A stretch of DNA of 64,000 nucleotides from Halomonas socia (GTDB lineage Bacteria > Pseudomonadota > Gammaproteobacteria > Pseudomonadales > Halomonadaceae). The notes below the pieces were generated by a model, which was not told the origin of the DNA, did not search any database, and was given only the letters and a program-made list of their open reading frames with translations. The stretch lies in assembly GCF_010977575.1 (NCBI RefSeq), contig NZ_CP048812.1:372001-436000 (forward strand). Direction: 5' to 3'. Below, in pieces: positions 1-64,000 of this stretch (position 1 is its first letter; every line of letters starts with the position of its first letter). The position numbers and the translations under genes are program-made.

Positions 1-300
1 GTATAACCGCGGGTCATCGCCCCAGACCAGGTGACTGGCCGTGGTGACATCGGCAACGTTGGCCGAGGTAGCGGCGACACTGTGGGTCAGCCCGGTGATC
101 GCATCGGCACCGATATGGGCCTTCATACCGAAATAATATTGATTGCCCTTCTTAGTCTGCTTCATCTCCGAATCGCGTTGCTTCGTCTTGTTCTTGGTGG
201 AGGGCGCGCGGTCGCCAACCAAGAAGATGGCATCGACGATGGTCCCTCGCGCATGAATAGACCCTGTTCGGCCAGGCAGGCAGCTGCGGCGGGTTTTATG
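1..300 (-). pseudogene. IS5-family transposase remnant (frameshifted, runs off the window)
   Basis: Read leftward, this stretch encodes the middle of an IS5-type DDE transposase: GTIVDAIFLVGDRAPSTKNK, then KKGNQYYFGMKAHIGADA and SVAATSANVADV. The segment just upstream (LAEQGLFMREG) lies in a different frame. One G appears to be missing from the GGGG run near position 243, so the gene is frameshifted. There is no recognisable N-terminal half before about position 300, and the 3' part lies outside the window. I infer a dead copy. It marks the left side of the accessory region. Confidence 0.75.
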
Positions 301-355
301 CAGCATTCCCTTAGTACGGCTTGCAGACATTGACAGTTCCATTTGATGGGATAGG

Positions 356-374
356 CTGTAATATCAAATTACAG
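356..374. promoter_or_regulatory. Perfect inverted repeat upstream of the gabD-like gene (operator candidate)
   Basis: CTGTAAT, five bases (ATCAA), then ATTACAG: perfect 7-bp arms ending 6 bases before the AGGAG ribosome binding site of the next gene. The placement fits a repressor operator covering a promoter or early transcript. It does not match the TAGAC-N5-GTCTA palindromes near acuR, so a different regulator, not visible in the window, is implied. Confidence 0.6.
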
Positions 375-394
375 CATTGTAGGAGTGGTAGTGC

Positions 395-1849
395 ATGCAG
401 GTTCTGAGTGAGCAAGGGCTGTTCAGGCAGCAGTGTTATATTAACGGGAGCTGGATGACAGCCGATAACATGGCGGAGATTGAGGTGATCAATCCGTCCA
501 CGGGTGAACTGATTGGTAGCGTGCCAAAACTGCCTCGGTCACAGGTGGCGACTGCCATCGAAGCTGCAGACCGGATCTTGCCGGCATGGAAGGCCCGCAC
601 AGCCAAGGAGCGTTCGGCCATTCTCAGACGCTGGTTTGATCTCTGCATGGTCCACCAGGAGGACCTCGCCCGTCTCCTCACTCTGGAGCAAGGCAAGCCG
701 CTGACCGAGGCCAAGGGCGAGATCGCCTACGGTTCCTCTTTCATCGAGTGGTTTGCAGAGGAGGCCAAGCGCGTCTACGGTGACGTGATTCCCGCCCATG
801 TTACGGACAGACGGATTTTGGTCACCAAGGAGCCGGTTGGCGTAGTGGCGGCCATTACTCCCTGGAACTTTCCCAACGCCATGATCACCCGTAAGGCTGC
901 GGCAGCCATGGCCGCCGGCTGCACGGTAGTGGTCAAGCCAGCCTCCAGCACGCCCTACTCGGCGCTGGCCTTGGCCGAGCTCGCCGAGCGGGCAGGAGTG
1001 CCGGCTGGCGTATTCAATGTGGTGACCGGCAGCGCCCGCGAGGTAGGCGCCGAGCTGACAGGCAACCCGCTGGTACGCAAGCTCTCCTTTACTGGCTCCA
1101 CCGAGGTGGGCAAGTTGCTGCTCGGCCAGTGTGCGGAGACTGTCAAGAAGGTTTCCATGGAGTTGGGTGGCAATGCGCCCTTTATCGTCTTCGATGATGC
1201 CGACCTCGACCTGGCCGTATCGGGCGTGATGGCTTCGAAATTCCGTAACACTGGCCAGACCTGCGTCTGTGCCAACCGCATCTTCGTCCATGAGCGCATC
1301 TACGACGAATTTGCCGCGCGCCTGGCGTCGGAGGTTAATGCCCAGCGAGTGGGTGATGGCCTTGAGGAGGGGGTGACCTTGGGGCCCTTGATCGATGCGG
1401 CAGCCGTCGAGAAGGTTGAGGAGCATATCGACGATGCTACCAGAAAGGGGGCCAAGGTCCTGCTGGGTGGAAAGCGCCATGTCCTGGGCCATCACTTCTT
1501 CGAACCCACCGTGCTCACCGATGTGACGGCGAATGCACGCCTGATGAGCGAGGAGACCTTCGGGCCCGTGGCCCCGTTGCTGCGTTTCAGCGACGAGCAG
1601 GAGGTGATCCGTCAGGCCAATGCCACCCCCTATGGTCTGGCGAGCTATTTCTACAGCCGCGATCTGGCACGGGTCTGGCGGGTGGCCGAGGCCCTAGAGT
1701 GCGGCATCGTCGGCATCAACGAGGGCATCATCTCCAGTGAATTGGCGCCTTTTGGAGGCGTCAAGGAGTCGGGCATCGGGCGCGAGGGCTCCAAGTACGG
1801 TATCGAAGACTATATTGAGATCAAGTACCTCTGCATGGGCGGTCTGTGA
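395..1849 (+). CDS. gabD: NAD(P)-dependent succinate-semialdehyde dehydrogenase-like aldehyde dehydrogenase
   Basis: A 484-residue aldehyde dehydrogenase, the usual GabD length. The catalytic Cys lies in [11 protein letters not shown] (about residue 288), the general base Glu in SMELGGNAP (about 254), and the NAD(P)-binding region in [13 protein letters not shown] and [10 protein letters not shown]. The GQTCVCANR signature is typical of succinate-semialdehyde dehydrogenases, which oxidise succinate semialdehyde to succinate. The start is supported by AGGAG nine bases upstream. It is followed after 26 bases by a beta-hydroxyacid dehydrogenase, so the pair may process a hydroxyacid/semialdehyde couple. 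The exact substrate (succinate, malonate or glutarate semialdehyde) cannot be fixed from sequence. Confidence 0.85.
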
Positions 1850-1875
1850 TCTCAACGCCCCCTAAGGAGAAGAGG

Positions 1876-2778
1876 ATGGACGCAATAACGTTGAAACAAG
1901 CGCATATCGGCATGGTCGGAGTCGGTCTGATGGGACATGGTATCGCCAGTAATGTGCAGAATGCCGGCTGGCTGCTGCACTTCCTCGACCACCCCGGTAA
2001 CCAGCCGGTCGAGGGGCTGGTGGCGCAGGGCGCCAAGGCTCATCCCGGCTGCAAGAGTCTGGCCGCAGAGTGCGAGGTGATCATTCTCTGCGTCACCGGC
2101 TCACCCCAGGTCGAGGAGGTCCTGTTCCGTGAGGATGGTATTCTAGCCGGGATTCGACCGGGCAGCGTAGTCATCGACTGCTCGACCTCCATTCCGAGGT
2201 CGACGGTAGCGATTGCCCAGGCGGTGGAGCAGGCCGGTGGGTACTTCATGGATGCGCCCATGACCCGCACGCCCAAGGAGGCCGCCGAGGGGCGGCTCAA
2301 TCTAATCGTTGGCGGCGAGCGCGAGCTGTTCGAGGCCTGCTTGCCGCTCCTGCAGAGCTATGCCGAGCACATCACGCATGCCGGGCCGGTCGGTGCCGGC
2401 CATAAAATGAAGCTGCTGCACAACTTCGTTTCACTAGGCTTCTCGACGGTGCTGGCGGAGGTGGCAGCCTGCGCCGAGCGGGGCGGCATTGACTCTGAGG
2501 TGCTTGTCGAGGTGTTGGCCCAAGGCGGAGGCAAGGGGGCTATTCTGGATCGTTTGAGTCCCTATATCCTGTCCCAAGATACCAGCGGCTTTCAATTCAG
2601 CCTAGCCAATGCGCATAAGGATCTCGATTACTATATTTCCATGGCTACCTACTTGGGTGCTGCTCGGCAGACGGCATTGAGTATCGCTGGGGTGTTCGAG
2701 GAGGGTATCGCTGCACGGGGTCCCCAAACGACAGTGCCGGAATTGATCAGTATCTTGGCTGATACGCGAGGAGACTAA
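1876..2778 (+). CDS. Beta-hydroxyacid dehydrogenase (3-hydroxyisobutyrate / tartronate-semialdehyde reductase family)
   Basis: A 300-residue member of the 6-phosphogluconate-dehydrogenase-like family. The N-terminal Rossmann motif is VGVGLMGHGIASN. A family substrate-binding segment DAPMTRTPKEAAEGRL follows, and the catalytic Lys lies in GHKMKLLHNF. I chose the ATG at 1876 because AAGGAG sits 6 bases upstream; the frame is open to 1846 but lacks a ribosome binding site. The family interconverts beta-hydroxyacids and their semialdehydes with NAD(P). Downstream of a semialdehyde dehydrogenase it may feed or drain the same semialdehyde pool. Candidate activities are 3-hydroxyisobutyrate, tartronate semialdehyde or 4-hydroxybutyrate; the sequence does not decide. 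Confidence 0.82.
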   Translation: MDAITLKQAHIGMVGVGLMGHGIASNVQNAGWLLHFLDHPGNQPVEGLVAQGAKAHPGCKSLAAECEVIILCVTGSPQVEEVLFREDGILAGIRPGSVVIDCSTSIPRSTVAIAQAVEQAGGYFMDAPMTRTPKEAAEGRLNLIVGGERELFEACLPLLQSYAEHITHAGPVGAGHKMKLLHNFVSLGFSTVLAEVAACAERGGIDSEVLVEVLAQGGGKGAILDRLSPYILSQDTSGFQFSLANAHKDLDYYISMATYLGAARQTALSIAGVFEEGIAARGPQTTVPELISILADTRGD

Positions 2779-2809
2779 GAAGTCCTTTCAAATCTAATGT
2801 TGATGAGCA

Positions 2810-2824
2810 TAGACGGTTGGTCTA
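2810..2824. promoter_or_regulatory. TetR-type operator palindrome upstream of acuR
   Basis: TAGAC-GGTTG-GTCTA: perfect 5-bp arms around a 5-bp spacer, 7 bases before the regulator start. The same arms recur upstream of acuI at 3487-3501. The pairing implies that AcuR binds both sites and represses its own gene and acuI. Confidence 0.75.
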
Positions 2825-2831
2825 AATTAAT

Positions 2832-3470
2832 ATGATCATGACTGTATTAACTGACAAACCTCGTCGGGGCCGTCCACCCAAAGTGCCACGCGCTGATCAA
2901 GATACTCGTGCGGCGTTGATCCGCAGTGGTACAGAGGTGTTGACGGAGCAAGGTTTTGTGGGGGCCGGTCTCGACGGCATCTTGAAACGTGTGGGCGTAC
3001 CCAAAGGGTCGTTCTACTACTACTTCCCGAGCAAGGACGCCTTTGGGCGGGCCGTGATGGCGCATTATGGCGCCTACTTTGCTCGAAAACTCGACCATCA
3101 TCTGCTGAATATGGCACATCCGCCGCTGGCGCGGATCGAGGCCTTTGTGGCCGATGCCGCCGCCGGAATGGCCCGGCATGAGTTTCGTCGCGGTTGCTTG
3201 GTGGGCAACTTGGGGCAGGAGGTAGGCGGCCTGCCCGATGACTACCGGCAATGGCTACGTGAGACGCTGAGCGACTGGCAGCAACGGCTAGCCAACTGCC
3301 TGGAAGAGGCAAAGGCACAGGGAACACTGGCCGCCCATGCCAACTGTTCGCATCTGGCGGAAGCGTTCTGGATCGGCTGGGAAGGCGCGGTCATGCGGGC
3401 TCGGCTGGAGCGTAACACTCGGCCTTTAGAAATATTTTTGGCCACGTTTCTCGATGGGCTCCCATGCTAA
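2832..3470 (+). CDS. acuR: TetR-family transcriptional regulator, AcuR-like
   Basis: A 212-residue TetR protein with the helix-turn-helix near residues 45-75 (DGILKRVGVPKGSFYYYFPS). The large ligand-binding domain resembles the NemR/AcuR group. It lies 45 bases upstream of acuI in the same orientation, as in characterised acrylate/DMSP loci where AcuR represses acuI and responds to acrylate-type ligands. No ribosome binding site precedes either possible ATG (2832, 2838), and the palindrome ends 7 bases before the first, so translation may be leaderless or weak. A lysyase or CoA-transferase for DMSP/acrylate is not in the window, so the inducer is inferred only from homology and synteny. Confidence 0.85.
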   Translation: MIMTVLTDKPRRGRPPKVPRADQDTRAALIRSGTEVLTEQGFVGAGLDGILKRVGVPKGSFYYYFPSKDAFGRAVMAHYGAYFARKLDHHLLNMAHPPLARIEAFVADAAAGMARHEFRRGCLVGNLGQEVGGLPDDYRQWLRETLSDWQQRLANCLEEAKAQGTLAAHANCSHLAEAFWIGWEGAVMRARLERNTRPLEIFLATFLDGLPC

Positions 3471-3486
3471 TGTTTACGACATTAAG

Positions 3487-3501
3487 TAGACGATCGGTCT
3501 A
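3487..3501. promoter_or_regulatory. TetR-type operator palindrome upstream of acuI
   Basis: TAGAC-GATCG-GTCTA, with the same arms and spacing as the site at 2810-2824. It ends 14 bases before the acuI start. Probable AcuR binding site. Confidence 0.78.
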
Positions 3502-3515
3502 AATGGAGATGGCAG

Positions 3516-4505
3516 ATGTTCAAGGCACTGGTGATCGAAAAGTATGAGGATGGACAACAGGTGGGCATCAAAGCGCTGAAGGATGCCCAGCTCCCCGATG
3601 GCGACGTGACGGTCCGGGTGGTCTGCAGCACATTGAACTACAAGGATGCGCTAGCCATTACAGGCAAAGGTCCACTAGTCCGGCAGTTCCCCATGGTGCC
3701 AGGGATTGACTTGGCGGGCACGATCGAGGCGTCTAGTAGCGATACCTTCAAGCCAGGTGATGCGGTGCTGCTGAATGGTTGGGGGGTAGGTGAAAAGCAT
3801 TGGGGCGGCCTGGCGGAGAAAGCCCGCCTGGACAGCCGCTGGCTGATTCCTCAGCCCACCGCATTTACTGCACAACAAGCCATGGCGATTGGCACGGCGG
3901 GTTACACCGCAATGCTGTCAGTGATCGCTCTGGAGCGCCATGGCGTCACGCCCGACCGGGGCGATGTATTGGTAACGGGGGCTAACGGTGGCGTAGGCAG
4001 TTATGCAATCGCATTGCTCACATCGCTTGGTTATCAGGTGGTAGCTTCCACGGGGCGCCCCCAAGAGGCAGAATATCTGCGGGCGCTGGGAGCCCAAAAG
4101 ATCATAGACCGCCAGTCGCTGTCGGAACAGGGCCGCCCGCTGGCTAAAGAGCGCTGGGCGGGGGCCATCGACGCAGTGGGAAGTCACACATTGGCAAATG
4201 TTCTTGCTTCTACGTGCTACGGCGGCACGGTAGCGGCTTGTGGGTTGGCTCAGGGTATGGATCTCCCCGCCAGTGTGGCGCCTTTTATCCTTCGTGGCGT
4301 AACGCTGGCGGGGATCGATAGCGTGATGCGGCCATATGCTGATCGTGTCGAGGCATGGTACCGGTTGGGTGAATTGCTTAACCCCGAGCAGCTTGAAGCC
4401 ATCACGCAAACGATTGCCCTCGAGGATGCTATCGAAACCGCGGCAGATCTACTTGCTGGCAATGTGCGCGGCAGAGTGGTGGTGAAAATGCCCTCTGAAT
4501 CCTGA
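3516..4505 (+). CDS. acuI: Acrylyl-CoA reductase (NADPH), AcuI/YhdH type
   Basis: A 329-residue zinc-free medium-chain dehydrogenase/reductase. The N-terminal catalytic fold carries [16 protein letters not shown] and [13 protein letters not shown], the NADPH-binding Rossmann motif is [13 protein letters not shown] (about 155-165), and the family segment [18 protein letters not shown] is present. AcuI/YhdH enzymes reduce toxic acryloyl-CoA to propionyl-CoA, protecting cells during DMSP, acrylate or 3-hydroxypropionate metabolism. A GGAG-type ribosome binding site lies 8 bases before ATG 3516. Together with acuR it forms a minimal acrylate-detoxification unit; the gabD-like pair just upstream may be functionally related. 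Confidence 0.9.
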
Positions 4506-4799
4506 GACATTCCCAGAAAACACATAATAACATCAGTGACATATTATTGAAAAAGTCCGCATGGGTTGGCACGTTGTAAGTCGCCAAACACACAATGATG
4601 CCGAAGGAGACCCATGCAGTCCCCTCGATCCTTGCACACTCTGCTGGCCTCATCACTCCCTGTGATCCACGCCATACGCCTGCACGCGCCTTGAACCGCC
4701 TTATTCATGAGGCCAGCCTGAAAACGAAGATAGCGGATGGCATTCTCTTGTGAAATCAGTGCGTTCCGCCAAGAACCTGATCCGAGAGAACCATCCGCT
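4506..4799. other. Intergenic scar between acuI and IS1380 remnant
   Basis: No credible gene on either strand. The right-hand part, from about 4712, looks like the left end of the IS1380-type element whose truncated transposase begins at 4800. The left part is AT-richer and featureless, with no convincing terminator after acuI. Confidence 0.4.
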
Positions 4800-5324
4800 A
4801 TGGGTGAAAGCGTATCTCCCTGGATTCCGTCCTGCAACGGCTCCATCCGCGTTGAGTTCAACGGACAGCGCTCCACCAGCGACAACGGCGTTCTGCTGTT
4901 GCGTGAAGCCCTCGACAACAGCGGCGTGATCGAGGCGCTCGAAGACAATCTGGTCGATCAGCGCCACCCGCTGCGCATTCGCCACAGATACGCACCCTGG
5001 TGCTATGCTACAGCGAGCCATGGGCTGAATCGACCGGTCTGGCGTCTGGCCTCGCTGAAAAACGGCGAGCGCCTCTCGCAGTTGACCCTGGACATCGACG
5101 GCCTGCCGATTGAGGTCCACGGTCACCAAGGCTGTTCGGCATTTCATGGGCTTTACGGCGCACGGATCTACTCGCCATTGGTCGCCTCGCTGGCCGAAAC
5201 CGGTGATATGGTCGGCGGCCTGCTGCGCGAGGGCAACACCGCAAGCGCGGCAGCTGCGAACGCAGCCGACAAGCTATGGAGTCACAGCGCACGATTCGGC
5301 ACTCTCGTGAATAAGGCGGGTTGA
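4800..5324 (+). pseudogene. IS1380-family transposase fragment
   Basis: The start MGESVSPWIPSCNGS and FNGQRSTSDNGVLLLREAL match the N-terminus of IS1380-type transposases. A later block (LTLDIDGLPIEVHGHQG, then HGLYGARIYSPLVASLAETG) matches the DDE core with its first Asp. Between them the sequence departs from the family for about 30 residues. After about residue 160 the family sequence stops. The family is about 430-450 residues, so this is an internally deleted, C-terminally truncated relic. It ends where an IS3-type end begins on the opposite strand. Confidence 0.75.
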
Positions 5325-5428
5325 AGTCACTGCTGTACTGCCGATGTTTCTTACTCATGATCAGGCTCTCCTGGTCGGTCTGATCAGAGCTTAGCGCCTG
5401 GTCCAATTTTCGGGGACCACTTCAACCC
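5318..5428 (-). mobile_element. IS3-family left-end relic bounded by 10-bp inverted repeats
   Basis: Read leftward, this contains an IS3-like terminus (TGGTCC...GGACCA at 5399-5419) and the first codons of an OrfA, MSKKHRQYSSDF, starting at 5358 after a GGAG-type ribosome binding site. The coding part stops after about 12 residues. The segment is flanked by perfect inverted 10-mers, GGGTTGAAGT (5318-5327) and ACTTCAACCC (5419-5428). It is either a deletion scar through short repeats or a miniature derivative. Confidence 0.6.
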
Positions 5429-5503
5429 ACTGTGGTGACTCCATGGATTGGCCTTTCTTTCTGACCAACAGGGAATGGCTCTATTCCAGTACATACGCTG
5501 TTA

Positions 5504-6823
5504 TTAAGTGGTCAAGCAGTGTTCTACTAGCCATAGTAAAGGCGCTGCCGTGACTACCATGGCTAAGTTATAACGCCAGTGCCATAGCAATATCTGCCCC
5601 ATGCTGACCCCGTAACGTCCTTGCATGGTGAGGTTGAGGCCGGAGAACGGGCTTGCCACGGTGGCCACACTCCATCCGATCAGGAAGGCGACGGCAAGGA
5701 GCGTCGGGTCGGGGTGCAAGGGTGACAACAAGGTGCCCACGGCGGCGACACCGATGACGGGATGCACGCCGATCAGGGACAGCACGACGATGCCGACTAT
5801 CACCAGCCAGGCTTCGATGGCTCCGAAGGCCGAAAAGGGGGTCCACTCACCCAGTTGCAGGATGACGCTATGCAGCCCGGCGGCCATGACGCCGGCACTG
5901 AGGAACAGGGCCAGCTCATTCTCCACTCTGGGGATGTTGTAGCAGACGTGGCGTGTGGCCCGCTGAGCCGGGTTCGTCCCGCCAAGCGCAACCCCCGCGA
6001 GGGCAGCGATGGGGGCGAGCGTGGTGATGACCGCAATCACGGACAGATCCGGTCTTGCCACATAAGTGCCGATGACGAGGATCGCAAGGACAGAGGGGAT
6101 GACAAGACGCTGGAAGTCCACGGGGTAGCCGCGGAAGTGCTCGCCGACGTGGCGTCCGGTACCCATCCAGGTTCCCCCCGCTGCTAGCAAGGCCATCGGC
6201 AGGCCGACGGCCATCAGATGCATGAGGTTGGCACCAGGGGCGAAGGTGAGGGTCACCGCCATGGCGGCAAAGAACGGAGACCACAATTCTGCCGTCGTGA
6301 AACCTCGGGTCAGCAGAATGGTTTCGGCGCGCCCCAGGGGCTCGTGCCGACGGAGTTGATCTGCCACGATAAGGACCGCAGAGAGGTTGATCACGGCCCC
6401 GAACAGATGCACCCCCGCGAAGGTGTTCCGGAATCCGCCGGGTCCGTTATCCCGTCGATTGCCCGCCGTGTCCGTCCCGCTCGGCATGGTGACAAGCTGT
6501 AGGAAGCTGACGCCGACCAGCAGGCCGACGATCGGTATGCCGTTGGTCAGTGCGGCCTGCCAGTCAGGCGCGGCACCGTGCATCGCACCCCAGCCGATGC
6601 CAGCCAGGCCGACCGTCATCAAGGCGAGCGAGATGCCGCGGACACGACTCGCCAGGCGTGGCCATACGCCCCCCAAGGCCAACCAGCCGCAGGTGGCTGC
6701 TGGCAACATCCATGCAGGGTGCACCAGCACCCCAAGCGCGGCACCGATGCACACTACGGCAAGCGCCGACCCCACCAGCGGCCGGCGCGCATCCTTCAGC
6801 AGCCGGGTATCGACCGTACTCAT
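5504..6823 (-). CDS. Polytopic membrane protein, putative permease of unknown substrate
   Basis: A 439-residue, strongly hydrophobic protein with roughly ten to twelve apparent membrane segments (for example VGSALAVVCIGAALGVLVHP and AWLVIVGIVVLSLIGVHPVI) and short polar loops. I do not recognise the family with confidence. Repeated Gly-rich half-helices (NLSAVLIVADQL, FAPGANLMHLMAVGLP, SVATVASPFSGLNLTMQG) suggest an ion-coupled organic-anion permease. The start at 6823 is one base past the aldehyde dehydrogenase stop (translational coupling), so it is the last gene of the acyl-CoA operon and probably imports that pathway's substrate. The import role is inferred from position only. Confidence 0.6.
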   Translation of the reverse strand: MSTVDTRLLKDARRPLVGSALAVVCIGAALGVLVHPAWMLPAATCGWLALGGVWPRLASRVRGISLALMTVGLAGIGWGAMHGAAPDWQAALTNGIPIVGLLVGVSFLQLVTMPSGTDTAGNRRDNGPGGFRNTFAGVHLFGAVINLSAVLIVADQLRRHEPLGRAETILLTRGFTTAELWSPFFAAMAVTLTFAPGANLMHLMAVGLPMALLAAGGTWMGTGRHVGEHFRGYPVDFQRLVIPSVLAILVIGTYVARPDLSVIAVITTLAPIAALAGVALGGTNPAQRATRHVCYNIPRVENELALFLSAGVMAAGLHSVILQLGEWTPFSAFGAIEAWLVIVGIVVLSLIGVHPVIGVAAVGTLLSPLHPDPTLLAVAFLIGWSVATVASPFSGLNLTMQGRYGVSMGQILLWHWRYNLAMVVTAAPLLWLVEHCLTT

Positions 6824-6824
6824 G

Positions 6825-8249
6825 TCAGGATTGGAGCTGCAGGGCCTTGTATTCGAGGAACTCCTCCAACCCATACCGCCCCAGCTCTCGGCCGTGACCG
6901 GACTGCTTGAATCCGCCGAAGGGTGCCTTCAGGTTGAACGGGCCGCCATTGATGTCGATCTGTCCTGCTCGGATGCGCCGTGCCACCCGCTCTGCCCGAG
7001 CATCGTCCGCCGACCAGACGGCCCCCGCGAGACCGTAGATGGTGTTGTTGGCGATCTCCACGGCATGCGCTTCGTCGGTGTAGGGAATCACGGCCAGCAC
7101 CGGCCCGAAGATCTCCTCCTGGGCGATGGTGGCCCTGGGGTCCACGCGCCCGAACACCGTGGGCCGTATATAATGACCCTTGTCGAAGCCGGCAGGGCGC
7201 TCCTCTCCACCGGCAAGCAACGTCGCCCCTTCCCGGATACCGACGCGTATATAGTCGAGTACTGCCTCGCGCTGTTCGGCGGACACCAGCGGCCCGATGC
7301 GGGTGGCTGCGTCCAGTGGGTCACCCACGGCGAGCCCCTCGGCGAGGTTGGCAGCAAGGGCGGCTGCCTCATCGTGCACTTCTTCGGGTACCAGCAGGCG
7401 CGTATAGGCGTTGCAGTTCTGACCGGAGTTGAGGAAGCAGTTGGCCACGGTGGCCTTGACGGCCTTTGCGAGATCCGCATCGTCCAGCAGCACCGACGGC
7501 GATTTTCCACCCAGTTCGAGCGCTACACGTTTCACCGAGTTCGCGGCAACCGTCGACACGCGCTTGCCCGCACGCGTCGAGCCGGTGAGGGAGACCATAT
7601 CCACCTCGGGATGACCGGCAAGGGCTTCGCCAACGGTGGCGCCGTCGCCGGTGACGAGATTGAACACACCGGCCGGCAGTCCTGCGGCGTGAATGATCTC
7701 GGCCAGCACGAAGGCGTTCAGCGGTGCCAACTCCGACGGCTTGAGTACGACGGTGCAGCCGGCTGCCAGGGCAGCTGCCACCTTGGCCGCGATCTGGTGC
7801 AGCGGATAGTTCCAGGGGGTGATGCAGGCGACAACGCCAACGGGCTCGCGCAGCACCCGGGAATTGCCCACCGACTCCTCCAGGGGGAAATCGGGCAGCA
7901 GTTTGGCATACATCCCGAACGATGCGGCAGGCAAGATCGCCTGAATGCGTCGGGTGAGTTTCAGCGGCATCCCCATTTCCGAGGTGATCAGTTGTGCGAT
8001 TTCCTCGGCGCGTTCCTCCAGACCTGCCTGGATCCGCGCGAGAATGGCCGCCCGCTCCCCGGCTGGGGTTGCCGCCCAGGCCGGAAAGGCGCGATGAGCC
8101 GCCTTCACCGCTGCATTGACGTCATCGGTCGTCCCTGCGGGTATGTCGCCGATGATCGCCTCGCTGGCGGGGCACTGGACGGTGATTCGTTGATGGCCCG
8201 TCGGTGCGATCCAATCTCCCTCTATATATAGATGGGTACGTGACGTCAT
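6825..8249 (-). CDS. NAD(P)-dependent aldehyde dehydrogenase
   Basis: A 474-residue aldehyde dehydrogenase. The catalytic Cys lies in [11 protein letters not shown], the general base Glu in [10 protein letters not shown], and cofactor contacts in [13 protein letters not shown] and [10 protein letters not shown] prefer the ATG at 8249 ([13 protein letters not shown]) over an in-frame upstream ATG because GAGG lies about 7 bases before it. It sits in an operon with a CoA ligase and two crotonase-fold enzymes. In ferulate-type pathways the equivalent enzyme oxidises the aldehyde released by the hydratase-lyase (vanillin dehydrogenase). The sequence itself does not define the aldehyde. Confidence 0.85.
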
Positions 8250-8293
8250 GGATAAGCCTCGATCAATGTCCACGAGCCGGGGCGCGACAGCAC

Positions 8294-9088
8294 CTAGCGA
8301 CTCCTGAAGGTGGGTTTGCGCTTCTCGACGAAGGCGCGGGCGCCTTCCAGGTGGTCTTCGGTCATGCCGCAGCGTGTGTGGTGCCAGGCTTCCAGATCCA
8401 TCACCTCGGCCAGCGTGCCGGTCTCTGCCGCATTGAGATTGCGCTTCATGTAGCCATACGCAATGCGCGGTCCAGCGGCGAGGTGGGTGGCAAGGGCCTG
8501 GGTCTCCTCTTGCAGGGCATCGTTTGCCACGACCCGGTTGACCATTCCCAGGCGCAGCGCCTCGGCAGCATCGACATGCGCCGACAGATAATAGAGTTCC
8601 CGGGCCTTGGACGGACCAACCAGCCTGGTCAGGAAGAAGCTGCCGCCGAAGTCGCCGGAGTAGGCCACCTCGCCGAAGGCGGTGATCAGCCTGACATTGT
8701 CTGAGGCGATACGCAGGTCGCAGGACAGGGCGATGGAGAGCCCCGCACCGGCCGCCACTCCTCTCACCATGGCCAGGGTGGGCTTGGGCATATCATGCAG
8801 CAGGCGCGCGCACTCCATGGCACGTCGCAGGGTCTGGGCACGGCCCTCCAGCGTCGGCTCGGTGAACTCCTCGCCGGAGGCCATCCCCGCCACGTCACCG
8901 CCGGCACTGAAGGCGCGGCCGCTGCCCGTGACGATGACCACGGCCACCTCAGTATCGTGGGCCAGTTCCTCGAGGGTCGCACTGAGCTGAAGGAAGCCGT
9001 TCGTGGACAGCGCATTCAGCTTGCTTGGACAGTCCAGGGTGACCCAGGCGATGCCGTCGCTGACGGTGGAGGTCACTTCACGTTTCAT
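8294..9088 (-). CDS. Enoyl-CoA hydratase/isomerase family protein (PaaG-like active site)
   Basis: A 264-residue crotonase-fold protein with oxyanion-hole segments RAFSAGGDV and [16 protein letters not shown]. Compared with classical enoyl-CoA hydratases, the first catalytic Glu (in GGGCE) is replaced (GAGLS) and the second (QPE) is absent, while an Asp is present in SGDFGGS. This is the arrangement seen in PaaG-like enoyl-CoA isomerases, so isomerisation rather than plain hydration is likely. Its start overlaps the stop of the upstream ligase by 4 bases (ATGA), indicating coupling. Confidence 0.8.
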
Positions 9089-11268
9089 GAGATGTTGCTC
9101 CTGGAGTTGGAGGCTGGGATGAGGCTGGAAGGTTGGGCTGAAGGCTTTGCGTCGTTGCCCGGCCGTCCCGGCGTCAGTACCACCAGGGCGTCCAGCACCA
9201 CCATGCCCTGGCCGATGCTGCGGACAAGGACGGGGTTGAGATCGATGGATTCAATGCGCTCCTCCGACAGCATCAGGCTTCCCAGCCGCTCGGCCGCGTC
9301 GCAAAAGGCAGGAAGGTCCAGGGGCGGTTCGTCCCGGGCGCCTTGGAGAACGGGCCAGATGCGGGTGCGTTGCAGCGCTCGCAGCACCTCGTCGGCGGTG
9401 AATGGAGGGGCGAGCAGCTCGTAGTCGCGCAGGGCTTCCACGTACTTGCCACCGTCACCGGCCATGATCACCGGGCCGAAGACCGGGTCCCGTTTTGCGC
9501 CCAGCACGAGTTCCCGCCGCCCGGTTTCCTGTCGGGCCACGACCACCGTGCCGTCTGCCCCAAGCCGGTGCATTATGTTCGTGCAGTCGTCAAACATCTG
9601 CCGGGCCAGCTTCGGGGAGTCGACTCCCAGCTTGACGAGGCCATGCTCCGACTTGTGCGGCAGTGCCGCACTGCAGGCCTTGACCACGCAGGGCGTACCC
9701 AGTGCGTGCAGCGCTGACTCCGCTTCGTCGGGGCTGCGGCAGACGCGATAGACGACAACGGGAATGCCGATTGCCTCCAGCAGCTCCAGACTCTGCACTT
9801 CGTCCAGGACTTCGCCGGCATCGGCCGGCAGTGCAGCGGCCAGGTGTCGGGTTTCGATGGGCAACTCTTCGGCCATCAGTGCCCGGTGCGCCACGACCTG
9901 TCGGATCGCGGCCAGGGCATCTGTATCGCTCTGAAAGGTGGGAATGCCCTGTGCCGAGAACTGCTGCAGCACGTTGCGCTGGGGGCCGGATACCACCACC
10001 GGCTTGCCTTTCTCCCGGATGACCGCGCGAGCCGCGCTGGCAAAGGCGGTCAGGTCGTAGCCCTGGCCGGCCACTGGGACGCCGATGTGAATGATGTCGA
10101 TGGCAGGGTCATCGGCAATGGCGGCGAGGGCCTGTTCGAACAGTGCGCTGTCCCCCAGCAGGCCGGCCGTGAGATCCAGGGGGTTCTGGATGGCGCCGAA
10201 GGCGGGCATGATCTCGCGCAGTCGCCGTGCGGTGACGTCGGATAGCTCGGGAAGGGTCACCCCCAGACGCTCGGCCGCGTCGGCGCAGACCACGCCCACC
10301 GCGCCGCTGTGGCTCATGATGAGCACGCATCCCTTGCCGGTAGGCGCTTCGCCCAGGTAGAGCGCGGCGGCTCTGGCCAGTTCCGCGGTGTCCTGCACGC
10401 GCCAGATACCGTGGCGACGCAGATACGCAGTGACCACCGCATCCTCGCTGGCCAGCGCGCCCGTGTGGGACCGCGCAGCGCTGGCCCCGCGGGCGCTGGA
10501 GCCCGGTTTGAGGGCCACCACGGCGACGCCCCGGCGGCGCGCCCGCTGCGCTGCTCGAGCCAGCGCGTCGGCGTCCTGGATCCCCTCCATATAGAGCAGC
10601 ACGAGACGAATCTCTGAATCTTCCAGCACGCCGTCCAGCAGATCGGCGGTGGTGAGGTCGGCTTCATTGCCCGTGGCAAGAACATAGCGGGCGCCGAGAT
10701 CGTTTTCACGCAGCAGGGCGTAAGGCATCACGCTGGCAGCACCGCTCTGGCTGATGATGGCAATGGGGCCGTCCTGCGGGGGAACCTCGGCAAACATCGT
10801 GGAGAAATTGGCGATGGCGCCGCTGCGCAGATTCGCCAGGCCCTGGGAGTTTGGGCCGATCAGCCGGCTCCCTCCGGCTCGGGTGATCTCGACCAACCGC
10901 CGTTCCGCTTGCCGCCCGGCTTCTCCGGTTTCCCGGAAGCCGGAGCTCATGATGATGATGGCCTGGATGCCCTGATCCACACAGTCGCGAACGGCTTGTT
11001 CCGCGCGCGCCGCGGACAGCGCGATGATGGCGAGATCGGGTGTGGTCGGCAGGTCGGCGAGGGACGGGTAGCAGGTGAGCCCTTGCACTCTGCTGCGCCG
11101 GGGATTGACGGGATAGATTGCCCCTTGGAAACCGAAGCGCTGCATGTAATGGATGGGTCTGCCACCCACACTGTTCGGGTTGTCCGTTGCACCGATGATG
11201 GCAACTGCGGCCGGGTCGAGCGCCGACGCTGCCCAGTCCAGACGTTGCGCTGCCGGGGTCATGGTCAT
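9085..11268 (-). CDS. Acyl-CoA synthetase (ADP-forming), FerA/acetate-CoA ligase type
   Basis: A 727-residue single-chain NDP-forming ligase: CoA-binding Rossmann domain (AAVAIIGATDNPNSVGGRP, residues about 18-140), succinyl-CoA-synthetase-like domains with the phosphorylated His in ARSHTGALASEDAV (about 266), and a C-terminal ATP-grasp domain (about 490-715, with CVVKACSAALPHKSEHG). It converts a carboxylic acid, ATP and CoA to acyl-CoA, ADP and Pi. Ferulate-CoA ligase FerA of Sphingobium belongs to this family. Coupling to two crotonase-fold enzymes and an aldehyde dehydrogenase makes a hydroxycinnamate-like substrate attractive, but other acids are possible. It overlaps both neighbours by 4 bases or less. 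Confidence 0.85.
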   Translation of the reverse strand: MTMTPAAQRLDWAASALDPAAVAIIGATDNPNSVGGRPIHYMQRFGFQGAIYPVNPRRSRVQGLTCYPSLADLPTTPDLAIIALSAARAEQAVRDCVDQGIQAIIIMSSGFRETGEAGRQAERRLVEITRAGGSRLIGPNSQGLANLRSGAIANFSTMFAEVPPQDGPIAIISQSGAASVMPYALLRENDLGARYVLATGNEADLTTADLLDGVLEDSEIRLVLLYMEGIQDADALARAAQRARRRGVAVVALKPGSSARGASAARSHTGALASEDAVVTAYLRRHGIWRVQDTAELARAAALYLGEAPTGKGCVLIMSHSGAVGVVCADAAERLGVTLPELSDVTARRLREIMPAFGAIQNPLDLTAGLLGDSALFEQALAAIADDPAIDIIHIGVPVAGQGYDLTAFASAARAVIREKGKPVVVSGPQRNVLQQFSAQGIPTFQSDTDALAAIRQVVAHRALMAEELPIETRHLAAALPADAGEVLDEVQSLELLEAIGIPVVVYRVCRSPDEAESALHALGTPCVVKACSAALPHKSEHGLVKLGVDSPKLARQMFDDCTNIMHRLGADGTVVVARQETGRRELVLGAKRDPVFGPVIMAGDGGKYVEALRDYELLAPPFTADEVLRALQRTRIWPVLQGARDEPPLDLPAFCDAAERLGSLMLSEERIESIDLNPVLVRSIGQGMVVLDALVVLTPGRPGNDAKPSAQPSSLIPASNSRSNIS

Positions 11269-12053
11269 GAACGGCCCTCAGAGCGCTTGCTGCGGCTGGT
11301 GCGCTCCTCCAGGAAGCGGCGCATGATGAGCTGAGGAGCTCCGCCTTTGTAGTCTTCAAGGTGGAAGTCGACCGTGGCCCGACAGGCGCCGTCGAAGCCA
11401 GCCTGGGTAACGTCACGAAAGCGGCGCTTGGTCAGCCGCACTGCCGTGCGCGGTAGGCTGGCGAACTCCTTGGCGAGTGCCACGGCCCGCGGCAGGACGG
11501 CCTCGGCTGAGGTCAGCTCGTTGATCAGCCCGACTTCCCGGGCCCGGGTGCCGCTGATCAGCTTGCCCATCAGCGACAGTTCAACGTTCTGTGCATAGCC
11601 CAGGTGCAGGGACATCAGGTAGGAGCCGAGGATGCTGGACAATCCTACTCGAACCTCAGGCTGACCGAGGTGAATGTCGGCGTGTGCAACCCTGAGATCG
11701 GCCAGCAGCCCCATCTGGAAGCCGACACCGACAGCGAGGCCATTGAAGGCGGCCACTACGGGCTTGTCCAGGTTACGTACGGCGGCGAGCAGCGCAGACT
11801 GGTGGTTCATCCAGGCTTCCACCTCATGCAGTTCGAATGCAGCGGCCTCGGCCAAGTCCTGACCTGCGGAGAAAGCTCGATCGCCTGCCCCCGTCAGCAC
11901 GACGGCACCGATGGCATCGTCCTCGTTCAAGGCGCCAAGCGTGTCGATCAAGGTATCGCGCATGGTGGCGTCGATGGCATTCATCACGTCCGGGCGATTC
12001 AGGGTGACGATGACGACCGCCTCCTCGCGGCTTATTTGTACGGATTCTTCCAT
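11265..12053 (-). CDS. Enoyl-CoA hydratase/lyase family protein, first gene of the acyl-CoA operon
   Basis: A 262-residue crotonase-fold protein with DRAFSAGQDL and NGLAVGVGFQMGLLADLR, and the second catalytic Glu retained in LGQPEVRVGL. The first catalytic Glu of classical hydratases is Gln here (GVGFQ). Hydroxycinnamoyl-CoA hydratase-lyases also keep only the second Glu, so a hydratase-lyase role is possible but not shown. I prefer ATG 12053 because GAGG lies 5 bases upstream; ATG 12056 and GTG 12068 are in frame. Its end overlaps the ligase start by 4 bases. It faces the divergent LysR gene. Confidence 0.8.
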   Translation of the reverse strand: MEESVQISREEAVVIVTLNRPDVMNAIDATMRDTLIDTLGALNEDDAIGAVVLTGAGDRAFSAGQDLAEAAAFELHEVEAWMNHQSALLAAVRNLDKPVVAAFNGLAVGVGFQMGLLADLRVAHADIHLGQPEVRVGLSSILGSYLMSLHLGYAQNVELSLMGKLISGTRAREVGLINELTSAEAVLPRAVALAKEFASLPRTAVRLTKRRFRDVTQAGFDGACRATVDFHLEDYKGGAPQLIMRRFLEERTSRSKRSEGRS

Positions 12054-12211
12054 CATGGCCTCGGTCACTGGTTTGCCGCCGTTGGCATGCTGGGCCGGGG
12101 CGGCTGGGGTTATTCCAGAGCGGTGGTTTTCGCTGGCGTAGTGTGTGAGCTAGACCATGGCGAGATTTCTGTTATTTTGGAATCGCATGATTTAAATATC
12201 TGGTATGCGAA

Positions 12212-13126
12212 ATGCGTATGTCGTCACTGAATCTTCGTGCCGTGGAAGTCTTCGTCTGTGTTTGCGAGCTCGGTAGCCTGACCCGGGCCGCCATGGCACT
12301 GGGCCTGACTCAGCCAAGCGCCAGCCGGGCCATCTCCGGGCTGGAAGAGCACCTCGGGGGGAGCCTGCTGCTGCGTACGGGTCGGGGGGTCACGCCCACC
12401 GAGCTCGGCCAGGCTGCGCTGCCGCGCATGCAGTCGTTGCTGACGGAAGCGGAGGCGCTGTCCACGGACTTGCGGGATCTAGGCCGGTCCCCCACCGGAA
12501 TGGTGACTGTCGGCATATTGCCCTCCCTGACTCAACCCCTTGCAGGACTCTTGTTCGACCATTTACGGCGGCACTTTCCGAGACTGCAGCTGCGCATTCT
12601 GGAAGGGTTCAGTCCGCAGATCGAAGAGTGGCTGGCGGCCGGACGGGTCGACGTTGGCCTGCTCAGCCACTACCGGCGCTCCCGCTCTTCCCAAGAGGAG
12701 GAGTTGCTCACGGAGCGGCTCATGCTGGTAGGGCCGCCCGACAAGCGCTTCCCCAGGGAGGCAATCCCCTTCCACGCTCTCGCTGGACTGCCGCTGGTGC
12801 TGCCCGCCCGGCCCAACGGCTTGCGCGTTCTTGTGGACGAGACCACGGCACGTCAGGGCGTGTCTCTGGATATCGTCATGGAGGCCGACTGCCTGGGCGC
12901 ACAGAAAGATGTGATCCGGCATTTCGGCTGTTTCGCGATCCTTAGTCCTCAGGCCGTCCAGGAGGCTCTGAATCTCGGTCAACTGAGATGCACGACGATC
13001 ATTGAGCCCGAGCTCACCCGCCGCGCCGTGCTCGCCTCCACCACTCATCGCCCGCTCAGTCGGGGAGCTCGCGAAGTCATGCGGGCCATCCGCGAGATCA
13101 CCGACTCCTTGTCAATCGAAGCTTGA
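12212..13126 (+). CDS. LysR-family transcriptional regulator
   Basis: A 304-residue LysR protein: N-terminal winged helix (residues about 5-65: NLRAVEVFVCVCELGSLTRA and GLTQPSASRAISGLEEHLGG), then a periplasmic-binding-protein-like effector domain. It is transcribed away from the acyl-CoA ligase operon and 138 bases upstream of the TTT operon, so it could control either or both. Intergenic DNA before it contains CGCAT (12184-12188) and ATGCG (12205-12209) as inverted halves. No clear ribosome binding site precedes the ATGs at 12212 and 12218. Confidence 0.85.
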   Translation: MRMSSLNLRAVEVFVCVCELGSLTRAAMALGLTQPSASRAISGLEEHLGGSLLLRTGRGVTPTELGQAALPRMQSLLTEAEALSTDLRDLGRSPTGMVTVGILPSLTQPLAGLLFDHLRRHFPRLQLRILEGFSPQIEEWLAAGRVDVGLLSHYRRSRSSQEEELLTERLMLVGPPDKRFPREAIPFHALAGLPLVLPARPNGLRVLVDETTARQGVSLDIVMEADCLGAQKDVIRHFGCFAILSPQAVQEALNLGQLRCTTIIEPELTRRAVLASTTHRPLSRGAREVMRAIREITDSLSIEA

Positions 13127-13264
13127 CAACTTCCCTATGCATCAGCCATGAATATAATCGCCAGCTTGTAATAAACAAATACAACTTTCCCGGCTGTGTC
13201 GAAAATCTCACTCGACTTTGTGAGGTGCATCGTTGTCGGGACGATATTTTAGGAGCAATTCACT

Positions 13265-14263
13265 ATGAGCAAACTCCGCGTCAAGACAGTGCCAGGCATG
13301 TTGACAGCAACCGCCGTGACCGGGGCCTTGGCCTTGGGAGCGTTTCCTGTGACGAGCATGGCTGTGGAAAACTATCCTGAGAGCAACCTAACTGTCATGG
13401 TGCCCTACCCGCCGGGCGGTTTTACCGATCAGGTGGGGCGTCTAGTGGCGGACGGGCTTTCGGAGCGCCTGGGGGAGACCGTGGTGGTCGACAACCGCCC
13501 CGGAGGAGGCACGGTAGTAGGCCAGGATCGTGTGGCCAGTGCCAGCCCAGACGGTTATACACTAGGTATCGCACCCTTCGCTTTTGCGGTCAATCCTGGA
13601 CTATTCGATGATCTGCCATATGACACGGAAAGCGACTTTGCTCATATCGCGACGCTCGGCACGGCTTTTAACGTCATGGTGGCCTACCCGGGATTCGAGC
13701 CAAACACGGTGGAGGAGTTAGTAGAGTATGCCAAGGCCAATCCCAATGCGGTGAACTGTGGCTCAGCTGGTGTAGGCTCCTCGCCTCACCTCGCCTGTGA
13801 GATGTTCAGCGCGCTAAGCGGCATTGAGTGGGAGCACATCCCTTATGGCGGTAGTGCCCCCTCACGCGTCGATCTTGAAGCAGGCCGCATTGAAATCATT
13901 ATCGATAACTACTCCAACGTTAAACCGTTGGTGGATGATGGTCGTGCCAAGGCCTTGGGCGTCACACTCACTGAAGAGAGCGAGCTGATGCCGGGTATCC
14001 CGCCGATCGCCGACACTGTCGAAGGCTATGAGGTGTTAACTTGGTGGGGGCTCTATGCGCCGGCTGGTGTTCCTGACGAAATTGTCGCCAAGCTTAATGA
14101 GGCGGTAAACGACACGTTACAGTCCGAAGAGTTGTTGCAGGCCTTCGATAGAGAGGGGGTAACACCGGTGACTGGTACGCCGGAGGAGGCGCGAGAATTC
14201 GTCGATAGTCAAATGCAGACCTGGATTCCCATCGCAGAAGACATCGATATGGATGCCTATTAG
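13265..14263 (+). CDS. Tripartite tricarboxylate transporter substrate-binding protein (TctC/Bug family)
   Basis: A 332-residue periplasmic binding protein. A Sec signal peptide is followed by probable cleavage after VTSMA (about residue 34). Bug-family motifs are VMVPYPPGGFTDQVGR, VVVDNRPGGGTVVGQD, SPDGYTLG and HIPYGGSAP. It would capture a carboxylated substrate and deliver it to the TctB/TctA-type membrane components 3.5 kb downstream on the same strand. AGGAG lies 8 bases before the ATG. The acidic mature protein fits a halophile periplasm. Confidence 0.88.
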   Translation: MSKLRVKTVPGMLTATAVTGALALGAFPVTSMAVENYPESNLTVMVPYPPGGFTDQVGRLVADGLSERLGETVVVDNRPGGGTVVGQDRVASASPDGYTLGIAPFAFAVNPGLFDDLPYDTESDFAHIATLGTAFNVMVAYPGFEPNTVEELVEYAKANPNAVNCGSAGVGSSPHLACEMFSALSGIEWEHIPYGGSAPSRVDLEAGRIEIIIDNYSNVKPLVDDGRAKALGVTLTEESELMPGIPPIADTVEGYEVLTWWGLYAPAGVPDEIVAKLNEAVNDTLQSEELLQAFDREGVTPVTGTPEEAREFVDSQMQTWIPIAEDIDMDAY

Positions 14264-14385
14264 AGCGTGCCGAGGCGTCGACTGGCTATCTCACCCAGCG
14301 GTCGACGCTAGGTCCTTGATCATGAGCGTGGTGCTGGTCGCCGTTTAACGGCCAGTTCGTTCTACCATCGACATCGGTGCTCCTC

Positions 14386-15372
14386 ATGGCTTGTATCGTT
14401 ATAACCGATCCTATCGATCCCGTGGTGCGTCGCCGTCTGGAAGTATATGCAGATGTCCTCGACCTACCAGAGGAGGGAAGTTTCACCTCGGCTCATGTGC
14501 TCGAACGGGCAGATATCCTCGTTGTCCGACGACTCCTTTCGCCAGATATTATCGATGCAACCCCTCGGTTACGTGCCTTTGTAAGGCATGGCGTCGGAGT
14601 GGATTTCATTCCTGTGGGTGAAGCATCAAGGCAAGGAATCGCCGTCACAAACGCGCCGGGTGTCAATGCCAATAGCGTCGCAGAGCACACCATTGGCATG
14701 ATAATCGCCCTGCGGAGACATATCGCCCTCATGGATCGTGGGCTGCGATCTGGACACTGGGCCAGCCTGCGCCAAAAGGCCGTTTTCGGTAGGGAGTTGG
14801 GCGGGCAGACCCTCGGCTTACTGGGTTTCGGCAGCGTGGGAAGGCGCATAGCAGCAATCGCACGACTGGGGTTTGGTATGAGGATCCTTGCGCACCGCCA
14901 AAGTGCCGAGACTGGCGAGACAGAGATAACGTTCTGCTCCCTTGAACAGCTGTTCGAGGATAGCGATATCGTGGTGGTGGCCTGCCCGCTAAATGATCAT
15001 ACGCAGGGCATGGTCGGACGCGATATGCTCGGTCGCTTAGGGCCAGAAGGCCTTCTGGTTAATATCGGACGGGGCGCCATTCTGGATGAAGGTGCTATGC
15101 TCGATATGCTCGCGAACGGCCAATTAGGTGCCGCCGCTCTGGACGTGTTTACTGAGGAGCCGCTGCCCACAGCGAGCGCATTACGCCAACTGGACAATGT
15201 GCTCTTGACCCCCCATGTGGCAGGAATTTCTGTCAACAGCAATCTGGGCATGAGCACCTTGGCGGCGGCGGATAGTCTGCGCATTCTGAGAGGATATAGG
15301 CCGCGCTATCTCATCAATGATCAAGCTTGGCATGTCATCGAGAAACGCTGGGCCAGGTTGGGGCGATGCTAG
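14386..15372 (+). CDS. D-isomer-specific 2-hydroxyacid dehydrogenase
   Basis: A 328-residue enzyme of the SerA/glyoxylate-reductase superfamily. The NAD-binding motif is GLLGFGSVGRRIA (about 147-159). The catalytic triad can be assigned as Arg in NIGRGAIL, Glu in FTEEPLP and His in LTPHVAGIS. It reversibly oxidises a D-2-hydroxyacid to a 2-oxoacid. It has no C-terminal ACT domain, so a serine-biosynthetic SerA is unlikely. I prefer ATG 14386; a GTG at 14377 is also in frame, and neither has a strong ribosome binding site. It lies between the TTT binding protein and two enolase-superfamily genes, so it may act on the product of a dehydratase from the same pathway. Confidence 0.85.
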   Translation: MACIVITDPIDPVVRRRLEVYADVLDLPEEGSFTSAHVLERADILVVRRLLSPDIIDATPRLRAFVRHGVGVDFIPVGEASRQGIAVTNAPGVNANSVAEHTIGMIIALRRHIALMDRGLRSGHWASLRQKAVFGRELGGQTLGLLGFGSVGRRIAAIARLGFGMRILAHRQSAETGETEITFCSLEQLFEDSDIVVVACPLNDHTQGMVGRDMLGRLGPEGLLVNIGRGAILDEGAMLDMLANGQLGAAALDVFTEEPLPTASALRQLDNVLLTPHVAGISVNSNLGMSTLAAADSLRILRGYRPRYLINDQAWHVIEKRWARLGRC

Positions 15373-15442
15373 AAAAATGTGACTTTATATAACAGTTATG
15401 CTGCGTTATAGCTAACTATCACAGGCGAGAAGGGGAATAGTT

Positions 15443-16588
15443 TTGAAAATAGCTTCCGTACACGCTGACGTGTATTCGTGTCCGTTTGAAGGCGTCGCCG
15501 TCACTCAGGGTGTCGGCAACATGGTGAAAAGGGATCTGGTCCTGATAAGAGTCACTGCTGAGGATGGCACCGTCGGCTACGGCGAATCTCACATGGGGCT
15601 GAACCCCACAGCAATCGCCGAGGTAGTCAACCACAGTATGGCACCGCAGGTCGTTGGTCAGGACGTCTTCGATGAGGCTGGCATCTGGGAGCGGGTCTAC
15701 CGCCATCAGATCGTTACCCATGGGCTCGGGGCGGGCAGTACCATCGCTTTCAGCGGTATCGACATCGCGCTCTGGGATCTGCGCGGGAAGCTCTTGGAGC
15801 AACCCGTCTATAGGCTGCTCGGCGGGCGCAACAAGTCAATCCGAGCTTATGCAGGCGGCATGGGGCTGGGCTGGCAAGATAAGGAAAGCCTGGCGGCCGA
15901 AGTACAGAAATACGTGGATGCCGGCTATACGGCGATCAAACTGCGTGTCGGGCAGGGAGTCGATATCGACGCCGAGAGGGTGAGTCATGTCCGCGAGGCG
16001 GTCGGCAACGGTGTGGATATCGCCCTCGACGCTGCCACCCGCTACCGTCTGGAGGATATGGGGCAAGTGTTGCAGTACGCAGAGGCGAACCGGGTGCTCT
16101 GGCTGGAGGAACCCATCACACCTGACGATGTGCAAGGCTATGCGGAAATTCGTCGATCTACCTGGGTACCCATTGCCGCGGGCGAAAATCACTACACTCG
16201 ACAAGCCTTCCGTGATCTCTTCTCTGCACGGGCGATCACCATATGTCAGGCCGACTGCACCAAGGCTGGTGGCCTGTCGGAAACCAAGAAGATCGCCGAC
16301 ATGGCAGCAGCTTGGCACCTGCGCGTGGCTCCACACTTAAGCCAGAGTATCATCAGTACGGCGGCCAATGTGCACCTGCTCTGTGCCCTACCCAATGCCA
16401 TGATCTACGAAGCGGATATCTCGCGCATCAATCCCTGGCGGGACGACCTAGCCCGCAATCCGCTGCGGGTCGTTGACGGCTACATTCAACCGAACGAAGA
16501 GCCAGGTCTCGGCCTGGACATCGACGAATCCATCCTTGAGCAGTATCCGGCCATCCCCGGGCCCTCGTACGTGCCAGCAAGGCCCTGA
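15443..16588 (+). CDS. Mandelate racemase/muconate lactonizing enzyme family protein (copy 1)
   Basis: A 381-residue enolase-superfamily enzyme: an N-terminal capping domain (residues 1-125) and a C-terminal barrel. Metal ligands appear to be Asp in ALDAATRY, Glu in WLEEPIT and Glu in AAGENHYT. The barrel strand-2 motif is AIKLRVG, with Arg where many family members have the second Lys of KxK, and a late-barrel His is in VAPHLSQS. Likely a dehydratase or epimerase of a hydroxy- or sugar acid; the substrate is unknown. The start is TTG 15443 preceded by AGAAGGGGA; no suitable ATG exists upstream. It is paralogous to the next gene. Confidence 0.85.
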   Translation: MKIASVHADVYSCPFEGVAVTQGVGNMVKRDLVLIRVTAEDGTVGYGESHMGLNPTAIAEVVNHSMAPQVVGQDVFDEAGIWERVYRHQIVTHGLGAGSTIAFSGIDIALWDLRGKLLEQPVYRLLGGRNKSIRAYAGGMGLGWQDKESLAAEVQKYVDAGYTAIKLRVGQGVDIDAERVSHVREAVGNGVDIALDAATRYRLEDMGQVLQYAEANRVLWLEEPITPDDVQGYAEIRRSTWVPIAAGENHYTRQAFRDLFSARAITICQADCTKAGGLSETKKIADMAAAWHLRVAPHLSQSIISTAANVHLLCALPNAMIYEADISRINPWRDDLARNPLRVVDGYIQPNEEPGLGLDIDESILEQYPAIPGPSYVPARP

Positions 16589-16636
16589 CAAGCGATGACT
16601 AACTGGCCGCCGGCCTGTCTAGAGGAGAAGTACCGC

Positions 16637-17776
16637 ATGAAGATTACCAAAGTAGATGTATATCCCGTCTCCCACAAGATGGGGCCGGGAGAGGGTCCAA
16701 CCCTCGGCGTGGGTCGCATGATCAAGCGCGACGCCATCATCATCAAAATTACCAGCGACGACGGCCTCGTCGGCTGGGGCGAGGCCCACCATGCCAAGGC
16801 GCCTGCCGCCGTCGCACGGCTCATAGAGGGAACCCTGGCGAACATGGTGGTCGGCATGAGTGCCTTCGACGTGGTGGGCGTCTGGCATCGTCTCTACCGC
16901 GGACATCTAGCTACCCACGGGATGGGTGCCGGCACGGTGATCGCCATGAGCGGCATCGACATGGCCCTCTGGGATCTGCGCGGCAAGGCGGCAGGGCTTC
17001 CTTTATGCCAACTCCTTGGCGGAGACTTCAAGGATCTGCCTGCTTATGCAGGAGGGCTCTCCCTGGGTTTCCAGCCTGAAATGCAACTGGTCGAGGAGGC
17101 ATCGGGACTAGTCGAGCAGGGGTATCGGGCCTTGAAGCTGCGCCTTGGCGACACGCCAGCCAATGACTTGGCTCGGGTGCAGGCGGTGCGTAAGGGACTG
17201 GGGCCGGAAGTTGAGATCTTGACTGACGTCAACGCAGCTTACGATCTGGCACAAGTGGCTGCGCTGATCCCCGGGCTGGATGAGTCTCGCGTAGGCTGGC
17301 TGGAGGAACCCTTCCCCCCCTTCGACGAATACAATTACAAGCGTGCAGCTACTATGGGCCGTACGCCGCTGGCTGCGGGAGAAAATCACTACACCCGCTT
17401 CGACTTTGCCCGTCTGCTAGAGCAGGATACTGTGACCGTGCTGCAGCCAGATCTCTCAAAGGCAGGTGGCATCACAGAGGTGCTCAGGATCGCCGCTATG
17501 GCGTCGGTACGTCGGTTGTCCATCAACCCGCACACCTCCATGTCGGGGTTGAATATGGCTGCCTCGCTTCACCTTCTCTCTGCCATTGAGAATCCGGGCT
17601 TCTTTGAGGCGGATGTATCCCGCTCCAACCTGTTCCGAACAGCCTTAACATCTGAGCCCTATTCGCTTGACGCTAATGGTAAGGTTCAGGCGCCGAATGG
17701 CCCAGGCTTGGGCGTGGAGGTAGACGAGGGCTTCCTCGCCGCACATCCGCTGATCGATGGTCCCTGTTATGTTTAA
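16637..17776 (+). CDS. Mandelate racemase/muconate lactonizing enzyme family protein (copy 2)
   Basis: A 379-residue enolase-superfamily enzyme sharing the opening of copy 1 (MKI..V..DVY, NMVKRD/RMIKRDA), the capping-domain motif SGIDMALWDLRGKA, the strand-2 motif ALKLRLG, and metal ligands in LTDVNAAY, WLEEPF and AAGENHYT. The late-barrel residue is NPHTSMSG. ATG 16637 is chosen because AGGAG lies 8 bases upstream; the frame extends upstream without a signal. Two adjacent paralogs suggest either two stereoisomers or successive steps such as epimerisation then dehydration. Confidence 0.85.
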   Translation: MKITKVDVYPVSHKMGPGEGPTLGVGRMIKRDAIIIKITSDDGLVGWGEAHHAKAPAAVARLIEGTLANMVVGMSAFDVVGVWHRLYRGHLATHGMGAGTVIAMSGIDMALWDLRGKAAGLPLCQLLGGDFKDLPAYAGGLSLGFQPEMQLVEEASGLVEQGYRALKLRLGDTPANDLARVQAVRKGLGPEVEILTDVNAAYDLAQVAALIPGLDESRVGWLEEPFPPFDEYNYKRAATMGRTPLAAGENHYTRFDFARLLEQDTVTVLQPDLSKAGGITEVLRIAAMASVRRLSINPHTSMSGLNMAASLHLLSAIENPGFFEADVSRSNLFRTALTSEPYSLDANGKVQAPNGPGLGVEVDEGFLAAHPLIDGPCYV

Positions 17777-17800
17777 CATGGCATGAGCGCGAGGTGAATT

Positions 17801-18250
17801 ATGAAAACAATTATTACCGACAAAACCCTTCTCTCCGGCGTGTTGTTCCTCGCAATAGGTACCAGTTTCTGGATTGCCGCGCAGGACTATGCTTTTGGCA
17901 CCCTACGCCGCATGGGCCCGGGGTTCTTTCCCTCCTACTTAGGTGCGATTCTTGCCATTATCGGTCTGCTAATGGTAGTTCAGACATTGATCCGCAAGCG
18001 CCACGAGGCGATTCCTCCCCTCTTTCTTCGCCCCCTGCTGTTTCTGACTGCCGGCATCCTGGCGTTTGCGGCACTGATCGATCGTGCGGGGTTGATTGCT
18101 GCCTGCTTAGCAGCCGTTCTCCTCTCCAGTCAGGCCAGTCGTGACACACGGCTGCTGGAATCCCTAGTAGTGGCAATTCTGATGGCTACTTTCTCTGTGA
18201 TCGTCTTTATTGTTCTGCTAGGCCTGCCATTCCGCATGTGGGTGATTTAA
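17801..18250 (+). CDS. tctB: Tripartite tricarboxylate transporter small membrane subunit (TctB family)
   Basis: A 149-residue protein with four apparent membrane helices (LLSGVLFLAIGTSFWIA, YLGAILAIIGLLMVVQT, LLFLTAGILAFAALI and a C-terminal ILMATFSVIVFIVLLG). The motif RRMGPGFFPSYLG is characteristic of TctB. It works with the large subunit encoded directly after it and with the binding protein at 13265. A GAGG-type ribosome binding site lies 8 bases before ATG, and the stop codon abuts the tctA start. Confidence 0.88.
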   Translation: MKTIITDKTLLSGVLFLAIGTSFWIAAQDYAFGTLRRMGPGFFPSYLGAILAIIGLLMVVQTLIRKRHEAIPPLFLRPLLFLTAGILAFAALIDRAGLIAACLAAVLLSSQASRDTRLLESLVVAILMATFSVIVFIVLLGLPFRMWVI

Positions 18251-19780
18251 ATGGACATGTTTCCGAATCTTTCTATGGGCTTTGGTCAGGCCCTGTCTCT
18301 GTCGAACCTCATGTACTGTTTTACCGGCGTAGTGCTTGGCACCTTTGTCGGTGTATTGCCAGGACTTGGTGCGGTCACAGCTATCGCAATGCTACTCCCC
18401 TTCACGTTCGGACTCGATCCCCTTGGTGCACTCATCATGCTGTCTGGGATCTTCTATGGTGCTCTCTATGGTGGCTCAACCGCCTCAATTCTGCTGAACC
18501 TACCAGGAACGCCTGCCGCCGCCGTGGTATGCATCGATGGTCACCCGATGGCTAAGCAAGGCCGGGCCGGGGTCGCATTGTTCATGACCGCGGTGGCCTC
18601 CTTCGTTGGCGGCACCATCTCGATAGTGATCCTCTCCATAGCAGCTCCTCTGCTGGCCCAAGTAGCTCTCCAGTTTGGCGCCCCGGAATACTTCGCGATG
18701 TTGGTGCTAGGTCTGCTTGCGGCAGCATCACTCGCTGCGGACTCACTTCTGCGGAGTATCGCCATGGTCATCCTAGGCCTGTTGCTCGGCATGGTAGGTA
18801 TGGACATTATCTCGGGAATGAACCGTTTCACGTTTGGCGTTCCAATCCTGTCCGAGGGTTTAAGCTTCATCATTGTGGCCATGGCTTTGTTCGGGGTGGC
18901 CGAAGTGGCCACTAACTTGGAGGCGCGCTCTGGTCAAGGCGTCCCGTTGGGCAAACCGGGCTGGCGCTCAATGCTTCCCAATCGGGATGAGCTCCGTCGA
19001 TCCACAGGGGCGATACTGCGAGGCACCGGCGTCGGGGCCGCGCTTGGCGCCTTGCCGGGAGCGGGGCCAACTATGTCGTCTTTCATGGCCTATTCGGTGG
19101 AGAAGCGGAACGCCAAGCAACCTGAGCGCTTCGGCAAGGGGGCCATCGAAGGGGTAATAGCCCCGGAAGCAGCAAACAATGCAGCTGCCCAGACGGGTTA
19201 TATTCCGACGCTGACGTTGGGCATCCCAGGTGATGCGGTTATGGCCCTGATCCTTGGCACATTGATTATTCACGGTATCACGCCGGGACCGCAGGTCATT
19301 TCGACCCACCCTGAACTATTCTGGGGGCTGATTGCCAGCATGTGGATCGGAAACTTTCTGCTACTTTGGGTCAATATACCATTCATTGGAATGTGGATTC
19401 GCCTGCTTACTCTTCCCTATCGCTGGCTATTTCCGGCCATTGTGATCTTTCTTTGTATTGGGGTTTACAGTATTAGCAATAGTGCTTTTCATCTAGTTGT
19501 ACTTGGGGCCCTTGGAGTTGCCGGTTATCTCTTGGCCAAGCTCGATTGTCCGGCCGCGCCGTTGCTATTAGGATTGATCCTTGGACCGATGCTGGAGGAG
19601 AATTTTCGCCGAGCGTTGCTCATTAGTCGGGGTGATCTCAGTGTGTTCATCGAGCGACCGATTAGCCTCTCAATTCTGATTATTGCTGCGGTATTGCTGT
19701 TGCTATCGGTTTTTGCGGAGATTCGTCGGGCCAGGCGTGAGCGGCATGCCGCGCTGATGGAAAGCGAATCGACCAGCTGA
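18251..19780 (+). CDS. tctA: Tripartite tricarboxylate transporter large permease subunit (TctA family)
   Basis: A 509-residue permease of about 12 helices with TctA hallmarks: [19 protein letters not shown] near residue 30, [18 protein letters not shown] near 80, and [18 protein letters not shown] and [15 protein letters not shown] in the second half (inverted-repeat halves). It completes a TctC-TctB-TctA uptake system. The start is adjacent to the tctB stop. No clear terminator follows; IS remnants begin within 200 bases, so any further operon gene may have been lost. Confidence 0.92.
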
Positions 19781-19982
19781 TGGAAGGCTGGTAGGCTCAG
19801 CTTTTACATAGACAGGAGGAATCAGCGGGTAGACGACGATGCCAGTTACATTGGCATGGGGAAATACTAGAAAAGAGAAGGATGATCAGGATTCCCAGTG
19901 CCGCATTGCAGCCAAACCGGTTCCCATCAAAAGTGGGCCGTACCGGGATGCCCTGAGACTCAAACTTTGAGAGGATGGGGCC
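19781..19982. other. Tail of the TTT operon; possible truncated reading frame before the IS3 remnant
   Basis: AGGAGG at about 19815 is followed by ATG 19839 and a short open frame beginning MPVTLAWGNTRKEKDD, ending in the presumed IS3 left end. The spacing to the ribosome binding site is long (about 19 bases), and I do not recognise the peptide. It could be the 5' stump of another operon gene interrupted by the insertion, or noise. Confidence 0.25.
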
Positions 19983-20865
<883 letters not shown>

Positions 20866-20869
20866 TCAA

Positions 20870-21315
20870 TATTGGAGGTGTTGCATGGGATAATCACGTG
20901 GTTGGGCCGCCGAACAAACGGGCCGGTCACCGATGCGTCGCCTGGCCGACGGGGCCTCAACCAGCGAGATGCCAAGCGCGCGTTCTGGGAGCCCATTACT
21001 GAGGGACTATCGAGTGAGGACGCAGCCTTGGCGTATGGGGTATCGCAGCCGGTGGGATCGCGCTGGTTCCGCAAGGCGGGTGGGATGGCACCGGCCAACT
21101 TGGCACCGCACTCAGGGCGTTATTTGTCATTCACGGCGCGAAGAACTGGCGCTGTTGTGGGCGCAAGGGCATGGGGTTCGCGAGATTGCCAGGTGTCTGG
21201 GGCGGTCGCCGTCGATGGTCGCGCGCGAGTTGCGCCGTAATGCTGCCATCCGGAGTGGCATACTGGAGTATCGGGCCACGGCCGCGCAGTGGCGTTCCGT
21301 TATGACAAGCTGAAG
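20870..21315 (+). pseudogene. IS30-family transposase N-terminal remnant
   Basis: Frame one carries GLNQRDAKRAFWEPITEGLS, then GVSQPVGSRWFRKAGG. The frame changes near 21138 (two bases appear missing from a CGGGAAGAA-type sequence), and continues as REELALLWAQGHGVREIARC and LGRSPSMVARELRRNA, the helix-turn-helix region of IS30 transposases. No DDE catalytic domain follows. A truncated, frameshifted relic about 120-150 residues long; intact proteins exceed 320. Confidence 0.75.
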
Positions 21316-21387
21316 CGAAATTACGAGCACATGGTCGCCATGGCGTGTGGGTTCCTCTAGCTACCAAAGGTGAAACGTCAACAGCCC

Positions 21388-22683
21388 CTAGCGCCGCTGC
21401 AGCCGCTCCAGCAGGCTGACGGTAGCGAAACCGTCCGGCACCAGCCCCTCGGCGCGCTGGTAGCTGCGCAGGCCGCTGCGGGTATTGGGACCGAACACGC
21501 CATCCGGGGTACCGGTATCGAAGCCGGCGGCGTTGAGCCGCTGCTGGAGCTCACGCACCTGGCTGCGGGTCAACGGTTGTTCGCTACGCGGCCAACCCTG
21601 CACCACGCCGCTGCGACCGGCGATCTGATCACCCAGGGTGCCCACCGCCAGCGCATAGCTGGTGGCGTTGTTATAGCGCAGGATCGCACGGTAGTTGGGG
21701 CCGGCCAGGAACGCCGGCCCGTTGGCCCCTGCGGGCACCACTACCGCCGCTTCGCTGAACTCCGGAAGGCTGCCGCCGTTAACCGGGCGCACCCCGTGCT
21801 CGGCCCACTCACGGCTGCTCATCCGGGTGTCGTCGGCCTGTGAGTAGTCGAAATCGCTACCCAATTCGACCTCGACGCCCCACGGCTGACCAGCCTGCCA
21901 GCCGGCCCGCGCCAGGTAGTTGGCGGTGGAGGCCATGACATCGGGAATGCTATCCCAGATATCGCGGCGCCCGTCGCCGTCGCCGTCCTCGGCATAGGCC
22001 TCGAAGCTCGACGGGATGAACTGGGTGTGGCCCATGGCACCGGCCCAGGAGCCAATCATCCGCTCGGCGGCGATATCGCCCTGCTCGATGATGCGCAGCG
22101 CCGCCATCAGCTCGCCGCGGGCGAAGCCCTGGCGGCGGCCATCGTAGCCCAGGGTGGCCAGCGCATCGATGGTCGAGAAGCTGCCGAAGTTGCCGCCGTA
22201 GTTGCTCTCGATGCCCCAGATCGCCACCACGATCTCGGCCGGCACGCCGTAGCGCTGCTCCATCTCACGGGCGGTGTCGCGATGCTCGGCAAGCTTGTCG
22301 CGGCCCTGGTTGATGCGCGCCGAGGAGACCGCAGTGTCCAGATACTCCCAGATCGGCCGCACGAACTCCGGCTGTGACTGGTCGAGCTCGATGATGCGCG
22401 GCTGGTAGCGCACCTCGGCGAAGGACTCATCAAGCGTCGCCTGGGAGATGCCCTCGCTGCGCGCATGGCGCTGGAAGGCCTCGACCCAGGCCGTAAAGCT
22501 GGCCGGGCGCCCGGCACCATTGTCATCGGCAGCGCCACTCGATGCTGCAACGGTACTTGCAGCAGCTGTGTCACTGGCCTGGGACTCGGCGTCATCTGCA
22601 GCCGCCGGCGGCGCCAAGCTGGCACCGGACTGGCAGCCGGCAAGCATGCTGAACACAAGAGAGGTAAATAAAAGCTTACGCAT
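21388..22683 (-). CDS. Lytic murein transglycosylase, MltB-like lipoprotein with peptidoglycan-binding domain
   Basis: A 431-residue protein. A lipoprotein signal ends in SMLAGC (Cys about 17), followed by a low-complexity Ala/Ser/Asp linker (to about 65). The SLT_2-type catalytic domain (about 70-360) has the catalytic Glu in AIWGIESNYGGNFG and a motif GAMGHTQFIPSSFEAYA. A C-terminal PG_binding_1 domain (about 370-428) has LQQRLNAAGFDTGTPDGVFG. It cleaves peptidoglycan to 1,6-anhydromuropeptides at the outer membrane. It is the first gene of ordinary core type to the right of the IS-rich region. Confidence 0.9.
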   Translation of the reverse strand: MRKLLFTSLVFSMLAGCQSGASLAPPAAADDAESQASDTAAASTVAASSGAADDNGAGRPASFTAWVEAFQRHARSEGISQATLDESFAEVRYQPRIIELDQSQPEFVRPIWEYLDTAVSSARINQGRDKLAEHRDTAREMEQRYGVPAEIVVAIWGIESNYGGNFGSFSTIDALATLGYDGRRQGFARGELMAALRIIEQGDIAAERMIGSWAGAMGHTQFIPSSFEAYAEDGDGDGRRDIWDSIPDVMASTANYLARAGWQAGQPWGVEVELGSDFDYSQADDTRMSSREWAEHGVRPVNGGSLPEFSEAAVVVPAGANGPAFLAGPNYRAILRYNNATSYALAVGTLGDQIAGRSGVVQGWPRSEQPLTRSQVRELQQRLNAAGFDTGTPDGVFGPNTRSGLRSYQRAEGLVPDGFATVSLLERLQRR

Positions 22684-22815
22684 GGCAATCCCTGTCGGCG
22701 GTTCCGAAACACGTCATCTCACTGACCGCGATCATCGCCCAGATACCGCCCGAGAACCAGCCCGCGCAGCCAGCAATATTGCCAGCGACATGCCTACTCG
22801 TCGGGCTCCACCGGT

Positions 22816-22970
22816 TCAGCGCCACGCCACACATCTGATCGAGCGGCGACAGCGCTCGCTGCAGTAGCGCACCCCGTCCAGCAGCGCGCCCACCTGCGTC
22901 GCCATTGGTAAGGACGCTGACACTGCTCACACTGCTTGGATGGCAGATCGGCGGATCGACACATGCTCAT
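22816..22970 (-). pseudogene. DUF2256-family small cysteine-rich protein, apparently frameshifted
   Basis: ATG 22970 opens MSMCRSADLPSKQCEQCQRP and YQWRRRWARCW, the first half of the DUF2256 family (a CxxC zinc-binding-like motif and a WRKKWAR-type stretch). The second half, DGVRYCSERCRRSIRCVAWR and a stop at 22816, lies in another frame; one G is missing from what should read TGGGAC near 22890. With that base restored the gene would be an intact protein of about 51 residues with four Cys in two pairs. Either a genuine loss or a base-calling error. The family function is unknown. Confidence 0.65.
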
Positions 22971-23160
22971 ACTCGCTTGCACCTGGGGTGCCCGATGGAG
23001 TGACCGCCTGAAGCAGGCAGCCTCAGTGCCTATACACCCAATACCTATACAATAATGATATAAATATACATGCTATGTACATAAAAAGACAGCCTTACCC
23101 CCAACGCAACAGGGCCACCCCGCCGGGTGGCCCTGTCGTCGCCGCATGGTCGTCCTGCTT
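22971..23160. other. AT-rich spacer and end of the leftward Mrp operon
   Basis: Contains a strikingly AT-rich stretch (23030-23095) within otherwise GC-rich DNA, probably holding the promoter of the DUF2256-like gene, and the terminator hairpin for mrpG. No gene is seen. Confidence 0.4.
23110..23135 (-). terminator. Rho-independent-type terminator of the leftward mrp operon
   Basis: CAGGGCCACCC, loop CGCC, GGGTGGCCCTG: a perfect 11-bp stem just past the mrpG stop. A T run follows about 25 bases later on the minus strand rather than immediately, so termination efficiency is uncertain. Confidence 0.65.
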
Positions 23161-23565
23161 TCAGGGTTTGTCGGTATTCTTGGGTTGTCGGGCGGCGTTG
23201 GCCTCGGTCTCCAGGCCGCTCTTTAGCTCGTGCGTCAATGGGTCGTAGTTGGGCTTGAGCTCATCCTTGACCGTACCGCTCCACAGCTTGGAGCCGACGA
23301 AGTAGCCGGCGCGGCCGATCACGTGCGCGGCCACCGGCGCGGTCATCAGGATGAAGGTGATGATGGCGAAGGCCCGTGCCACCACGCCGACTTCAGCAAA
23401 GTGCATGGCGACCGCCAGCATCACCAGGATCACCCCCAGGGCCGCCGCCTTGGTGGTGGCGTGCATACGCGTCAGCAGATCCGGCAGGCGCAGGATACCC
23501 AGCGATGCCAGCAGCATGAATAGCGCGCCGACGATGATAAACGTGCCCTTGATCACTTCAATCAT
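23161..23565 (-). CDS. mrpG: Mrp Na+/H+ antiporter subunit G (operon 1)
   Basis: A 134-residue protein. It has three apparent helices in its first 100 residues (IIVGALFMLLASLGILR, AALGVILVMLAVAMHFA, FAIITFILMTAPVAAHVIG) with the MrpG motif LRLPDLLTRMHATTKAA, and a hydrophilic tail. Part of the membrane antiporter complex that exchanges Na+ for H+. Start 23565 is chosen because GGAGG lies 8 bases upstream; it overlaps mrpF by 8 bases. Last gene of the seven-gene operon. Confidence 0.9.
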   Translation of the reverse strand: MIEVIKGTFIIVGALFMLLASLGILRLPDLLTRMHATTKAAALGVILVMLAVAMHFAEVGVVARAFAIITFILMTAPVAAHVIGRAGYFVGSKLWSGTVKDELKPNYDPLTHELKSGLETEANAARQPKNTDKP

Positions 23566-23833
23566 CGCGGGGTCCTCCACGTTCCAGAAAGCGCGCGAAG
23601 CCGATGGCGGACAGAAACGCCATCAGCGCGATGACGATCGCCGCATCGAGAAAGCTCGACAGGTCGGAGCTGATGGCATGCACGCCGACCAGGCCGACGA
23701 TGATGCTGGCGAACAGCTCCAGCGCCACGACGCGGTCGGGCAGGCTGGGGCCACGCACCAGGCGTACGAAGGCGAGTATCATCGCCAGGCCCATCAGCAC
23801 CTGACTTATCAAAATCACGGTATCCAAGGTCAC
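23558..23833 (-). CDS. mrpF: Mrp Na+/H+ antiporter subunit F (operon 1)
   Basis: A 91-residue, three-helix protein with the MrpF signature RLVRGPSLPDRVVALELFA near residue 25 and a DAAIVIALMAFLSAIGFARF C-terminal helix. The family normally has about 90 residues. It sits between mrpE and mrpG, as in other Mrp/Mnh/Pha operons. Confidence 0.92.
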   Translation of the reverse strand: MTLDTVILISQVLMGLAMILAFVRLVRGPSLPDRVVALELFASIIVGLVGVHAISSDLSSFLDAAIVIALMAFLSAIGFARFLERGGPRDD

Positions 23834-23854
23834 TCCTCACAGGGCGTCGAACGG

Positions 23855-24328
23855 TCAGCGGAACAGCGCCAGCGCCCGGCTCTCCATCTCTTGCAGGCTT
23901 TGCCGCAGCTCCTCCTCGTTATCGAGGAACATGGCGTGAATGTAGAGCACCCGCTTGTCGTCGGAGACATCCAGACTCAGGGTCCCCGGGGTCAGCGAAA
24001 TCAGGTTGGCCACCATGGTGATCTCGAGCTCGGTCTCGGCCTTGAGCGGCATCGCGATCACCCCCGGCTGCATGTGCCACGGCGGAGTCAGGATATCGAA
24101 GGCCACCCGCAGGTTGGCCAGAATCAGCTCCTTGATGAAGAAGCCGATGAACATGATGATCCGCGGTATCCGCCCCGGATAGCCCTTCAGCGCATCGACC
24201 TGCGGCTCGATCAGTAGCAGCGTGATGTAGCCGAAGACCAGCCCCACTACCAGGTTGATGCCGGTGAACTCGCCGCCCAGGATGACCCAGGCCAGCGCCA
24301 GCAGCAGGTTCCAGATCGCACCGGTCAT
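23855..24328 (-). CDS. mrpE: Mrp Na+/H+ antiporter subunit E (operon 1)
   Basis: A 157-residue protein with two N-terminal membrane helices and a soluble domain. Family motifs include FFIKELILANLRVAFDIL and MVANLISLTPGTLSLDVSDD. MrpE supports assembly and activity of the complex. Its start overlaps the mrpD stop by 4 bases. Confidence 0.92.
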   Translation of the reverse strand: MTGAIWNLLLALAWVILGGEFTGINLVVGLVFGYITLLLIEPQVDALKGYPGRIPRIIMFIGFFIKELILANLRVAFDILTPPWHMQPGVIAMPLKAETELEITMVANLISLTPGTLSLDVSDDKRVLYIHAMFLDNEEELRQSLQEMESRALALFR

Positions 24329-25887
24329 GGGTTCACCTCCAGCGCTTCGCGCAGCAGCACACCCTGATCGTCACCCAGCACCGCATTGATGTAGCCCTGG
24401 GAATTCATCAGCTGTTCGCCGGCCATCAACATCATCTCCATCAGCGGCTGCGCGAAGACCCCGATCAGCACCGCGAACAGCGCCAGTACCGCTACCGGAA
24501 GGTACATCAGTCCCAGCGAGCTCTTGACCAGGCGACCCTCGTCACCGCTGGGCGTGGAGGCTTCCGGCACCAGGTTGTCCTCGGGCAGTTTCTTCCAGAA
24601 CACCTCGTTCCAGATCTTGACCATCGAGTAGAGGGTCATCAGGCCCACCGCCAGCGCCACCGCGGTCACCGCATAGGCTTCTGCCTCGATGCCGGCGCGC
24701 ACGATCACGAACTTGGCGAAAAAGCCCGACAGCGGCGGCACCCCGGCCAGTGAGAAGGCCGACAGGAAGAACGCCACCGACAGCCACGGCCGCTCCTTGA
24801 ACAGCCCGCCCATCTTCTTGAGCTGATAGGTGCCCTGCAGCCGGTGGGTAATACCACTGATCAGGAACAGGTTGGTCTTGACGATGATGTTGTGCATCAC
24901 CGCAAATATCCCGCCGGCCAGCGCCAGCGGCGTAAACAGCGCCAGTCCCAGGATCATGTAGCCGATCTGACTGACGATATGGAACGACAGGATGCGCCGG
25001 AACTCGTACTGCGCCGCCGCCCCCAGCACCCCGGTGACCATGGTCAAGGCCGCGCCCCACAGCAGGATGTCCTGCACATAGTCCATGGTCTGGTCGAACA
25101 TCAGGGTGAACACCCGGAACAGCGAGTAGACCCCGACCTTGGTCAACAGCCCGGCGAACAGCGCCGAGACCGCCACCGGCGGCGTATGATAGGACGCAGG
25201 GAGCCAGAAAAACAGTGGAAAGGCCGCGGCCTTGATGCCGAAGGCGATCATGAACATTACCGCCAGCACCTCGACCATGCCCTGGTTTTCGGCTTCGGCC
25301 AGGCGCTGGCCCACATCGGCCATGTTGAGGGTGCCGACCATGCCGTAGGTAAGGCCGATGGCGGTGAGGAAGATCACCGAGGCCAGCAGGTTGAGGGTCA
25401 CGTACTTGATCGCCCCCTCCATCTGCGCCTTCTCGCCGCCGAGGATCAACAGCGCAAAGGAGGCCACCAGCATCACCTCGAACCACACGTAGAGGTTGAA
25501 GATGTCACCAGTCAGGAAGGCCCCGGCCACTCCCGCCAACAGCAGATGCATCAGCGGATAGAAGCCGAACTTCTCATGATTGGGGCCGGTGGAGGCGAGC
25601 GAATAGATCGCCAGCCCCAGCCCGATGATGCCGGTCAGCAGGATCATGATCGCGCTGAGCATGTCCGCCACCAGGCTGATTCCGTAAGGGGCCTGCCAGC
25701 TGCCCATGTGGATGACCACATAGCCCTCGCGGGAGACGCTGGTGATCAGCCACAGGCCAACCACCAGCAGCGCCAGGGTACCCGCCACGGCGATGAAGCG
25801 CTGCATGGGTCGCGAGCGCCAGAACATCAGCGACACCGCACCGGACAGCAGCGGAATGATAACGGGGAGTGCGACTTCGGGCCTCAC
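24325..25887 (-). CDS. mrpD: Mrp Na+/H+ antiporter subunit D (operon 1)
   Basis: A 520-residue, roughly 14-helix subunit homologous to proton-pumping complex I subunits NuoL/M/N. A conserved Glu lies in [15 protein letters not shown] (about 137) and a Lys in [16 protein letters not shown] (about 219); these are the proton-path residues known for MrpD. It overlaps mrpC and mrpE by 4 bases each. Confidence 0.93.
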
Positions 25888-26231
25888 GTGTCGGTATCCT
25901 TCATCTTGTCCAGATCATCGGCCTTGACGATTTCATAGGCGCGGCGAATCAGTACCACGGCGAAGGCCAGCACACCGAAGGCGATCACGATCGCCGTCAG
26001 CACCAGCGCCTGGGGCAAGGGGTCTGCAACCTGGCCGGCTGGCGCCAGGGCGCCTTCGGGGATCAGCGGCGGCGCGCCGCGGGTCATCCCTGCCGAGGTG
26101 AAGATCAGCAGGTTGGCGGCGTTGGAGAGCAGCATCAGGCCGATCACCAGCTTGACGATCGAGCGCCGCAGCATCATGTAGATCGCGGTGGCGTAGAGCA
26201 GGCCTATGGCGAGCGCCATCAGCGGTTCCAT
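25884..26231 (-). CDS. mrpC: Mrp Na+/H+ antiporter subunit C (operon 1)
   Basis: A 115-residue NuoK-like subunit with three helices. Motifs are [20 protein letters not shown] near residue 25 and [20 protein letters not shown] near 75. The length is typical. Its stop overlaps the mrpD start by 4 bases, and 45 bases separate it from mrpB. Confidence 0.92.
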
Positions 26232-26276
26232 GGCACCTCCTGAAGAGTCGGCGTGTGAATCGTCGGCGTCACGGGA

Positions 26277-26700
26277 TCAGGGCTCATCCTTGTCCACCTC
26301 CATCAGCGTCATGATCGCCGCCAGCAAGGTGCCGAGCACCGCCAGGTAGACGCCGATATCGAAGATCAAAGGCGTCGATGCCTTGAAGCCGATGCCCGGA
26401 ATCTCCCACCACTGGGCGGTGAAGAACGCCTCGCCCACGAACCAGGCCGGCAGGATCGACAGCGTGCCCAGCAGCAGCCCAAGGCCGATCAGGTCGCGGG
26501 GGTCGACCATGCGCAGTACCTCCTTGGTCGCCGTCACCCCGAAGGCGAACAGGTAGAGGATGAAGGCGCCCGCCGCCACCAGGCCGGCGATAAAGCCGCC
26601 GCCCGGCTCGTCGTGGCCGCGCAGCAGCAGGAACACCGAGAACAGCAGCTGCAGCGGCATCAGCAGCCGTGCGGCGGTATTCAGAATGATGGTACCCGAC

Positions 26701-26708
<8 letters not shown>
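26277..26708 (-). CDS. mrpB: Mrp Na+/H+ antiporter subunit B (operon 1)
   Basis: A 143-residue, four-helix MrpB with the hallmark [20 protein letters not shown] near residue 27 and a C-terminal [20 protein letters not shown]. It overlaps the end of mrpA by 8 bases. In the opposite operon this domain is fused to mrpA. Confidence 0.92.
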
Positions 26709-29043
<2,335 letters not shown>

Positions 29044-29369
29044 AACGCGGGTCTCTCCTTGTGGTCGTCGTCACCCGCGCTCGCAGGGCGGCAGATGGCG
29101 CAATGATATAAATATCCTACGCCTAATGGTTAACTGCGGGGCGACATGCAAGCCTACAATGATGGAAGTAAAGCCTATAGAATCAACGTGATAGTTGGCA
29201 AGAAATAGCGGCCCGTCGCGCCTGAAGACTTCTTCCCCTTTCGCGCTTACCCCCTGTTTTTTCTGGAGTTTTATCGCCTGACGCGCTAAACGACAGCGTC
29301 GCCACGCCACGACAATAACCCGAATGGCAACGCCCCGGGCGTGCCCCGCTGCGACGGGACCGATTCTCG
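29044..29369. other. Shared control region between the two divergent mrp operons
   Basis: 326 bases with no credible gene. AT-rich stretches (29101-29130 and 29155-29215) lie near the leftward operon and pyrimidine-rich tracts (29230-29280) near the rightward one; both promoters must be here. I see no strong palindrome or riboswitch-like structure, and the rightward start has only a weak ribosome binding site. Confidence 0.5.
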
Positions 29370-32161
<2,792 letters not shown>

Positions 32162-32162
<1 letters not shown>

Positions 32163-32503
32163 TGGAAGCGCTATTCGCCGGGGTGGTCGGCACCCTGACC
32201 GCCTGCGGCCTGTTTCTGATGCTGCGCGGCCGCACCTTCCCGGTGATCGTCGGCCTGACGCTGCTCTCCTATGCGGTCAACCTGTTCCTGTTCTCGATGG
32301 GCGGGCTCAACACCCACGCCGCCCCGGTGATCGGCGAGTCGCTGTCGCCCAGCGATCCGCTACCCCAGGCGCTGGTGTTGACCGCCATCGTTATCGGCTT
32401 CGCCATGACCGCCTTCGTGGTGATCCTGGCGATTCGCGCGCGCAGCGAGCTGGGCAATGATCACGTCGACGGCAAGCAGGGCGACGAGGAACCACCGCGA
32501 TGA
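32162..32503 (+). CDS. mrpC: Mrp antiporter subunit C (operon 2)
   Basis: A 113-residue NuoK-like protein with three helices and the motif [20 protein letters not shown], shared with the mrpC of operon 1; the short soluble tail is unrelated to that of its paralog. The stop overlaps the mrpD start by 4 bases (ATGA). Confidence 0.92.
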
Positions 32504-34005
32504 TCGCCCAACACCTGCCGATCCTGCCGATACTGCTGCCGATGCTGGCCGCACTGGTGCTGCTCGGCCTGCGCCTCGACGACGCGCGCCAGCGCCTGGT
32601 CAGCATCGCCGCCACCGCCCTGCTGGTCGCGCTTGCCTGCATGCTGCTGCAACTCGCCGGCAGCGACGAGATCCGCCACTATGCGCTGGGCAACTGGCAG
32701 GCGCCATTCGGCATCGCGTTGACCCTCGACCGACTGGCGGCGCTGATGGTACTGCTCACCGCGGTGCTGGCACTGGGCTGCGTGACCTTCGCCTGTGCCG
32801 GTGAAGACGCCCAGGGCAGCCACTTCCATGGCCTCTTCCAACTGCAACTGATGGGGCTCAACGGCGCCTTCCTGACCGGCGACCTGTTCAACCTGTTCGT
32901 ATTCTTCGAGATCCTGCTGCTGGCCTCCTATGCGCTACTGATGCATGGCGGCGGCAAGGCGCGGGTCGCCGCCGGCCTCCACTATGTGGTGCTCAACCTG
33001 ATCGGCTCGGCGCTGTTCCTGGTCGCCCTCGGCGTGCTCTACGGTGCCACCGGCACCCTCAACATGCTCGACATGGGCCAGCGCATGGCAGCGCTTGACG
33101 GCGACCGGGCGGCGCTGGCCACCACCGGCGCGCTGCTGCTGGTGGTAGTGTTCAGCCTCAAGGCCGCGGCGCTGCCGCTGTACTTCTGGCTGCCGCGCAC
33201 CTATGCCGCTGCCCCGGCCCCGGTGGCCGCGCTGTTCGCAATCATGACCAAGGTCGGCGTCTATGCGCTGCTGCGCGTCGAATCGCTGATCTTCGCCGGC
33301 ACACCCGCCAGTGCGCCGGTCCAGACCTGGCTGTGGGTCGCCGGCCTGGCGACCCTGGCGCTGGCCACGCTCGGCGCGCTGGGCGCCCGCGACCTGCGCA
33401 TGCTGGTCGCCTACCTGGTGCTGGTCTCGGTGGGAGCCCTGCTGGCGGCCGTCGGCATGGGCCAGCGCGCCAGCGACGCGGCGCTGCTCTATTACCTGGT
33501 GCACTCGACGCTGGTCGCCGCCGCGCTGTTCCTGATCGCCGAACTGGTCGACCGCCAGCGTGGCCAGGCCGGCACACGGCTGGTATGCGGCCGGCGCCTG
33601 AACCAGCAGCGCCTGCTCGGCGGGCTATTCATGGTCGCCGCCATCGGCATGGTCGGCCTGCCGCCGCTGTCCGGCGCGCTAGGCAAGCTGTGGCTGCTGC
33701 AGGCGGCGGGGAGCGAGCAGGGCCTGTGGCTATGGGCGCTACTGCTGCTGGCCACGCTGGCCGCGCTAATCGCGCTGTCACGGGCCGGCTCGGTGCTATT
33801 CTGGGCCAGCCACAAGGGCAAGCCGGGCAACCAGCGGGTACGAGCCGGGCAGCTCATCGGCGTACTGTGGCTGCTCGCCGGCCTACCGCTACTGACGCTC
33901 TTCGCCGGCCCGATCAGCGGCTACGCCGAGGCCACCGCCGCCCAGCTGGCGCTCAGCGAGGTCGTCTCGACACCACCGACCACCGGCGCGGGAGTACGAC
34001 CATGA
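32500..34005 (+). CDS. mrpD: Mrp antiporter subunit D (operon 2)
   Basis: A 501-residue NuoN/M-like subunit. Glu is in LFVFFEILLLASYALLMHG (about 137) and Lys in VFSLKAAALPLYFWLPRTY (about 220). GNWQAPFGIALTLDRLAAL matches the first mrpD's amino half. Overlaps of 4 bases with both neighbours indicate strict translational coupling. Confidence 0.92.
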   Translation: MIAQHLPILPILLPMLAALVLLGLRLDDARQRLVSIAATALLVALACMLLQLAGSDEIRHYALGNWQAPFGIALTLDRLAALMVLLTAVLALGCVTFACAGEDAQGSHFHGLFQLQLMGLNGAFLTGDLFNLFVFFEILLLASYALLMHGGGKARVAAGLHYVVLNLIGSALFLVALGVLYGATGTLNMLDMGQRMAALDGDRAALATTGALLLVVVFSLKAAALPLYFWLPRTYAAAPAPVAALFAIMTKVGVYALLRVESLIFAGTPASAPVQTWLWVAGLATLALATLGALGARDLRMLVAYLVLVSVGALLAAVGMGQRASDAALLYYLVHSTLVAAALFLIAELVDRQRGQAGTRLVCGRRLNQQRLLGGLFMVAAIGMVGLPPLSGALGKLWLLQAAGSEQGLWLWALLLLATLAALIALSRAGSVLFWASHKGKPGNQRVRAGQLIGVLWLLAGLPLLTLFAGPISGYAEATAAQLALSEVVSTPPTTGAGVRP

Positions 34006-34499
34006 GATCGCTGGGCAGACTGCTGCCGACGCCTACCCTGTCGCTGGTGCTGCTGGTGGTGTGGCTGCTGCTGGGGCGTAGCCTATCCCCCGGCCAGCTG
34101 CTGCTGGGCGCTGGGCTTGCCGTGGGGATACCGCTGCTGATAGGGCGCCTGTGGGAGCCGCTGCCGCGGGTGCGCAAACCCTGGACGCTGTGCCGCTTCG
34201 TGGGCCGCGTGCTGTGGGACATCCTCAAGGCCAACCTCGAGGTCAGCTACCTGATTCTCAAGCCCGGACGCGCACCGCGGCCAGGCTTCGTCGAGTACCC
34301 GCTGCTGGTGCGCGAGCCGCTGACCGTCACCCTGCTGGCCAACACCATCACCCTGACCCCGGGCACAGTGTCGACCAATATTCGCCTCGACCGCTCGTCG
34401 CTGCTGATCCACGTGCTCGACCTCGACGACGAGCAGGCGTTGGTCGAGGAGATTCGCAGCCGCTATGAGCGGCCGCTCAAGGAGATCTTCGAATGCTAG
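34002..34499 (+). CDS. mrpE: Mrp antiporter subunit E (operon 2)
   Basis: A 165-residue protein in a frame starting at ATG 34002, which overlaps the mrpD stop by 4 bases. Two N-terminal helices are followed by the family blocks VLWDILKANLEVSYLILKPG and LLANTITLTPGTVSTNI. The C-terminal end (YERPLKEIFEC) overlaps the mrpF start by 7 bases. Confidence 0.9.
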   Translation: MRSLGRLLPTPTLSLVLLVVWLLLGRSLSPGQLLLGAGLAVGIPLLIGRLWEPLPRVRKPWTLCRFVGRVLWDILKANLEVSYLILKPGRAPRPGFVEYPLLVREPLTVTLLANTITLTPGTVSTNIRLDRSSLLIHVLDLDDEQALVEEIRSRYERPLKEIFEC

Positions 34500-34762
34500 A
34501 TACCGCACTGTGGATCAGCCTGGTGCTGATCGTTGCCGCCCTGGCGATGAACGTGGTTCGCCTGGCCCGCGGGCCCGACATTCCCGACCGGCTGCTGGCC
34601 CTCGATACCATGTACGTCAACTGCATCGCGCTGATCGTGCTGCTGGGGCTATGGCTCAACACCAAGGTCTACTTCGAGGCGGCGATCCTGATCGCCATGC
34701 TCGGCTTCGTCAGCACCATGGCAATCTGCCGCTACCTGTTGCGCGGCGACATCATCGAATAG
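34493..34762 (+). CDS. mrpF: Mrp antiporter subunit F (operon 2)
   Basis: An 89-residue, three-helix protein with the MrpF signature RLARGPDIPDRLLALDTMY and a C-terminal AAILIAMLGFVSTMAICRYL. Normal family length. The final helix is followed by LRGDIIE, as in group 2 systems. Confidence 0.92.
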   Translation: MLDTALWISLVLIVAALAMNVVRLARGPDIPDRLLALDTMYVNCIALIVLLGLWLNTKVYFEAAILIAMLGFVSTMAICRYLLRGDIIE

Positions 34763-34773
34763 GGGGCCATGGC

Positions 34774-35208
34774 ATGGCGTTCTACGTATTTCTCGAATGG
34801 CTGATCGGCCTGCTGCTGATCGCTGGCGGGCTGTTCGCCTTCGTCGGCTCGCTGGGCATGCTGCAGTTCAAGGACTTCTTCATGCGCCTGCACGGGCCGA
34901 CCAAGGGCACTACCCTGGGCATCGGCTGCATCCTGATGGCGTCGATGGTCTATTTCAGCGTGGTACAGCCGGGCCTCCACGTGCAGGAGCTGCTGATCAC
35001 CCTGTTTCTGTTCATCACCGCGCCGGTGACCGGCCATATGCTGGCCAAGACCGGCCTGCACATGCACCTGCGCTATACCCGCGATACCCGCGGCTCGCCC
35101 CCCGAGCTACGCGACGAGGACGTCGGCCAGGGCCGGGTGGCACGCCCGCCGCGGCCGCGCCGCCCGGCCAGCGAGGGGCAGAAGCGCCGCTGGCGCCTGC
35201 GCCGTTAG
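34774..35208 (+). CDS. mrpG: Mrp antiporter subunit G (operon 2)
   Basis: A 144-residue protein. ATG 34774 is chosen because AGGGGG lies 7 bases upstream and the hydrophobic MAFYVFLEWLIGLLLIAGG follows. The MrpG motif is LGMLQFKDFFMRLHGPTKGT. The tail is unusually basic and disordered-looking (PPRPRRPASEGQKRRWRLRR), unlike the more acidic tail of the operon 1 paralog. It ends 6 bases from the convergent hemH stop. Confidence 0.9.
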   Translation: MAFYVFLEWLIGLLLIAGGLFAFVGSLGMLQFKDFFMRLHGPTKGTTLGIGCILMASMVYFSVVQPGLHVQELLITLFLFITAPVTGHMLAKTGLHMHLRYTRDTRGSPPELRDEDVGQGRVARPPRPRRPASEGQKRRWRLRR

Positions 35209-35214
35209 AGGAAC

Positions 35215-36288
35215 TTAGATCCACCCCCCCAGCTCATTGATGGCCACCTGCGCCAGCGCCTCGATATGGTCGTCGCGGTCGTTTAGACAGGGCACGTAGG
35301 TGAAGTGCTCGCCACCGGCCTCGAGGAAGCTGTCCCTGATCTCCTCGTTGATCTCCTCGAGGGTCTCCACGCAGTCGGAGGCGAAGGCCGGCGAGACCAC
35401 CGCGATATGCTTGTGGCCCTGGCGCGCCAGCTCGGCGACGTGATCGACGGTCTGCGGGCCAACCCACTCTTCGGGTCCGAACTGCGACTGGAAGGCGGTG
35501 ACGATCTGGCTGTCGTCCCAGCCCAGCCGCTCCTTGAGCAGCCGTGTGGTCTTCTGGCACTGGCAGTGGTAGGGGTCGCCCTCCATCAGGTAGCGCTTGG
35601 GCACGCCATGATAGGATGCCACCAGGATATCCGGGCGTGACTCAGCGGCGGCATAGGTTTCGTTGACCGAGGCCGCCAGGGCGTCGAGATAGGCCGGGTG
35701 TTCGAAGTAGGCCGGCACGGTACGAATCGCCGGCTGCCACTTGAGCTTCATCAGGGTGCGGAAGGCCTGGTCGTTGGCGGTGGCGGTGGTCGGCGAGGCG
35801 TACTGCGGGTAGAGCGGGAAGAACAGGAGCTTCTCGCAGCCCTGGGCCTGCAGCTGGCGCAGCACGCTATCGGTGGAGGGGTTGCCATAGCGCATGCAGA
35901 AATCCACCACCACCTTGTCGCCCAGCGCCGCTTCGAGGCGGGCGCTGAGCTTGGCGGTCTGGTCGCGGGTGATGGTCAGCAGCGGGCTCTCGTTGTTCTC
36001 TTCGTTCCAGATGCTGCGGTAGGCCTTGCCGGAGCTGAACGGACGCTTGGTCAGGATGATGCCTTGCAGCAGCGGCTGCCACTTCCAGGAGGCGTAGTCG
36101 ACGACCCGCTTGTCGGACAGAAACTCATTGAGATAGCGGCGCATCGACCAGTAGTCGGTGGCGTCGGGGGTGCCCAGGTTGGCAATCACCACGCCGATCT
36201 TGGCGCGGGCAACCGGCGGATGGTCGGGGCCGGCATTGGCCAGCCGGCCCTGGCCTGGCTGGTCGAGTTCCACATCACTTGCTGACAT
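35215..36288 (-). CDS. hemH: Ferrochelatase
   Basis: A 357-residue ferrochelatase that inserts Fe2+ into protoporphyrin IX, the last step of heme synthesis. Motifs: VVIANLGTPDATDYWSMRRY at the N-terminus, the active-site segment ILVASYHGVPKRYL with its His, a Cys pair region PYHCQCQKTTRLLKE, and SPAFASDCVETLEEI. Start 36288 (MSASDVELDQ) is chosen over an earlier in-frame ATG because AAGGA lies 9 bases upstream. The stop is 6 bases from the convergent mrpG stop. Confidence 0.95.
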   Translation of the reverse strand: MSASDVELDQPGQGRLANAGPDHPPVARAKIGVVIANLGTPDATDYWSMRRYLNEFLSDKRVVDYASWKWQPLLQGIILTKRPFSSGKAYRSIWNEENNESPLLTITRDQTAKLSARLEAALGDKVVVDFCMRYGNPSTDSVLRQLQAQGCEKLLFFPLYPQYASPTTATANDQAFRTLMKLKWQPAIRTVPAYFEHPAYLDALAASVNETYAAAESRPDILVASYHGVPKRYLMEGDPYHCQCQKTTRLLKERLGWDDSQIVTAFQSQFGPEEWVGPQTVDHVAELARQGHKHIAVVSPAFASDCVETLEEINEEIRDSFLEAGGEHFTYVPCLNDRDDHIEALAQVAINELGGWI

Positions 36289-36438
36289 GCATTGGCATCC
36301 TTGTTGGGTAGGCGGGTTAGCGCAACCGCAATACCCCTGAATTGGCTCGATATCGTGCAGCGATTCTAGCATCCGGCTTGTCGCCGAGGAGAATCGGGTT
36401 ATACTATCAGCATTATTTGTATAACTTCAGGTCAACCC

Positions 36439-36735
36439 ATGTCCAAGCCTCTTTTGCTGATGCTCGGCGATCAGCTCAGCCACGACCTCGAGATCCTGCG
36501 CGATGCCCCAGCCAACGCCGTGGTGGCGCTGTGCGAGGTCGAGGACGAAGGCCGCTACGTCCCTCACCATCCGCAGAAGATCTGCCATGATGCTGGCGGC
36601 GATGCGCCACTTCGCCGAGGAGCTGCGCCAGCGCGGCATGAGCGTGCACTACAGTCGACTCGACGACGCTGATAACGCCCACGGACTGATCGCCGAGGCG
36701 CAGCGTGTCGCCGAACGCCATGATCAGCGGCCTAC
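36439..36735 (+). pseudogene. Cryptochrome/photolyase-family remnant, frameshifted and truncated
   Basis: The first frame gives MSKPLLLMLGDQLSHDLEIL and VEDEGRYVPHHPQKI, the N-terminus of the iron-sulfur photolyase-related family. One extra base near 36585 shifts the rest (MLAAMRHFAEELRQRGMSVH, SRLDDADNAHGLIAEAQRVA) into the next frame. Homology stops after about 95 residues; the family runs to about 500. The following 110 bases look like the tail of another gene. A deletion relic, not a functional repair enzyme. Confidence 0.75.
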
Positions 36736-36836
36736 CGGGGTTGGCAGGCGGGTTGGACGCGGGGTATCGCTGGTTCACGCTCCGTCGGGTGCGGCTGGGG
36801 CGCTGGTGGCAGGCGCGGCGCAAGGGCCGCTGAAGA
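36720..36836 (+). pseudogene. Possible tail of an unidentified gene joined to the photolyase remnant
   Basis: A 38-codon frame beginning MISGLPGLAGGLDAGYRWF and continuing RRVRLGRWWQARRKGR to a stop. The aromatic and basic composition is like the C-terminus of small DCC/DUF393-type or membrane-associated proteins, but I cannot identify it. The join with the photolyase relic looks like the endpoint of a deletion. Confidence 0.25.
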
Positions 36837-36842
36837 AGCGGC

Positions 36843-37145
36843 CTAGAAGACCAGCGGCATGCGCGACGACAGCGGGTCATGATAGTGGGCATCGCGACCG
36901 ATCATCTCGTCGTGGGCCACGTACTGCACCAAGTAGGCGCGATGAATGCCGGCGCGCTTGAGTTCGAGGTAGATATCGTCGAGGGCGCGGAACATCACCG
37001 GCTTGCCGCGCCGACACAGCATATGGCGCTGCCCTTCCACGTCTTCCAGCTCCAGCTGATAGTAGCGGCTGCCGGCGTGGCTGATGACGCGAATCTCGAA
37101 ATTGTCGTGGTCGGCCACGAAGGCTTTGAGATGATCGAATTCCAT
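36843..37145 (-). CDS. Conserved hypothetical protein, DUF6482-like
   Basis: A 100-residue soluble protein without signal or membrane segments, starting MEFDHLKAFVADHDNF. The C-terminal part, AYLVQYVAHDEMIGRD, resembles DUF6482 proteins of Pseudomonas and Halomonas, which end in a conserved VQxxxHDEM segment. Function unknown. It is monocistronic, convergent with the photolyase remnant. Confidence 0.65.
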   Translation of the reverse strand: MEFDHLKAFVADHDNFEIRVISHAGSRYYQLELEDVEGQRHMLCRRGKPVMFRALDDIYLELKRAGIHRAYLVQYVAHDEMIGRDAHYHDPLSSRMPLVF

Positions 37146-37294
37146 GGATCCAGCTCCCGAAACATGACGACGAATGGTAGGTAAATAGGGGTGAGCATGG
37201 CGCCACCCGATGACAACGTCGTGTCCCTACAGCGACAGATTTGTGACCCTGTCCAAGTCGTCAAGTTCCAGGCGCAAGCCCGCTTTCTACGCGC

Positions 37295-37588
37295 TTACTG
37301 ATAGTCGGCAGGATCGATCGCCTTGCCCAGTGAGTTGCGGTCGACCCAGTTGCCAGCCTTGGTCTCCTTGTAGCGGAACACCACCCGGTCGCCGACCTTG
37401 ACCGGCACCTCGGAGTCCTCGGTCTGGTAGCTATAGGTCACGCCGTCGACCACCAGCCGGTAGCGGTAGAGGTCGGGCATGCCCAACCACTCCTTGAACG
37501 GGCCTTCGCGCTCGAGCTCCTGAAGCTCGCCGCGCCCCTCCAGCTTGGGAATGCGCTTGCGGTTACCGCGTCGAAATCCGCCTGCCAT
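37295..37588 (-). CDS. Conserved hypothetical protein, small basic
   Basis: A 97-residue protein with a basic N-terminus (MAGGFRRGNRKRIPKLEGRG). A beta-rich core follows (YRYRLVVDGVTYSYQTEDSE, VPVKVGDRVVFRYKE), compatible with a small OB- or SH3-like barrel. I do not recognise a named family. A plausible GGAGG ribosome binding site lies 6 bases upstream of the ATG. It lies just downstream of dnaB in the same direction, separated by 73 bases. Confidence 0.6.
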   Translation of the reverse strand: MAGGFRRGNRKRIPKLEGRGELQELEREGPFKEWLGMPDLYRYRLVVDGVTYSYQTEDSEVPVKVGDRVVFRYKETKAGNWVDRNSLGKAIDPADYQ

Positions 37589-37661
37589 GAGGCCTCCTGA
37601 TTGCGGGTTGCGTGGGGCTCGGCATTATACGGGCTGGGCGCCGCGGCTCAAGGCCGCCGCC

Positions 37662-39050
37662 CTATTCACCGAAGTGCTGACCATAGCTATCCGGGGCCAG
37701 ATCCTCGAAGCGCGTGTACTTGCCGATGAACGCCATGTGCACCGTGCCGATGGGCCCGTTACGCTGCTTGCCGATGATCAGCTCGGCGAGTCCCTGATTG
37801 TCGGGATTGTCCGGATTATAGACCTCGTCGCGATAGACGAAGGCGATCACGTCGGCGTCCTGCTCGATGGCGCCCGACTCGCGCAGGTCCGACATCACCG
37901 GGCGCTTGTTGGGGCGCTGCTCCAGCGAGCGGTTGAGCTGCGACAGCGACACCACCGGACAGCCGAACTCCTTGGCCAACCCCTTGAGCGAGCGCGAGAT
38001 CTCGGAGATCTCGCCGGTGCGATTCTCGGAGAAGCCGGGAATCTGCATCAGCTGAAGATAGTCGATCATGATCAGGCCGATATTGCCGTGCTCGCGAACG
38101 ATGCGCCGCACCCGCGAGCGCATCTCGTTGGGCGACAGCGCCGCGGTGTCGTCGATGAACAGCTGTTTGTCCTTGAGCAGGTTGACCGCCGAGGTCAGCC
38201 GCGGCCAGTCCTCGTCCTCGAGCTGGCCGGTACGCACCCGGGTCTGGTCGATGCGCCCCAGCGACGACAGCATGCGCAGCATCAGCGATTCGGCGGGCAT
38301 CTCCATGGAGAACACCACCACCGGCTTGTCGCTGGAGATCACCGCATGCTCGACCAGGTTCATGGCGAAGGTGGTCTTGCCCATTGAGGGCCTTCCGGCA
38401 ATGATCACCAAGTCGGAAGGCTGCAGCCCCGAGGTCATGTCGTCGAGATCGCGAAAGCCGGTCGACAGCCCGCTCATCTCGCCCTGCATGTTGAACAGCT
38501 CGTCGATGCGGTCCACCGCCTTGGCCAGCAGCTCGCTCATGCCGATCGGGCCGCCCGACTTGGGCCGCTCCTCGCTGATCTGGAACACCAGCCGCTCAGC
38601 CTCGTTGACCAGCTCGTCGGCGGGCCGCCCCTGGGGCGCGAAGGCGCTCTCGGCGACCTGGTTGGCGGCCTGGATCAGTTTCCTGAGCGTGGCCCGCTCG
38701 CGGACGATATCGGCGTAGGCGCGAATATTGCTGGCCGAAGGCGTATTGCGCGCCAGCTCGGCAAGGTAGGCCAGCCCGCCCACGGTATCCAGCTGGTCGC
38801 GGTTCTCGAGCGCCTCGGACAGGGTCACCACGTCCAGCGGGTGGGCCCCCTCGGCCAGGCCCTGCATGGCGTTGAACACCAGCCGATGCTCGTAGCGGTA
38901 GAAGTCTCCCCCCACCAGCCGCTCGGAGACGGTGTCCCAGGCCTGGTTGTCGAGCATCAGCCCGCCCAGCACCGACTGTTCGGCTTCCAGCGAATGGGGC
39001 GGCACCTTGAGCGCGGCGGTTTCCTTATCGGTCTCTACGATGTCGTTCAT
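37662..39050 (-). CDS. dnaB: Replicative DNA helicase DnaB
   Basis: A 462-residue hexameric replicative helicase. The N-terminal primase-interaction domain (residues about 15-120: PPHSLEAEQSVLGGLMLDN) is followed by the RecA-like motor with Walker A in IIAGRPSMGKTTFAMN (about 219), Walker B in GLIMIDYLQLM, and the Arg-finger region near SLSQLNRSLEQRPNKRPVMS. No intein is seen. In most gammaproteobacteria it directly follows rplI; here 5.8 kb separates them. Confidence 0.97.
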   Translation of the reverse strand: MNDIVETDKETAALKVPPHSLEAEQSVLGGLMLDNQAWDTVSERLVGGDFYRYEHRLVFNAMQGLAEGAHPLDVVTLSEALENRDQLDTVGGLAYLAELARNTPSASNIRAYADIVRERATLRKLIQAANQVAESAFAPQGRPADELVNEAERLVFQISEERPKSGGPIGMSELLAKAVDRIDELFNMQGEMSGLSTGFRDLDDMTSGLQPSDLVIIAGRPSMGKTTFAMNLVEHAVISSDKPVVVFSMEMPAESLMLRMLSSLGRIDQTRVRTGQLEDEDWPRLTSAVNLLKDKQLFIDDTAALSPNEMRSRVRRIVREHGNIGLIMIDYLQLMQIPGFSENRTGEISEISRSLKGLAKEFGCPVVSLSQLNRSLEQRPNKRPVMSDLRESGAIEQDADVIAFVYRDEVYNPDNPDNQGLAELIIGKQRNGPIGTVHMAFIGKYTRFEDLAPDSYGQHFGE

Positions 39051-39154
39051 GACGCTTCACGGCCTGAGGGAAGTCGGGACGGCTGGCGCGCCAGTGCTCG
39101 CGCCCAACCAAGGCGCATTCTACCCCAACCCAGGCGGACACTCCGAGCCGAATA

Positions 39155-39181
39155 CGAAAATCCCCACGCCGAGGCGTGGGG
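39155..39181 (-). terminator. Terminator after the LamB-type porin gene
   Basis: Stem CCCCACGCC/GGCGTGGGG at 39162-39181 (effectively 8 bp with a 4-base loop), followed on the minus strand by ATTTTCGT. It lies 33 bases past the porin stop and upstream of dnaB. Confidence 0.7.
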
Positions 39182-39213
39182 CAAAGGATCGAAACAGCAT
39201 GCCAGGCGTGCGA

Positions 39214-40781
<1,568 letters not shown>

Positions 40782-40912
40782 CCCAGGCCTGAAACCAGGC
40801 CGCAAAGCAGCTGCAAGGCTGGCGTGCAATGCTCTACCGGGGTGTCGCCAGACCATTCGCGACGCCGTCCGCTCACCGCCACTCAGGGCATGCAAGAGTG
40901 GCTTGCAAGCAA

Positions 40913-40928
40913 ACTTAATCGTTTAAGC
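40913..40928. promoter_or_regulatory. LacI/GalR-type operator, distal copy
   Basis: ACTTAATCGTTTAAGC, matching the proximal site in 14 of 16 bases; centres are 147 bp apart, a distance compatible with DNA looping. No LacI-family gene is in the window. Confidence 0.7.
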
Positions 40929-41030
40929 CCATCACTGCAAAAAGCAATATGTAATATTACTACCAATGTCTAAGCGGTAGACGTGGGCCTCTAGCTGGCA
41001 GCAGACATGGATCAGGCAGCCCTGCCACCA

Positions 41031-41066
41031 GGCCTCGCTCAACCGCAGCGACGGTTCAGCGAGGCC
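41031..41066 (-). terminator. Long hairpin after the dgo genes, terminator candidate
   Basis: GGCCTCGCT...AGCGAGGCC outer arms (9 bp) enclose AACCG...CGGTT (5 bp) with one C/C mismatch and a 6-base loop. It starts 64 bases past the dgoA stop. No T run follows, so it may act as a stabiliser or Rho-assisted terminator separating dgo from the porin. Confidence 0.55.
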
Positions 41067-41129
41067 GCTGACCCTGGGGCGATTGTCGGCTTCGAGGTAA
41101 CGGTAGTGTTCGAGCGGGGTCGCAGCGAC

Positions 41130-41735
41130 TCAAGTCGTGCTGGCCTGCCAGGCCGCCACCAGGCGGCGGGCCTGTTCCCTCACCTGGTCCGCCTCCTGCC
41201 CCGGCCGGTAGAGCGCGCTACCCAGTCCCGCGCCGTCGACACCGGCGGCGCGCCAGGCGGCGAAGTTGTCGACGCCGATACCGCCCACCGCGTAGAGCCG
41301 GGTGCCGGCGGGCAGCACCGCGCGCAGCGCCTGCATGCCAGCGATACCCGCCTGCACCGCGGGGAACAGCTTGAGCCCGCTGGCGCCGGCGTCGAGGGCG
41401 TCGAAGGCCTCGCTGGGCGTGACCACCCCCGGCCAGCTGGCCATCTCCATGTGTCGGGTCGCCGCGATCACCGCCGGGCGGCAGTTGGGCGAGACCACCA
41501 ACTGCCCGCCGGCGGCGTGCACCTCGCGGACCTGGGCGGGGCTCAGCACGGTGCCCGCACCGACCAGCGCACGCTCGCCCAGCGCCTCGCGCAGCCGCGC
41601 GATGCTGTCGAGCGGCTGGGGCGAATTGAGCGGCACCTCGAGGGTAGTGATCCCGGCGGCGAGTGCCGCCTCGCCTACCGCCACCGCTTGCTCGGGGGTG
41701 ACGCCGCGCAGGATACCGATCAGGGGCAGTGTCAT
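41130..41735 (-). CDS. dgoA: 2-dehydro-3-deoxy-6-phosphogalactonate aldolase
   Basis: A 201-residue class I aldolase of the KDPG/KDPGal family. N-terminal IGILRGVTPEQAVAVGEAAL carries the Arg, GITTLEVPLNSPQPLDSI holds the catalytic Glu, and the Schiff-base Lys is in ASGLKLFPAVQAG (about 126). LNSPQPLDSI is characteristic of the galactonate (DgoA) branch. It cleaves KDPGal to pyruvate and glyceraldehyde 3-phosphate. Start 41735 (MTLPLIGILRG) is preferred over the upstream in-frame ATG by family length. Last gene of the dgo unit. Confidence 0.9.
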   Translation of the reverse strand: MTLPLIGILRGVTPEQAVAVGEAALAAGITTLEVPLNSPQPLDSIARLREALGERALVGAGTVLSPAQVREVHAAGGQLVVSPNCRPAVIAATRHMEMASWPGVVTPSEAFDALDAGASGLKLFPAVQAGIAGMQALRAVLPAGTRLYAVGGIGVDNFAAWRAAGVDGAGLGSALYRPGQEADQVREQARRLVAAWQASTT

Positions 41736-41768
41736 AGGGCAGTCTCCAGCAAATTCCATGATCAGGTC

Positions 41769-42728
41769 TCAGGCCTGGCGTGACGCCTGGGCCAGGCTCA
41801 GGCCGGCCAGCACGGCGGCCTCGCCGTCCAGACTGCGGCTGGCGTGACCCAGGGCCTCCAGCGCCAAGGCATAGCGCGCGCAAAGGCTAGCGTCACCGAT
41901 CAGCGCGACCGGGGCCTCGGCGTCCAGCTCACTGCCCAGGCCGGCCAGCTCCAGGCCGATGGAGAGCCCCGAGAGCCGCGCGGCCAGGCGGGCACCACGA
42001 GCAGCGCCGCTGGGCAGGTCGCCATCCAGTAGATCGGCGGCACGCAGCCCGAACAGCGCCGTACCATAGTGGCCCGGCGCGCTCAGGCTCTGGCGTACCG
42101 CGGCGACGAAGGCCTCGCGGTCACCGACAGTACTGAGGTCGTCCTTGCCGATCGAGTGCTTGAGTACCGAGTGGCGGGCCAGCAGGCCATACAGCTCGCC
42201 GGTGATGCAGGTAGTGAAACGGGCCACTGCGCCCCGCTCGATGCGTGCCCACTTGGCGTGGGTACCCGGCAGGCAGACCAGCCCCGAGAAGCCGGGCTCG
42301 CGCGCCACCAGGCCGGCCAGCTGGGTCTCCTCGCCGCGCATCACATCGAAGCCCCCCTCGCGGGTTTGGCACAGTCCCGGCAGCAGCAGCACGGCCAGGC
42401 GCGGATCGCAGACCGGCGGGCTCACTGCGCCACGCTGCAGAGCGTCCAGGCGTGCCGGCAGCGGCAGGTAGGCGGCCTCGCGCCAGCCCTGGCGGGCACC
42501 GGCCATGCCGCACACCAGCACCGCGACGCGCCCGCTGTCGGGCAGCCAGCCGCCAATCACGTCGAGCAGTGCCGCTTCGTAATCGCCGGGAGTGAGCGAC
42601 AGCATGCCCTGCGGGCTGGCGGCCGGGGCCAGCACCTCACCTTGGGCATCCAGGGCCCAGGCGCGCAGGTTGCTGGAGCCCCAGTCGACGGCGATCCAGT
42701 TGAGGCGTTCTGCCACCGCGCTCACCAT
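41769..42728 (-). CDS. dgoK: 2-dehydro-3-deoxygalactonokinase
   Basis: A 319-residue sugar kinase. The N-terminal phosphate loop is [16 protein letters not shown]; further motifs are [34 protein letters not shown] and [13 protein letters not shown]. It phosphorylates 2-keto-3-deoxygalactonate using ATP. The start at 42728 overlaps the dgoD stop by 7 bases (ATGGTGA), indicating coupling. Flanking dgoA and dgoD confirm the assignment. Confidence 0.92.
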
Positions 42729-43870
42729 TCGGCTACCGACCCATCGGCGTGGGTCCACACCGGATTGCGCCAACGGTGGCCAACCTTGGCGCGCTCCTCG
42801 ACAAACGCCTCATCGATCTCCACGCCCAGCCCGGGCCCCTGAGGGATAGCGCAGAAGCCGTCCTCGATGGCCAGCGCCGACTTGTCGACCAGATAGTCGA
42901 GGACGTCGTTGTCCTGGTTGTAGTGGATGCCCATGCTCTGCTCCTGGATAAAGGCGTTGTGGCAGACGGCATCCAGCTGCAGCGAGGCAGCCAGCGTCAG
43001 CGGGCCCAGCGGGCAGTGCGGCGCCAGCGCCACGTCATGCGCCGAGGCCAGAGTGGCGATCTTGAACCCCTCGCTGATGCCGCCGCAGTGGGAGAGGTCG
43101 GGCTGGACGATATCGATCATGCCGTCGGCCAGCAGGTCACGGAACTGGAAGCGCGTGTGCAGCCGCTCGCCGGTCGCCAGCGGATAGCCGAGACCGCCGG
43201 CGATCTGCTTGAGGCATGGCAGGTGCTCGGGGGCCACCGGCTCCTCGACGAACATCGGATGGAAAGGTTCCAGCTCGCGCAGCAGCGCCTTGGCCATCGG
43301 GCGGTGCACGCGGCCGTGGAAATCGATGCCGATGCCAACGGCGGGCCCCACCGCCTGGCGCGCCTCGGCGACCCGCGCCACCGCCTCGTCGATCTTGTGG
43401 TGGGAGTCGACGATGGCCAGCTCCGGCGTGCCGTTCATCTTGAAGGCGGTAAAGCCCTGCTCGACCAGCGCCCGGGCCCCCTCGCCCACCTCGCTGGGCC
43501 GGTCGCCGCCGGTCCAGGCGTACATGCGCATGCGATCGCGTACCGCGCCGCCCAGTAGCTGATGCACCGGCACGCCGAGATCGCGGCCCTTGAGGTCCCA
43601 CAGCGCCTGGTCGATGCCGGCGATGGCGCTCATCAGGATCGGGCCGCCGCGGTAGAACCCGGCGCGGTAGAGGATGTTCCAGAGATGCTCGATGCGGTGC
43701 GGATCCTGGCCGACCAGATAGTCGGCGAGTTCGTGGACGGCGGCCTCGACGGTCGCCGCGCGCCCCTCGATGACCGGCTCACCCCAGCCGTAGCAGCCCG
43801 CGTCGGTTTCGATCTTGAGGAACAGCCAGCGCGGTGGCACCTGCCAGGTCTTGAGTCGAGTGATCTTCAT
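42722..43870 (-). CDS. dgoD: D-galactonate dehydratase
   Basis: A 382-residue enolase-superfamily enzyme converting D-galactonate to 2-keto-3-deoxygalactonate. Diagnostic DgoD features: [13 protein letters not shown] with metal Asp and catalytic His (about 185), [21 protein letters not shown], and [13 protein letters not shown] with the second catalytic His (about 285). C-terminus [12 protein letters not shown] is typical. It overlaps dgoR by 4 bases at its start and dgoK by 7 at its end. Confidence 0.93.
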
Positions 43871-44630
43871 ATGCGATTCCTCATGGTTCGGGCAGCGTCG
43901 CGGGAGGCGGATATCTCGGCGACGATGCCGAGGTCGATGGCGGTACGCTTGAGCACCTCGCGGGCAGCCCGCTCGGCGGCCTGGGGCTGGCCCTCGCGGA
44001 TCGCCGCCAGCACCCGGCCATGGCGCGCCAGGCTGTCGTCGAGCGCCGCGACGCTGTGCTGCGAGTGCTGGATCAGGGCCATGATGGAGGGCCGCAGCAG
44101 ATGGCCCATCTGCCGCCACACCAGATTATGGCTGGCCCGGTAGATGGCTTCATGGAAGGCCAGGTCGTACTCGATGTGGTGGGGGGCTTGCTGGGCATTG
44201 GCGGTGGTGCGCATGCCGTCGAAGGCCTGCTCGATTGCCGCGATGTCGGCGGCCACCGCAGCACTCGCGGCGAGGCTGGCAACCACCGGCTCGGCGGAGT
44301 AGCGGAAGGCAAAGATCTCACGCACCAGCTTGGGATCGGGAGCCTCCAGCCCGGCCAACCACTCGCTCATCAGCGGGTCGAGCAGGTGCCAGTCACTGAT
44401 CTGGCAGACCCGGGTGCCGCGCCCGGCGGTGCGCTCGATCAGTCCGGTGGCAGCCAGGCTGGCCAGGGCGTTGCGCACCTGGTTGCGGCTGACGTCGAAG
44501 TGCTGGCACAGATCCAGCTCACGGGGAAGGCCTCCCCCGGCTGCCAACCGCCGGCCAGCAGCGCCTGACCCAGCAGGCGTGCCAGTGACTCGGCGCCGCC
44601 CTGATGGCGGGGCAGGTGATCTAGCGGCAT
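43867..44630 (-). pseudogene. dgoR: FadR-subfamily GntR regulator DgoR, interrupted by one frameshift
   Basis: From ATG 44630 the frame reads MPLDHLPRHQGGAESLARLL, then GQALLAGGWQPGEAF. The continuation PRELDLCQHFDVSRNQVRNA (winged helix) and the FCD effector domain ([16 protein letters not shown]) are in a different frame, open to the stop at 43867. One C is missing from what should be CCCCC near 44524. With it restored the protein is about 253 residues, normal for DgoR. The rest of the operon is intact, so either the repressor is freshly lost or the base is a sequence error. Operator candidate at 44666-44680. Confidence 0.75.
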
Positions 44631-44665
44631 GATGGCTCTCCACGATGACAGGCCATCAGCCTATT

Positions 44666-44680
44666 AAATGTCTGACATTT
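44666..44680. promoter_or_regulatory. GntR/FadR-type operator upstream of dgoR
   Basis: AAATGTC-T-GACATTT, perfect 7-bp arms around one central base, 36 bases before the dgoR start. It resembles FadR-subfamily operators in its short central spacer. Probable autoregulatory DgoR site controlling the whole dgo unit. Confidence 0.7.
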
Positions 44681-44732
44681 TGGCAAGCGTAACCAAGGCC
44701 GTAGCATCCGCCACGCTGGGCCAGGCACGAGC

Positions 44733-44761
44733 AAGCCCCCGCAGCAGGGCTACGGGGGCTT
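44733..44761 (-). terminator. Hairpin after rplI
   Basis: AAGCCCCCG, an 11-base loop, CGGGGGCTT: 9-bp GC-rich arms. It lies 63 bases past the rplI stop, between the ribosomal genes and the dgo cassette. No long T run follows on the minus strand. Confidence 0.5.
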
Positions 44762-44823
44762 GGGAGGCGCCGGGCGATGACGCCCGACGACGGCGGACGA
44801 GTGCCGCCTATGGCGTATCACGC

Positions 44824-45270
44824 TTACTCGGCGACCACGACCACGCGCACGCTGGTAGCGACTTCGGCATGCAGCTGCAGGTCGATGTCGTACTCACCGG
44901 TGGCACGGATCGGACCCTCCGGCATGCGCACTTCGCTCTTGGCGATGTCGATGCCGGCAGAGGCGATCGCTTCGGCCAGGTCGCGCGGACCGATGGAGCC
45001 GAACAGCTTGCCTTCGTCACCGGCCTTGGAGACCAGCGACAGCTCGATTTCGCTCAGCTGTGCGGCACGCGCTTCGGCCTCGGCCTTGCGATCGGCGGCC
45101 TGAGCCTCGAGCTCGGCACGCTGCGCTTCGAAGGCGGCGACGTTGTCCTTGGTGGCCGGCACGGCGAGGCCGTAGGGCACCAGGTAGTTGCGGCCATAAC
45201 CGGGCTTGACGGTGACCTTGTCACCCAGGCCACCCAGCTTGCCAATCTTGTCGAGCAGAATGACTTCCAT
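44824..45270 (-). CDS. rplI: 50S ribosomal protein L9
   Basis: A 148-residue L9. N-terminal domain [20 protein letters not shown] and [20 protein letters not shown], long central helix (about 41-75), and a C-terminal domain with [16 protein letters not shown]. Normal length. It follows the DUF2232 gene after 15 bases. Confidence 0.97.
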
Positions 45271-45285
45271 CTCGTTAACCTCTTG

Positions 45286-46140
45286 TCAGTCGCTTCGGGC
45301 CAGGCGCCCGCGGAAGTCCGCGAGCGAGTCGATGAAGGCCAGAAGCAGCACAATCAGAATCATGGGCCAGGTGGTTATCAGCAATACGTAGAAGGCCACC
45401 AACCACAGCCCGTTCATCCCCTTTACACCAATAAAACCATGTACCAGCGCGACACCGGCCACCAGCAGCGGCACCCAGCTGAGCATCGCCAGCGCCGGGA
45501 TCCCCAGCAGCATGCCGATCACGCCCAGCACCACCAGTACCGCCAGCTCCCTGGGTGCCACACGCAGGGCGTGGAACTCCTCGCGAAAACCGCCGGGATT
45601 ATACAGCCCGGCCTGCCAGCTGCGCGCCAGGGCCAGGCAGGCCACCGCGGCCACCAGCACGATCAGGCCGGTCACCCCACCGATCAGCAGCACCGCCAGG
45701 CGCTCGGTATCGAGCCCCTGATTGGCGAACTCGGTGAGCATGCGATCGACCTCGGCCGAGTTCTGCCGCACCTGTTCGAGCAGCGGGCCGGCCCCACCAG
45801 GAGGCACGAACAGCCCCAACTGGACCATGGCTGCGCCGGCCAGGGCGCCGACGATCAGCGCCTCGCTCCAGCGCATCCGCGCGCGCAGTACGCTGGCCAT
45901 CAGCGTGACCAGCAGCACCGTGGCCAGCGGAATGGCGTCGCCCTGCATCCACCACCAGCCGGAGGGCAGCGCTGCGGCGAGGATCACCGGCATCGCCGGT
46001 GCCAGGCCGTGACGCAGCGTCACCAGGGCGGCAATGGCGGCACTGAACCAGAACAGCCAGGGGACGACGGCGGCGAGTGCCGCGGCACCCACCGCATAGG
46101 GGGTGCCGCGCATCAGCCAGCGAGCGACGGGCAGCATCAC
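45286..46140 (-). CDS. DUF2232-like membrane protein
   Basis: A 284-residue protein with about eight apparent membrane helices (for example VPWLFWFSAAIAALVTLRHG, LAVLLIGGVTGLIVLVAAVA, ELAVLVVLGVIGMLLGIPAL). Its position between rpsR and rplI is the usual place of a DUF2232-family gene in Pseudomonas and relatives. Function unknown; the link to ribosomal genes is conserved positionally only. It is separated from rpsR by 9 bases. Confidence 0.75.
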   Translation of the reverse strand: MMLPVARWLMRGTPYAVGAAALAAVVPWLFWFSAAIAALVTLRHGLAPAMPVILAAALPSGWWWMQGDAIPLATVLLVTLMASVLRARMRWSEALIVGALAGAAMVQLGLFVPPGGAGPLLEQVRQNSAEVDRMLTEFANQGLDTERLAVLLIGGVTGLIVLVAAVACLALARSWQAGLYNPGGFREEFHALRVAPRELAVLVVLGVIGMLLGIPALAMLSWVPLLVAGVALVHGFIGVKGMNGLWLVAFYVLLITTWPMILIVLLLAFIDSLADFRGRLARSD

Positions 46141-46149
46141 GCCAATGGC

Positions 46150-46377
46150 TTACTGGTGGCTATCGGTGTACGGCAGCAGCGCCAGGTAGCGCGCCCGCTT
46201 GATCGCGGTAGACAGCTGGCGCTGGTAGCGGGCCTTGGTGCCGGTGATGCGGCTCGGTACGATCTTGCCGGTCTCTGTGACGTAGGCCTTGAGCGTATCG
46301 ATATCCTTGTAATCGATCTGCTTCACGCCTTCGGCGGTGAAACGGCAGAACTTGCGGCGACGGAAAAAGCGTGCCAT
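46150..46377 (-). CDS. rpsR: 30S ribosomal protein S18
   Basis: A 75-residue basic protein with the S18 signature [20 protein letters not shown] and [20 protein letters not shown]. It binds S6 on the 30S platform. 26 bases downstream of rpsF. Confidence 0.97.
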
Positions 46378-46403
46378 GTAAAGTCTCCTATGGTCGTGCG
46401 AAA

Positions 46404-46799
46404 TCAGTTGGCTTCGGCGGTTTCTTCTTCGTTCTCGTTACGCTCGCGGGGCTTGTCCTCGCGGCGCGGACGCTTGTCTTCCGCCGGCTTCATCATCGGT
46501 GACGCTTCGGTGATGGCTTCCTTGCAGCGCACGACCAGGCTACGCAGGATGGCGTCGTTGAAGCGGAAGATGTTCTCGATTTCCTCGAGGGTCTCGCCGC
46601 GGCACTCGACGTTCATCATCACGTAGTGAGCCTTGTGGATCTTGTTGATCGGGTAGGCCAGGTGACGGCGACCCCAATCTTCCAGACGATGCACGGTACC
46701 GCCGCTCTCGGTGACGAGAGTGGTGTAGCGCTCGACCATCGCCGGAACCTGTTCGCTCTGGTCCGGGTGGACCATGAACACGATTTCGTAATGACGCAT
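46404..46799 (-). CDS. rpsF: 30S ribosomal protein S6
   Basis: A 131-residue S6: [40 protein letters not shown], then a charged C-terminal tail rich in Glu and Arg, as in gammaproteobacteria that modify S6 with poly-glutamate (no rimK is seen here). Start 46799 is fixed by AAAGGAG and the family N-terminus; an earlier in-frame start is not supported. Confidence 0.96.
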
Positions 46800-46888
46800 G
46801 CTAGCTCCTTTCGGTTTGACAGCTTCCTGAGGCCTGACGTGGCACGACCAGGGGAAGCAAGGAGGTGATAGTGGAAACACTAATGCCC

Positions 46889-46911
46889 GCACGAAGGACG
46901 CACGGGCGCCA
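46889..46911 (-). promoter_or_regulatory. Leader hairpin upstream of rpsF
   Basis: As RNA, GCCCGUGCG and CGUGCGGGC can pair over 9 bp (two G-U pairs) with loop UCCUU, about 90 bases before rpsF. It could be a terminator, a processing site or part of the S6:S18 autoregulatory leader known in bacteria; I could not match the required CCG bulge with confidence. Confidence 0.3.
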
Positions 46912-47056
46912 GTATTCTAAGGACTAAAGGCAAATTTCGCAAGCTGGAGGAAGGGATACACAGGGCGACACCGCTCGGCATTGAGGTGGAGCGAGGGACG
47001 CCGGGGGCAGGTCGAAGAGGGGGTTTGCGCCATGGGTGAGGAGCACTGCTCCGAAC

Positions 47057-47080
47057 GGGCTGGCCATGGATGGCCAGCCC
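47057..47080. repeat. Perfect 10-bp inverted repeat, possible REP-like element
   Basis: GGGCTGGCCA-TGGA-TGGCCAGCCC. The surrounding 150 bases are GC-rich and non-coding. The form is like intergenic repeats common in Halomonas and Pseudomonas genomes, but only one copy is in the window. Confidence 0.4.
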
Positions 47081-47233
47081 CGGTCCTGCAAGCGGAGCAG
47101 GATGCGGGAGCGCAGCAGGGCGCAAGGTAGCGCCCAGGGACGGGTTTACAGCGCCCCCTCGTAGGCCTGCCGACGGATCAGTCCCGAGCGGTCTCTTATC
47201 GACGCTAGTGCTTAAGGCAAGTGCAAAACCAGT

Positions 47234-48052
47234 TCAAGATCGCCGCGCAGCTGAGCCCCGCTGTCGCACCGCCTCGAACAGACAGACGCCAGTGGCCACC
47301 GAGACGTTCAGGCTGGAGACGCTGCCGGCCATTGGCAGCTTGACCAGGCCGTCGCAGGCCTCGCGGGTCAGGCGCCGCATGCCCTTGCCCTCGGCGCCCA
47401 TCACCAGCGCCGTGGCGCCGCGAAAGTCGGCCTCGAACAGGCTGGCATCGGCCTCGCCGGCGGTGCCGGTGATCCACACCCCCAGTGCCTTGAGCCTGGC
47501 CATGGCCCGCGCCAGATTGGTGACCTGATAGACCGGCACACTCTCCGCCGCACCGCAGGCCACCTTGCGTACGGTGGCATTGAGCGGCGCGGCCTTGTCC
47601 TTGGGCACGATCACACCGTCAACGCCGGCGGCATCGGCACTGCGCAGGCAGGCGCCGAAGTTGTGCACATCGGTAACGCCGTCGAGGATCAGCAGCAGCG
47701 GCGGCGGTGCATCGACCGGCCAGGCCTCGAGACGCAGCCACAGCGAAGCCTCTCCCTCGGCGGCCAGCGGCGTACAGAACGCAACGATGCCTTGGTGGGC
47801 CGCCCCCTGGGCCAGCTCATCGAGCAGCTCGCGGGGCTGGCTGACCAGCCGTGCGCCGCGCTGCTGAGCGCTGTCGACCAGCTCGGCAAGCCGCGCCGCG
47901 GCCCCGCCCTCCTGCACCCACAGCTCACGGGGGCGCTCGCCGCGCTCGAGCAGTGCGCGCACCGCGTGCACGCCATAGACCGCATCCAGGCCACCGGGGG
48001 GCTGGGCTTTATTGCCTTTCGGCGACGGCTTGCGGCGCTTGTGTATCGCCAT
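47234..48052 (-). CDS. rlmB: 23S rRNA (guanosine-2'-O-)-methyltransferase RlmB
   Basis: A 272-residue SpoU/TrmH methyltransferase that modifies G2251 of 23S rRNA. N-terminal substrate-binding domain (GLDAVYGVHAVRALLERGER), then the knotted catalytic domain with NFGACLRSADAAGVDGVIVP, ALVMGAEGKGMRRL and PMAGSVSSLNVSVATGVCLF. The basic N-terminal extension MAIHKRRKPSPKGNK is slightly longer than usual. The start overlaps the rnr stop by one base (TGATG). Confidence 0.95.
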   Translation of the reverse strand: MAIHKRRKPSPKGNKAQPPGGLDAVYGVHAVRALLERGERPRELWVQEGGAAARLAELVDSAQQRGARLVSQPRELLDELAQGAAHQGIVAFCTPLAAEGEASLWLRLEAWPVDAPPPLLLILDGVTDVHNFGACLRSADAAGVDGVIVPKDKAAPLNATVRKVACGAAESVPVYQVTNLARAMARLKALGVWITGTAGEADASLFEADFRGATALVMGAEGKGMRRLTREACDGLVKLPMAGSVSSLNVSVATGVCLFEAVRQRGSAARRS

Positions 48053-50439
48053 CAGCGCTTGCCGCCGCCCTTGGGCTTGCGCGGACCGCGGCGGCGGCGC
48101 GGCTTGCCGCCCAGCGCGTCGGCCTTGTCGCTCTTGGCGCTGCCCGGCTTGGCGGCGCTCGGCTTACCACGTTTGGGCGGTCGCTGCGGACGCGGCTTGT
48201 CGTCGACCAGGTCGAAGTCGAGCTTGCGCTCATCGAGGTCGACCCGCGCCACCTGCACCGTGACCCCGTCACCCAGGCGATAGGAGACCCCGGAGCGCTC
48301 GCCCTTGAGGCGATGCTTCTCGGCCTCGTAGTGATAGTAGTCGGAGGGCAGCGAGGTGACGTGAACCAGGCCCTCGACATAGATGTCGTCGAGGCGCACG
48401 AAGATTCCGAACTGGGTGACCGAGGCGATGGTGCCGTCGTAGACCTCGCCGAGCTTGTCGGACATGAACTCGCACTTGAGCCAGTCCTCGACGTCGCGGG
48501 TGGCGTCGTCGGCGCGGCGCTCGGTCATCGAGCAGTGCTCGCCGAGCTCGATCATCTGCTCGAAGGTATAGGGACACCAGCTGCTCGGCGGATCCACCGG
48601 CGCGCCATCGCCGCGCAGCACCGTGGCGGTCTGCCGTGGTCCGCGCACCACCGAACGAATCGCGCGGTGCACCAGCAGGTCCGGATAGCGGCGGATTGGC
48701 GAGGTAAAATGGGCATAGGCCGGGTAGGCCAGGCCGAAGTGGCCCTCGTTGTGCGGCGAATAGACCGCGCGGTTCATCGAGCGCAGCATCACGGTCTGGA
48801 TGATGTCGGCGTCGGGGCGGTCCTTGATCACCTCGGCGAGCGCACGATAGTCCTGGGGCGTGGGGTCATCGCCGCCACCCAGCGACAGTCCGAGCTCGTT
48901 GAGGAACAGCCGCAGCTTGTCGAGACGCTCCGGCGTCGGCGGCTGGTGGATGCGGTACAGCGCCGGCAGGTCATGCTTGTCGAGGAAGCGCGCGGTGGCC
49001 ACGTTGGCGGCCAGCATGCACTCCTCGATGATCTTGTGGGCATCGTTGCGTGAGCGCGGCACGATGCTCTCGATCTTGCGCTCCTCGTTGAACAGGATTG
49101 CCGTCTCGGTGGTCTCGAACTCGATGGCGCCGCGCTCGCTGCGTGAATCGCGCAACAGGTGATAAAGCGCGTGCAGATTCTCCAGCGACGGCACCAGCTC
49201 GCGGTACTCCTCGCGCAGCGCAGTGCGCTCGGGGCTCTCCTCGCTCTCGAGGATCTTGCCGACCTTGTTGTAGGTGAGTCGCGCATGGGAGCAGAATACC
49301 GCCTCATAGAAGCGGTAGCGGCTGATCGTACCGTTCTGGGAGATGTTCATCTCGCAGACCATCGCCAGGCGGTCGACGTCAGGGTTCAGCGAGCAGAGTC
49401 CGTTGGAGAGCAGCTCCGGCAGCATCGGCACCACTTGCCCCGGAAAGTACACCGAGTTGCCGCGGGTGTGGGCCTCCTGGTCCAGGGCAGTGCCGGGGCG
49501 CACGTAGTGCGAGACATCGGCGATCGCTACCACCAGCTTCCAGCTGCCTGACTTGGTCTTCCAGGCGCACACCGCGTCGTCGAAGTCCTTGGCGCTCTCG
49601 TCGTCGATGGTCACCAGCGGCACGTGGCGCAGATCGATGCGGTGCGCCTTGTCATCCTCGGCGACCTCGGCCGACATGCTGGCGATCTGATCGAGCACGT
49701 CGGGCGGGAAGTCGGCGGGAATAGCGTGACTGCGGATGGCGATGTCGATCTCCATCCCCGGATCCATTCGTTCGCCGAGCACCTCGACTACTTCGCCCAC
49801 CGGCTGCACTCGGGTCTCAGGCTGCTTGACGATCCTGGCCGAGACCACCTGGCCATCCTGGGCGCCGCCGCAGGCACTGTGAGGGATGATGACTTCCTGG
49901 GAGATGCGCGAATTCTCGGGGATCAGCACCCCGAACTCATCACTGTTCTGGCGGTAGACGCCGACGATGGTCTGGGTATTGCGGGCAATGATCTCGGCGA
50001 TGGTCGCCTCGTCGCGGCCGCGGCGGTCGCGGCCACTGACCCGCACCAGCACGTGGTCGCCGTGGAACACGCGGCGCATCTGACGCGGAGGCAGCACCAG
50101 ATCGGGCTTCTTGCCGTCATCGCGGATCAGGAAGCCGAAACCGTCGCGATGGCCGAGTACCTTGCCCTTGATCAGGTCGAGCTTGTTGATCAGCGCGTAG
50201 GCACCGCGACGGTCGCGCAGGATCTGGCCGTCGCGCTCCATCGCCGCCAGGCGGCGGCGCACCGCCTCGAGCTGATTGTCATCCTCGAGGCCCAGCATGC
50301 GGCTCATGTTCTCGTGGGTGATCGGCTTGCCGTAGTCTTCCAGTCGGGCCAGCAGATATTCGCGACTGGGCACGGGATTGTCGTACTTGTGAGCTTCACG
50401 TTCCGCGTGGGGGTCGTCGCTGAGCGTCCAATGAGTCAT
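48052..50439 (-). CDS. rnr: Ribonuclease R
   Basis: A 795-residue 3'-5' exoribonuclease: N-terminal helix-turn-helix region (NMSRMLGLEDDNQLEAVRRR), two cold-shock domains, the RNB catalytic domain with acidic residues in DDESAKDFDDAVCAWK, a C-terminal S1 domain (GEVYDGTIASVTQFGIFVRL), and a long Lys/Arg-rich tail. Start 50439 (MTHWTLSDDPHAEREAHKYD) is chosen by family N-terminus. The order rnr-rlmB-rpsF is conserved in gammaproteobacteria. Confidence 0.95.
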   Translation of the reverse strand: MTHWTLSDDPHAEREAHKYDNPVPSREYLLARLEDYGKPITHENMSRMLGLEDDNQLEAVRRRLAAMERDGQILRDRRGAYALINKLDLIKGKVLGHRDGFGFLIRDDGKKPDLVLPPRQMRRVFHGDHVLVRVSGRDRRGRDEATIAEIIARNTQTIVGVYRQNSDEFGVLIPENSRISQEVIIPHSACGGAQDGQVVSARIVKQPETRVQPVGEVVEVLGERMDPGMEIDIAIRSHAIPADFPPDVLDQIASMSAEVAEDDKAHRIDLRHVPLVTIDDESAKDFDDAVCAWKTKSGSWKLVVAIADVSHYVRPGTALDQEAHTRGNSVYFPGQVVPMLPELLSNGLCSLNPDVDRLAMVCEMNISQNGTISRYRFYEAVFCSHARLTYNKVGKILESEESPERTALREEYRELVPSLENLHALYHLLRDSRSERGAIEFETTETAILFNEERKIESIVPRSRNDAHKIIEECMLAANVATARFLDKHDLPALYRIHQPPTPERLDKLRLFLNELGLSLGGGDDPTPQDYRALAEVIKDRPDADIIQTVMLRSMNRAVYSPHNEGHFGLAYPAYAHFTSPIRRYPDLLVHRAIRSVVRGPRQTATVLRGDGAPVDPPSSWCPYTFEQMIELGEHCSMTERRADDATRDVEDWLKCEFMSDKLGEVYDGTIASVTQFGIFVRLDDIYVEGLVHVTSLPSDYYHYEAEKHRLKGERSGVSYRLGDGVTVQVARVDLDERKLDFDLVDDKPRPQRPPKRGKPSAAKPGSAKSDKADALGGKPRRRRGPRKPKGGGKR

Positions 50440-50612
50440 GCGAGGGGCGTCCTTGAAGAATTGCGCGCGAGGCACTGCGGGCGGGAGGCAATATTCGGTC
50501 GTGTTGTCAATGTCATGGCGGCAGTATAGCGCCGCCGCTCTCCACACCCAACCATTGCCGATCTGCAGTGCTCGCTGGCGCACTGAAAACGCGCCCAGGC
50601 GGCGCTCTGGGC

Positions 50613-50640
50613 TTGCAATTCACCGCGCAATCGGTATGAT
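50613..50640 (+). promoter_or_regulatory. Sigma-70-type promoter of the tRNA-Leu array
   Basis: TTGCAA at 50613-50618 and TATGAT at 50635-50640, 16 bases apart, with the first tRNA starting 12 bases later. The four tRNAs are closely spaced with no other promoter evident, so they are probably one transcript. Confidence 0.6.
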
Positions 50641-50651
50641 GCTGGCCACTT

Positions 50652-50738
50652 GCCCAGATGGCGGAATTGGTAGACGCGCTAGCTTCAGGTGCTAGTGTCC
50701 TTACGGACGTGGAGGTTCAAGTCCTCTTCTGGGCACCA
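50652..50738 (+). tRNA. tRNA-Leu (CAG), copy 1
   Basis: 87 nt with encoded CCA. Acceptor GCCCAGA pairs with TCTGGGC. The D arm is GGCGGAATTGGTAGACGC, the anticodon is CAG in CTTCAGGTG, and a long variable arm (TGTCCTTACGGACG) marks it as class II. The T loop is GGTTCAAGTCC. It reads CUG codons. Confidence 0.97.
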
Positions 50739-50805
50739 ATCGACATCTCCGGATGTCACGGGATCCTCGATTCCACGCTCTTTATCAGCTCGACGGTTCA
50801 TGTTC

Positions 50806-50892
50806 GCCCAGGTGGCGGAATTGGTAGACGCGCTAGCTTCAGGTGCTAGTGTCCTTACGGACGTGGAGGTTCAAGTCCTCTCCTGGGCACCA
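50806..50892 (+). tRNA. tRNA-Leu (CAG), copy 2
   Basis: Identical to copy 1 except that the seventh acceptor pair is G-C (GCCCAGG/CCTGGGC) instead of A-T, a compensatory double change. Confidence 0.97.
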
Positions 50893-50914
50893 CGCGAACA
50901 TGACCACACGATAC

Positions 50915-51001
50915 GCCCAGGTGGCGGAATTGGTAGACGCGCTAGCTTCAGGTGCTAGTGTCCTTATGGACGTGGAGGTTCAAGTCCTCTCCTGGGCACC
51001 A
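50915..51001 (+). tRNA. tRNA-Leu (CAG), copy 3
   Basis: Like copy 2 (GCCCAGG/CCTGGGC acceptor) with one further C-to-T change in the loop of the variable arm (CCTTATGGACG). Confidence 0.97.
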
Positions 51002-51041
51002 CGCGTATCGTGCAGCAAGAGCCCCCTTCGATGTATTCGCT

Positions 51042-51128
51042 GCCCAGATGGCGGAATTGGTAGACGCGCTAGCTTCAGGTGCTAGTGTCCTTACGGACGT
51101 GGAGGTTCAAGTCCTCTTCTGGGCACCA
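51042..51128 (+). tRNA. tRNA-Leu (CAG), copy 4
   Basis: Identical to copy 1 in all 87 positions, including the A-T seventh acceptor pair. No clear terminator follows it. Confidence 0.97.
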
Positions 51129-51225
51129 CCCGTCATACCCCTCTCATACCTTTTCGACTCGCACCACCGCCCCGAAGCGCTCCGGGTGGCATTTTCTCGT
51201 GCCTGCTCACTGAACGCCGGCCGGG

Positions 51226-52083
51226 CTAGTCGAAGCGGCCCGGCAACCTGGCGACCTCATCCAGTGCCCAGCTGTCGGTGACCACGCGGCCCTCCAGTCG
51301 CTGCGCCTCGGGCGCCGGCAGATTGGGGAAGAAATCCAGCCCGGTGCGCGCCTCGACCTCGTCGATACTGACCAGATAGTCGTCGAGAGGCTCATCGCCG
51401 GCGACCTCCTGGGGCATGATGAAGGCCAGCGCCAGCGGCTGCTCGGCGGGCACCACCAGGATCTTGTAGAAGGCCTCGGGAATCTCCACCAGCCCCACGC
51501 GATTGAAGACGTTGTCCATGAATCGCTCGGGGAACACCGGCCCGGTGATCACCTGCACCACCCCGAAGCGCGGCACGAAATGGTCGATCACCACCTCCTC
51601 GAGACGCTGCCAGAGGCGTCGGTTGAGGTCCGGACGCTGCGGCGAGATATTGCTCATCAAGAAGCTCTGCGCCTGGGCCTCGACGCCATGCACCGCGGCG
51701 ATGGCATAGTTGGGCGCCAGGTGGCCGCGGTCATAGCCGCTGCCGAAGTAGCTATCCGGCGCGACCGGCCACAGCGTGCGCCAGTCGCGCTGAAAATTGG
51801 GCCGTGGGCCGGCACGCGGATCCTCCACCGCGTGCAGGGTATAACTGACCCACAGCGGGTTGACGCGCAGATCCGACCAGCCGACCAGAAAGCCGTCGTT
51901 GCGCAGCACCCGATGCAGGCTGGTCGGCGTCGGCGACTCCCAGGTCGGCACCCCCATCCATACCAGCTGGTCGCGGTAGCCTTGCTCCTGGCTGTACCAC
52001 AGGCCGGTACCGACCAGCACGAACACCAGGCTGATGCCGAAGCCGCGCGCCCTACGGCGCCAGCGAGATATGCGTCGCTTCAT
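51226..52083 (-). CDS. DNA/RNA non-specific endonuclease, membrane-anchored
   Basis: A 285-residue protein. A basic N-terminus and one helix (FGISLVFVLVGTGLWY, about 14-30) suggest a membrane anchor or uncleaved signal with the enzyme on the periplasmic side. The NUC-type catalytic motif is SGYDRGHLAPNYA (His about 120), followed by SFLMSNISPQRPDLNRRLWQ with the metal Asn. Members degrade DNA and RNA with Mg2+. The C-terminal segment is family-typical. No adjacent immunity gene or secretion signal is evident, so a nutritional or housekeeping role is more likely than a toxin. Confidence 0.88.
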   Translation of the reverse strand: MKRRISRWRRRARGFGISLVFVLVGTGLWYSQEQGYRDQLVWMGVPTWESPTPTSLHRVLRNDGFLVGWSDLRVNPLWVSYTLHAVEDPRAGPRPNFQRDWRTLWPVAPDSYFGSGYDRGHLAPNYAIAAVHGVEAQAQSFLMSNISPQRPDLNRRLWQRLEEVVIDHFVPRFGVVQVITGPVFPERFMDNVFNRVGLVEIPEAFYKILVVPAEQPLALAFIMPQEVAGDEPLDDYLVSIDEVEARTGLDFFPNLPAPEAQRLEGRVVTDSWALDEVARLPGRFD

Positions 52084-52170
52084 GTAGTGAACACTTGCTG
52101 ACTCTCGATCATCCGTGAAACGGGGCCACGCCGGAACGCGCCACGTTAGCTAAAGTGCCCCAGTAAGTGC

Positions 52171-52446
52171 TTACCAACCGACCGAGAACATCGTCTCCAG
52201 GTCGTGGCGCGAGTGCACCTGCATGGCGTTGAGGGTCTCGGTTTCGCGGATCCCCTCGACCTGGTCGAGGCGCTCGGTGACCAGTTGCGCCAGGCCCTCG
52301 AAGTCGCGGGTGCGGGCGATCGCCACCAGGTCGTAGCGACCGCAGGTGGAGAACACCTCGCTGATGCCCTCGACGTCGGCCAGGCGCTCGGCCACGGCCT
52401 TGATCTTGCCCTTCTCGGCGTTGATCAGAATCACGGCGTTCTGCAT
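52171..52446 (-). CDS. Stand-alone Lrp/AsnC effector-binding (RAM) domain protein
   Basis: A 91-residue protein consisting only of an AsnC_trans_reg alpha-beta domain (QNAVILINAEKGKIKAVAER, SEVFSTCGRYDLVAIARTRD, IRETETLNAMQVHSRHDLET), without the DNA-binding domain. Family members form oligomers that bind amino acids; the function of stand-alone forms is not well established. AAGGAG lies 7 bases before the ATG. Monocistronic. Confidence 0.85.
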   Translation of the reverse strand: MQNAVILINAEKGKIKAVAERLADVEGISEVFSTCGRYDLVAIARTRDFEGLAQLVTERLDQVEGIRETETLNAMQVHSRHDLETMFSVGW

Positions 52447-52596
52447 GGGTCGCTCCTTGAATGGGGGGTAAAGCGGTGGCGGGATTATAGCAGCGTGGCG
52501 CCCTCGGCGTCCTTGTGTCTCCTCTTCGGCCTACCCCCGGCGTTCCTCGCATTGGCCACTGCGATGGTCACTGTCATCGCACAGCAAGGTGCTCCG

Positions 52597-52941
52597 TTAG
52601 AGACACGGCGGCACGCCGATCACCGGGATCCCCACGAACAGCGTCGCCACTGCCGAGTACAGATAGAGGCCGGCCGACACCGCAGCCACGAAGCGCGACC
52701 TTCCCGGCTTGTCGCGGGCCGCCTGCAGACAGGCCCAGGCCAGCCAGCCGAGCAGCGCCGCGGTCGCCGCGGTGAGCAGGCCCAGTGCGACATTGATGGT
52801 GGTCAGCGCGCCCTGCTCCGGTGCCGGCGGTGCCACCGCACAGGCCACCGACAGCCCGCCGTAGATGGTCACGAACCATAGGCTCCACAGCGTCAGCCCG
52901 ATGACCAGGTGCAGCGGATGGGTCAGCGCCAGACGCCTCAT
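52597..52941 (-). CDS. Small membrane protein of the cytochrome oxidase operon
   Basis: A 114-residue protein with three apparent membrane helices (HLVIGLTLWSLWFVTIYGGL, VALGLLTAATAALLGWLAWA, GLYLYSAVATLFVGIPVIGV). Its start overlaps the stop of the oxidase I-III gene by 4 bases (ATGA), so it is translated with the oxidase. I do not recognise a family; by position and size it could be an assembly or small structural subunit. The start was set at 52941 by this overlap. Confidence 0.65.
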   Translation of the reverse strand: MRRLALTHPLHLVIGLTLWSLWFVTIYGGLSVACAVAPPAPEQGALTTINVALGLLTAATAALLGWLAWACLQAARDKPGRSRFVAAVSAGLYLYSAVATLFVGIPVIGVPPCL

Positions 52942-55469
52942 GCGCCACCCCCCCACCAGATCGGCATCACCGCCATGGCGAATACGACTACCCAGAAGAC
53001 CACCAGGTTATAGCGCCACAGCCGTGCCACCACGGCGGGCTCGAAAGGTGCCGTGGCGCTGACGTAGCCATAACCAACGCGCAGCCCCTGCAGCAGGGTC
53101 AGTATGGCGCCCAGAGCGCCGTGCAGCAGCACATAGACCAGGCCGAGCATCAGCACCGCATCATGGGCCGTCTCGGTGGCGGCGAGGCCGGCCTGCCAGG
53201 TCACCACCCCGAGCAGCACCAGCTGTACGCCGCCCAGTGCGCTGACCGCGAACAGCCCCGGCGCCAGGCCGCTGTCATCCTGGCGGCGGAGGCCGCGCAC
53301 CAGTTTTTCCAGCCACAGCGTACCGGCCGTCAGCGCCGCCCCCGCCAGTATCATCAGCGGCAGCGACAACGGCGAGGCGTCGGGCATGCGCCACTCCGGC
53401 GAGACCGTCCACAGGTAGAACCAGCCGAACAGGTACGAGAGGAAGAAGGAGCCGTTGGCGAGCAGCGCAATCGACATCGCCCATAGCCCCGGGCCGTCCA
53501 TGGTCCGCGAATGCAGCGGCGGGTCGCCGGGCTGCACCTGGGCGTCGGGTGCGGCCCTGGGGTGCGCACCGTTCTCCCACGACCAGCGCAGCAGGAAGCC
53601 CACCGCCGCCAGGGTGGCAAGGCCGGCCAGCGGATACAGCCGCACCAATAGGCATACACAGACCACCGCCAGCGCCAGTGAGGCGAACAGCGGCCACCAG
53701 GAGTTGCCCGGCAGGTGAACGATCTCGCGCACCTTGCCCGTGAGCGGGTCGCTGCCCCACAGCTCGCGGCGGCCGTGGTCGATCACCGCCAGGTCGTGCT
53801 GGCCCTCGGCGATGGTGCGCGGCAGCTCGGGATCGTCCCACAGCGGGTGACGGCTGTCGACCCGCGGCAGGCTGGCGAAGTTGTAGGCGCTGGGCGGCAT
53901 CGAGGTGGTCCACTCCAGGGTATCGGCGTTCCAGGGGTTCTGCGGCGCCGGCCGGCCGAAGCGGAAGTGCAGGGCGATATCCAGCAGCACCATGGCAATC
54001 CCCGCCGACATCACGAATCCGCCAATCGACGACAGCAGATTGAAAATATCCCAGCCCATCACCGTCTCGTAGGTATAGATGCGCCGCGGCATGCCCAGCA
54101 GGCCGGTCCAGTGCATGATCAGGAAGGTTGCGTTGAAGCCGAGGAAGGTCAGCCAGAAGCCCCAGCGACCCAGGCGCTCGGAGGGCATGCGCCCCGAATA
54201 CAGCGGTAGCCAGTAGTAGAGTCCGGCCATCAGCGGGAACAGCATGCCGCCGACCAGCACGTAGTGCATATGGGCGACCACGAAGTGGGTGTCGTGGACC
54301 TGCCAGTTGAACGGCACCAGCGCCAGCATCACCCCGGTCAGGCCGCCACATACGAAGATGATCAGGAAGCCGAGGATCCACAGCATCGGCAGCTTCATCA
54401 CCGGCCGCCCCAGCCACAGCGTGGCCAGCCACACGAAGACCTGGATCGCGGTGGGCACCGCCACCAGCATGCTGGCCGCGGAGAAGAACGCCTGGGCCAA
54501 CTGCGGGATGCCCACCGTGAACATGTGGTGCACCCACAGCCCGAAACTGATGAAGCCGGTGACGATGATCGCCAGCACTACCCAGCGATAGCCGACGATG
54601 GGACGGCCGGCGAACACCGGGATCAGCGTCGAGACGATGCCTGCGGCGGGCAGGAAGATGATGTAGACCTCGGGGTGACCGAACAGCCAGAACAGATGCT
54701 GCCAGAGGATCGGGTCGCCGCCAGCGGCGACCTCGAAGAACGGCATACCCACCGCGCGTTCGAGCTCGAGCATGATGCTGGCCAGGATCAGCGGCGGAAA
54801 GCCGACCACGATCATCAGCGCCATGGCCAGGATGTACCAGGCGAACAGCGGCATCTTGTCCAGTGACATGCCGCGGGTGCGGGTGCGCAGGATCGACACC
54901 ACCAGCTCGACGCCGGCCGATAGCGCCGAGATCTCGACGAAGGTGATGCCCAGCAGCCAGAAGTCGGAGCCCGGTCCCGGCGAAAATTCTCCGCTGCTCA
55001 GCGGGGTATACATGAACCAGCCGCTATCCGGCGCCATCTCCAGGAACAGGCTCGAGGTCAGGATGATGCCGCCGAACAGGTAGCACCAGTAGCCTAGCGA
55101 GGTGAGGCGCGGACAGACCAGATCGCGGGCACCGATCATCTTGGGGATCATGTAGATCGCCAGCCCCTCGAGCATGGGTATGGCGAACAGGAACATCATC
55201 ACCGTGCCGTGCATGGTGAAGACTTGGTTGTAGATCTCCGGCGCCATGAACTCCTGGTCGGGGAAGGCCAGCTGGGTACGCACCAGCATCGCCAGGATCC
55301 CGCCGATCAAAAAAAACACCATCCCGGTGACCATGAAACGCAGGCCCAGGGTGGTGTGATTGACGATGGTCAGCGCCTTGAGGCCGCGCGGGTTGCCCCA
55401 TACCTCGTGCATGTCCTCATGCAGGCGCTGGGGATCTCGCGGCGTCGCCGTCTGGGCGGTCTCGCTCAT
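52938..55469 (-). CDS. ctaD: Cytochrome c oxidase fused subunits I and III
   Basis: An 843-residue fusion. Residues about 1-570 are subunit I with heme and copper ligands in HGTVMMFLFAIPML, WLFGHPEVYIIFLPAAG, LWVHHMFTVGI and HFVVAHMHYVLVGG. Residues about 600-843 are subunit III-like (GLWAMSIALLANGSFFLSYL, FGWFYLWTVSPEW). Such I-III fusions occur in caa3-type oxidases. It reduces O2 to water and pumps protons. Starts 4 bases inside the subunit II gene end. Confidence 0.92.
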   Translation of the reverse strand: MSETAQTATPRDPQRLHEDMHEVWGNPRGLKALTIVNHTTLGLRFMVTGMVFFLIGGILAMLVRTQLAFPDQEFMAPEIYNQVFTMHGTVMMFLFAIPMLEGLAIYMIPKMIGARDLVCPRLTSLGYWCYLFGGIILTSSLFLEMAPDSGWFMYTPLSSGEFSPGPGSDFWLLGITFVEISALSAGVELVVSILRTRTRGMSLDKMPLFAWYILAMALMIVVGFPPLILASIMLELERAVGMPFFEVAAGGDPILWQHLFWLFGHPEVYIIFLPAAGIVSTLIPVFAGRPIVGYRWVVLAIIVTGFISFGLWVHHMFTVGIPQLAQAFFSAASMLVAVPTAIQVFVWLATLWLGRPVMKLPMLWILGFLIIFVCGGLTGVMLALVPFNWQVHDTHFVVAHMHYVLVGGMLFPLMAGLYYWLPLYSGRMPSERLGRWGFWLTFLGFNATFLIMHWTGLLGMPRRIYTYETVMGWDIFNLLSSIGGFVMSAGIAMVLLDIALHFRFGRPAPQNPWNADTLEWTTSMPPSAYNFASLPRVDSRHPLWDDPELPRTIAEGQHDLAVIDHGRRELWGSDPLTGKVREIVHLPGNSWWPLFASLALAVVCVCLLVRLYPLAGLATLAAVGFLLRWSWENGAHPRAAPDAQVQPGDPPLHSRTMDGPGLWAMSIALLANGSFFLSYLFGWFYLWTVSPEWRMPDASPLSLPLMILAGAALTAGTLWLEKLVRGLRRQDDSGLAPGLFAVSALGGVQLVLLGVVTWQAGLAATETAHDAVLMLGLVYVLLHGALGAILTLLQGLRVGYGYVSATAPFEPAVVARLWRYNLVVFWVVVFAMAVMPIWWGGGA

Positions 55470-56491
55470 GGGCTCAGGGCCTCCAGCCAGTCACCGAGCG
55501 CATCCAGCGTCTCGGCATCGAGGTGGTCATGGGACGGCATGCGGTTGCCGGGCTTGAGCTGCTGGTGGTGGCGCAGCCAATGGGCGATGGCGCCCTCCTC
55601 CATGGCCAGCCGCCCCGCGCCGAGGCTGACGCGGTCGCCGATATCGCTCAGATCCGGGCCCTGCTGGCCGTCGCTCACCCCGGCGACGCGATGGCAACTG
55701 GCGCAGTGCTCGACGAATGCCTCGCGTGCCGCATCGTGGCTGCCGGACTGCTCGGGCGGCGACTGACGAGCCGCCAGCCAGGCATCGAAATCGTCACGCG
55801 CCATGGCCTCGACATGCAACTGCATATGGGCGTGCTGGGCGCCGCAGAACTCGGCGCACTGGGCACCGAACATCCCGCTGGCATCGGCTTCGAGGCGGAT
55901 CACGTTGGTGCGCCCGGGGATCATGTCGATCTTGCCGCCGAGACGCGGAATCCAGAAGGCGTGGATCACGTCAGCGCCGGTGACATGGAAGTCCACCGGC
56001 TCGCCCACCGGCATCATCAGTTGGTTCGAGGTCACCACCTCGCCGCCTTCGGCATCCGGGTAGCGCACCTCCCACCACCACTGATGGCCGATCACCTCGA
56101 TGCGCTCGGCCTGCTGGCCGTCGACTAGTGGCAGCGGCAGCATGCGCTGTCCGACGGGCACGCCGAATACCAGTAGCACCGCAATCGACAGCCCCGGCAG
56201 CAGCAGCCCACCGCCGATGATCCAGCGCCGTGCGATGCGCTGCTCGTCGCGGCTCGAGCGGGCCACGCGCCGGCCACCACGGAAGGCGTAGAGCCACAGC
56301 GCGGTGATCACCACCAGCACCAGGGTCGAGAAGGCCAGCATGCCCCACCACAGCCAGACCACCTCGCGGGCGGCCTGGCCGGCCGGGTCGAGAATCGAGC
56401 GGTCGCCGCTGCAGCCGGCAAGCATGAGCCCCAGCCACGGCGCCAGGCAGCACGCGCCACGGTTGACCCACTGCCGCGGGACGCGTTGAAT
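55466..56491 (-). CDS. ctaC: Cytochrome c oxidase subunit II with C-terminal cytochrome c domain (caa3 type)
   Basis: About 341 residues: lipoprotein-like signal (PWLGLMLAGC), two transmembrane helices (about 40-110), a cupredoxin domain with the CuA site in GAQCAEFCGAQHAHMQ and an IEVIGHQWWWEVRYP electron-entry strand, then a cytochrome c domain with EHCASCHRVAG (CxxCH) and an axial Met in NRMPSHDH. No ATG/GTG/TTG gives a full signal peptide; the first ATG (about 56427) would leave only MLAGC. ATT at 56489-56491, with AGGG about 10 bases before it, is the best start I can find. Confidence 0.85.
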   Translation of the reverse strand: MQRVPRQWVNRGACCLAPWLGLMLAGCSGDRSILDPAGQAAREVVWLWWGMLAFSTLVLVVITALWLYAFRGGRRVARSSRDEQRIARRWIIGGGLLLPGLSIAVLLVFGVPVGQRMLPLPLVDGQQAERIEVIGHQWWWEVRYPDAEGGEVVTSNQLMMPVGEPVDFHVTGADVIHAFWIPRLGGKIDMIPGRTNVIRLEADASGMFGAQCAEFCGAQHAHMQLHVEAMARDDFDAWLAARQSPPEQSGSHDAAREAFVEHCASCHRVAGVSDGQQGPDLSDIGDRVSLGAGRLAMEEGAIAHWLRHHQQLKPGNRMPSHDHLDAETLDALGDWLEALSP

Positions 56492-56533
56492 GCCAGATAT
56501 CCCTACTGCATCGCTGGCGCAAAGGACGCGACC

Positions 56534-57010
56534 ATGGCCAACACTTCCTCCCCCAAGACGCCGCAACGCTCGATCAGGAGTCGCGCCTCCTTCGCCGGCC
56601 ATCCGCTGCATCCGGTGATGATCCACTTCCCGGTAGCCGCACTGATGGCGCTGGTAGCCAGCGACCTGGGCTACCTCTACAGCGGCGATCCTTTCTGGGC
56701 CCGGGCCAGCCTGTGGCTGGCCGGCGTCGGCGCCTTCGGCGGCTGGATCGCCAGCGTCGCGGGTATCATCGATCTGGTCACGGTCAAGGGCATACGCCGC
56801 CTGGTCACCGGCTGGAGCCACGCCATCATCGCCGTGATGATGCTCTCGCTGGCCTCGCTCAACTGGCTGTTTCGGCTCGACGACCCCAGCGACATGCTGC
56901 CCTGGGGGCTGGCCCTGTCGCTGCTCACCGCGGCGATGATCGCACTGGCCGGCTGGCTGGGCGGCCAGCTGGTCTACGAGCATGCAGTAGGGGTCGACGT
57001 CGACGACTGA
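56534..57010 (+). CDS. DUF2231-family membrane protein
   Basis: A 158-residue protein with four apparent helices. N-terminal FAGHPLHPVMIHFPVAALMA is the DUF2231 signature, with conserved His residues, followed by hydrophobic segments ending in ALAGWLGGQLVYEHAVGVDV. AAAGGA lies 8 bases before ATG 56534. Divergent from the oxidase operon and probably sharing its promoter region. Function unknown; family members often neighbour cytochrome or redox genes. Confidence 0.85.
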   Translation: MANTSSPKTPQRSIRSRASFAGHPLHPVMIHFPVAALMALVASDLGYLYSGDPFWARASLWLAGVGAFGGWIASVAGIIDLVTVKGIRRLVTGWSHAIIAVMMLSLASLNWLFRLDDPSDMLPWGLALSLLTAAMIALAGWLGGQLVYEHAVGVDVDD

Positions 57011-57066
57011 GCGCGGCGGCCGTATCCCTGGCGAGTGCTGCATTCGGCGTCTCCTCATAAGTGGCG

Positions 57067-57486
57067 TCAGGCGAACGGCTTGGACAGCACCAGTGCGATG
57101 ACCGCCAACATCAGCAGTGACGCCAGCGTGGCAATCAGCGCGCTCAGCGTCCACACCCCCCGCCGGTGCTGCTGCTCGACACGCAGGATCAACCAGCCAC
57201 ACAGCGTATGGCACAGCACCATGCCGACCACCGCGGCGAGCTTGAGTACCAGCCAGCCACCGGTCAGGCCGTGAACCAGAAACAGCAGGGTACCGGAGGC
57301 AATGGCTAGCAGTGCCGCCGGGGTGGCAGCAGTGTTGAACAGGTAGCGGGGCATTGGCGGCGCGTCGTGATCGAAGCCACCATCGGCGCGCTGCCGCACG
57401 CTGGCCATCAGCAGTGCAGGCAGGTAGAGCAGAGCGCCGCACCAGCAGACCAGTGCGGCGATATGCACGAACTTGATCCACGGCAT
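57067..57486 (-). CDS. CopD/HemJ-like four-helix membrane protein
   Basis: A 139-residue protein starting MPWIKFVHIAALVCWCGALL. The conserved His and hydrophobic pattern resemble both CopD-type copper-resistance proteins and HemJ protoporphyrinogen oxidases; VLKLAAVVGMVLCHTLCGWL carries the second conserved His. Next to cytochrome oxidase genes, either copper supply or heme synthesis would fit. I do not see enough to choose. Convergent with the DUF2231 gene. Confidence 0.7.
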   Translation of the reverse strand: MPWIKFVHIAALVCWCGALLYLPALLMASVRQRADGGFDHDAPPMPRYLFNTAATPAALLAIASGTLLFLVHGLTGGWLVLKLAAVVGMVLCHTLCGWLILRVEQQHRRGVWTLSALIATLASLLMLAVIALVLSKPFA

Positions 57487-57572
57487 GGCGGCATCCTTGC
57501 GTAGCGATTCGAATCAGGACGTTATGCCAAACACCCTACCCCAGCGGTGCCTCGGGCGCCAAGCGCCGCCGC

Positions 57573-58043
57573 TCACTGCAACGACGACTCGAGCACCAGC
57601 AGCCGCGCCTTGAGCGCTTCGCCGCCGCTGTAGCCGCCCATGCCGTCGGCGGCCACCACCCGGTGGCAGGGTATCAGCAGCGGCAGCGGGTTGGCGCCGT
57701 TGGCAGCGCCGATCGCGCGCGCCGCCCCTTCCCGTCCCAGCCGCTTGGCCAACTCACCGTAGGTGCGCGTCTCGCCGTAGGGAATGCGCAGCAGTGCCGC
57801 CCACACCTGGCGCTGGAAGTCGCTACCGTGGGGCGCCAGCTCGAGACTGAAACTGCGCCGACGCCCATCGAGATAGGCCAGCACCTGGTCACGCGCGGCG
57901 GCGAAGCCGGCATCGTCACGCTGCCAGTCGTCACCGATCTCGAGGCTCGCCTCGCCGTCGAGCAGCACCAGATGCGCCAAGCCGTGTCGATCACCGGCCA
58001 GCAGAATCTCGCCGAACGGCGAGGCGAACTGGGTATAACGCAT
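57573..58043 (-). CDS. ogt: Methylated-DNA-[protein]-cysteine S-methyltransferase
   Basis: A 156-residue O6-alkylguanine repair protein. The acceptor Cys is in PLLIPCHRVVAADG (about 128). The recognition helix region is IPYGETRTYGELAKRLG, the Arg finger lies in GREGAARAIGAANGANP, and GGYSGGEALKARLLVLE follows the active site. Only the single Ogt-type domain is present; the Ada activator domain is absent. Monocistronic and divergent from the HiPIP gene. Confidence 0.93.
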   Translation of the reverse strand: MRYTQFASPFGEILLAGDRHGLAHLVLLDGEASLEIGDDWQRDDAGFAAARDQVLAYLDGRRRSFSLELAPHGSDFQRQVWAALLRIPYGETRTYGELAKRLGREGAARAIGAANGANPLPLLIPCHRVVAADGMGGYSGGEALKARLLVLESSLQ

Positions 58044-58383
58044 GACATCTCCTTGACTCGATAGTGTGGCGCCGCGCCTGGCGCGACATCTCGACGCAGA
58101 TTCGCGAAACGCCGGCCAGATGCTCTAGCATGAGGGCGAACTGCACGGCGTGGGTACTGTCACATACAGGTCGATGACGGGCTCGCTCGTTGTAGGATAG
58201 CGTCTGTCTCGCGCAATGTTCGAGGCCTGCGCTGCGGGGCAGCCAACGCTTGCCCCATTATAGAGGCGGACACCGCCCGACCATGGACGGCCCCTGGGTC
58301 GCCCTCAAGCACCGTGAAGGGAGTCTTCGCCGCCCCTGGCAGGGCGTAACGAAGCCCCCAATAAAGGATGATAAGGAGATACC
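58044..58383. other. Divergent intergenic region between ogt and the HiPIP gene
   Basis: 340 bases without a credible gene. It must contain promoters in both directions. AAGGAG just before the HiPIP start is the only strong element I can name; no palindrome stands out. Confidence 0.45.
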
Positions 58384-58698
58384 ATGGCTAACCAGAGTCG
58401 TCGTGACTTCATGCGTAACAGTCTGCTGGGCATGGCCGCCCTGCCGCTGGGTGCGGGTATTCTGTCGAAGAGCGCCTTCGCCGACAGCCTGCCGCGCCTG
58501 GACCCGAGCGCCCCCGAGGCCGAGGCCCTCAACTACGTGGAGGATGCCAGCGACGCCAGCGATCACCCTGCCTATGAAGAGGGCGAGCGCTGCGACAACT
58601 GCATGTTCTACACCGAGGCCAATGAAGGCTGCTCGCTGTTCCCGGAAAACAGCGTCGAGCCGGCCGGCTGGTGCCAGTCCTGGGTCGAAATGGGCTGA
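58384..58698 (+). CDS. High-potential iron-sulfur protein (HiPIP), Tat-exported
   Basis: A 104-residue precursor. The Tat signal SRRDFMRNSLLGMAALPLGA ends near SAFA (about 33). The mature part has four Cys in HiPIP spacing (CDNCMF, GCSLFP, GWCQSW) that bind one [4Fe-4S] cluster, and it is strongly acidic, as expected for a halophile's periplasm. HiPIPs carry electrons to oxidases or photosynthetic centres. The caa3 oxidase 3 kb away is a plausible partner, by inference. AAGGAG lies 6 bases before the start. Confidence 0.95.
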   Translation: MANQSRRDFMRNSLLGMAALPLGAGILSKSAFADSLPRLDPSAPEAEALNYVEDASDASDHPAYEEGERCDNCMFYTEANEGCSLFPENSVEPAGWCQSWVEMG

Positions 58699-58720
58699 TA
58701 CAGCGTGGTTCCAGCGCCAT

Positions 58721-58746
58721 AAAACGCCGCTTCGTGCGGCGTTTTT
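58721..58746 (+). terminator. Rho-independent terminator after the HiPIP gene
   Basis: AAACGCCGC, loop TTCGT, GCGGCGTTT and a run of six T. Stem and T run both follow the gene's coding direction; the A run on the other side makes it potentially bidirectional, serving the convergent ycgB gene too. Confidence 0.88.
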
Positions 58747-58784
58747 TGTCTCCATCCCCCGCTCGGGGAGAACACCGACGAGTA

Positions 58785-60341
58785 TCAGGCCGACTCCCGC
58801 CGTCCCTCCTCGGGCAACGGCCACTGGTAGCGGCGCACCACCTCTCCCTCCTCCAGCGACTCCAGTTTCACCGTGAAGCCCCATAGCTGGTGAAGGTGGC
58901 GTATCACCGGGTAGACGCTCTTGGCCAGCGGCCGGCGACGATCCTGGATATGCCGCAGGGTCAGCGAGCGGTCGCCGCGAATATCGGCGGCATAGATCTG
59001 GATATTGGGCTCGCGCACCGACAGTGCGTACTGCACCGAGAGCGCCTCGCGCACCCGCTTATAGCCGCGTTCGTCATGAATCGCGCTGACCTCGAGCATC
59101 TCCTCCTGATCGTCGTCGACCACGCTGAACAGCTTGAGATCGCGAATCACCTTGGGCGACAGGAACTGCTGGATAAAGGATTCGTCCTTGAAGTTGCGCA
59201 TGGCGAAGTGCAGCGTCTCCAACCAGTCGCTGTCGGCGATGTCGGGGAACCACTCGCGATCCTCATCGGTAGGCGCCTGGCAGATGCGCTTGATGTCACT
59301 GAACATGGCGAAGCCCAGCGCATAGGGGTTGATGCCGCCGTAGTGGGGACTGTCGAAATCGGGCTGGTTGACCACCGCGGTGTGCGACTGCAGGAACTCG
59401 AGAATCAACCCCTCGTCGACCAGGCCGTCGTCGAACATGCGGTGCATCAAGGTGTAGTGCCAGAAGGTCGCCCAGCCCTCGTTCATCACCTGAGTCTGGC
59501 GCTGGGGGTAGAAGTACTGCGCGAGCTTGCGCACGATACGCACGATCTCGCGCTGCCAGGGCGCCAGCAGCGGCGCATTCTTCTCGATGAAGTAGAGCAG
59601 GTTCTCCTGGGGCTCCGGCGGATAGCGCTGATGCTGGTGCAGGCCGAGCGGGTCGTCGTCATTCGGCAGCGCCTCTTCGGGCTCGCTGCCGCCGAGATTG
59701 GGGATGGTGCGCCACAGGGTGTTGACCTGGGCCTGCAGGTAGGCCTCGCGCTCCTTCTGACGCTGGGCCTCCTCGGCGGCGGAGATCGGCGAGGGGCGCT
59801 TGTAGCGGTCGACGCCGTAGTTCTGCAGTGCATGGCAGGCGTCGAGCAGCTGCTCCACCGCCTGCACGCCATGACGCTCCTCGCACTCGGCGAGGTACTT
59901 TCGCGCGAACACCAGGTAGTCGATGATCGAGGAGGCGTCGGTCCAGGTGCGAAACAGGTAGTTGCCCTTGAAGAAGGAGTTGTGACCGTAGCAGGCGTGG
60001 GCCATCACCAGCACCTGCATCATCAGGGTGTTCTCCTCCATCAGGTAGGCGATGCACGGGTCGGAGTTGATCACCAGCTCGTAGGCCAGGCCCATCTGGC
60101 CGCGCCGGTAGGCCTGCTCCACGGCCAGGAACTGCTTGCCGAACGACCAGTGATGATAGCCCACCGGCATGCCCACGCTGGCGTAGGCATCCATCATCTG
60201 CTCGGAGGTGATCACCTCGATCTGGTTGGGATAGGTGTCGAGGCGATACTCGTCGGCCAGCCGGGCGATCTCGCGCTCGAAGACTTCGAGCACCTCGAAG
60301 TTCCAGTCCGATCCGCTGGCGATAGGCTTGCGTAATGTCAT
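58785..60341 (-). CDS. ycgB: SpoVR-family protein (YcgB)
   Basis: A 518-residue cytosolic protein of the SpoVR family, with YPNQIEVITSEQMMDAYASV, MPVGYHHWSFGKQFL, AHACYGHNSFFKGNYLFR and EGWATFWHYTLMHRMFDDGL. The conserved His/Glu residues suggest a metal site, but no activity is established. It is the last gene of the yeaG-yeaH-ycgB operon, 24 bases after the YeaH gene, a grouping linked to stationary phase and nitrogen stress in E. coli. Confidence 0.93.
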   Translation of the reverse strand: MTLRKPIASGSDWNFEVLEVFEREIARLADEYRLDTYPNQIEVITSEQMMDAYASVGMPVGYHHWSFGKQFLAVEQAYRRGQMGLAYELVINSDPCIAYLMEENTLMMQVLVMAHACYGHNSFFKGNYLFRTWTDASSIIDYLVFARKYLAECEERHGVQAVEQLLDACHALQNYGVDRYKRPSPISAAEEAQRQKEREAYLQAQVNTLWRTIPNLGGSEPEEALPNDDDPLGLHQHQRYPPEPQENLLYFIEKNAPLLAPWQREIVRIVRKLAQYFYPQRQTQVMNEGWATFWHYTLMHRMFDDGLVDEGLILEFLQSHTAVVNQPDFDSPHYGGINPYALGFAMFSDIKRICQAPTDEDREWFPDIADSDWLETLHFAMRNFKDESFIQQFLSPKVIRDLKLFSVVDDDQEEMLEVSAIHDERGYKRVREALSVQYALSVREPNIQIYAADIRGDRSLTLRHIQDRRRPLAKSVYPVIRHLHQLWGFTVKLESLEEGEVVRRYQWPLPEEGRRESA

Positions 60342-60365
60342 GCACTCTCCTCCCCCGGGGGGCCG

Positions 60366-61646
60366 TCAGGCCTCTTCGCGACGCCTGAACAGCTCGCGGA
60401 ACACCGGATAGATATCGTTGCCTTCGACGATCTGACGCATGGCGAAGCGCGACGGGAAGCGCGCCGCCACCGTCTCGTACTCCTCCCATAGCGCCTGGTG
60501 GGCGTGGGGGGTGATCTCGACGTAGGTAAAATACTGCAGCCGCGGCATCAGCGACTTGAGCAGCAGGTCGCGGCAGGTGGTGGAGTCGTCGTCCCAGTTG
60601 TCACCGTCCGAGGCCTGGGCCACGTAGAGGTTCCACTGCCCCGCCGGATAACGGTCGGCAATAATCTCGTCGACCAGCGCCAGCGCGCTGGAGACGATGG
60701 TGCCGCCGGTCTCCCGGGAGTAGAAGAACTCCTCCTCGTCGACCTCCTTGGCCGCGGTGTGGTGACGCACGAAGACCAGCTCGACCTTCTCGTAGTTGCG
60801 CTCGAGAAACAGGTAGAGCAGCAGGAAGAAACGCTTGGCGATGTCCTTGTGGGCCTGGGTCATCGACCCCGAGACGTCCATGATGCAGAACATCACCGCC
60901 TTGTTGGAGGGCTGCGGTTGATTGGTGAGATTGTTGTAGCGCAGGTCGTAGGTATCGATGAACGGCACCGCCTCGAGGCGCTTCTCGAGGCGCTCGATCT
61001 CGGCCTTGAGTTCAGCGATGCGCGCCGGGTTGCGTAGCACGGCATCCTTGCGCTCCTCGGCGTCGAGTGCCTCCTGGGCCTCGCGCAGGGCGCGGCGAAT
61101 CGGCGCGCGCATGGCGATGCGCCGCGCATGGGCCTCGCGCATCGAGCGCACGATATTGATGCGCGCCGGGACTCCGTCGCGCGAGATCCCGGCGCGCACC
61201 GGCCGCACCTCATCGAGGTCCTTCAACTGTTTGCGCTCCAGGTGCGGCAGTTCAAGGCCGTCGAACACGAAGTCGAGAAACTCCTCGCGGGTCAGGCTGA
61301 AGGCGAACTCGTCCATGCCCTCGCCCTGATTGGAGGCGCTGCCCTCGCCGGCCCCGCCGCCTCCACCGCCGCCGGGGCGACGCAGGCGGTCGCCCTCGAC
61401 GAACTCCTTGTTGCCTGGCGCGACGATGGTGCGCTCACCGCCCGGGCCGTGCTGAAAGACCGGCTCGGAGATGTCGCGGGCGGGAATCGAGACCTTCTCG
61501 CCGCGCTCCATGTCGGTGATCGAGCGACGGTTGACCGCCTCCTCCACCGAACGCTTGATATGCGTGCGATAGCGGTCGAGGAAGCGCTGCCGGTTGACCG
61601 CGCTCTTGTGCTTGGCGTTGGCTCGCCGATCGATGAAATAGGTCAT
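60366..61646 (-). CDS. yeaH: DUF444/YeaH-family protein with VWA domain
   Basis: A 426-residue protein. The N-terminal half is charged and contains a Gly-rich linker ([20 protein letters not shown], about 90-110). The C-terminal half is a von Willebrand A-like domain with the metal-site motif [20 protein letters not shown] (DxSxS). The family functions with the PrkA/YeaG kinase; the biochemical role is unclear. 15 bases downstream of yeaG. Confidence 0.93.
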
Positions 61647-61661
61647 GGCGACCTCCTCGGC

Positions 61662-63584
61662 CTACTGCGACTTGCGAACCCGCAGATACCACTCGGAGAG
61701 CAGGCGCACCTGCTTCTCGGTATAGCCGCGGTCGACCATGCGGGCCACAAAGTCCTCATGCTTGCGCTGATCCGCCTGCGATGCCTTGGCATTGAAGGAG
61801 ATCACCGGCAGCAGTTCCTCGGTGTTGGCGAACATCTTGTGCTCAATCACCCCGCGCAGCTTCTCATAGGACTGCCAGCTGGGATTCATGCCGTTGTTCT
61901 GGGCGCGTGCCCGCAGCACGAAGTTGACCACCTCGTGGCGGAAATCCTTGGGATTGGAGATGCCCGCCGGCTTCTCGATCTTCTCCAACTCCTCGTTGAG
62001 CGACTGGCGATTGAACAGCTCGCCGGTCTCGGGGTCGCGATACTCCTGATCCTGGATCCAGAAATCGGCGTAGGTCACGTAGCGATCGAAGATGTTCTGG
62101 CCGTATTCGGAGTAGGACTCCAGATACGCCGTCTGGATCTCCTTGCCGATGAAGTCGACGTAGCGCGGGGCCAGGTACTCCTTGATATAGCGCAGGTAGC
62201 GTTCGTGGGCCTCCTTGGGCAGTTGCTCCTGTTCGAGGCGCTGCTCCAGCACGTAGAGCAGATGCACCGGGTTGGCGGCGATCTCGTGGTTGTCGAAGTT
62301 GAACACCTTGGACAGGATCTTGAAGGCGAAGCGCGTGGAGAGCCCGTCCATGCCCTCGTCGACGCCTGCCGAGTCGCGATACTCCTGGATCGACTTGGCC
62401 TTGGGGTCGGTGTCCTTGAGGTTTTCGCCGTCGTAGACGCGCATCTTGGAGTAGACGCTGGAGTTTTCCGGCTCCTTGAGCCGCGAGAGCACCGAGAACT
62501 GCGCCAGCATGCGCAGGGTATCGGGGGCGCAGGGCGCTTCGGCCAGCGACGAGTGCTCGAGCAACTTCTTGTAGATGTTGATCTCTTCCGTGACACGCAG
62601 GCAGTAGGGCACCTTGACGATGTAGACGCGGTCGAGGAAGGCCTCGTTGTTGCGGTTATTGCGAAATGCCTGCCACTCGCTCTCGTTGGAGTGGGCCAGC
62701 ACCACTCCGTCGAAGGGAATCGCGCCCATGCCCTCGGTGGGGTTGTAGTTACCCTCCTGGGTGGCGGTCAGCAGCGGATGCAGCACCTTGATCGGTGCCT
62801 TGAACATCTCGATGAACTCCATCAGCCCCTGGTTGGACTTGCACAGGCCGCCGGAGAAGCTGTAGGCATCCGGGTCGTCCTGGGAGTAGAGCTCGAGCTG
62901 GCGGATATCCACCTTGCCCACCAGCGAGGAGATGTCCTGGTTGTTCTCGTCGCCGGGCTCGGTCTTGGAGATGGCGATCTGGTTGAGCCGCGACGGATAC
63001 AGCCTGACCACCTTGAACTGCGAGATATCGCCGCCGTACTCCTTGAGCCGCTTGGCCGCCCAGGGCGACATCACGCTCTTCAGGTAGCGGCGCGGGATGC
63101 CGTACTCCTTCTCGAGCAGCTCGCCGTCCTCCTCGGGAGAGAACAGCCCCAGCGGCGACTCGAACACCGGCGAGCCCTTGATGGCATAGAACGGCACCCG
63201 CTCCATCAGCAGCTTGAGGCGCTCGGCCAGCGACGACTTGCCGCCGCCCACCGGGCCCAGCAGATAGAGAATCTGCTTGCGCTCCTCGAGGCCCTGGGCG
63301 GCGTGACGGAAGTAGGCGACGATCTGCTCGATCGCCTCCTCCATGCCGTAGAACTCGGAGAACGCCGGATAGCGGCGAATCACCTTGTTGGAGAAGATCC
63401 GCGATAACCGGGAGTCCTTGGCGGTATCGATCACCTCGGGCTCGCCGATGGCCACCAGCATCCGCTCGGCGGCGGTGGCGTAAGCGGTGGGCTCGCTGCG
63501 ACACAGTTCCAGATATTCCTGCAGGCTGATCTCTTCCTGCTGAACGCGTTCGTAGCGGTTCTGCACATGATCGAAGATGCTCAT
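61662..63584 (-). CDS. yeaG: PrkA-family serine protein kinase (YeaG)
   Basis: A 640-residue protein with an AAA-type N-terminal domain (Walker A in LGPVGGGKSSLAERLK, about 105) and a C-terminal PrkA domain (SRLNQIAISKTEPGDENNQD region and LAHSNESEWQAFRNN). Known members phosphorylate proteins and respond to nutrient or stress signals. First gene of the operon; an AAGGAGG-like ribosome binding site lies 6 bases upstream. Confidence 0.94.
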   Translation of the reverse strand: MSIFDHVQNRYERVQQEEISLQEYLELCRSEPTAYATAAERMLVAIGEPEVIDTAKDSRLSRIFSNKVIRRYPAFSEFYGMEEAIEQIVAYFRHAAQGLEERKQILYLLGPVGGGKSSLAERLKLLMERVPFYAIKGSPVFESPLGLFSPEEDGELLEKEYGIPRRYLKSVMSPWAAKRLKEYGGDISQFKVVRLYPSRLNQIAISKTEPGDENNQDISSLVGKVDIRQLELYSQDDPDAYSFSGGLCKSNQGLMEFIEMFKAPIKVLHPLLTATQEGNYNPTEGMGAIPFDGVVLAHSNESEWQAFRNNRNNEAFLDRVYIVKVPYCLRVTEEINIYKKLLEHSSLAEAPCAPDTLRMLAQFSVLSRLKEPENSSVYSKMRVYDGENLKDTDPKAKSIQEYRDSAGVDEGMDGLSTRFAFKILSKVFNFDNHEIAANPVHLLYVLEQRLEQEQLPKEAHERYLRYIKEYLAPRYVDFIGKEIQTAYLESYSEYGQNIFDRYVTYADFWIQDQEYRDPETGELFNRQSLNEELEKIEKPAGISNPKDFRHEVVNFVLRARAQNNGMNPSWQSYEKLRGVIEHKMFANTEELLPVISFNAKASQADQRKHEDFVARMVDRGYTEKQVRLLSEWYLRVRKSQ

Positions 63585-63781
63585 CGAAGCCTCCTTAAGC
63601 GCGGACCCTCGGCGGCAGCGTCAAACCTCATGCCGGGCGAGGTGACTCTATCAGCGTAGACAGAATTAGGCAGCGCTGGTTGGATACCGGACGCCGCCGA
63701 TTCAACGCTAGTCGTCCCGACGCGACCCGCTACCCCTCAGAGCGCATTTCCTCGAGCAAGTTCGTTGAATAGCATTGAGGA
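63585..63781. other. Spacer between yeaG and fadH
   Basis: About 200 bases without a credible gene. It must carry the yeaG promoter. The stretch resembles no element I recognise. Confidence 0.4.
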
Positions 63782-64000
63782 TTAGAGCCGCGCCGCCAGC
63801 CGCGTGCCCTGGTCGATGGCGCGCTTGGCATCCAGCTCGGCGGCCTCATCGGCGCCGCCGATGATCTCCACCGCGACCCCTGCGGCCTTGAGCGGTTCGA
63901 ACAGCTCGCGCACCGACTCCTGGCCGGCGCACACCACCACGCTGTCGACCTCGAGCAGGCGCCGCTCGCCGTCGCGGCGGATGTGCAGGCCGTCATCGTC
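63782..64000 (-). CDS. fadH: 2,4-dienoyl-CoA reductase (NADPH), 3' end only
   Basis: The last 72 residues, cut by the window edge. In the frame ending at TAA 63782 the segments VDSVVVCAGQESVRELFEPL and VEIIGGADEAAELDAKRAID, followed by QGTRLAARL, match the C-terminal FAD/NADPH-binding part of FadH, which reduces 2,4-dienoyl-CoA during unsaturated fatty-acid oxidation. Upstream domains lie outside the window. Confidence 0.85.
   Translation of the reverse strand, partial: DDDGLHIRRDGERRLLEVDSVVVCAGQESVRELFEPLKAAGVAVEIIGGADEAAELDAKRAIDQGTRLAARL

Follow-up and report, generated by a model that had tools for sequence, protein, structure and literature searches.

A candidate catabolic operon in Halomonas socia acting on a small hydroxy or sugar acid: a TTT transporter locus with two enolase-superfamily enzymes carrying a K-x-R motif

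TTT transporters are assigned to sugar acids in published reconstructions (PMC5507952, available portions), and dehydration by enzymes of the mandelate racemase (MR) family is paired with NAD(P)-dependent dehydrogenases (PMC10444878, excerpts). For example, the TTT/galactarate-glucarate clusters of Halomonas combine TctABC with acid-sugar enzymes and predicted sugar-acid uptake, much like the locus analysed here, but they are described with a GntR-type regulator and hexose diacids as predicted substrates; this likeness is one of description (PMC5507952). Likewise, the accessible text of PMC4996985 reports co-occurrence of MR/MLE and TTT genes in clusters centred on arylmalonate decarboxylase, an enzyme that was not found among the Pfam-scanned genes of our block. 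The closest described protein is 3BJS from Polaromonas sp. JS666, which shares with one of our enzymes (MR2) the KLR motif, the metal ligands, the catalytic dyad and 52% identity, and for which we found no assigned function in structure records or the open-licence literature. Over 382 residues the 3BJS chain is identical to the product of the plasmid gene BPRO_RS25605, which is flanked by a hydroxyacid dehydrogenase and TctC, resembling the arrangement described below. However, only one enzyme of the Polaromonas cluster carries KLR; it is accompanied by an MR of the KIH type and, in line, by an aldehyde dehydrogenase (ALDH) and a reductase, and no TctB or TctA is annotated within the 25 kb read, whereas our locus has both. 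The next structures (36% identity to MR2) include the Bordetella entries 3OZM, 3H12 and 3OP2, which have the same fold and subgroup at about 36% identity but carry KLK instead of KLR; 3OZM holds m-xylarate and a second ligand printed 'L-Lyx' in a truncated title.

The locus lies in a 64,000-nucleotide stretch of H. socia DNA (the window, to which all coordinates refer). From 12212 to 19780 on the + strand it comprises a LysR-family gene (12212-13126; Pfam LysR_substrate and HTH_1), the solute-binding protein TctC (13265-14263; 212 bits), a D-2-hydroxyacid dehydrogenase with NAD-binding and catalytic domains (14386-15372; 2-Hacid_dh_C and 2-Hacid_dh; alternative GTG start at 14377), MR1 (15443-16588; TTG start), MR2 (16637-17776; the listed ORF begins upstream, at 16595), the small membrane subunit TctB (17801-18250; 61 bits) and the large membrane subunit TctA (18251-19780; 515 bits). 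All Pfam assignments of the six genes from TctC to TctA exceed the gathering scores, and the three Tct domains make the TTT gene set complete, confirming the gene content and order given in the initial annotation. The separation of TctC from TctBA, which had been singled out there, is unremarkable because detached ('orphan') binding proteins have been described in Bordetella and other bacteria (PMC5812351, available portion). That annotation did not mention the LysR gene, the divergently transcribed operon with its CoA-ligase and enoyl-CoA-hydratase genes, the remnants resembling transposases or the branch-wide occurrence of KxR, all discussed below. Gaps of 138 nt and 143 nt separate the LysR gene from TctC downstream and from the divergent operon, respectively, and the LysR product probably regulates both operons. 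TctC has PDB relatives in 2dvz, 2qpq and the terephthalate-binding 8hka; the sole PDB match of the dehydrogenase at 1e-50 is the glyoxylate reductase 5aov, and it attained no NCBIfam equivalog cut-off. The locus is ordinary in kind. With a probability of about 0.6, we read it as a horizontally acquired operon that serves the breakdown of a small hydroxy or sugar acid, combining uptake by TctCBA, dehydration by the MR enzymes and NAD(P)-linked conversion.

MR1 and MR2 both have the MR_MLE N- and C-terminal domains (Pfam) of the mandelate racemase subgroup of the enolase superfamily, and the barrel fold was modelled for MR2. Membership of either in a characterised isofunctional family was ruled out by NCBIfam scores: the best equivalog scores were 220.1 for MR1 (cut-off 650) and 192.3 for MR2 (cut-off 311), whereas a galactonate dehydratase elsewhere in the window, serving as a positive control, passed with 648.8 (cut-off 311). 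The outcome that the initial annotation had named as its refutation, either paralog falling into a characterised cluster, thus did not arise. An alignment of 114 proteins was restricted to those longer than 300 residues and did not include L001-L005, which are duplicates from the same genome. In the tree, the MR2 clade has 70 members (support 0.98), and MR1 falls outside it, together with its nearest relative found, in L067 (59% identity; support 1.00), although the node uniting MR1, L067 and L073 is supported at only 0.55. This placement rules out a recent tandem duplication, and the two paralogs are old relatives with 43% identity rather than fresh duplicates. Only MR2 belongs to the 3BJS family, with about 50% identity, the same active-site residues and a place in the same clade.

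To compare neighbourhoods, we took the best 80 matches, which gave 79 loci, and added three plasmid loci (L088-L090); 64 loci were used after leaving out those below 49.5% identity (L066, L067, L073 and L075-L087) and those lacking a full-length MR2-type call (L068 and L071). Genes were called by a codon-position score, as longest-ORF calling was poor in GC-rich loci. TctC immediately follows the MR2 relative in 37 of 60 loci (four or fewer at any other offset), and a D-2-hydroxyacid dehydrogenase immediately precedes it in 12 of 63, counts which exclude the own-genome loci L001-L008 and L091-L093 and are not independent, because several loci come from near-identical species. The dehydrogenase occurs in 24/64 loci with two types pooled, and the type found in the window and next to 3BJS in 21/64; TctC, the dehydrogenase and at least two MR genes occur together in 11/64. 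This recurrence of the same families in other bacteria bears out the idea of a TTT-linked catabolic locus. An intact sister module, TctCBA-MR(KMK)-FAH-dehydrogenase-MR(KLR), is present in G042, and an FAH-family gene, named from the L037 protein, which scored below the cut-off, occurs in the related loci L092, L097, L037 and L071 and is absent from the window block; a non-phosphorylative sugar-acid pathway would unite a dehydratase, a dehydrogenase and a cleaving enzyme. In a Pfam scan of 60 unlabelled neighbours (of 134 cluster representatives, 188 in all), each family was seen at most twice. Against our reading we count the 20/64 loci with neither TctC, dehydrogenase nor second MR within four genes of the MR2 relative, the ABC transporter genes that adjoin some MR2 relatives, and the finding of no cleaving aldolase or hydrolase inside the window block.

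The divergent operon (5504-12068, - strand) encodes ECH2, an ADP-forming acyl-CoA ligase, ECH1 and an aldehyde dehydrogenase, assigned by Pfam and NCBIfam, and a membrane-like protein recognised by eye, which matched no Pfam or NCBIfam family. In L022, L038 and L035 a ligase relative (47-48%) is no more than four genes away from an MR2 relative, as is an ECH2 relative (48-51%) in L022 and L038, and we tentatively consider this operon a functional partner of the MR block. A DMSP lyase reading of the ligase (PMC8163506, part of the text) was dropped, as a 4-hydroxybutyrate-CoA ligase (285.2 bits) outscored DddX (7cm9; 228.9 bits). CoA-ligase and crotonase neighbours fit poorly with a simple sugar-acid dehydration route. 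Further upstream, on the + strand, are a succinate-semialdehyde-dehydrogenase (SSADH)-like ALDH and a 3-hydroxyisobutyrate-dehydrogenase-like reductase (395-2778), whose counterparts in the 3BJS-encoding Polaromonas cluster share 71% and 61% identity with them, the ALDH also exceeding its SSADH subfamily cut-off (747.2 vs 646.35), and acuR-acuI (2832-4505), an acrylate regulator and acrylyl-CoA reductase above their NCBIfam cut-offs, with relatives (55% and 64%) that neighbour an MR2 relative in a single locus, L022. Both pairs are possible partners of the MR block.

All these enzymes, from ALDH and reductase to CoA ligase, crotonase and AcuI, could form one wider pathway to acyl-CoA, which would start from a C3-C4 hydroxy acid, for example one derived from tartrate or glycerate. 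The Cupriavidus locus L044 carries, with its MR2 relative, a tartrate dehydrogenase above its NCBIfam cut-off, a glyoxylate-reductase-like cluster mate (judged from the Polaromonas member, below cut-off) and a reductase of the family whose window member is nearest to 2-hydroxy-3-oxopropionate reductase, also below cut-off; L022 groups acuR-acuI, ECH and CoA ligase with MR2, and a TctC-like gene adjoins the ligase relative of L110, a locus itself lacking MR2. However, the full grouping occurs in L022 alone of the 64 loci, all three ligase relatives from a draw of 398 genomes lack MR2 in the stretches read, and in the window 10.5 kb, with a transposase remnant in between, separate the end of the ALDH pair from TctC. 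A firm link between the CoA operon and MR2 is thus not upheld, and we regard this single pathway as unlikely, though worth keeping in mind. We give still less credence to the broader proposal that the KxR branch is an isofunctional family with Arg for the second base, which here and in Pollutimonas would feed a CoA-ligase/crotonase/AcuI route. To our knowledge, no route from a hydroxy acid to acyl-CoA via enolase-superfamily dehydratases has been described.

In mandelate racemase, from which the residue roles used here are transferred, the second Lys of KxK is the S-face base and marks the enzymes proper, with their two-base 1,1-proton transfer. Reading both sequences confirmed the reported KLR in MR1 and MR2 (K167-L-R169 in MR2), and the three acidic metal ligands and the His-Asp dyad (D197, E223/E224, E249, D272 and H299) are kept in both; MR1 has Ala at the position of MR2 Asn199. 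The motif had been considered unusual, yet it is the rule in its branch: all 67 MR2 relatives in the 64 loci (at least 49.5% identity) carry KxR (66 KLR, one KVR), which argues against chance, with D197, E223, E249 and D272 conserved in 67/67 and H299 in 66/67, the exception being a protein that ends before that position. KxR also occurs in 3BJS and, outside these relatives, in 3 of 30 members of the family, a sample of best-scoring matches (own-genome L113 and L133 included; L141, brought in by P0002, left out) in which about eight loci have a gapped motif region, making the class 'something else' rough. A rare change is thereby ruled out. Searches of the open-licence literature yielded nothing on a KxR motif of MR enzymes; the term is used for a nitrite reductase motif in the consulted part of one paper (PMC5596340).

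Alternatively, MR1 or MR2 could be a racemase or epimerase giving the D-form of an imported 2-hydroxy acid, which the adjoining dehydrogenase would oxidise. The directly adjacent D-specific enzyme, an arrangement repeated in other loci, and the retained His-Asp dyad and one Lys are consistent with this. However, the S-face Lys is Arg in every MR2 relative, and the nearest function-named structures are dehydratases or cycloisomerases, with epimerases (dipeptide epimerase 3jva) further down, which makes racemisation rather unlikely. The replacement by Arg169 suggests, by analogy with mandelate racemase chemistry, that one-base dehydration is the more likely reaction of MR1 and MR2, although Arg can serve as a base in some enzymes. 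Of the sequence first proposed, racemisation or dehydration followed by oxidation or reduction, the consecutive action of paralogs and dehydrogenase may stand, whereas the racemisation branch loses ground with the second Lys.

The AlphaFold2 model of MR2 (pLDDT 95.4) superimposes on 3bjs_B with a TM score of 0.97 at 0.9 Å (52% identity). Most other near structures have no tested function in their titles. Cycloisomerisation of a lactone or an anhydro acid by MR2, in place of dehydration, is improbable: the 3,6-anhydro-D-galactonate cycloisomerase 5olc (34%) and the proposed galactarolactone cycloisomerase 4hpn (30%) are among the nearest structures, but at low identity amid entries mostly lacking a tested function in the title, and no lactonase-like family recurs among the neighbours examined (60 of 188 unlabelled ones scanned).

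Returning to the dehydration reading, TctCBA would import a small hydroxy or sugar acid. In MR2, D197, E223 and E249 would coordinate Mg2+, the H299-D272 dyad would supply the main base, with H299 removing the C2 proton, and K167 would stabilise the enolate; the 3-hydroxyl would then depart to give a 2-oxo acid, with Arg169 in place of a second base leading to one-base chemistry. MR1 may act on a related or stereoisomeric acid, and the dehydrogenase would then convert a 2-oxo acid to a D-2-hydroxy acid, or the reverse, with NAD(P)H. The TctC-TctA block has a GC content of 0.536-0.598, compared with 0.664 (sd 0.031) for 26 background ORFs, a background limited to ORFs with high third-position GC and possibly somewhat raised by it. 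Transposase-like remnants lie downstream, and MR2 is present at E 1e-105 in 2 of 369 genomes of the class, its own included. Low GC, remnants and rarity together suggest that the block was probably acquired by horizontal transfer. Against this, GC is ordinary in the divergent operon, which separates the block from the transposase remnant upstream.

From the recurring neighbours, a few acids and partner enzymes can be shortlisted for testing in this branch, which was seen in 64 loci and whose structural representative 3BJS, released in 2007, has since been public with no function assigned in the open-licence literature searched. For H. socia, whose genome gives 19 matches to the MR family, including gene fragments, with several adjoining TTT genes, the locus means that a further such module has probably been gained by transfer.

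The genes of the locus all lie on the forward strand, with 0 to 138 nt between neighbors: LysR (12212-13126), the solute-binding protein TctC of the TTT transporter (13265-14263), a D-2-hydroxyacid dehydrogenase (14386-15372), the mandelate-racemase-like (MR) paralogs MR1 (15443-16588) and MR2 (16637-17776), and the membrane subunits TctB (17801-18250) and TctA (18251-19780). Pfam backs every gene, and the coordinates and names of the initial annotation are correct. These gene families also cluster in other bacteria. TctC occupies the +1 position of an MR2 relative in 37 of 60 loci and any other offset in at most 4 (64-locus set), and the D-2-hydroxyacid dehydrogenase occupies the -1 position in 12 of 63. 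Within four genes of the MR2 relative, we found TctC in 43 of 64 loci, a D-2-hydroxyacid dehydrogenase in 24 (the window's type in 21) and an additional MR in 15; 11 loci combine the three, and 20 have none of them. The Polaromonas plasmid gene whose product is confirmed as the crystallized protein 3BJS lies in a cluster running from D-glycerate dehydrogenase, succinate-semialdehyde dehydrogenase, NAD(P)-dependent oxidoreductase and hydroxyacid dehydrogenase to the 3BJS protein, TctC and a KIH-type MR. Its ALDH and oxidoreductase share 71% and 61% identity with the window ALDH (395-1849) and HIBDH-like gene (1876-2778), respectively; matches to the window ALDH in four congeners reach at most 61%. 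A Cupriavidus relative (L044) carries a tartrate dehydrogenase (565.2 against a cut-off of 470.4). The locus is real, recurrent and of a known kind, and the enzyme branch at its center has already been crystallized.

Neither paralog falls into a characterized isofunctional family at NCBIfam equivalog cut-offs (best 220.1 bits against 650 for MR1 and 192.3 against 311 for MR2). This test was able to succeed, because the galactonate dehydratase of the same window (42722-44119, reverse strand) scores 648.8 against 311. On visual inspection alone, the latter's reverse-strand neighbors (41769-42773 and 43867-44643) resemble a 2-keto-3-deoxygalactonokinase and a regulator of the GntR type, with no NCBIfam match at 1e-40; together they are perhaps a De Ley-Doudoroff operon. 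Elsewhere, 50652-51128 holds four consecutive tRNA-Leu(CAG) genes. The predicted structure of MR2 (pLDDT 95.4, pTM 0.94, 39 sequences) superimposes on 3BJS with a TM of 0.97 and 0.9 Å at 52% identity; the next-nearest structures are from Bordetella (36%), including 3OZM, which carries m-xylarate. In the tree, MR2 falls within a clade of 70 members (support 0.98); MR1 groups outside it with a protein of locus L067 (support 1.00). A recent MR1/MR2 duplication is ruled out by this placement in separate groups; the two are 43% identical.

An alignment of 114 MR proteins longer than 300 residues, including MR1 and MR2, places the strand-2 motif of MR2 at K167-L-R169, as well as D197, E223 and E249, which we take from mandelate racemase to be metal ligands, and D272 and H299, presumably the dyad. 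KLR had been regarded as an unusual change, a view that is not borne out. All 67 proteins (64 loci) at least 49.5% identical to MR2 carry KxR (66 KLR, one KVR). KxR is also present in MR1 and in L067, the relative closest to it (59%), both with Ala at the position of MR2 Asn199, and 3BJS itself has KLR. A separate PF13378 sample of 30 loci, non-random because it comprises the best-scoring ones (locus L141 lies outside it), contains three KxR, 17 KxK and 10 others. KxR thus characterizes the branch as a whole and is not peculiar to this locus. The whole alignment, collected by similarity to MR2, holds 90 KxR, 16 KxK, 7 KxH and one other. KMR occurs in 16 proteins of a more distant branch (31-38% identity); in six loci a member of this branch is at most three genes away from an MR2 relative, and in four of these it immediately precedes that relative.

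We consider it somewhat probable (roughly 60%) that the imported acid is dehydrated by the His-Asp dyad, with Lys167 stabilizing the enolate, and that the 2-oxo acid would then be converted by an NAD(P)-linked step. Racemisation would be less likely, because the second Lys is lost. A 2023 study pairs NAD(P)-dependent dehydrogenases with MR-family dehydration in SAR202 bacteria (PMC10444878). Other reports predict sugar-acid TTT transporters in microbial-mat bacteria, including Halomonas (PMC5507952), and describe Vibrio TTT transporters specific for alginate oligosaccharides (PMC13390454).

The divergent CoA operon (5504-12068, reverse strand) could alternatively be functionally linked to the MR2 locus. 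Relatives of its ADP-forming ligase (9085-11268; nearest solved protein, the 4-hydroxybutyrate-CoA ligase 8wzu) are found no more than four genes from MR2 relatives in three of 64 loci (L022, L035 and L038), accompanied by ECH2 in two and by acuR-acuI in L022. However, in the three other genomes, out of 398, that have a ligase at E 1e-160, the 17-18 kb examined around it contain no MR2, although one of these genomes (L110) has a TctC-like gene adjoining the ligase. The window's own acuR-acuI pair (2832-4505), both above NCBIfam cut-offs, is GC-poor against the background and lies near a transposase remnant.

The locus was probably acquired from elsewhere. The TctC-to-TctA genes have a GC content of 0.536-0.598 against a background of 0.664 (sd 0.031; 26 reading frames within 24-64 kb picked for high third-position GC), and LysR and the divergent operon look compositionally native because theirs is 0.633-0.668. 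The operon's ligase is absent from four congeners at E 1e-100. MR1/MR2-type proteins (MR1 query, E 1e-70 or better) are likewise absent from the four congeners and occur in 2 of 97 relatives; MR2 at 1e-105 occurs in 2 of 369 genomes of the class, the own genome counted in both cases. Broken reading frames downstream of TctA (19898-21313), one with a transposase-type helix-turn-helix (20933-21313) and a short one (19983-20138) matching no Pfam family, are likely the edge of the acquired block; transposase domains also occur farther upstream (4737-5324 and 1-342).

The genome has 19 matches to MR_MLE_C (1e-30 or better), including fragments, which is more than in any other of the 60 genomes searched, and several adjoin TctA or TctC. 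It also contains a second locus (L092, 8144-10283; about 1782144-1784283 on C1 of the genome), in which TctC, TctB and TctA accompany a KMK-type MR and an FAH-family protein, together with a dehydrogenase split into two pieces and an MR2-type gene split into three; this fragmentation may reflect decay or assembly error. An intact sister module occurs in a different genus of the same family (L097), and a large part of it in L037 and L071. The FAH protein of L037 resembles 2,4-didehydro-3-deoxy-L-rhamnonate hydrolase, scoring below the cut-off (182.9 against 500). The sister module favors acid-sugar catabolism for the general kind of locus.
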